Origin: Aphanomyces cochlioides
Taxonomy: Eukaryota; Oomycota; Saprolegniomycetes; Saprolegniales; Verrucalvaceae
DNA length: 64,000 nucleotides
Assembly (NCBI GenBank): GCA_019828595.1
Contig: JAHQRK010000016.1
Coordinates: forward strand, 248,001 to 312,000
Direction: 5' to 3'
Made by a program: the position numbers and the translations under genes. Position 1 is the first letter of the stretch, and every line of letters starts with the position of its first letter. The notes under the pieces are model-generated. The model saw nothing but the letters and a program-made list of their open reading frames with translations, was not told where the DNA came from and did not search any database. Positions 1 to 64,000 of the stretch are shown here, piece by piece.

Positions 1-311
1 GTCTATCCAAAGAAAGACAGGAGAAAATTGCTTTATGAGCCTGGATTAAGCTGGGATTTGGTCGAGATGTTTGCTAGATGTTAGCTGAAAGCCAATTGAA
101 CACTCATTGTCATTTTAAACACACGAACACGGTTCTGGGCTACAAGTTTCATCTGTCGAATGAGCCCCGCGTGCGGAATTGTGATTCAAATGGCAAGCTT
201 GCTACTAATCGAAGAGCCGCAGCTGAGACTTTGATGGCACAAGAAATGACGTGGCGTGTTCGTCGTATTAGAATTCTTTGATGGAGTATTGCAATATATT
301 TGGAACTTTTA

Positions 312-362
312 CAATACTATTGCAGTCCAAAGAAATCTGAAATAGTATTGCAATTGCAATAG
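312..362. repeat. nested inverted repeats upstream of ankyrin gene
   Basis: An AT-rich patch about 50 bp before the start codon at 415 contains CAATACT (312-318) pairing with AGTATTG (344-350), CTATTGCA (317-324) pairing with TGCAATAG (355-362), and a perfect 16-nt palindrome at 346-361. These arms could form a cruciform or be a binding site in the promoter of the gene at 415. A function is inferred only. The rest of 1-414 shows no convincing gene. Confidence 0.45.
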
Positions 363-414
363 TTGTGCAATAATATTGGCCGAGTGGAGGAAATCCTGTT
401 CCTAGGTCAAACCC

Positions 415-1251
415 ATGGCCAAGCGGCGACGGCCACAGGACGAAGAATCAGTGGCTGCCACAGTATTTCACTCGACTGAGCTCTTGCAATGCATATTTCG
501 CTTTCAATTTGGCATCTACGAAGCGATGTTTCCCTTCCGCCGGTTCAGGAACGTTGACGCCCGGAATTTCAGCCTTGATCCCGTCGAGTACGTGCGGCTG
601 AACCGTGTGCTTACGCCGTGGTACGCTCGCTATAAGCTCAGCCAGCTCGATATTGTGGTTCAAACTATGCCGTATATGCGCATCCTAGTCTTCCTCCACG
701 CAATCTTCACTGGGCAAGTGAGCATTCTCACGCTCCTTCACCGGCGAATTCAAGCTATCCACATCGTCGACGTCGCAAAGTACACGGGGCGAGATCCCCG
801 ACCGATCGAGGTCTATTGGACGACCATTTTGGACCTCGCAGCCTCTCGTGGTCATCTCGAAGTTGTTCGATTTCTCCATACCCATGGTTTTCGCGGCTGC
901 TCCAACCAAGCCATGAACCTTGCAGCCCAACATGGACACTTGGACGTTGTGAAATTCCTCCACGATAATCGACAGGAAGGATGCACACGGCTTGCGATGG
1001 ATTTAGCAGCATCCAATGGTCATCTAGTCGTTGTGCAGTGGCTCCATGCGAATCGTTCTGAAGGGTGCTCGTCATGGGCATTGAATTTTGCGGCGCGACA
1101 CGGACATTTGGAAATTGTGAAATTCCTCGTCCGCCACCGGCCCGAAGGCCACATTGAATGGGCAATCAGTCATGCAAATGGACATCCAGCCATTGTGAAA
1201 TACCTCGAAGCCAAGAGAAAGGAGCCAAGCACAAGCAAAGCGACAGAGTAG
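415..1251 (+). CDS. ankyrin-repeat protein, small family, 278 aa
   Basis: Intact ORF starting at an ATG after an AT-rich upstream region. Residues 1 to about 110 form a non-repeat N-terminal domain with an LTPWY motif (about residue 64) and LHAIFTGQV (about residues 94-102), shared with the gene at 1294-2211. From about residue 140 to 270 there are four to five ankyrin-type repeats of the pattern DLAAxxGHLxVVxFLHxxxxEGC. Ankyrin repeats are protein-binding scaffolds; no enzyme domain or signal peptide is visible. The stop codon lies 42 bp from the stop codon of the convergent paralogue. The partner and function are unknown. It could be a recent member of a lineage-specific expanded family rather than a housekeeping gene. 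Confidence 0.85.
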   Translation: MAKRRRPQDEESVAATVFHSTELLQCIFRFQFGIYEAMFPFRRFRNVDARNFSLDPVEYVRLNRVLTPWYARYKLSQLDIVVQTMPYMRILVFLHAIFTGQVSILTLLHRRIQAIHIVDVAKYTGRDPRPIEVYWTTILDLAASRGHLEVVRFLHTHGFRGCSNQAMNLAAQHGHLDVVKFLHDNRQEGCTRLAMDLAASNGHLVVVQWLHANRSEGCSSWALNFAARHGHLEIVKFLVRHRPEGHIEWAISHANGHPAIVKYLEAKRKEPSTSKATE

Positions 1252-1293
1252 AAACAACACCGAAGGAGCAAGAACGTTTGCTTTAAGTTATCA

Positions 1294-2211
1294 TCAAGCG
1301 ACGGCTAGAAACACGTTTTTCGACGGCTGATTTCGAGCTTCCAGATATTGGACGACATGGTTGTGGCCGTTTGCTCGAGCCGTGGCTACAGCTTTGGCAG
1401 TGCCGCCTTCATGTCGATGCTCCAGCAACCATTGCACAACGTCCAAGTGTCCATTGGCAGCGGCATGATCGACGGCTTGTGTCGTGCATGCTATGTTGTC
1501 CTGCTTGTCGAGGAATTGGACAATTTCGAGGAAACCACCGGCCGCGGCAAGGTCCATGACTCGAGTCGAACACGTAGCGTCAGTTTGGGTGTAGAGAAAC
1601 TCCACGACAGCGACATGACCGTGCATGACTGCTTGCTGGATAGCTCGAGGACTGCTCAACTGGTAACGATGACGATAAAGAAATTCCAAGATGGGGACGT
1701 GGCCATGGATCGCTGCAAGGTCGAAGAAGTCATAGCTATGCACGATTTGGATCCGTCCGTCGATAGATCGGCCGCTATACCGCCGTCTAGGATCAGTGTA
1801 ATATATAATCTCAGTGTACTGATGGAGAAACTCCAGCACGCGAACTTGGCCAAAATAAACAGCATGGAGCAGCACAATGCGGATAGGATCTCGTGTCGAC
1901 TCGGAGACAAGCAGTGCAAGGCGGTCAATTCCACGTTGGTTGTACCATGGAGTTAGAATTCCATCCACACGCTTCAGGTCAACATCATCAAATGAATCTT
2001 CATTTAGGCGCAATGTGTCGCCGTGAAGGATCGCTCGTTCTTCGATGTAGACACCAGCTTGGAACTGAACCACTGCGCGGCATAAATCAACAGATAATAG
2101 GACTGGCGTAAATGCGGACAGTGAGACTTTTGCATGCTTACTGCGGCTCGGAGAGCCTCGATCTTCCGGTTCAGGACTTCCCAAGCATAGTCCCATCGGT
2201 GTGTCGTCCAA
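1294..2211 (-). CDS. ankyrin-repeat protein, small family, 305 aa, paralogue of the gene at 415
   Basis: Intact minus-strand ORF. The N-terminal domain has ILTPWY and LLHAVYFGQV, which match LTPWY and LHAIFTGQV of the neighbouring gene, so the two are paralogues. The C-terminal half carries ankyrin-like repeats (FDLAAIHGHVPILEFLYRH, QAVMHGHVAVVEFLY, MDLAAAGGFLEIVQFLD, VDHAAANGHLDVVQWLLEHR). The gene is convergent with the 415-1251 gene, so an inverted local duplication is the simplest origin. No signal peptide or membrane segment is seen. The start at 2211 gives a protein opening with MDDTPMGLCLGSP. A binding partner cannot be inferred. Confidence 0.85.
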   Translation of the reverse strand: MDDTPMGLCLGSPEPEDRGSPSRSKHAKVSLSAFTPVLLSVDLCRAVVQFQAGVYIEERAILHGDTLRLNEDSFDDVDLKRVDGILTPWYNQRGIDRLALLVSESTRDPIRIVLLHAVYFGQVRVLEFLHQYTEIIYYTDPRRRYSGRSIDGRIQIVHSYDFFDLAAIHGHVPILEFLYRHRYQLSSPRAIQQAVMHGHVAVVEFLYTQTDATCSTRVMDLAAAGGFLEIVQFLDKQDNIACTTQAVDHAAANGHLDVVQWLLEHRHEGGTAKAVATARANGHNHVVQYLEARNQPSKNVFLAVA

Positions 2212-2873
2212 GTCGGCAATGGAACAATTGACTATAATTGGCTCTTCCTAAATCTCACAGGTTGAAATGGCCATCCATTGGATCAAAGATTGGGTACATT
2301 CAAAATTTCACCAGCTTGAGAAGAGTTCCGTTGTTCTCAAACAACTTAAGATTAGGGTCTTCTATACTCTTACTAGAATACTCATAGTTGAAGTTGCCAC
2401 TGTGCACTTTGTTGCCAATATCAAGATGGAAATATCACAAATATCACAATCACTACAATGAGATTCGCCATCGGAAAGAATGAATTTCCATTGTGATCTG
2501 TCAATCCAACGAGGAAGAGGAAGACCCCACACCTAGTATGCCAATCCACCCAATGTTTCATGAGATCGAAATTGCTGAATTCGTTTTTTCATCTGGTGAC
2601 CCTATGGCAAAACCTGTTGCTTGAATGCCAAGTCACTGAAGCCTCTTCTGTGTTGCCTCGACGAATGTTAAACAAGCTACGGTAGATTGAAGGTAATCTA
2701 TGAGCAAAGTAAGCCAAGAAGGAATGAAACCTACTTTATAATTGGCTAGACGTCATAGGCCTTTGATGGAAGCAGTATATTGTTAACGTTATGACTCCGA
2801 CCTTAATTTATATTGAATATTGGTGTGAACGACATCGACAAGCTCTTTGTGCTTTTTTGTTGAGCCAAGTATT
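2212..2873. other. intergenic, no gene recognised
   Basis: AT-rich sequence with only short ORFs lacking recognisable similarity. It contains the upstream region of the minus-strand gene that starts at 2211. Confidence 0.6.
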
Positions 2874-3306
2874 GTGAATTTCCGTCCAAATTTGCCAATT
2901 TCAGGCGATATGTCCAATCGCCTGGAAATCGTCCGGACAATATGATTGGCTAAAAATAATTTTAGTATCAATTGATTGGCTGAAAACTGACCTAAGTTTG
3001 TGAGAGACAAGCTGCAAATCTCACGCCATTTCTATGACTCTGAACAACCTTCCACAGCGACCCCACCTCGAAGAGAATTCCACGTTATTCAGCGCTCCCC
3101 ACGTTGAGCGTACAACGAGTGGAGAGGCCTCTGGCCTCGCCAGCGCAGCGACGAAGCTTCGTCGATTTCGTGTACCATCCCGATCAAGGCCTCAACCAAA
3201 GGTCAAAATAACCTTCTAAAATTGATATTAGTATTATATTTCGGAGGTCCGGCGATTTGTTGGCGGTTGATTCCAACCAATCGCCGGAGGAAATTTTGAG
3301 TAGAAA
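2874..3306 (+). repeat. dispersed repeat, copy 1 (about 430 bp)
   Basis: This segment matches, along essentially its whole length and in the opposite orientation, the segment at 50715-51113. Shared blocks include a block reading AAATTTGCCAATTTCAGGCGAT near the left edge and CAATCGCCGGAGGAAA at the right edge, with small indels between. The left edge (ATTTCCGTC) and the reverse complement of the right edge (ATTTTCCTCC) are weakly similar, which is compatible with a MITE. No ORF is conserved between the copies. The class of element is not established. Confidence 0.7.
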
Positions 3307-3590
3307 GCACAATAACAAGGCACATTATTGATCATGGGAATATAAACACAGCATACCCGAGCTATAGGTGAAATATACCGCAAAGCAGTAGCTCATGCCA
3401 AGACAACATTGCGATTTGGCATTTTGTTGAGAGCTCAATGCGCAATGCAATTCGTTTCGAAGTTGAACACAGATCTTAAATTGAATGACTTGAGACTTCG
3501 CTAAATAATGTTGAAAACGTACAATGCAGTGCGTTGGGTGCTGTCTGATAGCATTGGGGTTCAGTAGGGCACTTGTAAGATTTTCAAAAC

Positions 3591-4910
3591 TTAGGACGAT
3601 GCAACTGGGTTTGCTGCCAGCCAGTTGACAATTTCAATGTGTCCATTCTCAATGGCTTGGTACATGGCATCTTTGGAAAATCCTTCCGTGCGAAAGGCGT
3701 GCAAGAATTGCACGACTTTCAAATGTCCATTGGCAATCGCCCCCTCCATTGCTGCAGTTGTGCATGTTTGTTTATGTTCGTGTAGAAAAGTCAACACTTC
3801 CAAATGTCCATTCGTTGCAGCCACATCCATGGGATTCGGACCATATTTGCGCTGACCACGAAAGATCGACTTGACGACCAATAAGTCGCCAGCAGCGGCA
3901 GCATTTTCCAACGCTTTAACAGCGCATGTACACGATTTGTGCTCGTTGTAGTATCGACCGATTTCTGTTTCGTTTGTCCAAGATCCTGGGGGAATTCTCT
4001 CGCCGCGAACTTCGTGCAACCATCGTACGATTTCTGAATGGCCACGTCTTGCAGCGGCTTCCATGGCGACGATGGCTGTGCATCCTTCTGATCGATTTTT
4101 GTGGAGAAATTCAAGTACACGCATATGACCGCCTTTGGCCGCTTTATCCATCGCTTTCTTTGTACACCCTTCGGCGCGGTTTTCGTGCAAAAATTTGACC
4201 AAGTCGAGCTTGCCAAGGCCAGCAGCCTTGTCCATAGCATCGGTCGTACAGCCTTCCGTTCGATTTTCGTGCAAGAAAAGGACGACATCACAATGGCCAA
4301 ACTTTGCTGCTAAGTCCATGGCGTCACTGGTGCATTTATGCTTGCGGTCGTGCAAAAACTTCACCATTTCTAGATGGCCATTCTGTGCGGCAATGTCCAT
4401 CGCTCGAGGGCTCACTTCTTCGGTTCCCATAGCTTCAATAAATGCAAACATATCGTGTTTGCCAAAGAAAGCAGCCCAGTCGAGAGGATGAACGCGTGAC
4501 GCAAGTCTCTGCTGGAGAAATGTCTCGACGACATCCTTGTAGTCGTAGTAAATAGCGTGGATCAAGATGTAGTGGCGGATCTGTTCGTTCTTGATGCAGG
4601 AGCATAGTTCTCTCAAGCGCGTCGCGCCGTGCGCTTCGTAGATAGGCACGAGCATCTTGTGCATCTCTTTGAAAAGCTGTAGGTGCTGGGGTCTTGTGTA
4701 CTTGTCCTTGACTTTCCGCGGAAAATTAAGACTCATGAACGGGAGAAACTCCTTGGGGATCGGACGATGTTCTGGCTCTGGCTCGTACCATGTCCTTGGA
4801 TTCTTCGGATTGCGTGGTTCAAATGGTAGCGGTGGATCAGTGCGCTTCATCTTGGTCGACGAGAAAAGGCCTGCCAATAATGCTTCAACTGGTTCAACAC
4901 CCTGGCACAT
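3591..4910 (-). CDS. ankyrin-repeat protein, up to 439 aa
   Basis: Intact minus-strand ORF. The start could be the ATG at 4910 or the ATG at 4850 (opening MKRTDPPLPF), which skips a weak 20-residue leader. Residues about 20-130 are a non-repeat region with a proline-rich stretch (EPRNPKNPRTWYEPEPEHRP). Residues about 140-435 hold about nine ankyrin repeats of the oomycete form (GCTxxAMDxAAxxGHLxVVKFLHENRxE), interrupted at about residue 300 by a short non-repeat insert. The region LIHAIYYDYKDVV parallels LHAIFTGQV in the two genes to the left, so this is a longer member of the same family. It is probably a protein-interaction scaffold; the partner is unknown. Confidence 0.85.
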   Translation of the reverse strand: MCQGVEPVEALLAGLFSSTKMKRTDPPLPFEPRNPKNPRTWYEPEPEHRPIPKEFLPFMSLNFPRKVKDKYTRPQHLQLFKEMHKMLVPIYEAHGATRLRELCSCIKNEQIRHYILIHAIYYDYKDVVETFLQQRLASRVHPLDWAAFFGKHDMFAFIEAMGTEEVSPRAMDIAAQNGHLEMVKFLHDRKHKCTSDAMDLAAKFGHCDVVLFLHENRTEGCTTDAMDKAAGLGKLDLVKFLHENRAEGCTKKAMDKAAKGGHMRVLEFLHKNRSEGCTAIVAMEAAARRGHSEIVRWLHEVRGERIPPGSWTNETEIGRYYNEHKSCTCAVKALENAAAAGDLLVVKSIFRGQRKYGPNPMDVAATNGHLEVLTFLHEHKQTCTTAAMEGAIANGHLKVVQFLHAFRTEGFSKDAMYQAIENGHIEIVNWLAANPVASS

Positions 4911-5220
4911 TTTATTTTATTTATATAAGGTTTTATACCCTAAATAAGCTATACTACTTTACGTAAAGTGAACATTCTTCTTGACCAATTCGCCAAAATA
5001 CAGAATTATACAGGGATATCCTGTTAAATAATTAAATTTTCTGTATCAGGAATAATACAATATTAATTTACACAGTACTGGATTGGGACAAGTTCTTATT
5101 CAAGAATCGGTAAGCCAAAGCATGGACCTGTCAACTTGAATGCGAATAAGCATAGATCTTGCATGCAAATTGCATGCTGGGCTTTGTATGAAAGAATTCT
5201 CCTTGCTTGTGCACTAGGGC
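4911..5220. other. intergenic, no gene recognised
   Basis: AT-rich DNA between a divergent ankyrin gene (minus) and an ankyrin relic (plus). No conserved feature was recognised. Confidence 0.5.
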
Positions 5221-5470
5221 TGGAATGAAGAGATGCTCTAACTCAATCGCAAGTCAATCCAGTCTTCTGCAATCCAAACGATGAATGGATTGCTGTTGTG
5301 CCAGGCAAAACCATGGATTGACCTATACGGTATATTGCGGCTACCATTTGATTATAGCGATTCCCGCACTTGCGTGGTGTTGTCAGGAATGCTCTCGTTC
5401 CTGGAATATCTCCAGGTCAAGTTGATTATTAAACTTGGCCACTCTGACTCTGAAGTCTCCAAGATGGACT
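5221..5470 (+). pseudogene. short N-terminal relic of the large ankyrin family
   Basis: Translation in two frames recovers pieces of the family's N-terminal domain: VNPVF, then NDEW (compare VKPVF and CDEW in the intact gene at 37282), then KPWIDLYGILRL and LSFLEYLQ in another frame (compare LKLWVDLNGTLRL and LSMLEYLH in the adjacent pseudogene). Stops and frameshifts separate the pieces. It is about 300 bp upstream of a longer broken copy in the same orientation, so this may be a tandem duplicate that decayed first. It is noncoding now. Confidence 0.6.
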
Positions 5471-5762
5471 CATTCATCTCCAAGAAGCAGCACGTTTGCA
5501 CTTAGCATATGTACAAGTTTTCGCCCCTGTATGGTAAAAATCATGGTCTATTCGTTCACTCTTGTAGCATTAGGACTTCGGATCCAAGGCCAATGCTGGT
5601 GAACTTAAAGCCATAGAAACACTGTAAGGAGATCTCGGCATTTTTCGATCGTGTCTTTTAGATGTCACACCACATTACGATGCAGACGAAGGATGTAAAA
5701 TACTTCCTCGGGGGTTCATCCTATGATACTGGAGTACAACGTCAGAAACTATAATTAGTGGC

Positions 5763-7800
5763 ATGTCATTTTCAAAAGTCGACATGGCAGGAGCAGCCAC
5801 AGCCTGGCTGGCGATCATTAAGACGGGAGACATATTTGGCTCCATCTCAGCCTTTCAAGATGACTATAATGAGGAATATGTCAAGCTCGCGCGTCTCGTC
5901 AAGCCAGTCTTCCGTACTCCGTGCGACGAATGGTTTACAGTGCGGGCTGAGGAAAACCATTATGTCCTAAAGCTATGGGTTGATCTCAACGGCACACTGC
6001 GGCTGGCCATAGTATTTGAGCGTTTGCCATATTTGCGTGGTGTTATTGTTATTGAGGTTGTTGTTTCAGACAATCTCTCCATGCTTGAATACCTGCACGA
6101 GACGTTGGAACTCCATTCGTTTTGCGACAGACTCATTGACATTGCAGCTCGTTATGGTCAGTTGAAAATAATTGAGTTTCTTCACAAAATTAACCACCAT
6201 GGATGTTCCAAGCAAGCAATTGATGAAGCCGCAACACACGGCCACCTGCATATTGTCGAGTGGCTCTTTGACAACCGGGACGATGGATTTACTCTCCAAG
6301 CATGGTATGGAGCCAGCAGAAACGGCCACATTGAAATCTTGGATTGTCTTCAATTACATCAAGAGATGGAATATACATTAATTTACGGTGAACGATCCAA
6401 GTTCTCTGCATCTGAATGGGCAGGTATGACAATACTTGAGTGGTTTCGATTGAATCGCCGTGATTACGAGGCGACAAATGATTCTCTCGTTGAAGCAGTC
6501 GTCTTGGGGAAATTAGACGAGATAATACCTGCTCTGTCAAACCCAGACCTCATCCAACTTGTAATTGATACAGCTATTTCAAATGGAAAAGTTGACTTTG
6601 GTGAACATTTTGGAGTAGAATTGTTTGATAAGCGCAGTCTCAAAGGTTTACAACTAGCTGCACAAAGAGGCCATTTGCAGGTGGATCAGCAAGCCAGAAG
6701 GACTTTTAGAGATCGAAATATTACTTTTGGAAGATTACTTTTGGAAGCATTGGAGGCATCTCAGTGGATGTGAGCGATTGGCTGTTGACGCATTTACCCC
6801 AAGATTGCTTAGAACGTTTTTGCTGCCAATTAAAGCCCATTCCGTTTTCAAAATTTGGTCCGTCGTCACCCATGTTTCGGAAAGTTGTGCTTGAGACTCT
6901 TCGAGTAAAGTCAGCAGTGGTTGCAACCCGCCTGGGAGATTTTCAAACTTTTAGACAGCATAGCATCGAATGTTATTCTCCAGAGGTCACCAAACAAGCG
7001 ACTTTAGGGGGGGAATCTGCGCTTGGTCAAATATTTACAAGGTTTTGCGATGCCAATTCATTCCAACCTTGTATTCTATGCATCATTAACAGGCGACTTA
7101 ATTTGGTCAAACTTGCCGACGACGAATGGAATTACGGAGGATTTAGGATATTTGGGGAGAATGATCAACTCATTTTTCACACTGATGTCTTAATCTACTT
7201 GTCAGAGCTCAACAGACTTTATCCCGATTTTGTTCTGTCGACAGTAGTTGAAGAAGGGAAACTTGAAGTCACCCAAGACTTAATTCGACAGCGAATATTT
7301 GGAGGGTCGATAACCGTCTTTGGGCTTCGATCGTCTCTCGTGGCCACCTGAAATTAGCTCAATATGATATCAGCCATGGTTTTAGCGAAATCAATCCTAC
7401 ACATTGTCCATCAACAGCTGCATCATTACCAATTGTGCGCTTTGTCATCACCGAGTCTCCAACGATCGATGCATTCGTTTTTCTCAATATTGCTGCCACC
7501 ATTGGTTTCCTACCCGCTCTCGATTATATCGTGGAAGCAATGACACCAAATCCAATTTCACGAAGTGTGCTTGCTACAGCTGCACGATTTGGACATGTGG
7601 AAGCATTAAGATATTTGCGCACCGTCTACTTGCAAAAATGTGCAGACAGAGAAGTACTGAACGAAGGACATGCAAGTGGCTATTCCAACCTTTCTGATCT
7701 TTCCAGTCTGACTTCTCACGTGCATTACATGCATAGCTGACTGGATGGGCCCCAAAGCTCGAGCGTATACATCGCAAAATTGGTCTTGACGACAGTACTC
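5763..7800 (+). pseudogene. broken large ankyrin-family gene, C-terminus missing
   Basis: A copy of the gene at 37282, readable from its start (MSFSKVDMAG or the inner MAG at 5784) to WMGPKARAY near 7760. Three frames are needed. The first lesion lies near 6680-6700, the second at about 6770 (the codon series for SQWHVSDWLL lacks one base), and the third near 7300 (one extra G). It retains the N-terminal domain (VFRTPCDEWFTV) and the ankyrin-like block (CSKQAIDEAATHGHLHIVEW, then DGFTLQAWYGASRNGHI). It lacks the two C-terminal GLEBS-like motifs. Its degraded 3' end abuts the 3' end of the minus-strand pseudogene at 7889, giving a tail-to-tail arrangement. Confidence 0.8.
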
Positions 7801-10461
7801 CCTGACAATAGCGCGACGTAAACTCGGTGGCTTTGTGTTTGGAATGAATGCATTCTGCCAGATATGCGCCATTGTTTTATGGATGTTCTCACTGATTCAA
7901 AGAAATTCGTTGCTCGACGTCGTCCATTGTCGTATTGTAGGCATCACCATTGGTATGGGTAATCGTAGCTCGAATTGTGTAATCTTCCCATCGTATTTCT
8001 TCAGCCGATTGGCCCTCATACGACTTCATGGAATCGATAGCTTGCAAGACATTTTGTCGAGGCTGAAATGGATCATGATTTGGATATGTCTCTTTGTAAG
8101 TTGGAATTTCTTTGGCTGTATTGGCATTTGTTGTCGAATAGTTTGTCCAGCGTAGTTCTTCCACCGAAACGTTCGAGTACCAGACCATGGCTGATATTGA
8201 AATAATAAACTCCTCTTCAATTCCCAGTTGCTGAGTGGCATTACTTCCACGATTCGCTGCGATGACTTGACTTTTTTCGACAGCCTTGGCATTACCATAA
8301 AAGCGAAGCCTTGCCAAATAGGCTCGAACTTTTGGTCCAATCCATTCACTTGTCTCAGTGGATTTTGGCGATAAACTAAGTTCGTTGACCAGATACTTCA
8401 CGACATCTAGATGATCATTTCGTGCCGCTCCTTCAAGGGCTTCCTCTGTGCAACCTTCATGACGATTTCCATTAAACCATTTGACAATGTCCAAGTGACC
8501 ATTCGAGGCGGCATCATCCATGGCATTCGTTGTGCAACCTTGTGGTTGAGATTCATGTAAATGTTTCACAATTTCCAAATGACCCTGACCAGCTGCAATG
8601 TCCATTGCGCGTGGAGTATAAGCATTTGGATATCGCTCCAAAAGGAGACGAAGAGAGGGGAGAAATCCATAAGAGGCAGCGTCAACGACTAGAGAATCTG
8701 CGTGTGGGGGTGGTGACGCGTCGAGCAGGAAGGTATCGACGTTGTGACAGTTGGGGAATAAATCACATCTGGCCGAATGAGATCATTGGTTACAAGAAAT
8801 TGTCCAAATTGTAGATTGCCATGCGCACAAATAGCTAGCCAAACATGCGGGTCGCACTGGAAATGACCTGTCCAATCGGTATTGAGTCGATAGAGGAGAT
8901 CGAATTGTTCATCTCTTGCAACTCTTGAGAAGAGGAAAGCGTTATCCATCTGTCCCGCGTTTAATAAATATAAAATGACTTGATGTGGAGAATGGATATA
9001 TCGCGGTGCGCTGAAAAAAAAGGAGACGAGAGTTCCCAATTATCATCAACAAACTTGACCACGTTGAGATGTCCTGTCCAAGTTGCAGCCAGGAGTGAGG
9101 CCGAGCGTATTGACCATTCATGAAATTTTTTTATGACACGTACATGACCACCAAAGATTGCTTGACTGACAATATCGGTAGAAATGGATTCTTTATGTGG
9201 TTTGAGAGCGGATAAATTACCCACTCTGGCCGCGACAAGTGGAGATTTTAAAGGAAGATCTTCCAGCACAACTCTGAAATATTGGTGACAAGCGACCATA
9301 TTTGGAAAAGGGAATCAGCCTAAACAGAGTGCAAAATCTTTCGAGACAAGATTGAGGCAAATGAGTCAAAAGCCAATCACTCACATGCCACTGAGCCGCC
9401 TTCAAAGCTTCTAAAAGTACCATGTCACACTCAGAATATCCTTCTGCCTTGCTTGTCCACCATTGAACAATATCCAGACGTCCATTTCGCCCCGCTAGAG
9501 GCACAGCTTTCCGACAAACTTTGATCATTTCTTCTGGTTGAAAATGTTCAACTCGTCGAGCTAAATCAAGATGGCCATACACGATTGCTGTCCTGAACAA
9601 AAAGCAGATCATTTCCGAGTTGAGTGATTTCACATCTATTGCGTCCAAATTGATGGTAATAACAGATTCTATAAGAGCTCCGTTGCTATTCTTGTAATCT
9701 TGGGGTCGATTCTCTTGAAACCACTGCAAAATCGATGGGGCAATTTCGTTGGAAACAAACTGAAACTCTTTGAATAATCTCCATCCCAAGGGGCATTCCA
9801 TGTGCTGATTCGCATGAAGACAATCCAAAATAGCAATATGGCCATTCTTGATAGCACCATTCCACGCATTGATTGTAAAGCTATCTTCTCGATTGTCAAA
9901 TAACCATTCAATAACATTCAAGTGGCCATTGGTAGCAGCTTCGTCAATCGCTTGCTTGGAACACCCAAGGTGATTAATATTGTGAAGGAACTGTAGACTA
10001 TGGAGCTGACCGTAACAAGCAGCAATATCAAGCAGTCTTTCGTGTACTAAATGAAGATTAATCGTCGAATGGAGGTACTCCAACACATCGAAGCGACCAG
10101 ATATCACGGCGTCAATCACAACAATATCACGCTGTCGTGCCGCATGACTACTGTGTATGGGTTGCGTTGCAGTCCTACTGCCTTTCTGTCACGTCCCTTG
10201 CATTGAAGTCAATCCTCAATCTCCCTCCAGTTCAATGCCCATCATCATGCCTTTTTGTATACATATCCATTCAGTGTAGGCATCATTCATAAGGCCATGG
10301 CCCTTAATCACTTTTCATCATTCCATCACTTTGCCGCATCACCAACACGAGAGACGCGACATATTGTTTAAACAATCGAAGTAGCGAATCCTACCTCGGC
10401 ACCCATCAAGAAAAGCCTTTTGCACAACCGGTGCACTCGTACATCATGAACAGACTCGAAA

Positions 10462-11358
10462 GTGAAATTACTTTCACCCGCACAAGACCCAAACGGTACG
10501 AAAGCCCGCAAGACCGTGCCCATTTTTCAAGGAAGAGGATGGGAAGCATGGCTGAAGTTTGGCCTTGTGGTGTTTGATTACATTCGCTGGATGAAGTATG
10601 AATTCGACAACGAATATGCAATGGAATCCCTCCATGAAGACATTCAATTACTGTTACAAGGCGAAAAATACAACTTGGCGACAACGCCGCAGGCTGGAGA
10701 GCAAATATCCTACCGAGAGTTGCTCATGAGAGGTATGGGATACCTCACAGAACTGTATTGTCCACTGGGCACCCGAGCCCTCCTCATCGACAAGATTCGG
10801 CGCGCAACAAAGAAGGATGGTCAATCCGTGGCCAATTTTGCCGCCAGTTTGTCCCAGTTGTTTCGAATGACATGTTCCTACAAACTGGTGAGTCGGAGCC
10901 GTTGTCGGTCACTGACCAGATTCAATACTTCTCCAACGCCATGCCTATGGAGTATCAAATTGAGTTCCGCAAGAAGTTTGGAGCGATACCGTTCTTGAGC
11001 CTCGAAGGAGTTGAGGCAAGCAAGCTATATCGCAATCGAAAATGATTTCGCCTTCATAAAAAAATCGGCGACTTCAAAAAAAAACCATACAAAATCCGAG
11101 TCGTTTGGTGGAAAAGAAAAATTTTCAAAAAAATCAACTGCTGATTCAAATCAACCAAACCAAAGCAAGAGGAGCAGTCAAGCCGCAAAGGACAAGAAGA
11201 CAAGTGGCGCGCAATGTGAATTTTGTGCAAGCAATGGATGAAAGGCGGATAATCACTCGTCTGCAGACTGTGGCCGCCATGACAACCCGAAAAATGCATC
11301 AAATGAGAGCAAACGGCCAGCGAAAACAAAGAAGAAAGAGGACGATGTTAATGCAGCC
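10462..11358 (+). pseudogene. gag: gag of gypsy fragment, frameshifted
   Basis: Capsid-like Gag pieces in three frames. Frame one opens MKLLSPAQDPNGTKARKTVP and contains FQGRGWEAWLKFGLVVFDYI. Another frame has LSVTDQIQYFSNAMPMEYQI. A Lys/Ser-rich stretch follows (from about 11011) with a zinc-knuckle remnant CEFC ... HSSADC, broken by a stop at about 11241. Gag would form the retroelement particle and bind its RNA. The breaks make it non-functional. Confidence 0.65.
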
Positions 11359-11937
11359 ATGCAAGACACGGCTCGAGAAGACTCGTCGGATGGTGAACAA
11401 TTGTCGGACGATGGAGAGTGCAGCGATGTCTACGCTATGGCAGTTGACGCACTTGTTACGTCCAATGGCAACGAATTGGTGACTCTCCCACAACGAATTT
11501 CCATGGAAGTGCGATTCAAACTCCATGCTGGTGGCGATTCAAAGCACATTGTTGGACTGCTAGATACAGGCTCTACCTCCTCTACGATTATCTCTACCTT
11601 GGTGGTCTCGACGGATGTAGATACAAGCCGCCCAACACGATATGCGAAAATTGACGGCTCAATTGGAACGTCCTTAGGTCACATCGTCGTTCCATTCCGT
11701 CTGTCAGACTTTTCGCCGACGCGCATTGTCAGTCAAAAGTTCAAAGTTGTCCCTTCTTTGGTCTATCCGGTGGTACTTGGTCTTGATTTTATGATGGCAC
11801 AAGGTATGGTACTTGATTTCGCCAACAAGACAATTCATTGGGATGGCCTTACTATGCGGATGAAGAGAGAGGCTGCTGCTGTTGCCTGTGACACAGGTAT
11901 CAAAGATGCTGACTATTCGATTCCATCATTAGAATAA
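11359..11937 (+). pseudogene. retropepsin-like aspartic protease region of gypsy fragment
   Basis: An open stretch of 192 codons. The catalytic motif LLDTGSTSS is near residue 66, followed by the flap region and VVLGLDFMMAQGMVLDFA, the typical ILG-like second motif of retroviral-type proteases. It cleaves Gag-Pol in an active element. It lies between the gag remnants and RT, in the canonical gypsy order, and ends in a stop codon before RT. Confidence 0.75.
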
Positions 11938-11949
11938 CAAAGACAGCTA

Positions 11950-12422
11950 TTGGCATTGCTTGTCGAATTCCAACAAGTCTTTGATGGCCGTATCGGGAAT
12001 ATGGAATTGGATCCTTTCGAAATTCCGCTGAAGCCAGGATCAAAGCCATACGCAGCTCGACCATATCCAATTCCCGAGAAGTACTTGGCAGCAACAAAGA
12101 AGGAGATACGTCGACTCGTGGATGTGGGAGTTTTGGCACCCGTTGGCAAGTCGCCGTGGGCATCGCCGACCTTCATTGTCCCCAAAAAAGATGGCACTGT
12201 CGGAGTAGTCTCCGATTTCCGTCAATTGAACCGTTTGATTGTCCGTCAGCCTTACCCGCTACCTAAAATCCCTGACATATTGCGGTCACTGCGTAAACCT
12301 GTCTTCAAGTCGTCTATTGACCTCATAATGGGGTATTACGCTCGCGTGCTGGCCGAGAAGAATCGCGATTGTACGGCAATTGTGCTGCCATTTGGCAAAT
12401 ACGTCTACCTTCGATTGCCCAG
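11950..12422 (+). pseudogene. N-terminal reverse transcriptase region of gypsy fragment
   Basis: Carries RT fingers and palm start: PIPEKYLAATKKEIRRLVDV, SPWASPTFIVPKKDGT, VVSDFRQLNRLIVRQPYPLP. This order is diagnostic of Ty3/gypsy RT. The YxDD catalytic box is absent because the homology ends near 12422. The ORF continues to 12483 only by reading antisense through ankyrin sequence. Confidence 0.8.
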
Positions 12423-13410
12423 ACGCGACACACACAGGTGGGGAAAAAGCCCAAATAAAATGGTCAGCCTAGAAAGACTGTAGCTTTCAAAGCAGGGCGA
12501 GAGGACTTCTTGGCTTTCTTCCGCCCACACTGTAAACCATTCGTCGCACGGGGTTCGAAAGACTGGCTTGGCAAGGCGAAAAAACGGGATGAATTCTTCG
12601 ATATAGCCGTCTTGGAAGGATACAATCGTCGTAAAAACGTCTTCCGACTGGACAATCGCATGCCACGCTTTATAGATTTCGTTATTCATGCCATCTTGCT
12701 CCTTAATCTTTGCAACCTTGGGTCGCCCACTCTGCATGCCAAGTCTTGTCATTCCGCAATTTCACAAAAAATCCGAAAAATACATCAATTTTGGAGATTT
12801 ACACCTCGAAATTGAGATTTTCGACCTTTTACAAGTGCAATGTATCGCTAAATATACATAGTTTGCGAAATATTTTGACGGATATAGACAGGGATCAGGA
12901 AACACGAAATTTCGTGAAGCGATTTGTGAGGTATAATTTAACTTGATATATCTATTGCGAGTTTATATCTCGAGATATCTGTGTTTCACGAAACTCATCA
13001 TCCGTACATCCGTTTAAATAATCAAACATCATGGCTTGTGGCTTATATCCATCGATTTTCCCAAATAAACGAGGCAAACTCAATCGAATCAACGGGAAGT
13101 GAAATCCTCCGATTAAAATATGGTGACAAGACGCGCTATCAATATGAACGAACCATCCAGCGCTTTGCAGCATGGCTCTCTACAGAGCGACCGTCTGCAG
13201 TCGCTGGTGGTCAAATTGCTTTACCTCTTGATGCTGGTTTGTGCATCAAGTTTCTTGATGTAGAATGCCGCAAAACACCCAATTCCACAGACGGAGAACG
13301 TCCAGTGTTTAAGTCTTACTCATCCGTCAATGCTTACAAGGGCGCGATTAAGTATTTGCACCGAGAAACGGGCGTAGACGTACCAGAAAAGCTCAATCGA
13401 CTACTGGCAG

Positions 13411-13447
13411 GTATTGCAATGGATTAAAACGATGTCAAAATACTTAG
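13411..13447 (+). other. intron 1 of Crypton gene (37 nt)
   Basis: GT-AG, phase 1. Splicing converts a stop-containing reading into LLADYACGYKRKVAQLK, which continues the recombinase. Confidence 0.75.
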
Positions 13448-13540
13448 ACTATGCCTGTGGCTATAAAAGAAAGGTTGCTCAGTTGAAAGACTCTGGCGAG
13501 ATGAATGTAAATGAGGGGAAAAGACCAATTACAACTCAAG

Positions 13541-13591
13541 GTCAATCAATATCGTAAGCATTAGTGAGAATTGACAGTCAAATGAATCTAG
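13541..13591 (+). other. intron 2 of Crypton gene (51 nt)
   Basis: GT-AG, phase 1. It joins PITTQG to FQFLARIARQY. An in-frame stop (TAA at 13555-13557) is removed. Confidence 0.7.
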
Positions 13592-13741
13592 GTTTCCAGT
13601 TTCTGGCACGAATTGCCAGGCAATACCAAAAAGATTACTCTCTGGCAACTATTGTTCACCCCTTCTTGATTTTTTGCTGGAACTTGATGGCTCGATCAGC
13701 GTCAGTAGGATCAATTCGATATGATCATATGACTTGGGAAG

Positions 13742-13779
13742 GTTCGTCTAAACAATCAGGTTTAGTCTAGATTGATTAG
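13742..13779 (+). other. intron 3 of Crypton gene (38 nt)
   Basis: GT-AG, phase 1. It joins HMTWEG to DALVVRFAFTKNDQEG. Confidence 0.75.
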
Positions 13780-13894
13780 GTGATGCACTTGTTGTGCGCT
13801 TTGCATTCACAAAAAACGATCAAGAAGGGGTAAACAATGTCCTTCGCCATGTACATGCGAATGTGTTTCAGCCCTCTATTTGTCCCATTTTAAG

Positions 13895-13936
13895 GTAGTT
13901 TTCTCTTAGCTATTCGTTCATTAATTAGCGTCATAG
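13895..13936 (+). other. intron 4 of Crypton gene (42 nt)
   Basis: GT-AG, phase 2. It joins PSICPIL to SLAILVFTRG. Confidence 0.75.
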
Positions 13937-14266
13937 TTTGGCTATCCTCGTGTTTACTCGTGGCGTTCGGCTGGAGAACACCAGTCGCTTAGTGTTTGAT
14001 CAAAATGCCAAGGACAGATTCTCCTCCTGGCTGTCAAAAACGTGTGCCGAGAATCGGCAACAATTTAAACTGCTGGGTTTGCCAATCGAAGACATTGGAA
14101 CCTATTCGTTTAGAAAAGGGGTCGCTAGTGAGATCTCAAATACACCAGGAGGTCCACCTGCAGTTAATGTCAGGCTACGAGCGGGTTGGACGCTTTGGAA
14201 GTGTGCAAGGACGCTATATCTTTGCTGGTGACGGTGGTGACCAGTTTGTAGGGCGTGAAGCCACAG

Positions 14267-14302
14267 GTAATCGACTATATACTATAATCTAACGTTAACT
14301 AG
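14267..14302 (+). other. intron 5 of Crypton gene (36 nt)
   Basis: GT-AG, phase 1. It joins GREATG to LNVHGSELASLPPHFD. This is the shortest of the five introns. Confidence 0.75.
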
Positions 14303-15282
14303 GTCTCAATGTCCATGGTTCAGAGCTTGCCAGCTTACCGCCACACTTCGACCATAAAAGCTCTGAGTATCATATATTTGAGGAGATTTTGCCTGGGTTT
14401 GCTTCATTTTATCCTTCTAGCTTTCGCTGTATTGTACCATTTTTGCTTGCCTCTTTGACCTACCATCGCGAGTGGCTTGAGTCAAACTTGCCAAAGAAAC
14501 ACATCCTCTTTCTTTCACCACTATGGAGACGTGGAATTTTGAATGAATTGGCTGAATTCGTTGAGACTGGGCATTTGGTGAACACGAAAACAAATATGCG
14601 ACCGTCGGGGGTTCCTCCACATGTCGTTCTCTCCTCCAGACAGGACTTGATTGAAAAAGCTGTTCATGACATCCACCAACAGCTCGTTGAGCTCCCAGAC
14701 AGAATTTGCAAAAATGTTATCCAGCAGCTGCAGCACACGTCTATTCCCTTTGAACAATCCACCACCACTCTAAGTGACAGCATTAGACAACTCCTTGACC
14801 AAGTTCGTGCGGCTCTGTCGAACAATTCAATTAACACTTCATCTACGAGCCAAATCTCTGAGGACTGTAATGGTGTCACAACGTTTGGGTCGTGGAGCCA
14901 ACAAAGTACGGCCATGCAGAGGACTTGGTCGTGCCCAACGGGGAGAATATTCGATGTTTGGAATGCTTGGTGGTGTGGTGTGCCATCTACTAGCTGTCCC
15001 CCAGTTCGATTGCTGTCTACAAAACAAATTGCCCAAGGTCGCGATCGAGTGAATTTTTCTAAGCTCAAGTTTGTTATGGCGAAGTTGATGGAAAAATCAA
15101 CATTGCCCAACAGTGATGTGTCAAGGCTCTCGATTTCTGAAAGGTCACTCCATTTCCACTTGTGCTTCTCTGCATTAGTAGTATCTTTATTTCCATCGAG
15201 TGACTCGAGCTCGAAGCGCCGATTCAATGATATGAAGCTCCCAACCTTGTATGACCTCATCAAGCGAAGCCTTGAGCAGTAA

Positions 15283-16026
15283 GGTAGATATTCTATTGTG
15301 TGAGTTATAATGATAGTGTATATCTTCTCGTACTTGTATCAGTTCACGTCGGTGATGAACTCAAACACAACATTCTGGCAAACGTCACGAAATGCATTTG
15401 ACAAGCTCATAAAGTACAATTCACTTGCTAGCGTGCGATGATTCGAACTCAGTTTCCATCAGCAGAATGCTGTCATGTTTGTTCATGAGGATCTACACAG
15501 GCTGATCATGATTTGAGAATAAACCATGAGTTTGCAATCACCATTCGTAGTCAACTCAAGCGTTGGTTAACTAGAATGGACGATTGGAAGCCGCCAAGGA
15601 CGTGCATCTCTCTGTACAATCTAATCAACCAACGCTTGAGAAGCTGTGGAGCGTTCTTGGCTCTTGCCAGTGCGACTTGGTGCATGACAGTCGAGAAAAT
15701 CGAGCGACGGCTTGGTGCTTGGATGGCGAGAACAAGAAGTCGGCTCTTGGCAAGGCGGGCATGATCTTCAGGCTTCGCGCATAGCAAACAAGAACAAGAC
15801 TTCACTCTAGCTGAGGTCCCCTGGGAAGGTCCTGGGATATGTCGGGCCTGGCAGGACTCGAGAGGCTTGAGACAACAATGATGCAAATCGCTGAAGGCCA
15901 AGTCATCTGGCCTAACTTCTGAAAAATAATATATGTATATTGGAAGGAATTTCGTGATAATTTCGCGACCCCCCAATACCTCTAAATATTCACTCTGCAG
16001 CAGTACTTCCAGCAATCCAAAGTTAC
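15283..16026. other. no gene recognised
   Basis: Short ORFs on both strands without recognisable domains. It may be the 3' flank of the Crypton insertion. Positions 16016-16026 are the left copy of the target duplication of the element that follows. Confidence 0.5.
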
Positions 16027-16957
16027 GAGACCCAAATTTTGTCACACACCTTTTGCTGAACGCCACACAAAAATATATTAAAAACACAGAAAAGCATATG
16101 TTCTAAATACCTTCCTTCACATCTTAATCTTGGGAAATTTCCCTACAACATTATTACACTAGTATGATAAGTGCACTTCGCGCACTTAACGTTTGCATGC
16201 CGTACAATCTTCGTCCAGGTTTTCTTTTGAAATGCCTGACCCTCACCCCACCGGTGGACCCCTTCGTGAAAGGGGTTAACTGCCAAAAAATATCAGGAAA
16301 AAAAACAGTCCAATTTGTTTTGGTATTTTTGAACCAAAAAATAAAAAATAATTTGGCCAAAAATTGGAGTGTAATCCAGACTCACCCTAAACATTGTTTT
16401 TTCAGCTTGTAAAGAATATACTATTTATGAAAGGTATTGTTAATATAGAGGTTTTCTTATCAGTTCCACTCTCACTGAAACTTGCCAACAACGAAAGAGT
16501 CAAGCGAGCGTGGATATGGGAGCTAGGTCACGCCAGTCAGTCTAGCTCTTGGATGTAAGCATACCATCAACTCTATGAATTATTTCATTTACATTCTAGT
16601 GTCTACTCCTCCGCCTCTGGGTCGTGCTGAACTCTATATACTTTGGAAGGTTTCCATTCGAATATTTGATAAAAATCTACCCATACTATCGGACATATTA
16701 TGGATTTCATCTCCAATCATATGCCTTTATTTGAGTCAAATGATTTGGAGGTGATTTTCTCAAAATGATCAGAACACGAAATGTCCCGTTTTTGATTTGA
16801 CAGCTCTCAGTGTGTCATTCAGACGCCTTAATGTGTTATTCAGAAATTATGTTTATTATTAATTTCATTGTGTGAATACAAAGGTGTGTGACCGTCAGGT
16901 GTTTTTAATATATTTTTGTGTGGCGCTCAGCAAAAGGTGTGTGACAATTTTGGGTTC
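16027..16957. mobile_element. Mutator-like non-autonomous element (931 bp) with TIRs and 11-bp TSD
   Basis: Terminal inverted repeats are at 16027-16087 and 16899-16957. Both contain GTCACACACCTTTTGCTGA and CGCCACACAAAAATATATTA in the same order from the outside in, with a few differences near the tips. The element is flanked on both sides by the direct repeat TCCAAAGTTAC (16016-16026 and 16958-16968). Long TIRs beginning with G and an 11-bp duplication fit Mutator-like elements. The interior has no transposase, so it would need one in trans. AT-rich inside; short ORFs there look spurious. Confidence 0.8.
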
Positions 16958-16968
16958 TCCAAAGTTAC

Positions 16969-19227
16969 ACTTCCGAAGACAAAATTGCGCATGGGGTCCA
17001 TCAAACAATCGTTCCTTGATACTAGTACTATGTAGTATTGGTTGTCGTTTGCTGAATTACGAATCTTTATTGAGTCATTGAGTCCACCCCCCCGTTTTTA
17101 CATGAAATCTGTCATGGCGGGTGATCAGCACCAGAGTCAAGACCAGCCACAAATCCACAACAAAAATGGAAAGAAAGGCCGATAAGCCAAGCTCCTCCAT
17201 TCGTTCACAAATTCCATCGTAAGGTAGACTACGTGAAGCTAGGCAGCTCACCAATGGCTCGCTGACAATAGATTCCAGCCTCAGCTGCCAAATTTCCATG
17301 CATTGGCAGCTTCGATGCGAATAAAAATGGAGCATGCATCCATGGCGTACAGTGTTCCTCTACCTCGGAACTAAATCAATCGATGCAGTTTTATGCCGGA
17401 TTGATATCAACTTCGCAGCACTTTCTATGCTTTCGACGGCTGGGGGGAGGAGCTCTTGTAGTCCAACTTTAGGTGCTGCCTTTGCGTTTCTACTCTCGAG
17501 TCAAAATTTTCCAAAGCGTGAGCTACAGTGGCCACCACGACGTGCATATCCCTCCATCCAGTACGTAGTTTCTACGACATGGATGGCGTTGGCAAGCTAG
17601 GAAAGACGTGAGAAAGCTGTCGTGGACGACTGTGATGGTATAGCCACAACCCGTGCCAAACTGCGTTGGTCATGAGACCCTCTCTCTCTTGTCGGTATTT
17701 TCATCCACGTCAGTGCAGTCGCAAGAGCGCCACAGAAGTCACGACGTAGAGGAAACTCGAGGAATGGATAGTGTAGTACTTGAGCAGAGCAGCCATTTCT
17801 CGTTTCATTGAAGTACCGACTGTGAATCCTCTTGCAAAGAAAGGACTCGTGACCAGTCGTGACGTCCATGACATGACAGAACGGTCCACTCAGTCTCGTG
17901 GAGGAGGATACGGCAATAGCTAAGAGAAACCCACTCACAATCGTGGTTTCGACTTTCAAGGTCAGCAACATCGCCCTCCTTTGTTTTGTCATTTACCGAG
18001 TACTATTAATAGTACTCTTCAAAGACAACGAGAGGAGTAATGGTCGAGATCATTTTCAAAGAACTCGATCGAACAAAGTCGTCACACCTCACAATATTGC
18101 AACGACGACATCGACGACGACGGGCACACTCTTAAACTCGAATATGAAAATGACAGGCGGCGTAGGACGTAGCATCCTCAGCTTTTTTGCTCGTCATGCA
18201 TTATGTAATCCATCGCATGGTATGCACAAGATTCGACCATGCTCGTGAGTTCGTGCAACTACTGTACACTGTACACGTGCAGAGAAAACGTCACCCCGAC
18301 CAGCTTGACAAACAACGTCGAGATAGACAGGCGAGACAGTAACTTTCCCATGCCTTGGACTTTTGACAGCGTTGCCGGATTTATAAGCCGACTGCAGCCC
18401 TTGATTTCGTCACTTATGATGACTTGAAAGGTCCATCGAAAATCGCACCGTTAATTGTCGTCGAAGTCGCTGGCAGCGACTTGAAGCTTTCGACGTGCAA
18501 GAACACAAACCAGATGCTCCCCGCCATGTCCAAATGTACCAAACAGTGGGCGCCGTCCGTGGTCTGATCTGCACGGTGGAATCCAACGCTGGCGACAATT
18601 TGGAACCAAACACACGCCTCTCTTTTTCCGATCATGAGTCAGACGCGCGAGCCATCCTCCTCTTGCTTGGATCGACCTCTCTACAGTCTGTCCTCTTGAC
18701 AATAATCTCAAAGTTCTACACCAAGGTGGACCGACTTACGACAATTCCCCCAAAGTGTTGTCTCTCGCCCAAGGTTTGGCAGCCGTCGCGAGCATTAAGT
18801 AATGACGTGGAATCGAAGCAAATCCACCACAAGAGTCTGTTTGCTGAAAGAGCAAAGCGCTTGAGACTCTACAGAGTTTATCGTCCCAAGTGCACTTTGC
18901 ACTTTGTCGTCTGTCGTCTTTTGGACGATCATCGTAAGAATACAAATTGGATGCCAAGCATGGTGGAGAGAGAGCTTATCCCCCTCTTTGAACTTTCCAA
19001 GACCAAGCCATAGAGCAAGAGGAAATTGTTGATGAGATGAGTCCCACAAGTCGACGCTTGGCGTGTTGCGTCGTACGAAAGAGTGGTGGCAGGCTGCGGG
19101 ACAGACACTCGCACTTCTGGATCTTCTACGTGCGCCATACAGTCTTTCAGACGATCATGAAGACAAACCTTATGAGTAGACAGCCTACTGTTGCACGTAA
19201 AACCAGCCCCAGTTTGTCATTTTCACA
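16969..19227. other. unassigned region with candidate exons
   Basis: No gene can be assigned securely. On the minus strand, 17597-17992 encodes a stretch with a hydrophobic N-terminus (TIVSGFLLAIAVSSS) and several Cys, and 17075-17335 encodes a hydrophobic segment (FLSIFVVDLWLVLTLVLI). They could be exons of one membrane protein. On the plus strand, about 18371-18567 reads FVTYDDLKGPSKIAPLIVVE and on to a stop after KQWAPSVV, and another frame near 18705-18815 ends LSLAQGLAAVASIK. These look coding-like but have no recognised family, and intron positions are unclear. Confidence 0.3.
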
Positions 19228-19797
19228 TTGTACGTGTCCATGACACTCACGACGTTGCCGCCGCTCAGTTCATGGCTCCTTCACATTGTCCATCATGACA
19301 ATACGCTGGTCGAATTCAAACCGGCGCCGCCACCGTCGCCTCGAGCTCTTTCACCGACACACCACGCCGCTGCGCTTCATTCCATGCGACCGTCGTCGTC
19401 GTCGTCGTCGTCGTTGTGCTGCTGCTTCAAAGGGTGCCGTGAACCAGCAATGCGAGGCACGGCGAAATGTCGATTCCACCGCTATCGATCGCTCTGTCGA
19501 GCCCCGGGATGTCCAAACCAGTCGTACGCGCGGCATTTATGCATTGAACATGGCGGCAAACAAGAATGCGTGATCGAGGGCTGTCGTACAAAACGCCGCG
19601 CGGGGTTAACATGTGCGAGACATCGTCATTTAGCACCCGCCGCGACATCCGTCCCTGGATATCCGTCATCGGGCCATGCGTCGCTGAAACAACCAACACA
19701 ACGACTTGAAAGGGCCTCCTCGTTCTCCAGCGACAGCAATCCAACGGGTGAAAATATCCAAGACTCCTGTCGGACCTCCTATGTTTTCACCAACTAA
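19228..19797 (+). CDS. WRKY19-like Cys/His zinc-binding protein
   Basis: The core of about 60 residues has regularly spaced zinc ligands: FKGCREP, CRFHRYRSLC, PGCPNQSYARHLCIEHGG, CVIEGCRTKRR, LTCARHR. This pattern is typical of the lineage-expanded oomycete proteins often annotated as WRKY19-like zinc-finger proteins. A run of serines just before it is encoded by a GTC-type trinucleotide repeat at about 19388-19415. The N-terminal 52 residues are low-quality, and the ATG at 19384 (MRPSSSSS) is an alternative start. It is probably nuclear and nucleic-acid or protein binding by family analogy, with no direct evidence of target. No membrane segment is seen. Confidence 0.65.
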   Translation: MYVSMTLTTLPPLSSWLLHIVHHDNTLVEFKPAPPPSPRALSPTHHAAALHSMRPSSSSSSSLCCCFKGCREPAMRGTAKCRFHRYRSLCRAPGCPNQSYARHLCIEHGGKQECVIEGCRTKRRAGLTCARHRHLAPAATSVPGYPSSGHASLKQPTQRLERASSFSSDSNPTGENIQDSCRTSYVFTN

Positions 19798-20827
19798 ATG
19801 CGTCCAGTTACAGTGTAGTAGTAGTTGTAGAAGTTTGTCAGACTTGTCGGTACTTAATATATGTGATGTAAAAAAATCCACGACGTTGGGGTCAAGATAT
19901 GCTTGGAAGCAAGCGGCGCTAGCACATTCTTGCTGGACGTGGGTCGTGTGCACAAATCACTCGAGCCTTTCTTTGCCATACGACTCTCATCCATGCAGCT
20001 GGTTCGACCCAAACTGGTCGACTATAATTGTACAACGAACCAAACGAGTCAACAGGTTTGTACGCACACAAGCGTGACTCGACAGCAGAATACCATGCGA
20101 GCTAATGTCCTTACAGTACGACGTCGCGGGCGATTCCAAAGAGATTTTCTGGAATATGCTATTCGTAATCAATCGAAGCGGCTGGATGGATGAGTTGCGC
20201 TCATCCGCGTTGAAGAGTGAGCACCCAACGCCAAGCATGATGATCTGCCGTACCTTTGCAAATGATCGAAACACAAGGTGCCTCTTGTGTTACAACGACG
20301 GTGGATTTCGTGACAGAATGGTTGACAAACTTGGGCTTCAATGTTGCCAGGGGCTAAGCTATTTAACTTTCGAGCGCGGGAATACTTGTCGCCGGTAGCT
20401 ACCGTATTCGAATATGCATCTCAATCATGGCATGAACAAGGCCAAGTCGACAGCTAAAGTTCCATCTCAACGAGGCAGCAATCGTCAGAGCCCAGGTGGT
20501 GTCGAATGAAGTTTATGACATTATTGAAGAGAGTCATGGCGATTGTGCGCGGCCCAAAATCGTCAACTCGAGAAGAGAGTCTCAGTACCTCCATCCATTC
20601 CGCACTCCGAGCATTGTTTTCCTTACAATTTCATGAAGATTTCAGCAGCGGAGCATTGTCCAGGTATTGACTCTAACCGAGAGCATCGCTGAGTCGAAAG
20701 CTCCTTGCTTAGCAGAATCGAAGGAAGCACAACAAGACTCCATGTTGCGCTTTCAATTGGCAAGTGTGCACCAAAGCGATGGACATTTCAAATGTGTGAA
20801 ATATTAAGTGGCTTTGATGGCCGACGT
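19798..20827. other. intergenic, no gene recognised
   Basis: Several short overlapping ORFs but no domain or repeat was recognised. The right end is the 3' flank of the minus-strand zinc-finger gene. Confidence 0.45.
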
Positions 20828-21760
20828 TTAATCCGATTCCTCGTCGCTGCCGTGATGACTCGAAACGTCGCTTGAACTGATGCTCAAAACTTCATTCTCG
20901 TCGCCGTCGTCGTCGTCGTCGATGACCACGATTGGTTTCCGCTCCCGGAGTCTGTACGACCGAACGACTTGGCTGTCGCTTTCATCGCCGTCGTCGTCGC
21001 TATCGCTAACTTCTTCCTCCAAGAGTCTGCGCTTGATGTGCGCCATTTCGTCGACCATGGCGTCGATTTCTTGGCGTGAAATCGTAAATGCATGAAGATG
21101 GTGCTTGGTGAGACCTCTGACGCCGCCGTGGGCTTGATTCATGTGAGCTTGCATCGTGTATGTCCAGAACCACTTGCGGCACTTGATACACCGCAGCGGT
21201 ACGTTCGTACACTTGGCGCGTTCTGCCGTTTTGAGGTTCAGTCGGTGGAATTTGGGACAGAGTTCTTTTCCAATAGGAACAATAGCACTGTAGCCTGCCA
21301 TGCGCTTATGCTCGCACGCTGATAACTCCAAGCCACAGAGCCCGCAACGGACGGCGGAGAATCCTTCGGCTACAATATGGGCTCCAATGTGCTGGCGCAT
21401 GGCTGGTCGTGCAACGCGCAGTCCGCAGAGCAAACAAGCATCCTTGAGGTTTCCTGTCGGTGGCAAGGCACGCTTTTGGATCTCAGCAACCAACCGGCGT
21501 TGCTTAGAGCCTGGTGCTTCCCATTCGTTCTGAATGTAGTGGATGGGTTTCTTGTCGCGAGTGGTGCGCCGCGGGACAAACGACTCGAGTTCCATGGCTT
21601 TCTGTTGTTTTCGCTCCGCATCACGGGCAGCTTTCTCTTCGAGACGCTTCCGCTGAAGCTCTTCCTTGGCTTCCATCAGTCCAAAGCTCGCCATGGCCAG
21701 CTTGTTGCGCTCTATCTTGGCCAAGCGTTCCCGCTCATATGCCGAGAGTTTGCTTGACAT
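20828..21760 (-). CDS. C2H2-type zinc-finger protein with coiled-coil and acidic tail, 310 aa
   Basis: Minus-strand ORF. The ATG at 21760 (MSSKLSAYERERLAKIERNK) is preferred over 21799 because the extra 13 residues look unrelated. Residues 1-70 are charged and helical (likely coiled coil, EAKEELQRKRLEEKAARDAE). Three zinc-binding modules follow: CLLCGLRVARPAMRQHIGAH, CGLCGLELSACEHK, and CIKCRKWFWTYTMQAHMNQAH. The C-terminal third is acidic and serine-rich (SDSDDDGDESDS, IDDDDDGDENE), partly encoded by GTC-type trinucleotide repeats. The overall style is that of a nuclear DNA- or RNA-binding regulator. No paralogue in the window. Probably an ordinary single-copy gene. Confidence 0.8.
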   Translation of the reverse strand: MSSKLSAYERERLAKIERNKLAMASFGLMEAKEELQRKRLEEKAARDAERKQQKAMELESFVPRRTTRDKKPIHYIQNEWEAPGSKQRRLVAEIQKRALPPTGNLKDACLLCGLRVARPAMRQHIGAHIVAEGFSAVRCGLCGLELSACEHKRMAGYSAIVPIGKELCPKFHRLNLKTAERAKCTNVPLRCIKCRKWFWTYTMQAHMNQAHGGVRGLTKHHLHAFTISRQEIDAMVDEMAHIKRRLLEEEVSDSDDDGDESDSQVVRSYRLRERKPIVVIDDDDDGDENEVLSISSSDVSSHHGSDEESD

Positions 21761-22211
21761 GAGTTGCAAAATGGCTGTCCGGATAACTTTGAATAGCAAA
21801 GTGGAATATCGAGTTGGTTATAAACTTTATTGGCTATTAGACTACGACGTATAAATGGACAGTTCATCGATATCATACAGCTGAGCTAACACTGTAAGTA
21901 GAATTAACGTTCTCCAGTGGGTTGTCGACACTAGCATGGCGACTTGTTGTGCACAACGACTCATATTGAGGCGGATAACTTAGTGGCGGGAGAGTGTATA
22001 AGCCAATTAACTTTCTCATTTCATGTATTTTTATCCAACCAAATATACTATTTAGACTACGTCCTTAACTTTTCTTATCCACATTTGTGCTAGATGCTAT
22101 CAATTCTATTCACCTACGCTACCAAGTCTTCAAGTAGTAACATCACGGACTACCTTGTTGACGTCGTTTGGACGACAAATTTCCTAATTTCCTGTGGTTT
22201 TGAGGTCACAT
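21761..22211. other. intergenic, AT-rich, upstream of zinc-finger gene
   Basis: No gene recognised. It separates the divergent gene start at 21760 from the 611-bp satellite array. The last base (T at 22211) directly precedes the TC that opens the first unit. Confidence 0.5.
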
Positions 22212-25200
22212 TCTATTACTTAAAGCACTAACGCAACACGTACGTACGAGACTAAGTACGAGAATAATTTTTACATACAAACGTCAAGTCAACAAATGAG
22301 CAATTTTTATATACTTTATCCAAGTACAAAATGAGCAATTTTGATATACTTTATCCAAACGTTATCATGTTCTTACAAATATATACACTGTGTTGTTGTG
22401 GAATTGCCGTGACTTCCTGGATCAAGTCCAATACCATCGTACCGATGAATTGGACGATAAATCCTCGAGATTAGCTAACCCCAAACTACGCACCTTATAC
22501 TTAGATTCAACGTTACAGTATTACAAGATGAAGAAGTACGTGGTTGTCAACCAACGATGACCTCGATCTACTCATCGATCGCACAGATTGTGCAATCTGA
22601 ACTTGGGTATATGATTTATCTCCTGACGAAAAAAAATATTCGTCAGTCAACAGTAGCCAATCAGAATGCTCGGCGTTAACTTATTTTTTTACTTCGAACT
22701 GGGCCTGAATCAAATTCAAAATTCATAGTATGGCTTCAAACGTTTCATGTGTGTGATCAAATCTTTGTTTTTTCCATAGCAAAAACGCTCCACCCAGGGG
22801 CGTAGCCCTGGCCTCGCCCTAGTGTATTACTTAAAGCTCTAACGCAACACGTAAGTACGAGACTAAGTACGAGAGTAATTTTTACATACAAACGTCAAGT
22901 CAACAAATGAGCAATTTTTATATACTTTATCCAAGTACAAAATGAGCAATTTTGATATACTTTATCCAAACGTTATCATGTTCTTACAAATATATACACT
23001 GTGTTGTTGTGGAATTGCCGTGACTTCCTGGATCAAGTCCAATACCATCGTACCGATGAATTGGACGATAAATCCTCGAGATTAGCTAACCCCAAACTAC
23101 GCACCTTATACTTAGATTCAACGTTACAGTATTACAAGATGAAGAAGTACGTGGTTGTCAACCAACGATGACCTCGATCTACTCATCGATCGCACAGATT
23201 GTGCAATCTGAACTTGGGTATATGATTTATCTCCTGACGAAAAAAAATATTCGTCAGTCAACAGTAGCCAATCAGAATGCTCGGCGTTAACTTATTTTTT
23301 TACTTCGAACTGGGCCTGAATCAAATTCAAAATTCATAGTATGGCTTCAAACGTTTCATGTGTGTGATCAAATCTTTGTTTTTTCCATAGCAAAAACGCT
23401 CCACCCAGGGGCGTAGCCCTGGCCTCGCCCTAGTGTATTACTTAAAGCTCTAACGCAACACGTAAGTACGAGACTAAGTACGAGAGTAATTTTTACATAC
23501 AAACGTCAAGTCAACAAATGAGCAATTTTTATATACTTTATCCAAGTACAAAATGAGCAATTTTGATATACTTTATCCAAACGTTATCATGTTCTTACAA
23601 ATATATACACTGTGTTGTTGTGGAATTGCCGTGACTTCCTGGATCAAGTCCAATACCATCGTACCGATGAATTGGACGATAAATCCTCGAGATTAGCTAA
23701 CCCCAAACTACGCACCTTATACTTAGATTCAACGTTACAGTATTACAAGATGAAGAAGTACGTGGTTGTCAACCAACGATGACCTCGATCTACTCATCGA
23801 TCGCACAGATTGTGCAATCTGAACTTGGGTATATGATTTATCTCCTGACGAAAAAAAATATTCGTCAGTCAACAGTAGCCAATCAGAATGCTCGGCGTTA
23901 ACTTATTTTTTTACTTCGAACTGGGCCTGAATCAAATTCAAAATTCATAGTATGGCTTCAAACGTTTCATGTGTGTGATCAAATCTTTGTTTTTTCCATA
24001 GCAAAAACGCTCCACCCAGGGGCGTAGCCCTGACCTCGCCCTAGTGTATTACTTAAAGCTCTAACGCAACACGTAAGTACGAGACTAAGTACGAGAGTAA
24101 TTTTTACATACAAACGTCAAGTCAACAAATGAGCAATTTTTATATACTTTATCCAAGTACAAAATGAGCAATTTTGATATACTTTATCCAAACGTTATCA
24201 TGTTCTTACAAATATATACACTGTGTTGTTGTGGAATTGCCGTGACTTCCTGGATCAAGTCCAATACCATCGTACCGATGAATTGGACGATAAATCCTCG
24301 AGATTAGCTAACCCCAAACTACGCACCTTATACTTAGATTCAACGTTACAGTATTACAAGATGAAGAAGTACGTGGTTGTCAACCAACGATGACCTCGAT
24401 CTACTCATCGATCGCACAGATTGTGCAATCTGAACTTGGGTATATGATTTATCTCCTGACGAAAAAAAATATTCGTCAGTCAACAGTAGCCAATCAGAAT
24501 GCTCGGCGTTAACTTATTTTTTTACTTCGAACTGGGCCTGAATCAAATTCAAAATTCATAGTATGGCTTCAAACGTTTCATGTGTGTGATCAAATCTTTG
24601 TTTTTTCCATAGCAAAAACGCTCCACCCAGGGGCGTAGCCCTGGCCTCGCCCTAGTGTATTACTTAAAGCTCTAACGCAACACGTAAGTACGAGACTAAG
24701 TACGAGAGTAATTTTTACATACAAACGTCAAGTCAACAAATGAGCAATTTTTATATACTTTATCCAAGTACAAAATGAGCAATTTTGATATACTTTATCC
24801 AAACGTTATCATGTTCTTACAAATATATACACTGTGTTGTTGTGGAATTGCCGTGACTTCCTGGATCAAGTCCAATACCATCGTACCGATGAATTGGACG
24901 ATAAATCCTCGAGATTAGCTAACCCCAAACTACGCACCTTATACTTAGATTCAACGTTACAGTATTACAAGATGAAGAAGTACGTGGTTGTCAACCAACG
25001 ATGACCTCGATCTACTCATCGATCGCACAGATTGTGCAATCTGAACTTGGGTATATGATTTATCTCCTGACGAAAAAAAATATTCGTCAGTCAACAGTAG
25101 CCAATCAGAATGCTCGGCGTTAACTTATTTTTTTACTTCGAACTGGGCCTGAATCAAATTCAAAATTCATAGTATGGCTTCAAACGTTTCATGTGTGTGA

Positions 25201-25877
25201 TCAAATCTTTGTTTTTTCCATAGCAAAAACGCTCCACCCAGGGGCGTAGCCCTGGCCTCGCCCTAGTGTATTACTTAAAGCTCTAACGCAACACGTAAGT
25301 ACGAGACTAAGTACGAGAGTAATTTTTACATACAAACGTCAAGTCAACAAATGAGCAATTTTTATATACTTTATCCAAGTACAAAATGAGCAATTTTGAT
25401 ATACTTTATCCAAACGTTATCATGTTCTTACAAATATATACACTGTGTTGTTGTGGAATTGCCGTGACTTCCTGGATCAAGTCCAATACCATCGTACCGA
25501 TGAATTGGACGATAAATCCTCGAGATTAGCTAACCCCAAACTACGCACCTTATACTTAGATTCAACGTTACAGTATTACAAGATGAAGAAGTACGTGGTT
25601 GTCAACCAACGATGACCTCGATCTACTCATCGATCGCACAGATTGTGCAATCTGAACTTGGGTATATGATTTATCTCCTGACGAAAAAAAATATTCGTCA
25701 GTCAACAGTAGCCAATCAGAATGCTCGGCGTTAACTTATTTTTTTACTTCGAACTGGGCCTGAATCAAATTCAAAATTCATAGTATGGCTTCAAACGTTT
25801 CATGTGTGTGATCAAATCTTTGTTTTTTCCATAGCAAAAACGCTCCACCCAGGGGCGTAGCCCTGGCCTCACCCTAG
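22212..25877 (+). repeat. tandem array, six copies of a 611-bp unit
   Basis: The period is exactly 611 bp: units at 22212, 22823, 23434, 24045, 24656 and 25267. Units 2-6 are almost identical; unit 1 differs at several positions near its left edge. Each unit contains two near-identical copies of a block of about 35 bp around GAGCAATTTTxATATACTTTATCC, a hairpin CAGATT-GTGC-AATCTG (22584-22599 in unit 1), a second hairpin CTGACGAA/TTCGTCAG (22623-22646), and near its right edge a GC-rich hairpin CCAGGGGC/GCCCTGG (22794-22811), 7 nt, then CTAG. There is no ORF of note. The near-identity implies recent amplification or homogenisation. Confidence 0.95.
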
Positions 25878-26035
25878 TGTATTACTTAAAGCTCTAACGC
25901 AACACGTAAATACGAGAGTAATTTTTACATACAAACGTCAAGTCAAAAAAGGAGTAATTTTTATATACTTATTCCAAGTACAAAAATGAGTAATTCTTAC
26001 ATACAAACGCCAAGTCAAAAAAGAGTAATTTGAGA
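25878..26035 (+). repeat. partial, diverged seventh satellite unit
   Basis: Begins like the other units (TGTATTACTTAAAGCTC) but then carries deletions and substitutions and repeats the ACATACAAACG[TC]CAAGTCAA motif. It fades out near 26035. It marks the decayed right edge of the array. Confidence 0.75.
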
Positions 26036-26937
26036 CAAGTTCGTTCGTAATAGTCAGCACTTCCAACCAACATCAACTAATTTGACCACTCAAGGTTGTA
26101 TTGCCGATATCCATGGCAAATATCCATTTGGTGTGATGTTGTCAATTATTTGGTGTGTTGCTCAATACTTGGTGTCATGTTTGTCACGATGTAACCCATG
26201 TTGCTGGACGTGCCAGTTGTCGATAATATTAATAATCAAACAATTCCACATACAAAATGAAAATATTGTCCTACTATTTAAAATAATACCTGCCAAAGAT
26301 GAGATGGATGGCAGTTGGGTTTTTCTGGGACGATGCAAGGTGAGATGCATGTCTTAGGATAGCTTCACTCGGGCAGAAAAGGCCGCTGAATAAGCGGTCA
26401 ACACACTGTGCAGTAGGGTGACGAGCCCTTTCTGCCACTTTAAGCCATACTCTGGCCAGAGGCTTGGACTCCGAAAGGCGAATTCCGACGCGATATGCGA
26501 ATGTTACGAAGTAGGGCCTTTTTGGCTCGAAATACCGGACATTTTCATAGAGCAGCCAGGGACAGCTAAAACGTGTGTTTTTACTGTATTTTCATATTGA
26601 CTTTGGACGAGTAAATCCTCTCCCCATAGTTCAACTTTTTACAGTAAGGGGACAATGTGTAACGTTGGTTACCACTATTGCAACTGATGGTGCTACTTTT
26701 CTTGACGGAGTACCACTGTTGATAGTGGGCCTACGGCGAGTAGATTGAATCACTTAAGGGGTGTTGCATGAATACTTAGCAGGTGTATTACCCAGTATCA
26801 AAGTTTCAACTCATTGGATGTACGAGTTCAAAACGCGATATTAAACAAAGTGATGTTTAATAAATTCCGCGAATTCTGTACGATTTATGAAAGAAATGAG
26901 TAGTATTTTCTGGCAAACCACATTATGTTAAGCTTAA
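26036..26937. other. intergenic; contains a foldable stretch at 26372-26436
   Basis: No convincing gene; the ORF at 26082-26357 has no recognisable features. GGCAGAAAAGG (26372-26382) can pair with CCCTTTCTGCC (26426-26436), with one mismatch. They enclose an immediate hairpin CCGCT-gaata-AGCGG (26383-26397) and a weaker CAC/GTG arm. This would be a small three-way junction. Whether it is transcribed is unknown. Confidence 0.35.
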
Positions 26938-27796
26938 GTGGCGGGACACATATCCACAGTATTTTTACGATCCAATCACATTATCATTTTTGTGTTGATG
27001 TTTTTGTATGAACATTTGTCTGACGCAGTTTTCTGCGTAGAAAATAACAACTACTCGGCCTCTAAGAAAGGCAAAGGCAATGGCAATCATGACAATCAAG
27101 GACATGCGATCGATAACTCCGAACCTGGCAAGCAAGCAAAGCGGAATGAAGTGCATACTACCGAACAAGAGTCTGCATCAACTGGAGCTAATGGCTGGGC
27201 TGTGGATGACGATGCCTTGAATCAGGGCAATATTAACGACGAGGCGGCTATGAGAAAGGCCAAGAAGGCGGAGTACAACAAACGTGCTCGCGAAAAGAAA
27301 CGGCAAGCTATCCTAAATGAAGTCGACGAAGAGGTGGCAATGGAAAAATCCAAAAAGGCGGAGTACAACAATCGTGGTCGCGAAAAGAAACGGCAAGCTC
27401 TCCTGGAAGAGGTCGACAAATCCAAAAAGGCGGAGTACAACAATCGTGCTCGCGAAAAGAAACGGCATGCTATCGTGGAAGACTTCGACAAAGAGGTGGC
27501 TATGAAAAGATCCAACAAGGCGGAATACAACAAACGTGCTCGCGAAAAAAAAACACAACACTGAGGTTGCGAATCAAGGGCGGGGTGCCATCATTTTGCA
27601 CCATACGGACATGGATAAGAGCGACGAGGAGGAAACCAAGGAGGGAGAAGACGGAATCCATTATCACGCTCAAAGTGACCATCATCTCAAGATTCTGGCA
27701 GCTCAGGAGCAAGAAGATCGCGAGCGCAGAGTTGACAATCGAAGGATCTATGCTGCACAACAAAACAGGGAAACTATTGAGGCCAATTCGAAGTAA
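26938..27796 (+). pseudogene. Lys/Arg-rich repeat protein with possible signal peptide, frameshifted at an A9 run
   Basis: The ORF 26938-27564 encodes a hydrophobic N-terminus (HIIIFVLMFLYEHLSDAVFC) that could be a signal peptide or anchor. A hydrophilic spacer follows, then four tandem repeats of 24-30 residues built on SKKAEYNNRAREKKRQA. The repeat core resembles a basic leucine-zipper basic region (N-x-R-A-R-E-K-K). At 27545-27553 a run of nine A shifts the frame; the continuing frame (to 27796) reads HNTEVANQGRG and ends in an acidic tail (SDEEETKEGEDG, later QEDRERRVDNRR). It could be a once-intact gene broken by slippage in the homopolymer, or a real gene with a sequencing error. Family not recognised. 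Confidence 0.5.
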
Positions 27797-27919
27797 CATA
27801 AGAAAGAAGTGAATAAGGAGTGCGAAGTAAATGCCGTCTCCTTAGTTTCAAAATAATATGATCTCTGATTGGATAATTTATTTTTCTTTCGGTACGAGTC
27901 GACGGTTTTTTGGTCAGGA

Positions 27920-28133
27920 CATGATTTATCTCCTGACGAAAAAAAATATTCGTCAGTCAACAGTAGCCAATCAGAATGCTCGGCGTTAACTTATTTTTTT
28001 TACTTCGAACTGGGCCTGAATCAAATTCAAAATTCATAGTATGGCTTCAAACGTTTCATGTGTGTGAGCAAATCTTTGTTATTTCCAAAGCAAAACGCTC
28101 CACCCAGGGGCGTAGCCCTGGCCTCACCCTAGT
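27920..28133 (+). repeat. 5'-truncated solo copy of the 611-bp unit
   Basis: Matches the last third of the satellite unit, from ATGATTTATCTCCTGACGAA to the terminal GGCGTAGCCCTGG ... CTAG, with a few differences. It stops exactly at CTAG followed by T, where the array continues TGTATTAC and this copy continues TTAAAAG. This independently fixes the 3' boundary of the unit. Confidence 0.85.
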
Positions 28134-28729
28134 TAAAAGTTAATCCTAGCCAACGAGGGCAATCGCCCGACCCTGTGAAAGTAAAGGCTGGTGGCATTTT
28201 CATGTACTGCAAGCGATTTGTCCTCGTAAGCTTTCATTAACGAGATAAAATCAAGAATTGACGAGATAGCCCATTAAAGAGATATCTTGGTGAAATACGA
28301 TCAAAGAAGCCCTTTGGAATGGCCTCGGTAGGTACCAAGTTAGCTGCTCAAGTGTCCTTGGGGCGATTTGCACCAAGTCGTCAAACAAAAAGCTCAGCCA
28401 ACTCTGTTTCGATCCAAAGGGTCTAAATCAAAGCCCATGATTTCGCACAAACGGGCCTTTCATCGATGATTTGCTTGGAAAAACAATTATATTAAATATT
28501 ATGGAGAAATCGTTTGATTTCACACGGACCGCATCGGGCATGTGTTCAACCAATGCCGATAGGCTCGACGTCTAGTAGCGTTCAAGGCACGGCTTCAGGA
28601 CTTGATAAAACTGGAATGAGCAGGTAAAATTTCGTGCTCCCACTTGGTCCAGACTTTGGATGACATATTTGTAGACAGTTGTTCCACCATCGAGCTTGAT
28701 ATTTGACGAAGATATGTGCAAGCGATCTT
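28134..28729. other. no gene recognised
   Basis: No ORF with recognisable content. It is the 3' flank of the ankyrin relic that follows. Confidence 0.5.
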
Positions 28730-29087
28730 CACTTAAAATATCTGCTCGAAAATTGTTGATTGCAACGAGTAATCTTCCTGTCGCACTTCTTCACTCGACT
28801 TGTTTTCAAAAACTTTTATCGCAGAGATCGATTGAATATGTCGAAGGGCTACTTTTTGGGCGATCAATTGCAAATGTTGAGTATTTTTATCGTCCGACAA
28901 CCACATGGTCTCTCTGTATGACGCTGAAATCCTTGGATGTGTCTGCCTTGGAGTAAGTTTCCCATCGTAATTCTTCCGTGGAAAGAGTTGCATACCAGTC
29001 CATACCAGAGATTGAAACCATGTACTCTGCTTCATCTACAACATCTGTTGGTACAAATGGTGCAATTTCCGACCCCATGGAGTATGC
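28730..29087 (-). pseudogene. C-terminal relic of large ankyrin family, cut by gypsy element 1
   Basis: In two frames, the minus strand reads YMVSISGMDWYATLS ... TEELRWETYS, then SISAIKVFENKS ... SEEVRQEDYS. These are the two C-terminal GLEBS-like motifs of the family. Everything upstream is replaced by the gypsy element at about 29088. The end of the integrase ORF runs out of frame into this relic, which shows the junction directly. The rest of this ankyrin copy was not found on the far side of the retroelement. Confidence 0.7.
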
Positions 29088-31035
29088 TCGGCTCCTCTTC
29101 GACTGGGATATCAAACTCGTTCTGCCTCATCATACTCATCCGGGCGAGGTGTAACCGATCTCGTTCGAACTCATACACCAAGACTGACGGTGGCAACAGA
29201 ATTGAAGCAATCCATATCCAAGGGCCATTGTTCTCCAGCTGCACTTCGTACTCTTTGACATTGTTGACATATCGTATGTCTCGGATGCCAAATAGCTGTT
29301 GATCATCTGGGTCTAGTTCAAATGAATCGGGGGGAAAATAGAGCCCTTCGTCGAAGTCCACTGGTGGTTGATTCTCGAGGATGTCAGCCGGTCTGAGTTG
29401 GAACAGCCGTTGTAGCTTCAATCGTGAGTCATGAACCTCAGCGTGGAACCGATGGTTCTTCAGCGCCAATCTTCCCCGGATTTCTAACACACTGGCATAG
29501 TCATGCTTCTTTTCCAGCACTCGGAATGGTCCGTGCCACAGGTGAGCCAGCTTCTTCTTTACGCCGGGCTTAACTTGGTCCATGTAGACCCACACCAGAT
29601 CACCCACTTTGATCCGTTCGTCTACTGCTTCAGGTAATCGGGCGTTGTGTGCTTCTGCTCGCTGGGTCACAGCTTGCTGGAGCAGCTCGTGAGCGATAGC
29701 TCGGCAAAACAAGTGCTGTTGGTGTAGTTGTGATCGCCACCGATGAGCTTTGTGGTCGCCATTTCTGGTGGATGGGAGGCTAGCAGTAATCGTCGTAAAG
29801 GGATCCCATCCATGCATAAGGAAGAATGGCGTATCTCCACGCGTAGCCGAGGGGGTAGTGTTGATCGCAAACGTCAGTCTCACTGCGTACTCATCCCAAT
29901 CTCGCTGTTGAGGGTCGGCCACATATAACTTCACCGATCTGACTAAGGTCTGGATCGCTCTCTCAGCTGTCCCATTTGCTTGGGGACGGTAGGCAAAGGT
30001 GGGCATAGATCCTTGGCCGATCATTTTCATGAAGTGAGTGAACACCTCGCTCATGAACGAGGGTTCACGATCATGGCGGACTTCTTTACACGCACCGAAC
30101 CGGATGAACACCGTTTCCTCAAATGCTTTTGCTAGAGTGTGGGCAGCTCGATCGGGGGTTGGCTTGCACAGGACATATCCCGTGAAGTTGTCGACAAACA
30201 CCACCAACTGTGCATTTCCTTCGAAAGATCGGGGAAGGTCAGTGGCAATATCGAAATTGATCAGCTCCATAGGTCCTTGTGGTACGAGATTGCCAGGTGA
30301 TCGAGCTTGGATAGTCGGTGGTGGTCCTCCAGAGGTGCATATTTCGCAGGCAGCGATGTAGTTTTTCGCATCCGTGTACATACCAGCCCAATAAAAGTGC
30401 TTCCTCAGCCGTTCGTAGGTAGCATGAAACTTGAAGTGGCCTCCTTCGACGCTGTCATGGCAGTGGTGGAGTACGGTTGGTATCAATTCAGTGGGTATGA
30501 CTAAGCTCCAAACCAGAACAGGCAGGTTGCTCCTTCGGTTGGTCCAGTTCAGCCGGAAAAGGGCTCCTTCTTCGCCAACCTCGTACATTCCAGCTTCTTT
30601 GCTGGCTGTCGAGCACTCTTCTGACGATAATTCTGCCAAGTCTCCGCGTAGAAAACGCTTGATAACCCACCATTTTCGCTCTCGGTCTTGTGCTAAGCTC
30701 ACTCGGAGGAGTCGAATTTGCATGTTCAGCCCCACAGTCTTCGAGATTGGCCTCGGATGAGTGAACGCGAAGACATTTCTCGCCTCACTTTGCAGATCGT
30801 TGGGCTCTAGTTGCGGCTGAAGGAGTTCTACCAGCAGATTTTTCGCTCGGATATCATCCAGATCATTCGGGGTAAGCTCAGAAATCTCCTTGCGGGCCAT
30901 TAGACCCATGGAGGCTAGGTGGTCTGCACTGCCATTCCATTGCAGGATGTGGTGATACTCTACTCGAGACAGTTGTCGCTCCAAGGTCCGTAAGTCATTG
31001 AGTTGGTTCTGTAGATGCTGTTGCTTGCACTGCAT
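29088..31035 (-). pseudogene. pol: integrase region of gypsy element 1 (ORF about 650 aa)
   Basis: The long open frame starts with the end of the second RNase H (WNGSADHLASMG). The integrase zinc-binding region has HHCHDSVEGGHFKFHATYER and CEICTSGG. The catalytic triad is D (INFDIATDLP), D (VRHDREPSF) and E (RPQANGTAERAIQ). The chromodomain-like tail includes IRDIRYVNNVKEYEVQLENN followed by GPWIWIASILLPPSVLVYEF. The frame then crosses into antisense ankyrin sequence at about 29088, so the last 18 codons of the ORF are not retroelement. Confidence 0.85.
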
Positions 31036-32106
31036 CCATTCAAGAGCTTGTGAATCACCAGCTTGGAGTCGCCAAATACATGCAAAGTTTGGATGCCTTG
31101 TTTGATGGCAGCTCGGAGCACGGCCTTAGCAACTTCGTATTCAGCCACGTTGACAGTCGCATCTTGGCAACAGCCGGCACCAGCCCACACAATACTCCAT
31201 TCAGGCAACTTCCAAATGGCAGCGCCCCAACTTCCGAATCGCTCTTTCACCTTGATGGCACCGTCGAATGTAGCAATATAGCCTTGGTCGTTCTCGGTGA
31301 AGGTTGGCATCTTTACTTGGCGAGGCTGCAAGCCAACCTTGGACCGGTTGGGCTCATACAAAGCCAATTTCTCGCAGGTCGTCTCGTCCGGCGGATGGAG
31401 GGTTTCAGTCAACATAATCGGTAGGTTCCATCGGCCATCCAATTCTTCCACAGGGACCACTTTGATTGTCCATGGAGCTAACATGGCAGCCCAGTGTAGG
31501 TTCTCAGCTTTGGCTTGCTTGTCTTTTAGCAACCATTTCATAAGACCAAACCGAGTGTACACCACAATGGTCCGCCCTCGGACTTCGAAGAAGCAAGTCT
31601 TCAGCACACCAGGCCAGGATCTCCTTCGCCCAACCTTCATACCGGGTTTCGCCACCCTTTAGTACTCGTCCGCAAAACCAAATTGGGTGCAGCACGCCTT
31701 CGTCCTCCTGGCAAACAGTCGCAGAGATAGCCCAATTTGTAGTATATATGAGCACGTGGACTTCTTTGCCAGGAGCTGCGTGTTTGAGAGTTGGTAGGTT
31801 GGCGAAAGCCGACTTCAGTTCGTCAAAGGCCAATTTGGCCGTGTCTGAGACCACGCCGGCTTCTATATCCTCACGGGATATTTCATAGAGACTGCTGGCT
31901 TTGGTGGCGTAGTTCTCGACGAGCCTCGAGTAAAAGTTCAGGGAACCCAGAAAAGATTGGACGGCTTGTAGTGAGGTGGGAAACTCCAGATTGATCAGCT
32001 TCTCTAAACCTTTGGGTCTCGCAGAGAGGCCTCGTCTTGAAATCCAGTGGCCAAGAAACTCAATCTCACATTTGCCAAACTTGCTCTTGGACGCGCTAAT
32101 GCTCAC
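30960..32106 (-). pseudogene. pol: RT connection and two RNase H domains of gypsy element 1
   Basis: 32106-31504 carries LGHWISRRGLSARPKGLEKL, FLGSLNFYSRLVENYA and the gypsy RNase H start TTNWAISATVCQEDEGVLHP. 31655-30960 carries a second RNase H with ATFDGAIKVKERFGSWGAAI, a conserved Glu (DATVNVAEYEVA) and Asp (VFGDSKLVIHKLL). The last catalytic Asp lies across another frame break near 31020 (WNGSADHLASMG in the integrase frame). Confidence 0.8.
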
Positions 32107-32124
32107 ATTGAAGTAAGTAAGGCG

Positions 32125-33221
32125 TCATAAAATTCGGTTCGTCAGCTCGACCACACCATCCCAAGTCTCTGCTCCATCGCTAATGTAGTCTGCAAAAGAA
32201 GTACGGTTGGCGACAGGGGGCATGCTCTCTTCTGGGTACTTGTAATTGATCTTGAACATGTCCCTGGGTTCACCATCTTCATCGAGGTCGGCTACACCAG
32301 GGGGTAAGTCAACAAAGCCGAACAAAGCATTGGTAATCATCCTCTGGTAGATCATCGGAGCATTCTTGAGACCTTGAGCCATGCGGGTCCACTCGAAGTG
32401 ACCCAGAGGGCAAATGAACGCGCTAATCAATCGAGCGCGTCGAGTCGATCTCACAACTCAAAAGCCACTGGCGTTGTCCAAAGATAGAAACCATTGCACG
32501 GCGTCAAAGTTGGCGAGCATGCTGTCCAGCGTGGGCATGGGGGATAAGAGCAGCGATTGCAAGTCGTTGATGGCTCGGTAATCAATGATAACCGAATGTC
32601 CTTGCCGCCCTTTTTGAGGACGATGACGATCGGCGATGCCCATGGCGACTTCGAAAACGTGATCAACCCATATTCGAGCAGCCCCTTCAGTAATTCGAAC
32701 AATTGCTTGAGATGTTCAGGGCGAACTCGTCTTGCTCGTTGTGCAATAGGTCTGGCATTCCCCACGTCGATGTCACAAACTGCTCCTCTTGCTGCAGGTG
32801 GCAGACCGTTGCCAGACTGGATAAAGTAGGTCATGTACTTCGACAGCACTGCTTTCATCTTCTCTTTGTCTTCAGTGGTCTGATCGGGTTCCCCATAGTC
32901 AAGGTCTTCTAATCGTATGGGCGTATGATCTGGTGTGATCTCGGGTATGAACGCAAGTTGAGCTTCTATCTCCTCCGTAGTCATATCGATCCCTTCCTTC
33001 ACAACCACTTCTGGATCGAACTTGCTTTGGTCAAGGTCGGGTACAGCCTGCAAAGAGAAGATTTGAGGGCCAGACGGCTCCCAAATATCATTGTCATGGT
33101 GTTCCTTGGTCGGTACAGGTTCTTCTGTGATTGCAATTGACATAGTAGACGTCTTCCTCAGCAAAGGCAGCTCTCCGTCGTGGGTTTTGAGGGTCGTGGG
33201 CCATTCTTTAGACTCCATCAA
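32125..33221 (-). pseudogene. pol: reverse transcriptase region of gypsy element 1
   Basis: Contains SGNGLPPAARGAVCDIDVGN, FSKSPWASPIVIVLKKGGKD, then after a one-base loss near 32590 IDYRAINDLQ and PMPTLDSMLANFDAVQWFLS. Further on (32454-32125) come FEWTRMAQGLKNAPMIYQRM and the catalytic box FADY, where element 2 has FADD. Loss of the second Asp would abolish polymerase activity. Confidence 0.8.
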
Positions 33222-33438
33222 TGAGGTAGAGTTCTCAGGTCCTGTGTTCTGTGCCGCTTGTTTTTCAGGAAACGACTCGTGAACGTGCCTTCATAGACCT
33301 CGTCTTCCCATACCCGATAGCGGTTGCTATCTTTGCGAACCATTCTTGCATCAAGTGGTCGTTCGCCACGCTCTGTGATGGCTCCAATTCTGGTTCGAGG
33401 TAATAGACTAATTCCGTGAGAGCCTAGGTTTGTTATCC

Positions 33439-34411
33439 TCACAGCCACCGGTTGTTCATCCACTCCAGACAACAACGTAGCGATCCATTTACACCGCGGT
33501 GTACCCAGTACTCGCGCTCATCAGGTTCGAGAGGCAGGGAGTGGCGTACGGGGATCACTACTGACTCGCCAGAGGCAATCCATGTTTGTTTTGTCGTTTC
33601 AAGATACTGGATATTGCCTCGGTGATAACGCGTCGGTTGGTGGAGTAACGGAACTTGTTCGCCTCCTGGAAGGCTTATCTCTCGGCGGTTGGTATCAATC
33701 GTCATGTGGGCTCGAGAAAGGAAGTCCATACCGAGGACGGCGTTAAACCCAACATTGCCCAAGTCACAAACGTCCAGTTCCAAGTAGTAAGCAATGCCTT
33801 TCCCAATGGTGAGCTTCACGGGGACTGTGCCAAGCGTTTGAATGGAGTTGGGTCCTATCCCATTGATCCTCATCGACTTCCGTTGGTCGATTGGTAGGTT
33901 CAGAGACTCAACCGCTCGTAGATGGACGACGCTCATGTCGGCTCCAGTGTCAGCCAAGATGATTGTATCTCGGTCCATGAGTTTGGCGTTCAACAGGGCT
34001 TGATGGTTCCTTCTTCCCCGACCTTCTCATCACTGAGAAAACCCAGTTCTTCCCCTTCTTGTAAGTCGTACTCCCAAGGCATGATCGTGTGGTCCTTGGT
34101 CGCATAATGTGTCGAGGGAACAACAGTGTCGGAATCTCGCGATATATTCCAGATTACGGGGCTCTTCTTGTCTATGGTGGCCAACTTCGAAAAGGTTGGA
34201 CTAGTCTGGGTGGATTGTTCACATGTAGTCGCCGACTTCGAGGTCTGGGTCGGTGGGGGGTATGCATTTGATCTTGATTTTTCTGTGGGTTTCTTGTTTT
34301 CTGCTTTTTCTGGGGTTTTCTTGTTTTCTGCTTTTTCTGGCGGTAGTTTGTTGCGTGCGTTGTGTCCGACACGATCGAGGATTCGCAATTCCTCCGGACT
34401 TAGAAGTTTAA
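33439..34411 (-). pseudogene. pol: pol N-terminus and retropepsin of gypsy element 1
   Basis: After the slip site the frame reads FKLLSPEELRILDRV and a Lys/Glu/Pro-rich linker with two copies of PEKAENKK. In the next frame come protease motifs ILADTGADMSVVHLRAVESL and GFNAVLGMDFLSRAHMTID. The active-site Asp is present. A break near 33990 separates linker and protease frames. Confidence 0.75.
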
Positions 34412-34412
34412 A
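34364..34412 (-). promoter_or_regulatory. -1 programmed frameshift module, gypsy element 1
   Basis: Minus strand: slippery heptamer T TTA AAC (34412-34406) in the gag frame, spacer TTCTAA (34405-34400) that includes the gag stop codon, then a stem with outer arms GTCCG (34399-34395) and CGGAC (34368-34364) and inner arms GAGGA/TCCTC. A -1 slip reads TTT AAA CTT CTA AGT and enters the protease frame. Element 2 has the same layout with different pairing bases. Confidence 0.75.
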
Positions 34413-35727
34413 CACTCCAAGGAAGGCAGGCCTTCAATGGATTGCTCTTCTAGGAAAGCCTTCAACGCTGCCACTTTCTCCCGCTTGTCGCATCGCTCAT
34501 ATTTGTTGTGTGGCGGGATACAGAGGGCACAGGCTTTGTAGCAGTTGGTCTCTGGGTGTCCCATCTTGGTGCAGATAGAACAGTAAAGGTTGGACCAACA
34601 TTGACCATCAATAGTAAAGTGCTCACGACCACATTCTTGACATTGGACACGCTTGGCGGAGCCATTGTAACGACCAAGGGCAAAGATTTCGTGGCTTGGT
34701 AACTGTCATCCAGAGCTTCCATATCCATAAACTGAACTGAAGGCTTGCGGGTCTTGCTCCGATCTCCAACAGGGAGAGGTGCTTGGCTCGCGCTGGGTTG
34801 TGCCAACTTTGCCCGGGTTTGGAACCGATCGATGGCTTCTTTTTGTTGCTGCTTGTCCAAGTAGTCTTCAAATTCGTTGATGCTTCGGAACTGTTGCATG
34901 TTGATCGCATCAGCAAGCACGCGACTCCGCACGTTCCGCGCAAACCGGTCGATATGCTCTTCAAGGAACTCCCTGCTCTTCCGGTAGTCGAATCGAATGC
35001 GCAAGGCTGCAGCATTGAATCGGACGAAGAACGCCTTGATGTGTTCGTTCGGCTCCTGAGTCATGTTGTAATAAATCTCGGTCTTCGGTATGGGGCTCTT
35101 CACATATTCCTTGGCGAACTTGGCTCTCAACTTTGTCCAAGATGTCAGAAAGTTGGCGTCGATCTGGAATGACCAGTCGTGAACAGGTTTGTCGGAGTGC
35201 AATCGAAATCGACGGAGCACTTCTCTATCAGACCACCCGCAGGCAATAGCGGTTTCCTCGAAGCGTTGCAACCAGGAAGCGGCGGCGTCTCGGTTGACAC
35301 GGTCGTCATCAAAATTGGGCAAGGCTTCGGCCGGCATCAGTCGCACGGTGCTGGGTGAATCTTGGAAGTCTCCAATCGGGGATACGTCGGGATCATACGG
35401 GTCCAGTTCTTCCTCGACTTTGGGTTCTTTGAGCATAGCCATGAGTGTCTTGACTAATTGGTCATTGTTTTGTTGGAGCATGGACATGATGATAAATCCT
35501 TCGGGCTGTATGTCATGCTCTGAGGGGGGTCGTGAGCCGTGTGAGCGGCTGGATGAACCACCCCTAGCCGAGGGACGAGAGCTTCCAGACGGAGCTGGTA
35601 GATCTTCACTCGGTCGCCAAGAGGGAGATCGGGACGACGCGACATCGCGACGGCCTTCATCTTCAACTTGGTATTCGCTCGCCGCCCGGAGAGGCAAGTC
35701 TTCAAAGTTCGTTGGCGCACTACTCAT
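34400..35727 (-). pseudogene. gag: gag of gypsy element 1
   Basis: Opens MSSAPTNFEDLPLRAASEYQ. The capsid-like region contains WLQRFEETAIACGWSDREVL, then KEYVKSPIPKTEIYYNM and FFVRFNAAALRIRFDY, closely paralleling element 2. A frameshift near 34660 moves the cysteine-rich zinc-knuckle-like tail into another frame, in which it ends LPSLECLNF and the TAA at 34402-34400. The open frame from 35727 instead runs to 34462. Confidence 0.75.
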
Positions 35728-35739
35728 CTTGCAGGGTCA

Positions 35740-35758
35740 AACCCGGTCTGACGCTCCA
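35740..35758 (-). promoter_or_regulatory. likely primer-binding site of gypsy element 1
   Basis: Read on the minus strand it is TGGAGCGTCAGACCGGGTT, just 3' of CACAAG and close upstream of the gag ATG at 35727. Element 2 has CACAAG followed by TGGTGCCACGAACCGGGA in the same place. TGG matches the universal CCA end of tRNA. The tRNA itself was not identified. Confidence 0.5.
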
Positions 35759-35765
35759 CTTGTGA

Positions 35766-37281
35766 TGGGGGGGCGTGTGCGGAAGGAAACTTACACACTC
35801 ACAGAAGAATTTGTCGGTCAAAGGCTCTTTATGAGACTTTCGACCTGCAAGCGTTTTGAGAGTGCAAAGGGTACAACGAACGACTCGGAGTTTGCAAGGC
35901 TTCGAGTGGAAAAAGGTTGGGATAAAAGGGGGAGGTGTTTCGAGGCCCGTCGAAACTCGCGTCAAAACTCACTTCGAGCGCTGGTTAAGGGCTATTCATA
36001 AGATCACAGTACAAGGGGGTCGCTGGCACACCGGGCACAACAACCAAAAACACAGCCGCAATGAAAGTCGGTCGTGCGCTCCAAAACTAGCTGTCTTGGA
36101 TTGGGGTACTTCTTCGAACAGTTGAAGCTGTTGACCTTAGGTCATACACGACAAAGCGGAAGTGAATTCAAAGGTTAACTATCTACTCGACTTTTCTCTA
36201 TTCTGGTCCATTGTTCCTATATCGTTTCTGCTCGCTCTCTTTACCGCAGCGTCCCCCAGCATTGGCCAAGCTTCATCTGTAACTTGTTCGCTGCTTGTTG
36301 GTTGGCCCTCGTGCTTTCATCTGTCGAGGATGTGCCATCGCGAGGCAATCAGTTGGTTCACGCTTCGGTGGTGGCGCTCTACAGTCATGTGAATGCGCGC
36401 GCGTTCTTGTTTTCTGTGTCTTCTGCATCATGCTTCATCACAAAGGCATATATCAAGACGGGGAATATACTTCGCCAGGGTCTACGCCTTCGAAGACGCA
36501 TATACTCCAGCTATTCTGGTGCTATCTTGCCTGGCCGTACATGTCTATCTTACATATGTGTATCTACTACTATTAATAGTACCGTTTAACCTCCTTTCCG
36601 AATAGTAATCCGGATGGGTATTCTATTTTGGCCTGGGAATTTGTTCTTTGTACACATCGCGCTCATTGAAGAATGCTAAAGATCACAGTGTTAAGGTTCA
36701 ACTGCAGGCATGGCAAGTCTGAAATTTTGATCATCAGGCGAGTTTGGAGAGCAAGTGCAGGTAAGTTGTCTTGATATCCGTACAATCCTAGCAGTCTTGT
36801 TCCGGATAATTATCTTGAACCAAATCCAGTGATTTGGTAAAATACGATACGAATATGACGCAGAATGGCTTGCTTTGCTCTGGCTGAAAAGTCTCGTGCA
36901 TGCTCACTTTGTCAAGTTTCTAAAGCTTTCACAACTCACTATTATTGATGTGATACAAATTTTGGGCAGCGGCGCAATCGAATCACGCCAAAGTACCGAT
37001 CCGCGAATCGATCCCATTGGCTGATTTGTCAATATCAGCATTTGATTGGTCGAAATGGATCTTGAATGTCGTATTAGCCAATCAAAACGATTGATAAACG
37101 ACTCAACAAATCACGCCTATATCCGAAATTTTGCTCAAAAGCACAATAATTATCCGTAAACTGGAGGGATCCGGATGGGCGAATAATGTTAATGTAAACA
37201 CATTAACAGTGCTGTCCGGATATTTATTTTATCCGGCTGGTGTATGTTTTCGTGTGCTTCAAATTGCAAATTCTCGATCCA
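35766..37281. other. likely 5' LTR remnant of element 1 plus intergenic DNA
   Basis: The minus strand immediately upstream of the primer-binding-like site should be LTR, but no second copy is available for comparison. The remainder is AT-rich. The last 100 bp before 37282 include ATCCGG repeats and TATTTATTTTATCC, which could be promoter for the intact ankyrin gene. No gene recognised. Confidence 0.4.
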
Positions 37282-39771
37282 ATGACGGCCTGGAGGACGA
37301 TTCTCGAGTCGCAGGACATCTTTGGCACAATCACTTGCTTCCAAGACGGGTACAGCCAAAGCATCTTGTCGCTGAATCGACTTGTCAAGCCCGTCTTTCA
37401 CGTGCCGTGCGACGAATGGTTCACCGTTTGGGCTGAAGAGAACCATCATATCTTGAAGCCGTGGCTGGATCAATGCGATACGACCAAACTATGCACTTTG
37501 TTTGAGCGTCTGCCACGCTTGCGCGAGATTGTCGTCATTGAAGCGGTTGTGTCTGGGCGGCTCGCTTTGCTTGAATATCTTCATTCGGTCCTGAATATCC
37601 ATACAGTCTTCGAACGCCTGCTTGATATTGCCGCCCGCTTTGGCCAGTTAGGTATCCTGAAATTTCTTCAAAGTGTTGAACATGCCGGGTGTTCCAAGCA
37701 AGCCATTGACGAAGCTGCAACACATGGCTACCTAGAAGTCGTTCAATGGCTATTTGAAAACCGAGAAGATGGATTTACACTTCAAGCGTGGTATGGAGCA
37801 AGCAAGAATGGTCATATTGCAATTCTAGACTGTCTTCAGACACATCAAGAAATGGAATACACAGCAGATATACACAACGAGCATCGACAAAAGTTCTCTC
37901 TATCAGCATCTGAGTGGGCTGGAATTGACATCTTGAAATGGTTTAGAGCAAATCGTCCCAAGGACTTCGAAGTCGCAGATGGCCCTCTTGTTGAAGCCGT
38001 TGCAACCGGCAACATGGATGCAATCTTAAATCTTATTCAAGGAAACGCACTCCTCATCAGGCGATACTTTGAAACCGCAATTGTCTATGGTCATTTGGAT
38101 GATACCAAGAGAACAGAGTTTCATGAACGCGGAATTATGACGAATATATGCCTCAGAGTAATGCCTCTAGTTGCCCAAAATGGACATTTGGACGTTATAA
38201 AATGGTGGGTACACCAGCCCGTCGAACCATTAGAGACTGAGAAGCTTCTTATGACAGCATTAAACGCATCGCAGTGGCACGTGAGCGATTGGCTGTTGAA
38301 AAATTTACCCCAATTTCGCATTGAGCAGTTTTGTACCTTACTGAGGCCCATCCCATTTTCAAAATTTGGTCGAGCGTCACCTATGTTTCAAAAGATCGTG
38401 CTTCAAGACATGCCAATAAAATCTGTTGTGGTTGCTGCCCGCTTGGGTAATTTGGAAGCTCTAAGATTGCACCCCATCGAGTCACTGACCGCAAGGGTAG
38501 CCGAACAAGCTTCGTTTGGAGGTCACTTACGTCTTCTTAAATATTTGCACGAAAGTGGATTGTATTGCGACTCATTGCAGCCCGCGACTTACTCTGGTCG
38601 CCTCAATGTGGTTAAATTTCTTTTCAAAAATGGTTTATCCATGAGAAATCTATATTTCTTACGTCAATATGACCTCCTTGTACGTCATACAGAAATTATG
38701 ATCTACCTGGCGAAGTCTTTGAAGGCAAATGATGATTTACAATTCTCACAAGCGGTAACTTCGGGCCAACTTGATCTCTTTCATCACATGTTGTCAAATC
38801 TGGATAATTTTTGGTGGTGCGGACCTAAAGTGTGGCAATCCATATGTGCTCGAGGGGATCTGCAATTTGTGCAATACGTTATGAACCACAATGTTCGTTT
38901 ACTGTATTCACCCTATTGCCTAGAAGTTTTTGTGTCCATTCCCATTTTACGGTTCTTGGTTAAGCAATCACTGCCGCACACTGACAACCGATCTTACCTT
39001 CTGAAACAAGCAGCTTCAACAGGTTTCCTTCCAGCTGTCCAGTTCCTCTTGGATAAATTCCAAGACTCGTATACACCGCGTGCAATGTACACTGCTGCGG
39101 GACGAGGGCATTTGGAAGTAGTGAAATATTTGCATGCTAAAAAGCCACAAGGATATACGACCGATGCGATTGTTGAAGCATCTACGAACGGCCATCTAGA
39201 CGTTGTCAAATGGCTCTATGAGAATCGCCACGAAGGTTCCGTAGATGAGGCATTAGTCGAAGCAGCCCAAGAGGATCATTTGCATGTAGTCCAGTGGCTC
39301 GTCGAACGACACAGTTCCGAGTGGCATTTGGAGAATCTTCTTTGGATGGGTCCAAAAGTTCGAGCCTATTTTGCCAAGTATCATTTTTTCGGTAGTCTTG
39401 AAGCTGTTTCAAAGAGCCAAGAAAGCCCTCTTGGATCGGGAAGAGCATCATTTACAGCAACTGAAGTGATACCAGAAGCAGAGACTATTGTTTCTATCTC
39501 TGGTATGAAGTGGTATGCAAACGTTTCGTCGGAAGAATTGCGGTGGCAGACATACTCCAAAAAAGACACGCCATGGGTTTTTAGAAGTGCTCATGATTTC
39601 CCGCCATACAGATCCTCAATAATAGTGTTGCCACAACAATCTCGTCGATATATTCAAGCAATCTCTGCGATGGAGACGTGCGAAGGCAAGTCAACAGAAG
39701 AAATACGATGGGAAGACTACTCATTTCGAGCTGCACTATCCCCAAAAGAATCTAGTGTAAAAGATGGCTGA
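37282..39771 (+). CDS. large ankyrin-family protein with two C-terminal GLEBS-like motifs, 829 aa
   Basis: The only intact member of the family here. The ATG at 37282 (MTAWRTILESQDIFGTITCF) is chosen because homology with the other copies begins here; the in-frame ATG at 37240 adds 14 unrelated residues. Residues 1-100 are a conserved N-terminal domain (VPCDEWFTVWAEENHHILKP at 41-60). Residues about 100-700 hold diverged ankyrin repeats (CSKQAIDEAATHGYLEVVQW; AMYTAAGRGHLEVVKYLH; IVEASTNGHLDVVKWLYENR). Residues 739-759 (ISGMKWY ... SEELRWQTYS) and 794-814 (ISAMETCEGKSTEEIRWEDY) are two copies of a motif resembling the Gle2/Rae1-binding core of Nup98. No signal peptide. Likely role: a scaffold that binds a WD40 partner, by inference only. 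Confidence 0.88.
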   Translation: MTAWRTILESQDIFGTITCFQDGYSQSILSLNRLVKPVFHVPCDEWFTVWAEENHHILKPWLDQCDTTKLCTLFERLPRLREIVVIEAVVSGRLALLEYLHSVLNIHTVFERLLDIAARFGQLGILKFLQSVEHAGCSKQAIDEAATHGYLEVVQWLFENREDGFTLQAWYGASKNGHIAILDCLQTHQEMEYTADIHNEHRQKFSLSASEWAGIDILKWFRANRPKDFEVADGPLVEAVATGNMDAILNLIQGNALLIRRYFETAIVYGHLDDTKRTEFHERGIMTNICLRVMPLVAQNGHLDVIKWWVHQPVEPLETEKLLMTALNASQWHVSDWLLKNLPQFRIEQFCTLLRPIPFSKFGRASPMFQKIVLQDMPIKSVVVAARLGNLEALRLHPIESLTARVAEQASFGGHLRLLKYLHESGLYCDSLQPATYSGRLNVVKFLFKNGLSMRNLYFLRQYDLLVRHTEIMIYLAKSLKANDDLQFSQAVTSGQLDLFHHMLSNLDNFWWCGPKVWQSICARGDLQFVQYVMNHNVRLLYSPYCLEVFVSIPILRFLVKQSLPHTDNRSYLLKQAASTGFLPAVQFLLDKFQDSYTPRAMYTAAGRGHLEVVKYLHAKKPQGYTTDAIVEASTNGHLDVVKWLYENRHEGSVDEALVEAAQEDHLHVVQWLVERHSSEWHLENLLWMGPKVRAYFAKYHFFGSLEAVSKSQESPLGSGRASFTATEVIPEAETIVSISGMKWYANVSSEELRWQTYSKKDTPWVFRSAHDFPPYRSSIIVLPQQSRRYIQAISAMETCEGKSTEEIRWEDYSFRAALSPKESSVKDG

Positions 39772-40070
39772 GATGAATTCAAAAATTGCGTCAATGCCAA
39801 TTAATGAATCGTGGTTCAGATTGGTTGCTGAAAGTTATTTATGGCCAAGAAAAACCCCACCTCTAACTTCTCGAGAAAGCCGTCCCTTAGCAGCAAGCCA
39901 TCTGCGATTTCCAAGTCAAAATCTTGTCGAGCATTTAGCTCTTAGTACGTCGTGAAAACCTAGCTTTGCGTTGCCTGGTAAGCACAGTCCTGACCACTCT
40001 CACAGTTGGGATTCAAGTAATATGATTATTTGTTAAATATATTCGAAACTTGAAGCACAGGTGGGTTGTG

Positions 40071-40376
40071 CTAATCAGCTTGGAGAAATGTGGCTCGTGT
40101 TGAGTAATCTTGCCATCTTATTTCTTCTGCAGAATGGTCTTCGAAGACTGTCGTGGCAGAAATGGATTGAATGAAAGCTGGTTGTGACATGATGACACAT
40201 TTACTAGAAATCTCACGTACGAAGGCGCTTTTCTTGCAGTATGCATCATCCCTGGGTATTCTACTTGATGATGCAAACTCTTCTGACATGTACCAGTGCG
40301 TGCCACTCAACGGAGGCGAGATCTTCAGCCTCCTCCGGACAATTAGTTGGTGTGAACAAGGAATGTGAAGATCCAA
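40071..40376 (-). pseudogene. C-terminal relic of large ankyrin family
   Basis: The minus strand reads IQSISATTVFEDHSAEEIRW and QDYS in one frame, equivalent to the second GLEBS-like motif. EAEDLASVEWHALVHV in another frame is a degenerate equivalent of the region around the first motif. The upstream part of the gene is missing. It may be the detached tail of the minus-strand pseudogene at 42902-44370, separated by the plus-strand copy in between. Confidence 0.65.
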
Positions 40377-40487
40377 GTGCGCAATTTCGGCTCCTTGAAT
40401 TTAAGACAGCCAAAAAATTGAAGTTTGCCACATGTTTGCCACATACTGTTGATCAATCGTCTCATTTAAGGGTTCCAGTAGAGAGAG

Positions 40488-42082
40488 GTGAATGAGGGAT
40501 TTGCGGGGAGTGAAATCTTTCTCTTGGAAGCTTTAGAGGCATCTCAAGGGCATATCAGCGACTGGCTGCTAACTCATGCACCTCAAGATTGCCTGGAACA
40601 ATTTTGTTATTTGTTGAAACCAATTCCGTTCTCAAAATATGGACGTTTATCACCTACATTTCAAAATATTATCTTGGATAAATTGCCACTCCAATCACCA
40701 TTGGTTGCAGCTCGCTTGGGCAATCTCGAAGCTCTCAAGACGTATCCTACGGAAGCACTTACTTCGGACCTAATAGATCAAGCGGCTTTTGGAGGTCATT
40801 TGATTGTGTTGAAATATTTGTATGACTTGGGTGAATATTCAACATCGATTTTACCATCGACTTTGTCTGGACGAGTGACTGTGGCCAAGTTTGTCAACGA
40901 GAATTATCATTATCCACAAGATACTTTAATCATGCGCACAGAGAGTCTTATTTACCACACAGACACGATTATGTACATGACTGACCAATGTAAATTTGGT
41001 GAGGCTTGTGCATTTGGTTATTGTGAGTTTGGTAAGGTTTGTGTTGGAGCTTATTCTTTTCTTCTGGATCAAGCTGCAGAGGAAGGTCACCTCGATCTAT
41101 TTCATCGACTAATTTCGCGTCGACTCCAACCCTGGAAATGTGATATTGGATTTTGGTCTTATATATGTGCAAGAGGTGACTTCCAGTATATCCAGTCCCT
41201 TGTAAATCATGACTTTCACCCATTTAGCAATGTCAGCGTTCGTGATGTCTGCTCGTCGATGACTATTTTACGCTTCATTCTAAACTCTGGTCTACCAGTT
41301 GATTCATCGAGCTTGTTGCAAGAATCTTGTACTCTGGGCTACATCCCAGCTCTCCGTTTCCTCTTGTAATGTTATCCTGATGTAAATACAAACGATGCAA
41401 TGAAATATGCTGCACGCTCTGGAGAGATTGCAGCGTTGAAATATTTACATGCATTTCATTCTCGAAGATGTGAGGCTTGGAAAATACCAACTCATCTGAC
41501 TGCAGCTGGAAGAATACCGTGAATGTCCCAAAAGACTCCATATGTGAGCAATTTATCGAAGCTGCAAGAAATGATCAATTACAAGTTGCACAATACATGC
41601 TTGATCTGCCAAATTGTCACCAAAATATCCTTGACATGATATCTCCAAAAGAATTCGACAAGATGGGTCCAAGCGTACGCTTTTATTGCTAAATTTCAAT
41701 TTTTTGGCAGTTCTGAAGCAATTGGAAAGAGTCAAAAATGCGCACTTGGATCATCACATTCCATATACACACCAACTAAATGTGCGAAACAAACTGACAC
41801 TCTCGTCTCTATAAGTGCCATGTCCTGGTTCTCCAATACAGTACGTACATCGACAGAAGAATTGAGGTAGGAAACGTATTTTCAAGCAGACTCCCCAGCA
41901 GATATTCATGTTGCAAGACAAGTGCCTGTGTACGTGGCATCTGAATCTTCGATCAAGCCGCAAAATCCACCTGATATCTATAAATCCATTTCTGCCATGA
42001 AAATCTTCGAAAACTATGCTGTAGAAGAAATACGATGGCAAGATTACGCAATACGAGCCGCATTTCTCCAAGCTCAGACTTA
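40488..42082 (+). pseudogene. broken large ankyrin-family gene, N-terminal third missing
   Basis: Homology to the intact gene starts at EALEASQGHISDWLLTHAPQ (residue about 330 of the family) and continues for 293 codons to a stop at 41369. It then resumes in the same or shifted frames: YPDVNTNDAMKYAARSGEIA, QFIEAARNDQLQVAQYMLDL, FQFFGSSEAIGKSQKCALGS, and both C-terminal motifs (SISAMSWF ... STEELR with a stop in place of Trp; SISAMKIFENYAVEEIRWQD). The stop at 42082 coincides with the family's normal C-terminus. There are multiple lesions. Confidence 0.8.
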
Positions 42083-42901
42083 ATACAACATATCGTCTAA
42101 ATACGGGCGAATAGTTGGCAGCCGACATGGGCTTTGGTTTCGAACAGATATTAAAAATGAGAGCTCGATGGTTCAATGGAAAGTCCCTCGTCTGTTCAGC
42201 AAAGGACTGTTTGTACATCATTGTTCGAGTTCCGGCTCTCAGAATGCACAGGGTTGTGCTTACTTGGGAACGCAAAGCCGCTAAGGTTTCATGACGCGTT
42301 CAGAGTACAAAATTTTGGCTAGTTAAGATGATTTTGTTTTAGGGGATGGTTTTCTCAAGAAGAGAGAGGTGGGAGCTACCTTGACAGACAACTTCACAAT
42401 GAGATACTTGCAGCAACCATGAGTTATCTTCTGGCACACTTGCGTTACTAAGGTCCAGGAATCTCGGATGTTTGAATACACACCGCTACAGAGGACAATA
42501 ACACTGAATGTTGTTTTCTGCAATTATTCGATTGATTTCAATCCTTGGCAAAAAGGCAGCATATGCAAACCTGCAACCGAGGTACCCGTCTCTAGCAGCT
42601 CCAGGAAATTCATATTGCGTGATTCCGATGTTGAAATCCTCCAAAATGAATTTTATGAAAGAGAAGATCTTCGTAGAGGTGGAAAATATCAAGACGTGGG
42701 ACGCATTCGCGGCGGTTGATCAATCAAAACATATAAAATGGGCAAGACTATATCACTGTACAATATAACTTCAGCGTCATGAGGACTTTGAATTAAAGAA
42801 ATATGGAATGCCATAAAAAGTTGGAGTTCATTTCAATAATATGGCACTCAAATGACAAGCAAAACGATAAAGCAGCTATATACGTGGGCTTTGGTTTGTC
42901 T
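42083..42901. other. no gene recognised
   Basis: Short ORFs only. It sits between two convergent ankyrin pseudogenes and may contain unrecognisably decayed family sequence. Confidence 0.45.
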
Positions 42902-44370
42902 TCAACTTGTTGATTGTGAAACTATGCGAAACTTGGCTCTCGAGAGAAGAATTTCGGCATGAATTTTTTTCATGTTTATCATGTAAAGCACCACTGCTGT
43001 GTGAAGAATCAATGGATCCACATTTACTGATTTATACGACATTGCGAAGTTCCAATTGTCATCGACCCATTTGACGACACTCACACGATCACTCAATGCT
43101 GCAAAAAATATGGCTTTGGCAATAACAGGAGCTTCGACTTCATGTAAATATTTGATCAAGCGTAGATGACTACCCAAAGTTGCTTGCTTGGCAACATCTG
43201 TAGTATACGATGCGACGGGGTGCTGTCTGAGGGCTTCAAAATTCTCCAAGCGCGCCGCAACCACTGCTGATTTTGATGGTAGTTCTTCCATAATAACTTT
43301 TTGAAACACAGGAGACAAACGACTAAATTTTGCGAACGGGATGGACCTAGACATGGAGCAAAAGCGCTCGAGACAATCTTGAGGTAAATTCATCAATAGC
43401 CAATCGCTCACATGCCACTGAGATGCCTCCAAAGCTCATTCCAACGCCCAACAAGTCCTTGCGGTTTACGCGTCCACCACATGACAATCTCCAAATGGCC
43501 TTTTCGCGCTGCTATCGGCATAACTTTTGGGTAAAATTGGTCAGAGGATGCCGCGTTGAGACGCACCCCGCAGTTAATCTTTCCACAAGACAGCGTAGCA
43601 TAAAAAACGAGCTGGAAAAGCTTTGGGCTTTGTTGGGCGAGTTTTATAACATCAGTATTGCCGACGATGAAAGCCTAAAAGAATGGACCGTTGGCAGCTT
43701 CGTACACGTCAAGGCGATTAATTCGGAACCAGTCAAGCACATGAGTTCCCGCCCATTCGGATGCAGATTGGGAACACTTACACCGTTGACCGTGAAGTTC
43801 TGTACACTCCATGTCTTGATGTGCTTGCAGGCAATCCAACACTGCAATACGACCATTCCTGCTTGCTCCATACCATGCTTGCAGGGTAAACCCATCATCA
43901 TGATTGTCAAACAACCCCTGGACAACATCTAATTGACTATATGTAGCAGCTTCACGTGGTTAATCCCGTGTCGATATTGAAGGATATGCAATTGACCGTA
44001 ACGAGCCGCAATGTCGAGAAGTCTGTCGTACACAGAATGGAGATCAATTGTCGTGTGCAAATCTTTCAGCAAAAAGAGGTTTCCAGACACGACGGCGTCG
44101 ACAATTATAACGCCGCGCAAGTGTGGCAAGGGCTCGTAAATTATGGGCAGCCTTGATGTCCTGTAGCGAGCAAGACATGGTTTGAGAATCTCATGGTTCT
44201 CCTCTGCGAACACTATAAACCATTCATCACACGGCGAGCGAAGGACAGGCTTGACAAGACGACTGAGTGTGGTTGTTTCCGCGTCGTATCCATCTTGGAA
44301 GGCTGTGATTGAGCTAAAAATATCTCGACATCTAACGATTGCCAACCAAGCTGCTCCAAAATAGATGGAA
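42902..44370 (-). pseudogene. broken large ankyrin-family gene, C-terminal part missing
   Basis: The minus strand starts around GAAWLAIVRCRDIFSSITAF and VLRSPCDEWFIVFAEENHEI (start codon lost or at 44345). It continues through DRLLDIAARYGQLHILQYRH, NHDDGFTLQAWYGASRNGRI in a second frame, PIAARKGHLEIVMWWTRKPQ, and ASQWHVSDWLLMNLPQDCLE in a third, to about residue 510 of the family near 42960. At least three frame breaks. The two C-terminal motifs are absent. Confidence 0.8.
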
Positions 44371-45601
44371 TAAGCTCATACTCCGGAGTCTTTGACACGA
44401 TGAACATTTCAATAAAAGGCCCAAATGCAAGTTCATATCAAGACTAGTCTGGTCGAAAATATTGAGCGAATCTCCACAAGACCGAGGGGCGACCAATCTC
44501 CAGTCTTACGAAATTATTCATCGATGATCCCTTCTTCACCGGGTTGGTGATCACTGGAAGTGGTTTATCGTGCTTACATCTGTGGGTTGACATGCCAGAG
44601 CTTGAATGCATCCAAGGGCATGGCAACCTCGGCGAACTTTGACGGCATATCCTTCGTATACGGCTCATTTTCATGCAAATGGGATAACATGTCATGTTTA
44701 GAAAATGGGAGTGCAAGTGTTGCCGTGTGTGCCAACTCTCGAAACCTTGTTTGAGTTCACGTTAACGGGATATTGTTGTTTCCTTCAAGCATGGTTTCTT
44801 GATGGGCTCTATCGCAATGCAATTCGAGCGACCTCAACACGCCTCGACCAGCATCGGTCGGACCTTGTCTGTTAAGCCCAGAGCTTGTCGTATTCACAAT
44901 CCAATTCCTGGTGAAAAGCCCCAGAGAGTGATTTGATACGTAGGTTCCCATCAACATTGTACCGACTTCCAGTGCGACCATTGGAGCTTGGCAACTTCAG
45001 CTTGCCCATGGGGTCCAGTATACAGCTTCACACTTCGTCTTCTCCCACTTTTCAGGAGTCGTGACTCTGTCATACACTTCTCTTCCAACTTTCCTCACAC
45101 TCGAACCAAGACAACATCGCAATAGTTCCATACACACCAAAGGCACAAGAACCCCGTTACTTCTTCATTTGGTACCCCGAAAGTCGTCGTAAAAGCGTCA
45201 AGATCTTACAGTCGAACGACACACAACCTTGCGGTTTCCATCACACACGGGCAATTGTGCAGGTACGTCATTGTCGGTGGGTCGGTGTTTATCGCACGAA
45301 AAACTGTGGTTTTCCACAATGCCCTATTGAACTATTAATGATACGAGGTTTTTGAAAATGCATATTAATAAATAAATCAAGATAAATTCTTTATATTTAT
45401 ATATTGTAAAATATTACATATACACATTTATTAAAAATTAGAGTAAAATTCAGAGATGAGAATGCATGATCCAACCAGAAGTTGGGGATTCGACCGTGCG
45501 ACCAAGTTGTCGAATCGCCGAGCTTTCAACCAGACGACAGTCGATATCGATGCCGATCTTCAAGCGAAAGTCACTTTTCAATTCGCCTCGCCTTGACGAC
45601 A
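44371..45601. other. intergenic, upstream of the calpain gene
   Basis: A minus-strand stretch at about 44600-44750 reads LALPFSKHDMLSHLHENEPY and PSKFAEVAMPLDAFKLWHVN before a stop. It looks coding-like but has no recognised family. The last 250 bp before the calpain gene are AT-rich (45340-45450) and may hold its promoter. Confidence 0.35.
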
Positions 45602-47515
45602 ATGCCCAAGAACCTCCGCTTCGCCAAATACGCCAAGAAATTGGCGTCCAAGAAGACGGTGACCAAGCCGTCGTTGTTGTCGACTGCGAGTTTGGCCGAA
45701 GCGATTGCCAACTGCAAGGCTGAAGTCGCCGCCATTGTTGAAGAATGCCATGCCAACAACCGTGTCTTCCGCGATATTGAATTCGACGTCGGTCTCGATG
45801 AATTCGACTGCTTGAGCTCGCTCATTGAGGTCTGGGATGACACCTCGAGCAGCCCCGGCGGCGCTCTCCGTGTCCGTGATATTTTCAAGGATCCAATTTT
45901 CTGCGATGATGGTTTCGAAGCCTCGGATATCCAACAAGGAACGACGGGCAACTGCTGGTTCCTTGCAGCGATCGCATCAGTCTGCTGTGTTCCTGACATT
46001 ATTGAAAACGTCTGCGTCGCCCGCGACGAAAAAGTCGGCGTTTATGGCTTTATCTTCTTCAAAGATGGCGAGTGGACGCATGTGATTGTCGATGATCAAT
46101 TGCTCGTCACGACGACCGACTTTGACCATTCGATCGCGTCAGCGTTCATCAAGGACCGCACCAAGTTTAAGGAAGTACTGCGCTCGGGATCCCAAGCACT
46201 CTTTTTTGGCAAATCGTCGTCGGAGCGTGAAACGTGGCTCCCCTTGTTGGAAAAGGCCTATTCGAAGCTCCACGGCGACTACAAGTCGGTCGAAGGCGGT
46301 ATCACCGGCGAAGGCATTGAAGATCTCACGGGCGGTGTCACCACGTCCATCAATGTCGTCGATATTTTGGACTATGACCGATTCTGGAAGGAAGAATTGT
46401 CGCGAACCAACAAAGACACGCTCTTCTCGGCGTCGATCTTCCGCAAGTACTCGACGATGGAAGCCATGTCGTCCAATGGATTGGTCCAAACGCATGCCTA
46501 CTCGATCTTGAAGGCAGTCGAAGTGAACGATGTTCGCTTCTTGCTCATCCGCAACCCATGGGGCCAACATGAATGGAATGGCCGCTGGTCGGACGGCTCC
46601 AAGGAATGGACGCCAGAATGGATGGCCGCTTTGGACCACAAATTTGGCGACGACGGCGCGTTCTGGATGCAATACGAAGACTTTATCGAAGAGTTTACGC
46701 AAATTGACCGCACGCGATTGTTCAATGCCGACTGGTTTGTCAGCCAAGAGTGGATGGAATTCCACTCCGACTGGCCTGCGTTGTGGAACGAAGGCTTGTT
46801 CCAATTCACATTGACGCAACCAGGTCCTGCCACGGTTGTCTTGGCCAAGGCCGACGAACGCTACTTCCAAGGCCTTCAGGGACCATTCCACTTTGGTCTC
46901 CGCATGAAAATCTACCGCGTCGAGTCGGAAACCAAGCGCACGTACGTTGGCCAATTCATTCAACAAGCCTTTGGCCGCAGCATCAGCTTGGAATTCAAGC
47001 ACCTCGATGCTGGGGACTACGACGTTGACGTCATGATTGTCCGCACGCCAAATGGAGTCAACAGCGCTGAAGTCGTGTTGGGTCAAGTGGGTGCCACTCG
47101 TCCTGACAAGTTGCTTCGTATCTGCGATCAATTCAACGAAAGCCGCATGAAAGCCGTCAACTTGGACACGTCGTACAATGTCTTGAACATTGCTCGCGAG
47201 GCCCAACTCACGGCGTACGAATCTGCGTTGGAAGAAGCCGCCAAGCAAAAGCAACTCGGCTCCAACGAGCCCGCGGTCGAAAACCCTGAAGACGAACCTG
47301 AACCAACAACCGATGACACTCCAGGCGAAGGTAAAGAAGGCGAAAATGCCGACGAGGGCGACGAGGCCAATGAAGAAGGGGAAGAAGATGAAGAATATAA
47401 TCCAGAACAAGATGACGCCGACCAAATCCAAGGCGATTCTTTGAGCGGCAAAGTCGTCATTGGCGTCCGTGTCTACTCAAAGGACAGCGAGGCCGTCGTC
47501 ACTGCCGTCGTCTAA
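45602..47515 (+). CDS. calpain-family cysteine protease, 637 aa
   Basis: A long intact ORF with more GC-rich, host-like codon use than its surroundings. The ATG at 45602 (MPKNLRFAKYAKKLASKK) is preferred; 45482 would add 40 low-complexity residues. The papain-like calpain catalytic core has Cys118 in GTTGNCWFLAA, His298 in QTHAYSIL and Asn318 in IRNPWGQHEWNG, so all three catalytic residues are present. After the core comes a beta-rich region (WNEGLFQFTLTQPGPATVVL) like the C2-like domain of calpains. A Glu/Asp-rich tail follows (EGDEANEEGEEDEEYNPEQD). No EF-hand or membrane segment is seen, so calcium control would be through the core only, by family analogy. Probably cytosolic. The 430-codon ORF on the opposite strand is a shadow. 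Confidence 0.92.
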   Translation: MPKNLRFAKYAKKLASKKTVTKPSLLSTASLAEAIANCKAEVAAIVEECHANNRVFRDIEFDVGLDEFDCLSSLIEVWDDTSSSPGGALRVRDIFKDPIFCDDGFEASDIQQGTTGNCWFLAAIASVCCVPDIIENVCVARDEKVGVYGFIFFKDGEWTHVIVDDQLLVTTTDFDHSIASAFIKDRTKFKEVLRSGSQALFFGKSSSERETWLPLLEKAYSKLHGDYKSVEGGITGEGIEDLTGGVTTSINVVDILDYDRFWKEELSRTNKDTLFSASIFRKYSTMEAMSSNGLVQTHAYSILKAVEVNDVRFLLIRNPWGQHEWNGRWSDGSKEWTPEWMAALDHKFGDDGAFWMQYEDFIEEFTQIDRTRLFNADWFVSQEWMEFHSDWPALWNEGLFQFTLTQPGPATVVLAKADERYFQGLQGPFHFGLRMKIYRVESETKRTYVGQFIQQAFGRSISLEFKHLDAGDYDVDVMIVRTPNGVNSAEVVLGQVGATRPDKLLRICDQFNESRMKAVNLDTSYNVLNIAREAQLTAYESALEEAAKQKQLGSNEPAVENPEDEPEPTTDDTPGEGKEGENADEGDEANEEGEEDEEYNPEQDDADQIQGDSLSGKVVIGVRVYSKDSEAVVTAVV

Positions 47516-50500
47516 GTCCATAAATATTTGTGATCCTTCAACTCGCAGTCTCTCCTAGATCCTCGCGGCTACAATCCTCGCCGTAGTGATCAACCAAGCA
47601 CAAACTTATGACCACGTCGATGTGCTCAACGTCTTGCTAACTACAATTGCTTTATGGCAAAGCGCTCGAGTAAACTCGTCGAGGCGTTCATTTTGGGCCG
47701 AGTTGTCGCTTGTGGGCGACAAGTTATCCTCGGTAGCTAGCAAATTCATGGTCAATGCGCCACAATTAAACTTGCTCAAGAGCCAAACGCAGCTCCATCC
47801 TCGTCTTGCCATTCAATTCCTTGAGTCGTAGAGTCTTGTTCATTGCGAAGTCAGAGGCGCAAACCACCAAGGCGGGCGTAAATGAAACCTCCGACGTAAT
47901 ATGAACCAAAATGTGAATTTGATAGTTATGGAGAATTCATGAGATGGTCGAAGTCGCATGGATTGCAAGCGTCTTGAAGAAAATAGAGAGCATTGACCTG
48001 TGGATCTTTCAACACGCAGCGAGCGCGTTCTCCGATTACAATGACATGAAATAGATTCGAGGACGCGGCGATTTTTGAACGGCATTGAGCAGAATTCGCC
48101 GTCAAGAGGTTGCGACGATACACTTGCAAGTTAGCAAGAAACAACGCGCGCGAAGCTGTCGCTCCAGGATGACCAATCTCTCATCGTCCACTGGAAAGAC
48201 TCCATCGCAGTAAATTTCGTCGGCAAACAAGACTCGAATAGCTTGCTTTGACCAGGATGCACAGGATGCAAGAACAAAAAGATGAAAGAGCGTGGATTTC
48301 CACCAACAACAGCTTTGACAAGCCAATTGCCATCAACATCGTGGGCGATTGCTTTGTATCTCCCTCGAATCAACCGCGACTTGGCTTTCGCTCCAGAGAA
48401 CGGAATCGGTCTGTTCATGGGCATGGCCGCTTGGGGATTTCCAGGATGGAAGGCTGGAGATGGTCGGAAGTATCACCAGCATAAACGACAATTTGGGTCG
48501 GCTTCGTCTGCCCAACAATGTTCTTGTAGAGCATTCTATTGAAGCAGTGCAACGACGGCGAGCTCAGTAGTCGTGGCTGACTTGTGAACTTTCCTCTTGG
48601 CAACAATCGAATGATTTTCTATTCGACGGTTGGACTTACGTATGGATTAGGAGAACGTTGAAGTGACATGCGATATCTCTAAAGCACGACAAGCGCACAA
48701 CATTCAATTGAGAGGACTTCCAGACCACCCATTCATTCCAAGAAGGACCGGCCGCTAATATCCATGCAGTCATTTCACAGACTCGCATCTTTAAGGCGCT
48801 TAGCTGGCCAACTTGGCGCTCAAGTACCTCGAAACTTTAGGGACGCGTTGCTTTTTCTATTGAAACGTTACAGTGTACCCCTAGTTGCAAGGGTCCCAGG
48901 ACTCCTGGGATTTGGGCAAACGCACGGCAGTGGACTGTATCGCGTTGAAACGTTCATAATGCACAGAAAGAATAAGGTCCACAATGTCGTGAAGTAACGA
49001 CTGGGTCGTGAAAACGATAACTTTCCATGCCGTGGGCTGGAACCTCTTAACTTTGAGCAATGTCATCTACAGCGTGTCGACTTGCTGCCACTTGAAATGA
49101 CTCGCCTGAGCATTCTTTCGTGCTCTCTTAGCTCTTAACTTGATGCGTCGGGGAAGAAATGACCTCGAATTGGTATGTTCCTATGATGTTGCCGCATTTC
49201 ATGACGATGAGGAGCCAAAACTTGGTTCTCAGGATGTACACACACACGACCTCAAGATCTGGTCTGCAACACAACGAGTGGTGGCTGTGCTGTCTTTCCG
49301 TAGAATGATTTGCTACCGACGGAAGTCCCGTATGATCGTCGTCGTCGTTTCCTCCAAAGAAACGACACTTCTTCGATTTCAATGGCACGCCGTCTTTCCA
49401 AGTCCCTAGCCAACGACAGCACCAATGTAGTCAGAAACACTGCAAAACAACAAACAGTTGCATGACGCGGCAGAAGCACGGCACGTGCGAACAGAAACAC
49501 GGAGCCATCCAACAACCCCAGCCCTGCTCAGTGACAGCCATGGGGGGGCGCACTGTGCTGTGTTTGCCATTGCAAACTTTGTCACCAAAGCCTCAAGGCA
49601 GTCAACAGAATGAGCCTCAGTATGTCTTCGGTGCTTTTGATCGCGCTGTCGCTCAGCATTGTCTTCTCTCAAATGATCTTTCCGTACTATATCGAAGTCC
49701 GCCATACGCTAGCCATCACGCCAAATCTGCGGACTCCATGTGCGGCCAAACCGCTCTCGACGAGGGTCTTGATGATGATCCTCCTGGTCAACACCATCTT
49801 CTTTTATGGTATTCGCCGCATATGGACTCGAGTCACTGCATCAGCGCAAGATCGACACCATCGGACGGAGAGGCAATTCTGCCTTGACAGTCGGTTTTTC
49901 ACGGTTCTACTCGACGCTGCCACCTCAGCGTGAGATATGGCTGCAATCTGCTCGTCAAGTACGCATTGCGTTCGTGTGGCAAAAGAGAAGAACCATGTCG
50001 GCAACGATGAAATGAAGATATTTGCCTCCCCAAGCGAGGAACTTGCAATGCTTTACGTCAGCCAGAAGCGGGCTGAGTTTGGCGTGACCAAGTACAAGTA
50101 TCGATAACACTCGACTGTGCTATGCTTTGCAGCGTTTCATGCTCCGCAACTCCCCTTACAGTGCCTTGGTAATGAAATCGTCGGATTCAAGTTTTTAAAG
50201 TAACGTCGACGCTCGCAAAGTTTGTCTCGAGTACTTGTGATCGTTCAGTGGATGCCAATAAGTGTGCTTTCAATCATGTCCATCCACTGTCGCATCGGCG
50301 CGACATTCTTGACGCCAATCGAGCTAGTCTTTCTCCCGTGAATCGTAATCCAATGCGATAACGCAAGATCAACGGGCTGTAGTGTAATCATTGCTCAAGC
50401 TGATTGTGCTGGTCGTGCGTTGCAGGCAAACGATCAAACCAGCGGAAAATAGGTGAAGGCTACAAATTGACGCATCTCTTCATCTCCACAGGACGCTGGA

Positions 50501-50714
50501 TTTGTAGAGCTAGCCCAGTCGGATTGACGTGGCTGTTTAGATTGTCCAATTTGACCCTTCCGACGCCATCGCGTGAAGATGTTGTCCGACGCTAGTGGTA
50601 GTAATGATTGATCATGGGGTCGTAAACATGCATAATTTGTTCAATACTGATGCCGTATGCTCGTCATTCAGTCCCACCTCGACGTGAATGATGACTCCTT
50701 TCTAGTTTAATATG
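47516..50714. other. unassigned region with candidate exons
   Basis: No gene assigned with confidence. Coding-like pieces: minus strand 48424-48131 (SRLIRGRYKAIAHDVDGNWL, then KAVVGGNP); plus strand 49610-49933, with two hydrophobic segments (SVLLIALSLSIVFSQMIF; VLMMILLVNTIFFYGI); and plus strand 49937-50107, encoding 56 residues ending EFGVTKYKYR. The last two could be exons of a membrane protein with short introns, but splice sites were not resolved. The rest is non-repetitive DNA with short ORFs. Confidence 0.3.
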
Positions 50715-51113
50715 TTCTACTCAAATTTTCCTCCGGCGATTGGTTGAATCAATCGCCAGCAAATCGCCAGACCTCTGAAATATAATGCAAATATCAATTT
50801 TAGAAGGTTATTTTGACTGTTGAAGTCGTGATCGGGACGGTACACGAAATCGATGAAGCATTGTCGCTGCGCCGGCGAGGCCAGTGACCTCTTCGCTCAA
50901 CGTGAAGAGTGCTGAGTAACGTGGAATGCTCTACGAGATGAGGTCGCCCTGCGAAGTCATTCAGAGTCATAGAGATTAATTGCCATTTTTTTCACACAAG
51001 CTTAGGTCAGTTTTCAGCCAATCAATTAAAAGTAAAATTATTTTTAGCCAATCATATCGTCTGGTCGATTTGGAAATATCGCCTGAAATTGGCAAATTTA
51101 GACGGAAATCACA
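50715..51113 (-). repeat. dispersed repeat, copy 2 (inverted relative to copy 1)
   Basis: Reverse complement of the segment at 2874-3306 with moderate divergence and a few indels. Shared edges: TTCTACTCAAATTTTCCTCC on the left and GGCAAATTTAGACGGAAATC on the right (plus strand). Next to the right edge is a perfect inverted repeat CTATCTATT-AA-AATAGATAG (about 51114-51134). Confidence 0.7.
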
Positions 51114-52017
51114 CTATCTATTAAAATAGATAGAGTGGGGATTTCCGCTACTGAATCGGTCTTTCAAGTACTTTAGATGATCGGGGTGTTGCTGCGACGA
51201 CATTTACCACCTTGTCCTGCTTGCAATGTCCCACATTGCGTTAGGACTCGAGGAAAGTGTAATGTATGTTTTTACAATTGTTTGTTCAATTCCCATGAAT
51301 TTTAGTGTATTTTACCTCCTAGAAATCTCGCACCAACCGATAAATTCTGCGTATACCGGGTACTGCACATTCGTTCGAATGGTTCTTTTGGATAATTTAT
51401 ACGTACATTACGTCATTGGCACACTTAACTGTTCTCATACCATAAATGATTTGTAAGTTGGGACCGTCTTCAACAATTTCGGTGGACATCCACTGTAACA
51501 AGTTATACGTCGGGAGTTGAAAAAATATCTATTTATACAGTAAATAAAAACTTAAAGGTCAAATTGGTTGATGTCAGGATCAAATAAAGATAAGATATCA
51601 ATGAAAACAGGAGAAAGAGTTACGTAGTTATTGATTCTCATGAATAAAAGAATCCAGTTACTTGGAACGAACAATTGATTGACGAACAATTGATAATTGA
51701 TGATTGATTGATTGATGGAGTTAACCAAGTTTACACCGAGGAACCCTGTTCATTTTGCAATTTTCAATCATCCAAACAGTGTATCAGTAAAATGAAGTCG
51801 TTGTATTGTCATTGCTTGCACCATGAATTCTACTTTGGAATACTTGACAACGGACATTCTGCGTCAAATGGCCCGCGAACCTAGTAGTCATGGGACCGCT
51901 TCGGCCTCGCCCATGATATTGCTAGGCCGGATACCGGCGCTTGAATGTGTCAGTATTCCTTCTGATGAATTCTTAGCAACCCCGTAAGCAGAAAAAAGAA
52001 TATAGTTGATTTAAAAC
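51114..52017. other. no gene recognised
   Basis: AT-rich; includes a short TGATTGAT-type simple repeat near 51690-51716. The ORF at 51226-51456 has no recognisable content. Confidence 0.45.
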
Positions 52018-52310
52018 TTAAACAACTACCTCAAATACAATGTCGTTGGCAGACCGTGATTGTCCATGACCATAAATTCCGCATTTGACAAATCCATTCA
52101 TAATCGTTTGTTTCGGCAGCTGCTCCCATGCCGCATTCACCCACTCAACAAGATCAAACCTCGTCGGAAATTCTAGTTGTATCTTTCCATCACCAAAATT
52201 CTTGATGAACTTGGACAAGTGAGACAGCCATTTCTGTCGCAAACCACTTTTCAACGGGCGCATCCACGCAACGTCGGCATGTTGACACTTCGAGGTGAAG
52301 GTTGGCGGAT
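52018..52310 (-). pseudogene. C-terminal fragment of a pogo/Tigger-type (DDE_1) transposase
   Basis: The minus strand encodes DVAWMRPLKSGLRQKWLSHL, then RFDLVEWVNAAWEQLPKQTI and MNGFVKCGIYG. This is the typical tail of DDE_1 superfamily transposases (xxxAWxxLPxxxIxxGFxKCG). The catalytic core is missing; sequence upstream is replaced by a gypsy fragment at about 52290. It is not the same subfamily as the pogo element at 54470-56383. Confidence 0.7.
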
Positions 52311-53240
52311 CATTGGAAGTAGCCGAAATTACCGAGTTTGCGACTGTCCGGGCCGATCGAGTGGTACCCATGACCGATCGGGTGACTTGGAGTGAAGAGC
52401 AAGGTTTTTTCCTGACCGAATCTGGAAAGATTTGGATTCCGGATGGCGCTCGCGATCTGCAACAGCGCTTGTGCATTATCGCTCACCAAGGTGCAGCTGG
52501 ACATCGAGGAGTAGCCGCAACGACTGAAGCGTTACTGAGCAAGTTCGAGTGGAAGAACGCCCGATCGGATATCAAGGCGTTCATTCAAGGTTGTTTACAC
52601 TGCCTGTGTATTGATGGTGAGATCGTGCCAAGACCATGGGGATCTTCTTTGCATGCCGAGCGCCCGAACGAGCTCATCCATTTTTACTGATTACAACTGC
52701 CGATTGCGGAGAATGGTTGGCAGTATGTTTTGGTGGTGAAAGACAACATGAGCGGGTTCTGTCGTCTGTTTCCGAGCCGATCGGCCACTGCAGAGGCCAC
52801 AGCTGACGCTCTGATGGAATGGTTTACGACGCATGGAACTGTCCTAACTTGGGTATCTGATGACGGATCGCACTTCAAGAATGAAGTGATACACAAGATC
52901 AAGAAGCTGCTTGGCGCGCACCATCATATTACGACCCCTCATACGCTATGGGCGAATGGTACTATCGAGGTGGTTAATCGACTGATTTTGCGGGTGCTGC
53001 GATCACTTATGTGGCCAAGCGAGCCGCCACTCGCGTAACCGATCCAACGCACGTCCGACACACGGAGAAGAGATCTTACTGGCAGGCGAGCACCAATCAC
53101 AGTGGATGGCGAGTGGATTTCGGTGCTTGATTGTGTGCGAATTTCGACCAAGCCGTGCGCAGCACGAGTCGAAAAGGCCGGTTGCAGCAAGCCAGCGCAT
53201 TGCCCACCAATGAAGATGGGCCGACCAGACGGAAGGCGGT
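52295..53240 (+). pseudogene. gypsy integrase fragment with in-frame stop
   Basis: Integrase of a third gypsy type. The zinc-binding part is AHQGAAGHRG ... CLHCLC. The catalytic core has D in VVKDNMSGFCRLFP, D in WVSDDGSHFKNEV and E in LWANGTIEVVNRLI. A stop codon interrupts at 52688-52690 (after PNELIHFY), and the frame resumes at LQLPIAENGWQYVLV. It ends in a degraded tail (APITVDGEWISVL). No RT or gag accompanies it, so this is an isolated remnant abutting the pogo fragment. Confidence 0.75.
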
Positions 53241-53764
53241 GCAAGACAGCCTGCAGTGGTGTGTCATGGCGACTTATGGCCAATTGCGAGAATGACCAAG
53301 ACTAGGAGACCAATCGAGGAGCAAGGACAGAGCAATTACGAAGCTTGCGTGCGAGGTTAGGAGTAGCAAAGAGAAGAGTAGTTTGTTTTTCAGAGCTCTT
53401 TTTGGCTGGCGTTGAATGAACCTCTAAGTTTGTGGCGTCCCGTCGAGAGAGTTTAAGCGCCAAGAAGTTTGCAGGAGTTCCGTGGGTCTGTCGAAAACCC
53501 GCACCGTCAATCGCCCTCACCAATGCCAGTCAACGCTAGGCGTAGCTCGTGGGCAACCGAGCAACCAACCCCCTTCCCGGTCCTCCCCACCGTCCATTCC
53601 CCCAGCAGCGGTCAACTACTGCGGACTTTCAACCCACAGTCGTGCCTCTCCATTTCCTTCGATCGCGTCTGGCTCACCTAAAAGCCCCAGGCGACCTCTA
53701 ACCTTCCACCCCCCTTTTCTTGCGGCGAGAAGCTCGGACTTCACTGATCCGACCATCCCACAAG

Positions 53765-53782
53765 TGGTGCCACGAACCGGGA
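53765..53782 (+). promoter_or_regulatory. likely primer-binding site of gypsy element 2
   Basis: TGGTGCCACGAACCGGGA lies two bases 3' of CACA, 22 bp before the gag ATG, matching the position and partly the sequence in element 1. The tRNA is not identified. Confidence 0.5.
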
Positions 53783-54469
53783 GGTTGAGCACACGAACGA
53801 AGAAATGGTTAGACCTGTTAACCCTGCCACCCTGCTGTCGGATGCGTCAGCAGACAACCAGACGTCCACTTCGGTGGACATGCAATTGGACCCGTCAGAG
53901 CAAGCGAAGCAAGCGATGGCGGCATCCAGGAGTCGTTACGGGCAGACTCCAACTGCCTTCGGGCAATATCAATCAGTAGCGGCACCGACCCACGCCACTA
54001 CGACCAAACTAGACGCGCGATCGCGCTCTAGCAAAAACAATCCCGCGGAATCCCAAAGCCACGGCAGCGATGTTGGTGGCTACGACGAAGACATGGACGC
54101 CGATGAATCGCCTCCGGCTCCCGCCGACGACCAGTCAAGATTGATCGCGGTGTTGGTCAGGCAAAACCAAGATCTGATGCGGCAGCTGCAAAGCAACCAA
54201 ACCACCGCGCGAGTGCAGGAAGACGAGGACGATCTTGACGAATGGAACATGGACGCTGCGCCTATCGGGCTCCCTTCCAACAACGGCTCCCGCTTGCATG
54301 TTCTTGCGCTCGAGCCGCTGCAGCGGTTCGGTGGATCAGCCGATGGCACTAACGCGGCGGCGAGTTTCCTTCGGAGCTTTAAGGAGAATGCAGCAGCCAG
54401 CGGGTGGACAGACGACGAGGCAAAGCGCAAGTTCCGCCTGACTGTCGGCCGAGTCGTCCAAGACTGGTA

Positions 54470-56383
54470 CAGATAAAACTGCCAAGTGAAACACCTCTGT
54501 AAGTGAAACACCTTGTATGATAAACACCATATCATTCCACCGTGCTCTTCGCCACTCAAATGAACCTTTCAAGTGAAACGTAGAAACCTCACCCGAGAAA
54601 TGCTTTTCCAATTGAAATATATAGGAAACACTATTCGATTCACGCAGTTTTAAATAACTGAATGACTGCTATCATTTTGACTTTGTCGATCGCCATGGTC
54701 AAGATTGACCTCATGAAGAAAGCTGAGGTTCTCAAGATGCTTGATGAGAACATTCCCTACAAGGACATCGTACACAAACATGGCATATCGAAAGCCATGG
54801 TCACTCGTATCAAGAAGAAACGACCTGAAATCATGGCAAAACTTCAGCAAAACGCTGATCCTGGGTCTATACGGCCGTGCCGACTGGCTGGCGCTGCGCT
54901 GGAGCTCGATCGCAGGGTGTACTTATGGTTTTGCAAAGCTCGTGCCACGAAAGTCATTCCTGTTAATGGACCTATGATTCAGGAGAAGGCTCTTCGTGTA
55001 GCCGCAACTTTCGGCATGGTCAACTTCACAGCCTCAAACGGATGGTTGCAAAACTTTCGCGCTCGTCACAACATCAAATTTCGATCGCTCTCGGGAGAAT
55101 CTGCCTTAGTCAACATGGAAACAGTTGATCAATGGTCTAAGTCAATAACAAGCATTGTCAGCAACTTTGATCCCAAAGATATTTTCAACTGTGACAAGAC
55201 TGGACTGCAATGGCGCGATTTACCAAGCAAGTCACTCGTGATGAGAGATGAGCACTGCAAAGGAAACAAAAAAAGCAAAGAAAGGGTGTCGGTCTTGCTT
55301 ACTGCGTCTGCGATTGGAGAGAAAATGCCACTTCTCATCATTAACAACTCCCTCATGCCAAGAGCCTTCAAGAAGAAGGTCCCCCTTGGTGTCCAATGGT
55401 ATGCCAACGCCAAGGCTTGGATGAAAGGAGACATTTTCTCTCAATATTGTTTATGGCTTGACAAAAGAATGGCAGCTCAAGGCAGAAACATCCTCTTGCT
55501 CATGGATAACGCCTCTTGTCACATTGGACCGGAGGATATGCTCATATACACAAAGGTTGTCTTCTTACCACCAAACACAACCTGCTTTACCCAACCGCTT
55601 GACGCTGGAGTAATAAAAAATTTCAAGGTGAAGTACAGAATGCTGCTTGTGAATTACCTTGTATCGTCGCTCGATTCACTTGGACCAAGTCCTTCAATGT
55701 TCAAAGGCGTTGATATGAAAATGGCTGTGGAATGATGTCTCAACTACAACAATATCAAATTGCTTTAAGCACTGCAAGGTTCTTGATCCCTCAAGATACG
55801 TTGCCAGTGTGTGCGACCCTTCAACCGTTACAATATCAAGTGGGGATGTTGATGTCGCTTTGGCCAATGTGGAATGTATTGACGAATCTCTATCAAATGC
55901 TACTTCTTTGGACGACCACAGTGATGAAAATCAAGTTCGTGTGATGCTACAATTGCTGGGCTGTGATCCTGAAGATATTATTCTTGATGAGGACATCCCT
56001 GCGTTTGAAACAGACGCTGCAAGTTAAGAGAGAGACGTTCTTGAGGCTCAAGAGGCTGTAGATTCCGCGGATGATGCTGATAGTGCGTCTGACGACGACA
56101 ACCCACAAGTTCCAAGGATCGTGGATGTGCAGCAAGCCGTGGCATTACTGGAGACTTGGGCGAAGCACTCCAAAATTGATATTGCGAGAGACATCTCGTC
56201 ACTTCGATCTGCCATTGCTGTTTATCGTTCAAAGCTCCCAAATGGAACCATCGAGTCATGGCTGTTGTGATGTGCGTCAGGAGATAACCATTTACTCTAA
56301 TAAAACCTTCTATACTGAAACACCTCGTATGTTGAAAATAAAAATATTCCACGCACATCCGTTTCATTTGGCAGGTTTAACTG
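54470..56383 (+). mobile_element. pogo/Tigger-type DNA transposon inserted in gag
   Basis: 1914 bp, bounded by inverted ends CAGATAAAACTGCCAAGTGA (left) and CAGTTAAACCTGCCAAATGA (right end, reverse complement). It is flanked by a TA duplication (54468-54469 and 56384-56385), the hallmark of Tc1/mariner/pogo insertion. It encodes one transposase. Additional GTGAAACAC-type subrepeats lie inside the left end. Confidence 0.9.
54695..56270 (+). pseudogene. pogo/Tigger transposase, one frameshift and one stop
   Basis: Start ATG 54695 (MVKIDLMKKAEVLKMLDENI), or 54662 with 11 more residues. An N-terminal helix-turn-helix (IPYKDIVHKHGISKAMVTRI) is followed by a CENP-B-like DNA-binding domain (NGPMIQEKALRVAATF ... 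NGWLQNFRARHNIKFRSLSG). The DDE_1 catalytic core has Asp in FNCDKTGLQW, Asp in LLLMDNASCH and Asp in QPLDAGVIKNFK, the last two 31 residues apart. The open frame stops at 55735. One surplus base near 55729 explains this, because the next frame continues WNDVSTTTISNCFKHCKVLD. A second stop lies near 56026. Probably inactive, but the lesions are few. Confidence 0.85.
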
Positions 56384-57153
56384 TACAACCAGCTGCGAGC
56401 TGACGAACGATCCACTTGGAAGGCCGTGCGTGCGAGCTTCGTCCGCGAGTACATCCTCAGTCCGGTGCCCAAGCAGGAGGTCTACTACACGATGCGTCAG
56501 AAGGAGAATGAAACCATCCGCGAGTACCTCTTCCGCTTCAACGCGGCTGCCACGAAGATCGGTCTCAAGTACGATACCAATCGGAAGCACTTTGTCGACC
56601 ACTTACGGTGCTTTTGCAACTCGCTGGCGGATCCGAGCCAAGCCAAGTGGATCTCCTCGATGCGCTTCACCTCGATGGACGACTTAAAGGAGTACTTGAA
56701 TGGCCAGCGCCACATTGAAGCATTGCGAGAGCATCGCAGCCAACGAGGAACGGCCCAACTGAGCGGCAACCAGCGACAAGAACGTGCAAAGGTTCCGCGT
56801 GTCAACCACTTGGACGCTGTGACCCCAACGGACATGGCCAAGCTGGCGGCGGCAGCGACCGACTCTGTGCGTGCTGAGATCTTCGCTCTTGGGCTCAACA
56901 ATCATGAGGCGCGTCGCGAGGTCTGTCGTGACTATGGCAAGACGCACTTCAAGTTGGATGGCTTGTGCTGGTCGACGGTTTTCTGCACTCTGTGCCAACG
57001 CATGGGGCACCCGGAGATCAACTGCTTCAAGGCTTGTCAACTCTGCGCGGCACCGCACCAAAAAGCCGATCCGTGCCCGACTCGCCAACAAGCTGCCGAG
57101 CTGAAGGAGTTCCTGCGAGGGCTGGACATCCCCGACATGCCCAGCTTGGATTG

Positions 57154-57202
57154 TTTAAACTTGTAAGTCCGTGGGGATCGCGATACCCCAGCCGCGACGG
57201 AC
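57154..57202 (+). promoter_or_regulatory. -1 programmed frameshift module, gypsy element 2
   Basis: Heptamer T TTA AAC (57154-57160) in the gag frame, spacer TTGTAA (57161-57166) including the gag stop, then outer stem GTCCGT (57167-57172)/ACGGAC (57197-57202) and inner stem GGGG (57173-57176)/CCCC (57186-57189). A -1 slip gives TTT AAA CTT GTA AGT and enters the protease frame (FKLVSPWGSRYPSRD). The heptamer is a classic simultaneous-slippage sequence. Confidence 0.8.
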
Positions 57203-59150
57203 GTCGGACATCGCACACTGACTCAAAAAACCAAGAAAAACTGAAAAATGACGAAAACCCAAAAACATTGAAAAACCAAGAAAAATCCATAAAAATAGCC
57301 CCCACCAGAACCTTACTGACGGAGTTCGAAGAGCTTTTTGAGGTGGTTCGTGGATGGAAGAGGAAGCAACAAGAGCGAGCGGTTACGGCAAGCGTTGAAG
57401 AAGCAACTAAGAATGAAGACAGAATCAATAGTCGACGCGACGCCAATGCCGCCAATCATGTTGGCTTCCTGAAAGTTCCCCCAGTAACCAAGAATACATC
57501 CAACCTTCCCGACAGACCTTTTGTTTTCTACTCGGCTGCCGACTGCGTGGCGCTGTCAGACGAGTACGGGCTCAAGGAAGGCGAACACTTTGGTCACTGG
57601 CAAGATACAACGTTCATCGAGAACGACATGACCCGCCAAGCATTCCTAAATGCGCAAATAATGGACCAAGCAGTGGTGGTCCTGGCAGATACTGGCGCCA
57701 ACATGAGCATCATCCATCCCATGGTCGTCAAGAAGCTCGGCCTGAAAGTGGACACAACGAAGACGACTGATATAGCTGGCCTTGGAGGAGCCGCCGTTGT
57801 AAACACTCAAGGCATCGTATACATCAAGTTGACCATTGGTCGCGGACTAGTTTACGTTTTCCCGATCGCTGTCTGCGACTTTGGGGACACTGGCTTCGAC
57901 GCCATCCTTGGGATGGATTTCCTGTTCCGCGCTGGTGTCAGGGTGGATGCGAGTCTTCGCGAACTGAACCTACCTGAAGGCGAGTACGTCGAACTGCACG
58001 ACCAGCCGGTCCGCTACAGTCGTGGCTACATGAATTACGTGCGCCTGAACCGCGATGCGAGCATCCCGTCCGGTGGACCAATCGTTGTGCCTTTACCCAA
58101 GCTGCGCGAAGGGATGCCAGAGACACTGGAATACTGGGTCCATCGCGATGTGCGCTGGATCACCACTGCGTTAGACGCCGACGACAAACCAGCAGCCTAC
58201 AAGGTCACAAACGTCAGCGAACGCAACGTGTTTCTGTCTGCCAACACTGTTGTCGGAGCAATCTCAGCTCAAGGCGAGCGACCGCTTAGCCGGCCGATGG
58301 TGCGCACGAGCAGTTTGAGATATCAAGCATGGAAAGCGGAAGCGTGGGAAGGGAGTTACCCCGATGACCACCGAGCGAGACTGGATGAAGCTGCGGCCGA
58401 GTTAGCTGACGATAACAGCTGGAAGGAGCCGCGACCTCCATCGCCCAAACACTTGCTCACGGCTGACGGGAAACTGCGTACAACCTGCGAAAGCGACGGT
58501 GACTACGGCCTGGATGACGAACGGCCCCCTATTGCGCAGTCGGTGGACGACCATGAAGCGCCGCTGGATCCGGTGGAAGCCGCCGAGCCAAGGATGCGTG
58601 CTGTCTTCTGCTACCATGCCTGCCACTTTAGGGACACGCTGCCTCCGCCATCAATCTTCCTGATGGACACGATGCCCGACAACTTGGATCAACGACGGAT
58701 GGCTAAAGAAGTAATGCTGCGCGAAGGAATTGATTTGTCAACTGAAGAATTGGAGCAGCAGCTAGCCATAATCCCTGAAGTGCCGCGCGAAGTAGAGCCG
58801 TTCGACCCCGATCAACTGGACGTCGGCGAGGATGAATTGAGCGATGAAGAAAGAGAGAAAATGAGAGTCGTCCTCCGCAAGTACCGAAAGTTCTTTATCA
58901 AGTCGGGCAACGGCCTGCCGCCGCCTGCCAAGGGAGCCGTCTGCGACATCGACGTCGGTGAGGCAAAGCCGCTGGCTGAACGAGCAAGGCGCATCCGCCC
59001 GGAGCTACTGAAGAAACTGTTTGACCTCCTGCGAGGATTGTTGGACTTTGGGCTGATCACCTTTTCGAATTCGCCTTGGGCCTCCCCGATCGTGCTGGTC
59101 CTCAAGAAAGGTGGCAAAGATATCCGCCTTTGTATCGACTACCGGGGTAT
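57154..59150 (+). pseudogene. pol: pol part 1 of gypsy element 2: retropepsin and start of RT
   Basis: After the slip site there is a Lys/Asn-rich linker (QEKLKNDENPKTLKNQEKSI). The retropepsin has VVLADTGANMSIIHPMVVKK and GFDAILGMDFLFRAGVRVD. A long spacer follows, then RT fingers: SGNGLPPPAKGAVCDIDVGE, FSNSPWASPIVLVLKKGGKD, IRLCIDYRGI. The frame is lost near 59151 by one missing base; the ORF ends at 59205 in unrelated codons. Confidence 0.85.
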
Positions 59151-61196
59151 CACGAGCTCCAAGAACTCATGCGGTCACCGATGCCGACACTGGACGGAAT
59201 GCTAGCCAATTTCCACGCGATGCAGTGGTTCTTATCACTCGACAACGCATCCGGGTTTTGGGTCGTGCGTGCAACCAAGCGGGCGCGCAAGGTCAGTGCC
59301 TTCATTTGCGCGTTGGGCCACTTCGAATGGACGCGAATGGCGCAAGGACTCAAGAATGCGCCGATGATATACCAGCGGATGATTACGAACGCGTTGTTTG
59401 GCTTTGTGGATATGCCACCAGGGGTGGCCGACGATGATGCTGATGGCGAGCCGGTGGATATGTTCGCCTTGGGATTTAAATGCGACTTATCGCAGCTTCC
59501 ACCGCCGGCCAACCGCACATCGTTCGCCGACGACATAAGCGATGGTGCTGATTCGTGGGATGACATCATAGAGCTGCGTATCCTCGCGCGCTTGACCTAT
59601 TTCGGCGTGAGCATCTCTGCCCTGAAGAGCAAGTTCGGAAAATTTGCGACTGATTTCCTTGGCCATGTTGTGTCCCGCAGAGGATTGGAGGCAAGGCCAC
59701 GGAGTCTCGATACGGTCCTAGCCATGCCATTGCCGAAGTGCCTCTGTGACATGCAATCGTTCCTGGGCTCGCTGAATTTTTATAGCCGATTTATCGAGAA
59801 CTACTCGATTTTGGCGAGCTGTCTGTACGAGATCTCGGACGAAGAACTACGCCTAGGCTTGGTGTCGCCCGCTGCCGTTCGTGCGTTCGCTGACCTGAAA
59901 GCCGCCTACTCGTCGACACCGCTCTTGCGTCATGCCGATCCTAGCCGAGAGTTCCACATCCTGTTGTACACGACAACTTGGGCGATTTCGGCGACAGTTT
60001 GTCAGGACTATGATGGAGTGCTGCATCCCGTGAGGTTCTGTGGTAGGACTCTGAAAGGCGGCGAGCCGCGTTATGAGGAATGGGCAAAGGAGGCTCTCGC
60101 TCTGCTGCGCGCCGTCAAGGTCTGCTACTACGTGTTGCGCAACATGCAGCTGGTGGTCTACAGTAGGCATGGTCTCCTGAAGTGGATCCTCGCTGACAAG
60201 CATGGCAAGGCCGATCATCTGCCGTGGGCTGCAATCCTGTCACCGTGGACGATTCGCGTGGAACAAGTGGTCGAGTTGGACGAACGATGGGCCCTGCCGA
60301 TTCGCTTGATGGACATCCTGCACCCCCCAGATGCGCTGACACTGGCTAATATGGACGTGTACAGGCCCAACAAAGCCAAGGATGTGCAAGTCTCCCAACG
60401 GCAAGCCGCCCTGCCACGATTCGACCCCGATGAACGGGCTGTGGTGATCGCCTTTGATGGTGCTATTAAAGCAAAGGAGAAATTCGGAAGCTATGGCTTT
60501 GTGATTTGGCAGCTGCCCGGCTGGAGCGTACTGTGGTCAGAAAATGGTGTCCTCGCCGATGCGACGGTTAACCTTGCGGAGTACAGTGGACTGATTGCGG
60601 CTCTGGAGCGTACCTTGAGGCTGAGCCTGGCGAACCCAGTGATATTTGGCGATTCCCGCTTAGTCATCCACCAAGTACTGGGGTGGATGCAGAGCAAGCA
60701 GTCCCACCTGCAGAGTTGCCTCGATCGGGTCCGTGCGCTGAAGGACCAAGCGACTCGGGTGGAATTTCACCATGTGAAGCGGGAATGGAATGGCGCTGCT
60801 GATCTACTGGCTGGACTCGCGCTACAAGACCGCTCTGGAGGGCAAGTGCTGGACGAGTCGGTCCTGGAAGAACTACAGCGACGCAACCTACTGCCAGAGC
60901 TTCTGTATCCCACCGCTGCCACTGCAACCCCGATGATTATGGCGTTCCAAGCAAGGTTGACGGAGAAAATGGCCGCACTGAGACTGGACCGAGTGAGCAA
61001 GGCACAAGACCGAGAAAGAAAATTGGCGAATATTAAGTGCTATTTGCGGGGTGAAGTCAGCTACCTGACTGAGCCAGAGTGTCGCCTATTGCCCAAGTTA
61101 GCCGGTCAGTTCGAAATCGGTGAGCGAGGAGCCCTCTACCGCGTCGAGTGGTCGTCGAAGAGGTCGCCTGAAGAGCGCATGCAAGGAAGCTGGTGA
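59151..61196 (+). pseudogene. pol: pol part 2 of gypsy element 2: RT palm, RNase H, second RNase H
   Basis: RT palm: PMPTLDGMLANFHAMQWFLS, FEWTRMAQGLKNAPMIYQRM, catalytic FADD in TSFADDISDGADSW. Connection: FLGHVVSRRGLEARPRSLDT. First RNase H: TTWAISATVCQDYDGVLHPV. Second RNase H: VVIAFDGAIKAKEKFGSYGF (Asp), ATVNLAEYSGLIAALERTL (Glu), VIFGDSRLVIHQVL (Asp), EWNGAADLLAGLAL (Asp), so all four catalytic acids are present. It ends at a stop at 61196 caused by a frame break near 61190. Confidence 0.88.
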
Positions 61197-62653
61197 TCCC
61201 GCGAGTCCTAGTCAAGGTGGTGCTGGCCCATTGTCACGACGACGCTCAAGGTGGACACGCGAAGTTCCAACGGACGTACGAGCGCGCAAGAGCCCATTTC
61301 TATTAGAGGCTGATGTACGCCGACACGAAGGACTACGTGGCCGACTGCGCCGTTTGCAACACGGCTGGACCACCGCCGAACTTCCGGGCTTTGAGCCCTG
61401 GGAACCTCACCCCGAAAGGGCCGTTAGATGTGGTGTGCATGGATGCCGCAACCGACATGCCGTCGTCGTTCAGAGGGAACACCCAGTTGATCGTCTTCGC
61501 TGAAATGTTTACGGGCTTCATCATGACCAAGGCGACACCGAATCGGATGGCTCACACAGTCGCTCTCGCCTTTGAAGAAGTCGTTTTCCGCCGCTTTGGA
61601 GCCTGCCGTGAACTGCGCCATGACCGCGATCCCTCCTTCATGTCGAACGTGTTCAAGTATTTCTGTGAGATGTTGGGGCAGCGGCAGATGCCGACCTTTG
61701 CATACCGTCCGCAGGCGAATGGCCTTGCCGAGCGATCGATCCAAGTGATGATCCGTGCTGTGAAGCACTATGATCAGGATCCGAAGCAAAGAGATTGGGA
61801 CGACTGGGCTGAGAGACTGGTGTTCGCAATGAACCCGTCCGTGTCGGTCGTGCGCAAGGAGACTCCGTTCTTCCTCATGCACGGGTGGGACCCGCACACC
61901 ACGATCACTGCGAGTCTGCCAATAGTCCGCTGGGACGCCGAGCCAGAAGCTTATCGCTGGCGATTGCAAGTCCACCAGCAGCAAGTGTATTGCCATGCTC
62001 TGAACCGAGACTTAGTGGCTGCCGCCATCGCTAACCTTGCGCGTCGCCACAACGAGCAATTGCCTGAAAACGTGGACGAGCGCATCAAAGTGGGTGATGC
62101 AGTGTGGCTGTACATCGACCAGGTCAAACCCGGCGTGAAAGTCAAGTTAGCTCACCGCTGGCATGGCCCTTTCCGCGTTTTGTCGCGTCCCAACGACTAT
62201 TCAAGCGAATTGGAGTCCCGCGTGCGTCATACAGGGAAGGTCTATCGGTTCCACGCGGTTGTGCACGACTCTCGGTTGAAGCCGCGACGTGTTTACTTAG
62301 AGCGGCCGGTGGAATTGTTGCAATATGTGCCGGAAATTGACTTTGACGAAGAGCTAGCTTTACCCGACGACTCGTTTCTTGGTGGACGACCCGACCGCGA
62401 CGATGTACTGGGCACGCGCCCGCAAGTTGTGGCTGTGCGAAACGTGCGATACACAGAAGGCACGAAGGAGTACGAGGTTGAATTTTACCGGGGTGGACCG
62501 TGGATATGGGAAGCGCTCGTCAATATTCCACCGTCTGAACTGATTTATGAGTTTGGGCGAGTGCGCCTCGGGTTTGATCGGCTTGCGATGATGGTCCAGG
62601 AAGAGCTCCACCCGATCGAAGAGGAGGAGACGAAGGACGACGATCAAGCGTAA
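61197..62653 (+). pseudogene. pol: integrase of gypsy element 2 with one nonsense codon
   Basis: The zinc-binding region AHCHDDAQGGHAKFQRTYER and ADCAVCNTAGPP is split by TAG at 61304-61306, where element 1 has Trp. From 61313 the frame is open for 446 codons. The catalytic triad is D (VVCMDAATDMPSS), D (LRHDRDPSFMSNV) and E (RPQANGLAERSIQVM). The tail has VRNVRYTEGTKEYEVEFYRG and GPWIWEALVNIPPSELIYEF, resembling a chromodomain (EYxVxxxx ... WExxxNIxxxxLIxEF), which in chromoviruses guides integration to heterochromatin. Confidence 0.88.
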
Positions 62654-62998
62654 ATCCAAGCCCAACGGCACTCGAAATGGATCGCGATATCCCGAGATTC
62701 CGGTTCGGAGGCCCCCGACATTGACATTTATCCCGGTTTTGTGACGCTTTATTTGGTTGAGATTACTTTGGTATGGTTGGCTTTGTGATGTGCAGGTGGA
62801 TCGAATGGCCCGATTGTTGGTGATGGAATGGAAATTTATTGATTTTGTGATGGGAACGTGCGTATTATGCATTTAATTACATGTGATTTATGAAGAAAAT
62901 TGGACGAACAAGATGGTGGAGCATTAATCATTACGCTATGCTACAACGAAAAGCTCCACTTCCAGTTCGATGGCCCCAAACTTGGTTGTTGGTTCAGG
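62654..62998. other. no gene recognised; expected 3' LTR position of element 2
   Basis: The sequence after the integrase stop shows no match by eye to the 500 bp before the primer-binding site, so a 3' LTR is not supported. Confidence 0.4.
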
Positions 62999-64000
62999 CT
63001 AGATGATGCGTGGCTTCTTTTTGTTTGGGCCCGTGAACTCCTGCTTGTAAGATTGGTATTCGCAGAGATAGAAGCGCCAAGCTACGATCCCTTTTGGGCG
63101 AGTGGAAAACTCGCGGCGATACAATTTGCCTGGAGGTGGTTGCGGCGCCCACTGACGATGTTGGGAACATTGCTTGATTGGGGCCTTGCAGCGAGCCATA
63201 TGCTTCGTCGTGATCCAGCGACATTGCTCCCCGTGGTGGCCAAGTCTACGTTCCATGCAATCCGCCAGAGGTAGAGCGCTGTGCTGGTCTTCCTTCCCAG
63301 GGTAGAGGTGGTCACACAGCTTCTCGTTCATGGCTTGGCGGTAGCGCTGAGCTTCTGCTGATGTTTTATCCTCGTACACCCAGTACGACTTTGTCGCGGC
63401 TCCCGGGTTCTCCACTATCTCATAGTCGGAGTCATCAGAGTTGTCCACCACGGGTGAGGCGGGGGCCGCAAAGAGATCATCGTCCTGGTCAGCCGACGGT
63501 GTGGCAGCTCCGTCAGAATCGATCGTCACAGACTCCCGAATGGCTTCGCGCATGCGCGCGACAGGTGAACTTGGTGGCGTGTCTATGGGTGGACCGAGGT
63601 CAACACCCGCGCTGGAGAGATCCTGGCCACTGGCAGGCGCGACAACGATACTTGATAAGGTCTCTGATCCCTTCGCCTCCGACAAGGCCTTCAGCTACAC
63701 GAATTGCTTCAACAAGGGCGAGTGGATGTTAGTACCTGAGCCTCCAACGCGTCGATTTGCCGCCCCTGCGCCTCAATGCGGCTTTCTTGTAGTTGAATGA
63801 GATTTGCTTGGGTCCCCACTTGCTCCTCAAGAACGCTGATTTGCTGCGTCGCTTGCGCTGTAGCCAGAATGCTGGCCGCGAGTTGGTGACTGTTCCTGGG
63901 CAGCAAGGAATGGGCGATGGAGATGAACTCTTGGCGTGCCTTCGAATCGTGAATCCATCCTCGAGCGTCACGTCTGATCAGCTGCCGGGAGTGGGCGAGC
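62999..64000 (-). CDS. unidentified protein, coiled coil plus Cys/His-rich C-terminus, partial at window edge
   Basis: Minus-strand gene entering from beyond 64000. Exon A is 64000-63736, a 41-nt GT-AG intron lies at 63735-63695 (phase 0), and exon B is 63694-62999 with stop TAG. Exon A encodes RRDARGWIHDSKARQEFISI, SLLPRNSHQLAASILATAQA, then a heptad-rich coiled coil (EEQVGTQANLIQLQESRIEA) that continues across the intron (ALEAQ to LKALSEAKGSE). Exon B has an acidic Ser/Pro-rich middle and a cluster CMERRLGHHGEQCRWITTKH, ARCKAPIKQCSQHR that could bind zinc. Family not recognised. It might be an accessory protein of a mobile element, since it is antisense to and adjacent to gypsy 2, or a host gene. 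Confidence 0.6.
63695..63735 (-). other. 41-nt intron of the right-edge gene
   Basis: Minus strand begins GTACTAAC and ends TGTAG. It removes an in-frame stop and joins two halves of a coiled coil in phase 0. Confidence 0.6.

Follow-up and report, generated by a model that had tools for sequence, protein, structure and literature searches.

Two Nup98-type GLEBS motifs in the tail of an ankyrin-repeat protein of Aphanomyces cochlioides

The window, by which we mean the whole stretch of 64,000 nucleotides analysed here (C8:248001-312000, in a genome of 76.2 Mb and 94 contigs), contains a cluster of ankyrin-repeat genes. One of these, copy A, encodes a protein whose C-terminal tail carries two motifs of the Nup98 GLEBS type (Pfam PF21240, Nup98_GLEBS). 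Copies were delimited by mapping three proteins of Aphanomyces euteiches (P0001, P0002 and P0003) onto the window. Copy A is the only intact tailed copy in the window, and all the others seen are broken. The features of the cluster are as follows.

37282..39771, plus strand: copy A, intact gene, with ATG at 37282 and stop at 39771, 829 residues; ankyrin solenoid and disordered tail
37459..39381, plus strand: ankyrin-repeat region of copy A, approximately residues 60-700; Pfam Ank_4/Ank_2, modelled helices
39388..39768, plus strand: C-terminal tail of copy A, residues 703-829; predicted disordered, pLDDT approximately 21-40
39487..39564, plus strand: GLEBS motif 1 of copy A, Glu pair at 39532-39537
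39655..39732, plus strand: GLEBS motif 2 of copy A, Glu pair at 39697-39702
7892..12737, minus strand: copy B, counterpart of P0002, split by 2.3 kb (10132-12434) and with three frame changes; open frame in the tail
8126..8203, minus strand: motif 1 of copy B
7967..8044, minus strand: motif 2 of copy B
28736..29126, minus strand: copy C, counterpart of P0003, tail only, with a frame change
40509..42071, plus strand: copy D, broken, 4 stops; degenerate motif 1 at 41811-41867, motif 2 at 41988-42047
40074..40398, minus strand: tail remnant F, motif 2 at 40104-40169 (15.8 bits, Met lost)
5799..7641 (end approximate), plus strand: copy E, ankyrin part of a broken family member, without PF21240 match
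42878-44405, minus strand: ankyrin part, located by the mapping of the A. euteiches proteins

The reading frame of copy A is open slightly further upstream of the ATG. Among the matches listed, the proteins closest to copy A come from A. euteiches, and P0001 is its counterpart, with 93.5% identity over 830 residues. Several Ank families and PF21240 are the Pfam families found in copy A, and nothing else. The structure was predicted using AlphaFold2 from a four-row alignment (copy A, P0001, P0002 and P0003), which gave a model of low confidence with a mean pLDDT of 59.3. Helix pairs that look like an ankyrin solenoid are predicted in this weak model up to approximately residue 700; within the ankyrin region the 10-residue pLDDT means range from 38 to 89, and from 61 to 89 over approximately residues 491-680. 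Two short helices are predicted in the tail, one at residues 750-757, over the first Glu pair, and one at 810-817, just after the second. The model fits a flexible tail bearing linear docking motifs, and is uninformative on Rae1.

A preliminary description of this DNA had identified two GLEBS-like motifs in the tail, at residues 739-759 and 794-814, with the pattern I-S-x-M-x(6)-S-x-E-E-[LI]-R-W-x-x-Y-S. Both occur at these residues and fit the pattern: the core of motif 1, I739-S759, reads ISGMKWYANVSSEELRWQTYS (39496-39558), and that of motif 2, I794-S814, reads ISAMETCEGKSTEEIRWEDYS (39661-39723). For comparison we used an FG-rich ORF of 1753 residues on contig C23, which has a PF21240 match and which we take to be the organism's own Nup98. 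The curated Pfam cut-off for PF21240 is 27 bits. The copy A protein scores 39.4 bits (E 6.3e-10), while P0001, P0002 and P0003 score 43.9 bits (E 2.5e-11), 47.6 bits (1.7e-12) and 43.8 bits (2.7e-11), respectively. Motif 2 alone exceeds the cut-off in copies A, B and C (28.9, 30.8 and 29.4 bits), and the piece from the own Nup98 ORF scores 31.2 bits; motif 1 alone is below the cut-off in all three copies (19.5, 21.1 and 17.0 bits). The piece at 40074-40376, from remnant F, scores 15.8 bits. For motif 2 of copy A, 12 of 20 positions agree with the GLEBS arm of human Nup98 (PDB 3mmy chain B); the corresponding counts against this human arm are 13 of 20 for the own Nup98 and 10 of 20 for motif 1 of copy A. 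A search of the PDB with the single sequence found Nup98 chains at E 0.22-0.35 only. All four aligned proteins (copy A, P0001, P0002 and P0003) retain the Met, Ser, Glu pair, Arg, Trp and Tyr in both motifs. The profile comparison, which had been set beforehand as the check, thus gave a significant PF21240 match, with both Glu pairs kept in copy A and the three A. euteiches proteins, and the tail motifs are genuine Nup98-type GLEBS sequences, beyond chance.

The resemblance is to the C-terminal arm of GLEBS. The Nup98/Nup116 GLEBS (PF21240; human residues 157-213, PDB 3mmy) has the same arm, consisting of I-x-x-M, Ser, tandem Glu, Arg, Trp or Leu, and Tyr. PF21240 matches begin at profile position 18 in copies A and B, P0001 and P0002, at position 13 in P0003 and at position 10 in copy C, whereas in the own Nup98 they begin at position 7-8; the match of motif 2 covers positions 18-39 in copies A and B, compared to 8-39 in the own Nup98. 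By these profile matches the N-terminal arm is unrecognisable in copies A and B, as the preliminary description had also found for the N-terminal hairpin half. The tail further differs from the Nup98/Nup116 GLEBS in having two tandem copies, and in belonging to a protein without FG repeats: in the Nup98 nucleoporin the FG-repeat domain surrounds GLEBS, whereas copy A has ankyrin families alongside PF21240 instead. We also considered recent capture of a Nup98 exon, and found no support for it. Motif 2 of copy A and the Nup98 block agree at 49 of 78 bases and, Met and Trp excluded, use the same codon in 7 of 12 shared residues; for motif 1 the counts are 36 of 78 bases and 3 of 10 residues.

The conservation of the motifs was compared with that of the remainder of the tail, using residues 739-759 and 794-814 as motif bounds, counting the rest of the tail from residue 690, and treating gap columns as not invariant. 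In the alignment of copy A with P0002 and P0003, invariant columns number 24 of 42 in the motifs and 14 of 98 elsewhere in the tail (Fisher 6e-7; 8e-6 when the 13 gap columns are dropped). Ankyrin residues 358-689 of the same alignment have 118 of 332 invariant columns (Fisher 0.01 against the motifs). Alternative bounds of 737-759 and 792-816 give 28/48 against 10/92 (Fisher 9e-9); these bounds were drawn after seeing the invariant columns, which biases the count towards them. No such contrast is seen between copy A and its counterpart P0001: 38 of 42 motif residues are identical, as are 89 of 98 at the other tail positions (Fisher 1.0), and before residue 690, 649 of 689 are identical. Between copies A and B, dN/dS is approximately 0.15 over the 50 motif codons and 0.54 over the 72 linker codons, both values being rough, as synonymous change is near saturation. 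When the broken copies D and F are compared with one another, dN (0.18) exceeds dS (0.06) over 26 codons, in line with relaxed constraint, although this is very little data. The motifs are kept between paralogues while the rest of the tail diverges.

The motifs had been described as recurring at 7889, 28730 and 41690-42082, with the second also at 40071. They are present in these copies, with some corrections. Motif 2 of copy B, at 7889, reads IDSM. In copy C, at 28.7-29.1 kb, the two motifs lie in different frames, and motif 2 has lost the Met and Trp, though these are kept in P0003. In copy D, at 41.7-42.1 kb, the spacer of motif 1 is lengthened and its Arg is followed by a stop, and motif 2 is present. 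In remnant F, at 40071, only motif 2 fits, and its Met is lost; a WYMSEEF stretch lies upstream and may be a residue of motif 1, and the remnant may belong with the ankyrin body at 42878-44405 on the same strand. The expanded family of the same description consists, where tails are concerned, mostly of broken copies. Two more ankyrin ORFs near the cluster, at 415-1251 (plus strand) and 3591-4910 (minus strand), have no PF21240 match.

Copy C adjoins retroelement ORFs (29032-32106, minus strand) with integrase, reverse transcriptase, RNase H or aspartyl protease domains, and a second stretch of retroelement ORFs lies in or beside the ankyrin cluster at 56965-62653 (plus strand). The window also contains a transposase ORF with DDE_1 and Tc5 DNA-binding domains (54662-55735, plus strand) and an ORF for a calpain-family cysteine protease (45482-47515, plus strand, Pfam E 1.5e-69). 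Outside the window, a fragment at C78:1328383-1328739 (locus L009) matches the ankyrin part of P0003 at 93 of 104 residues. It has stops around it and no GLEBS-like string within the 3.4-kb locus, and is apparently a displaced piece of copy C.

Relatives were sought by scoring the 8000 candidates that shared most words with the query, a procedure by which others may be missed. Among the 63 proteins in the matches listed, only three have PF21240, all of them from A. euteiches (P0001, P0002 and P0003), and these have ankyrin repeats and both motifs. The other 60 share the ankyrin scaffold, as do ankyrin-repeat proteins of oomycetes and other eukaryotes, but have no PF21240 match. Searches with the tails of copy A (1 of 105 candidates) and P0002 (1 of 253) found A. 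euteiches only, within a reach limited to relatives that share exact words and fit the length range. P0001 and P0003 have adjacent locus tags (Ae201684P_009513 and Ae201684P_009512), which suggests that the cluster is conserved. The best reading is of a genus-level family of tailed ankyrin proteins, seen so far only in Aphanomyces.

We then consider which protein the tail would bind. The preliminary description proposed docking on Rae1/Gle2 or a Bub3-like protein, either the organism's own or a host's. Of these, the sequence favours the own Rae1/Gle2; Bub3 is disfavoured, and a host protein is unsupported. The genome encodes Rae1 on contig C7 and a Bub3-like protein on C11. Bub3 would link the ankyrin proteins to the spindle checkpoint, in the manner of the GLEBS of Bub1/BubR1 and BuGZ. 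In its favour, Bub3 and Rae1 are related and Rae1 can bind the Bub1 GLEBS (PMC9147866), and a Bub3-like gene is present. The region II GLEBS of Mad3/Bub1 (PF08171, Mad3_BUB1_II) resembles the tail motifs in having tandem Glu followed by [LI]-R. However, it has Ala instead of Trp after the Arg, is without I-x-x-M, and belongs to another profile. The GLEBS of the own Mad3/Bub1-like ORF reads FCFEEIRARRF and matches PF08171 (E 9.5e-4, 19.7 bits, slightly under the cut-off of 21) rather than PF21240, whereas none of seven tail pieces matches PF08171 at E <= 1. With the Glu pair as the fixed point, the two motifs in each of the four aligned proteins, eight in all, agree with the own Nup98 at 12-15 of 25-26 positions, whereas the own Mad3/Bub1 motif agrees with it at 5 of 26. 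The tail motifs have the Nup98 shape, I-x-x-M...EE[LIV]RW, with Trp as in the own Nup98. Because they agree with the own Nup98 at more positions than the own Mad3/Bub1 motif does, and have no PF08171 match at E <= 1, they point to Rae1 rather than Bub3. A Bub3-type GLEBS was accordingly set aside as first choice after the comparison with the own Mad3/Bub1-like ORF, and we consider binding to Bub3 improbable.

In the structure of Rae1 with Nup98, the glutamates E201 and E202 of Nup98 make salt bridges to Rae1 R216 and R172, and in yeast Nup116 a change of the equivalent glutamates is reported to impair association with Gle2 (PMC3783196). The C7 Rae1 has Arg at both equivalent positions (QLSERCYALDV and SLKYQTRCIAAF), while in the Bub3-like protein the first is Lys and the second Arg. 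The 2010 paper on the Rae1-Nup98 structure reportedly found the C-terminal arm of GLEBS to be both necessary and sufficient for binding Rae1; if this is right, a weak or missing N-terminal arm is no obstacle. We consider it likely that Aphanomyces has a family of ankyrin proteins in which a disordered tail grips the organism's own Rae1/Gle2 by two Nup98-type C-terminal GLEBS arms. The ankyrin protein probably docks on Rae1 or competes for it.

The ankyrin solenoid would bind a client, and each tail motif would lie across the top face of the own Rae1/Gle2 propeller, its tandem glutamates pairing with the two conserved Rae1 arginines (R172 and R216 in human). Rae1 would thus be bound in the Nup98 mode, twice per protein, with the result that the client would be tethered to Rae1, or Rae1 held away from Nup98 or off the pore. 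Since Nup98 uses the same face, a single Rae1 molecule should be able to hold either the tail or Nup98, but not both at once. In HeLa cells, Rae1 is mislocalised and poly(A) RNA trapped when GLEBS is over-expressed (PMC3783196). That the tail binds Rae1, does so bivalently, competes with Nup98 and has a cellular role is in each case our inference from sequence. A more specific proposal, which is tentative, is that the protein may be an Aphanomyces-specific, bivalent and soluble competitor of Nup98: as an ankyrin adaptor it might pull Rae1, together with its RNA, to a client, or crosslink two Rae1 molecules, and so retune mRNA export or the mitotic role of Rae1.

To our knowledge few GLEBS proteins are known, namely Nup98-type nucleoporins, Bub1/BubR1/Mad3 and BuGZ. 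The occurrence of GLEBS outside Nup98, in Bub1, BubR1/Mad3 and BuGZ, is thus already established (PMC9147866). BuGZ/ZNF207, in which GLEBS function depends on the Glu pair (PMC9147866), differs in being a zinc-finger protein that binds Bub3, and not an ankyrin protein. In the literature on GLEBS, Rae1 or Gle2 with ankyrin or oomycetes, as represented mostly by titles, no GLEBS on an ankyrin protein is described, and one of the papers that mention both GLEBS and oomycetes concerns Bub1/BubR1 (PMC5204127). Nup98-type GLEBS in tandem on ankyrin proteins that change fast would mean that new cellular proteins can take over the face of Rae1 to which Nup98 binds. The tail motif also makes it possible to test binding cheaply for one of the numerous uncharacterised ankyrin proteins of oomycetes.

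About as improbable as Bub3 is a partner outside the Rae1/Bub3 pair: the motifs could descend from GLEBS or resemble it, and yet bind something else, for example another WD40 propeller. In A. euteiches, ankyrin is an abundant domain and WD40 proteins are among the most frequent (PMC8780586), and this reading would also accommodate the divergence of motif 1 and the presence of mainly the C-terminal arm. It sits less well with the scores of motif 2, which at 28.9-30.8 bits are close to that of the own Nup98 (31.2), and with the retention of the Met, Ser, Glu pair, Arg, Trp and Tyr in all four aligned proteins.

We regard action on the plant's Rae1, by a secreted or host-directed tail, as very unlikely. 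The A. euteiches relatives come from a plant root pathogen (PMC8780586), and host Rae1/Nup98 is a known target of SARS-CoV Orf6 (PMC8790125) and of VSV M (PMC3460625). However, a hydropathy scan of the first 60 residues of copy A, P0001 and P0002 found no signal-peptide-like stretch (19-residue maxima of 0.67-0.80), which by hydropathy alone makes action on plant Rae1 less likely, and the motif carries the Trp of the own Nup98, so that the own Rae1 is explanation enough.

Binding to the own Rae1/Gle2 is the reading that we prefer. Within the genome, the tail motifs were found only in this cluster. A six-frame search of the 76.2 Mb with PF21240, taken to E 10, gave 10 matches: the own Nup98 (36.6 bits) and nine in the window, of which three pass the cut-off (30.6, 29.0 and 28.6 bits). 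A degenerate codon pattern for E-E-x-R-W-x-x-Y has eight matches in the genome, seven in the cluster and one in Nup98, and the reversed pattern has none on either strand. Neither search found GLEBS-tailed ankyrin proteins elsewhere in the genome. The motif is short and its single-sequence PDB match is at E = 0.22, but a chance or artefactual resemblance of low information is refuted at sequence level by the four proteins that exceed the curated PF21240 cut-off, by the codon-pattern count of 8 against 0 in the reversed control, and by conservation between paralogues, leaving it a negligible probability. Five further ankyrin loci of approximately 3.4 kb each (L009, L010, L013, L016 and L019) contain no GLEBS-like string in a six-frame scan; in L016 and L019 a stop is reached in the frame of the match without a motif. 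The family was earlier called large, which holds for ankyrin proteins in general (184 matched segments), but GLEBS-tailed members were found only in this cluster. We note finally a sub-threshold PF21240 match in the window at 28211-28252 on the minus strand (16.9 bits, E 0.67), which reads ISLMKAYEDKSLAV within a short open frame and may be a remnant of another tail.
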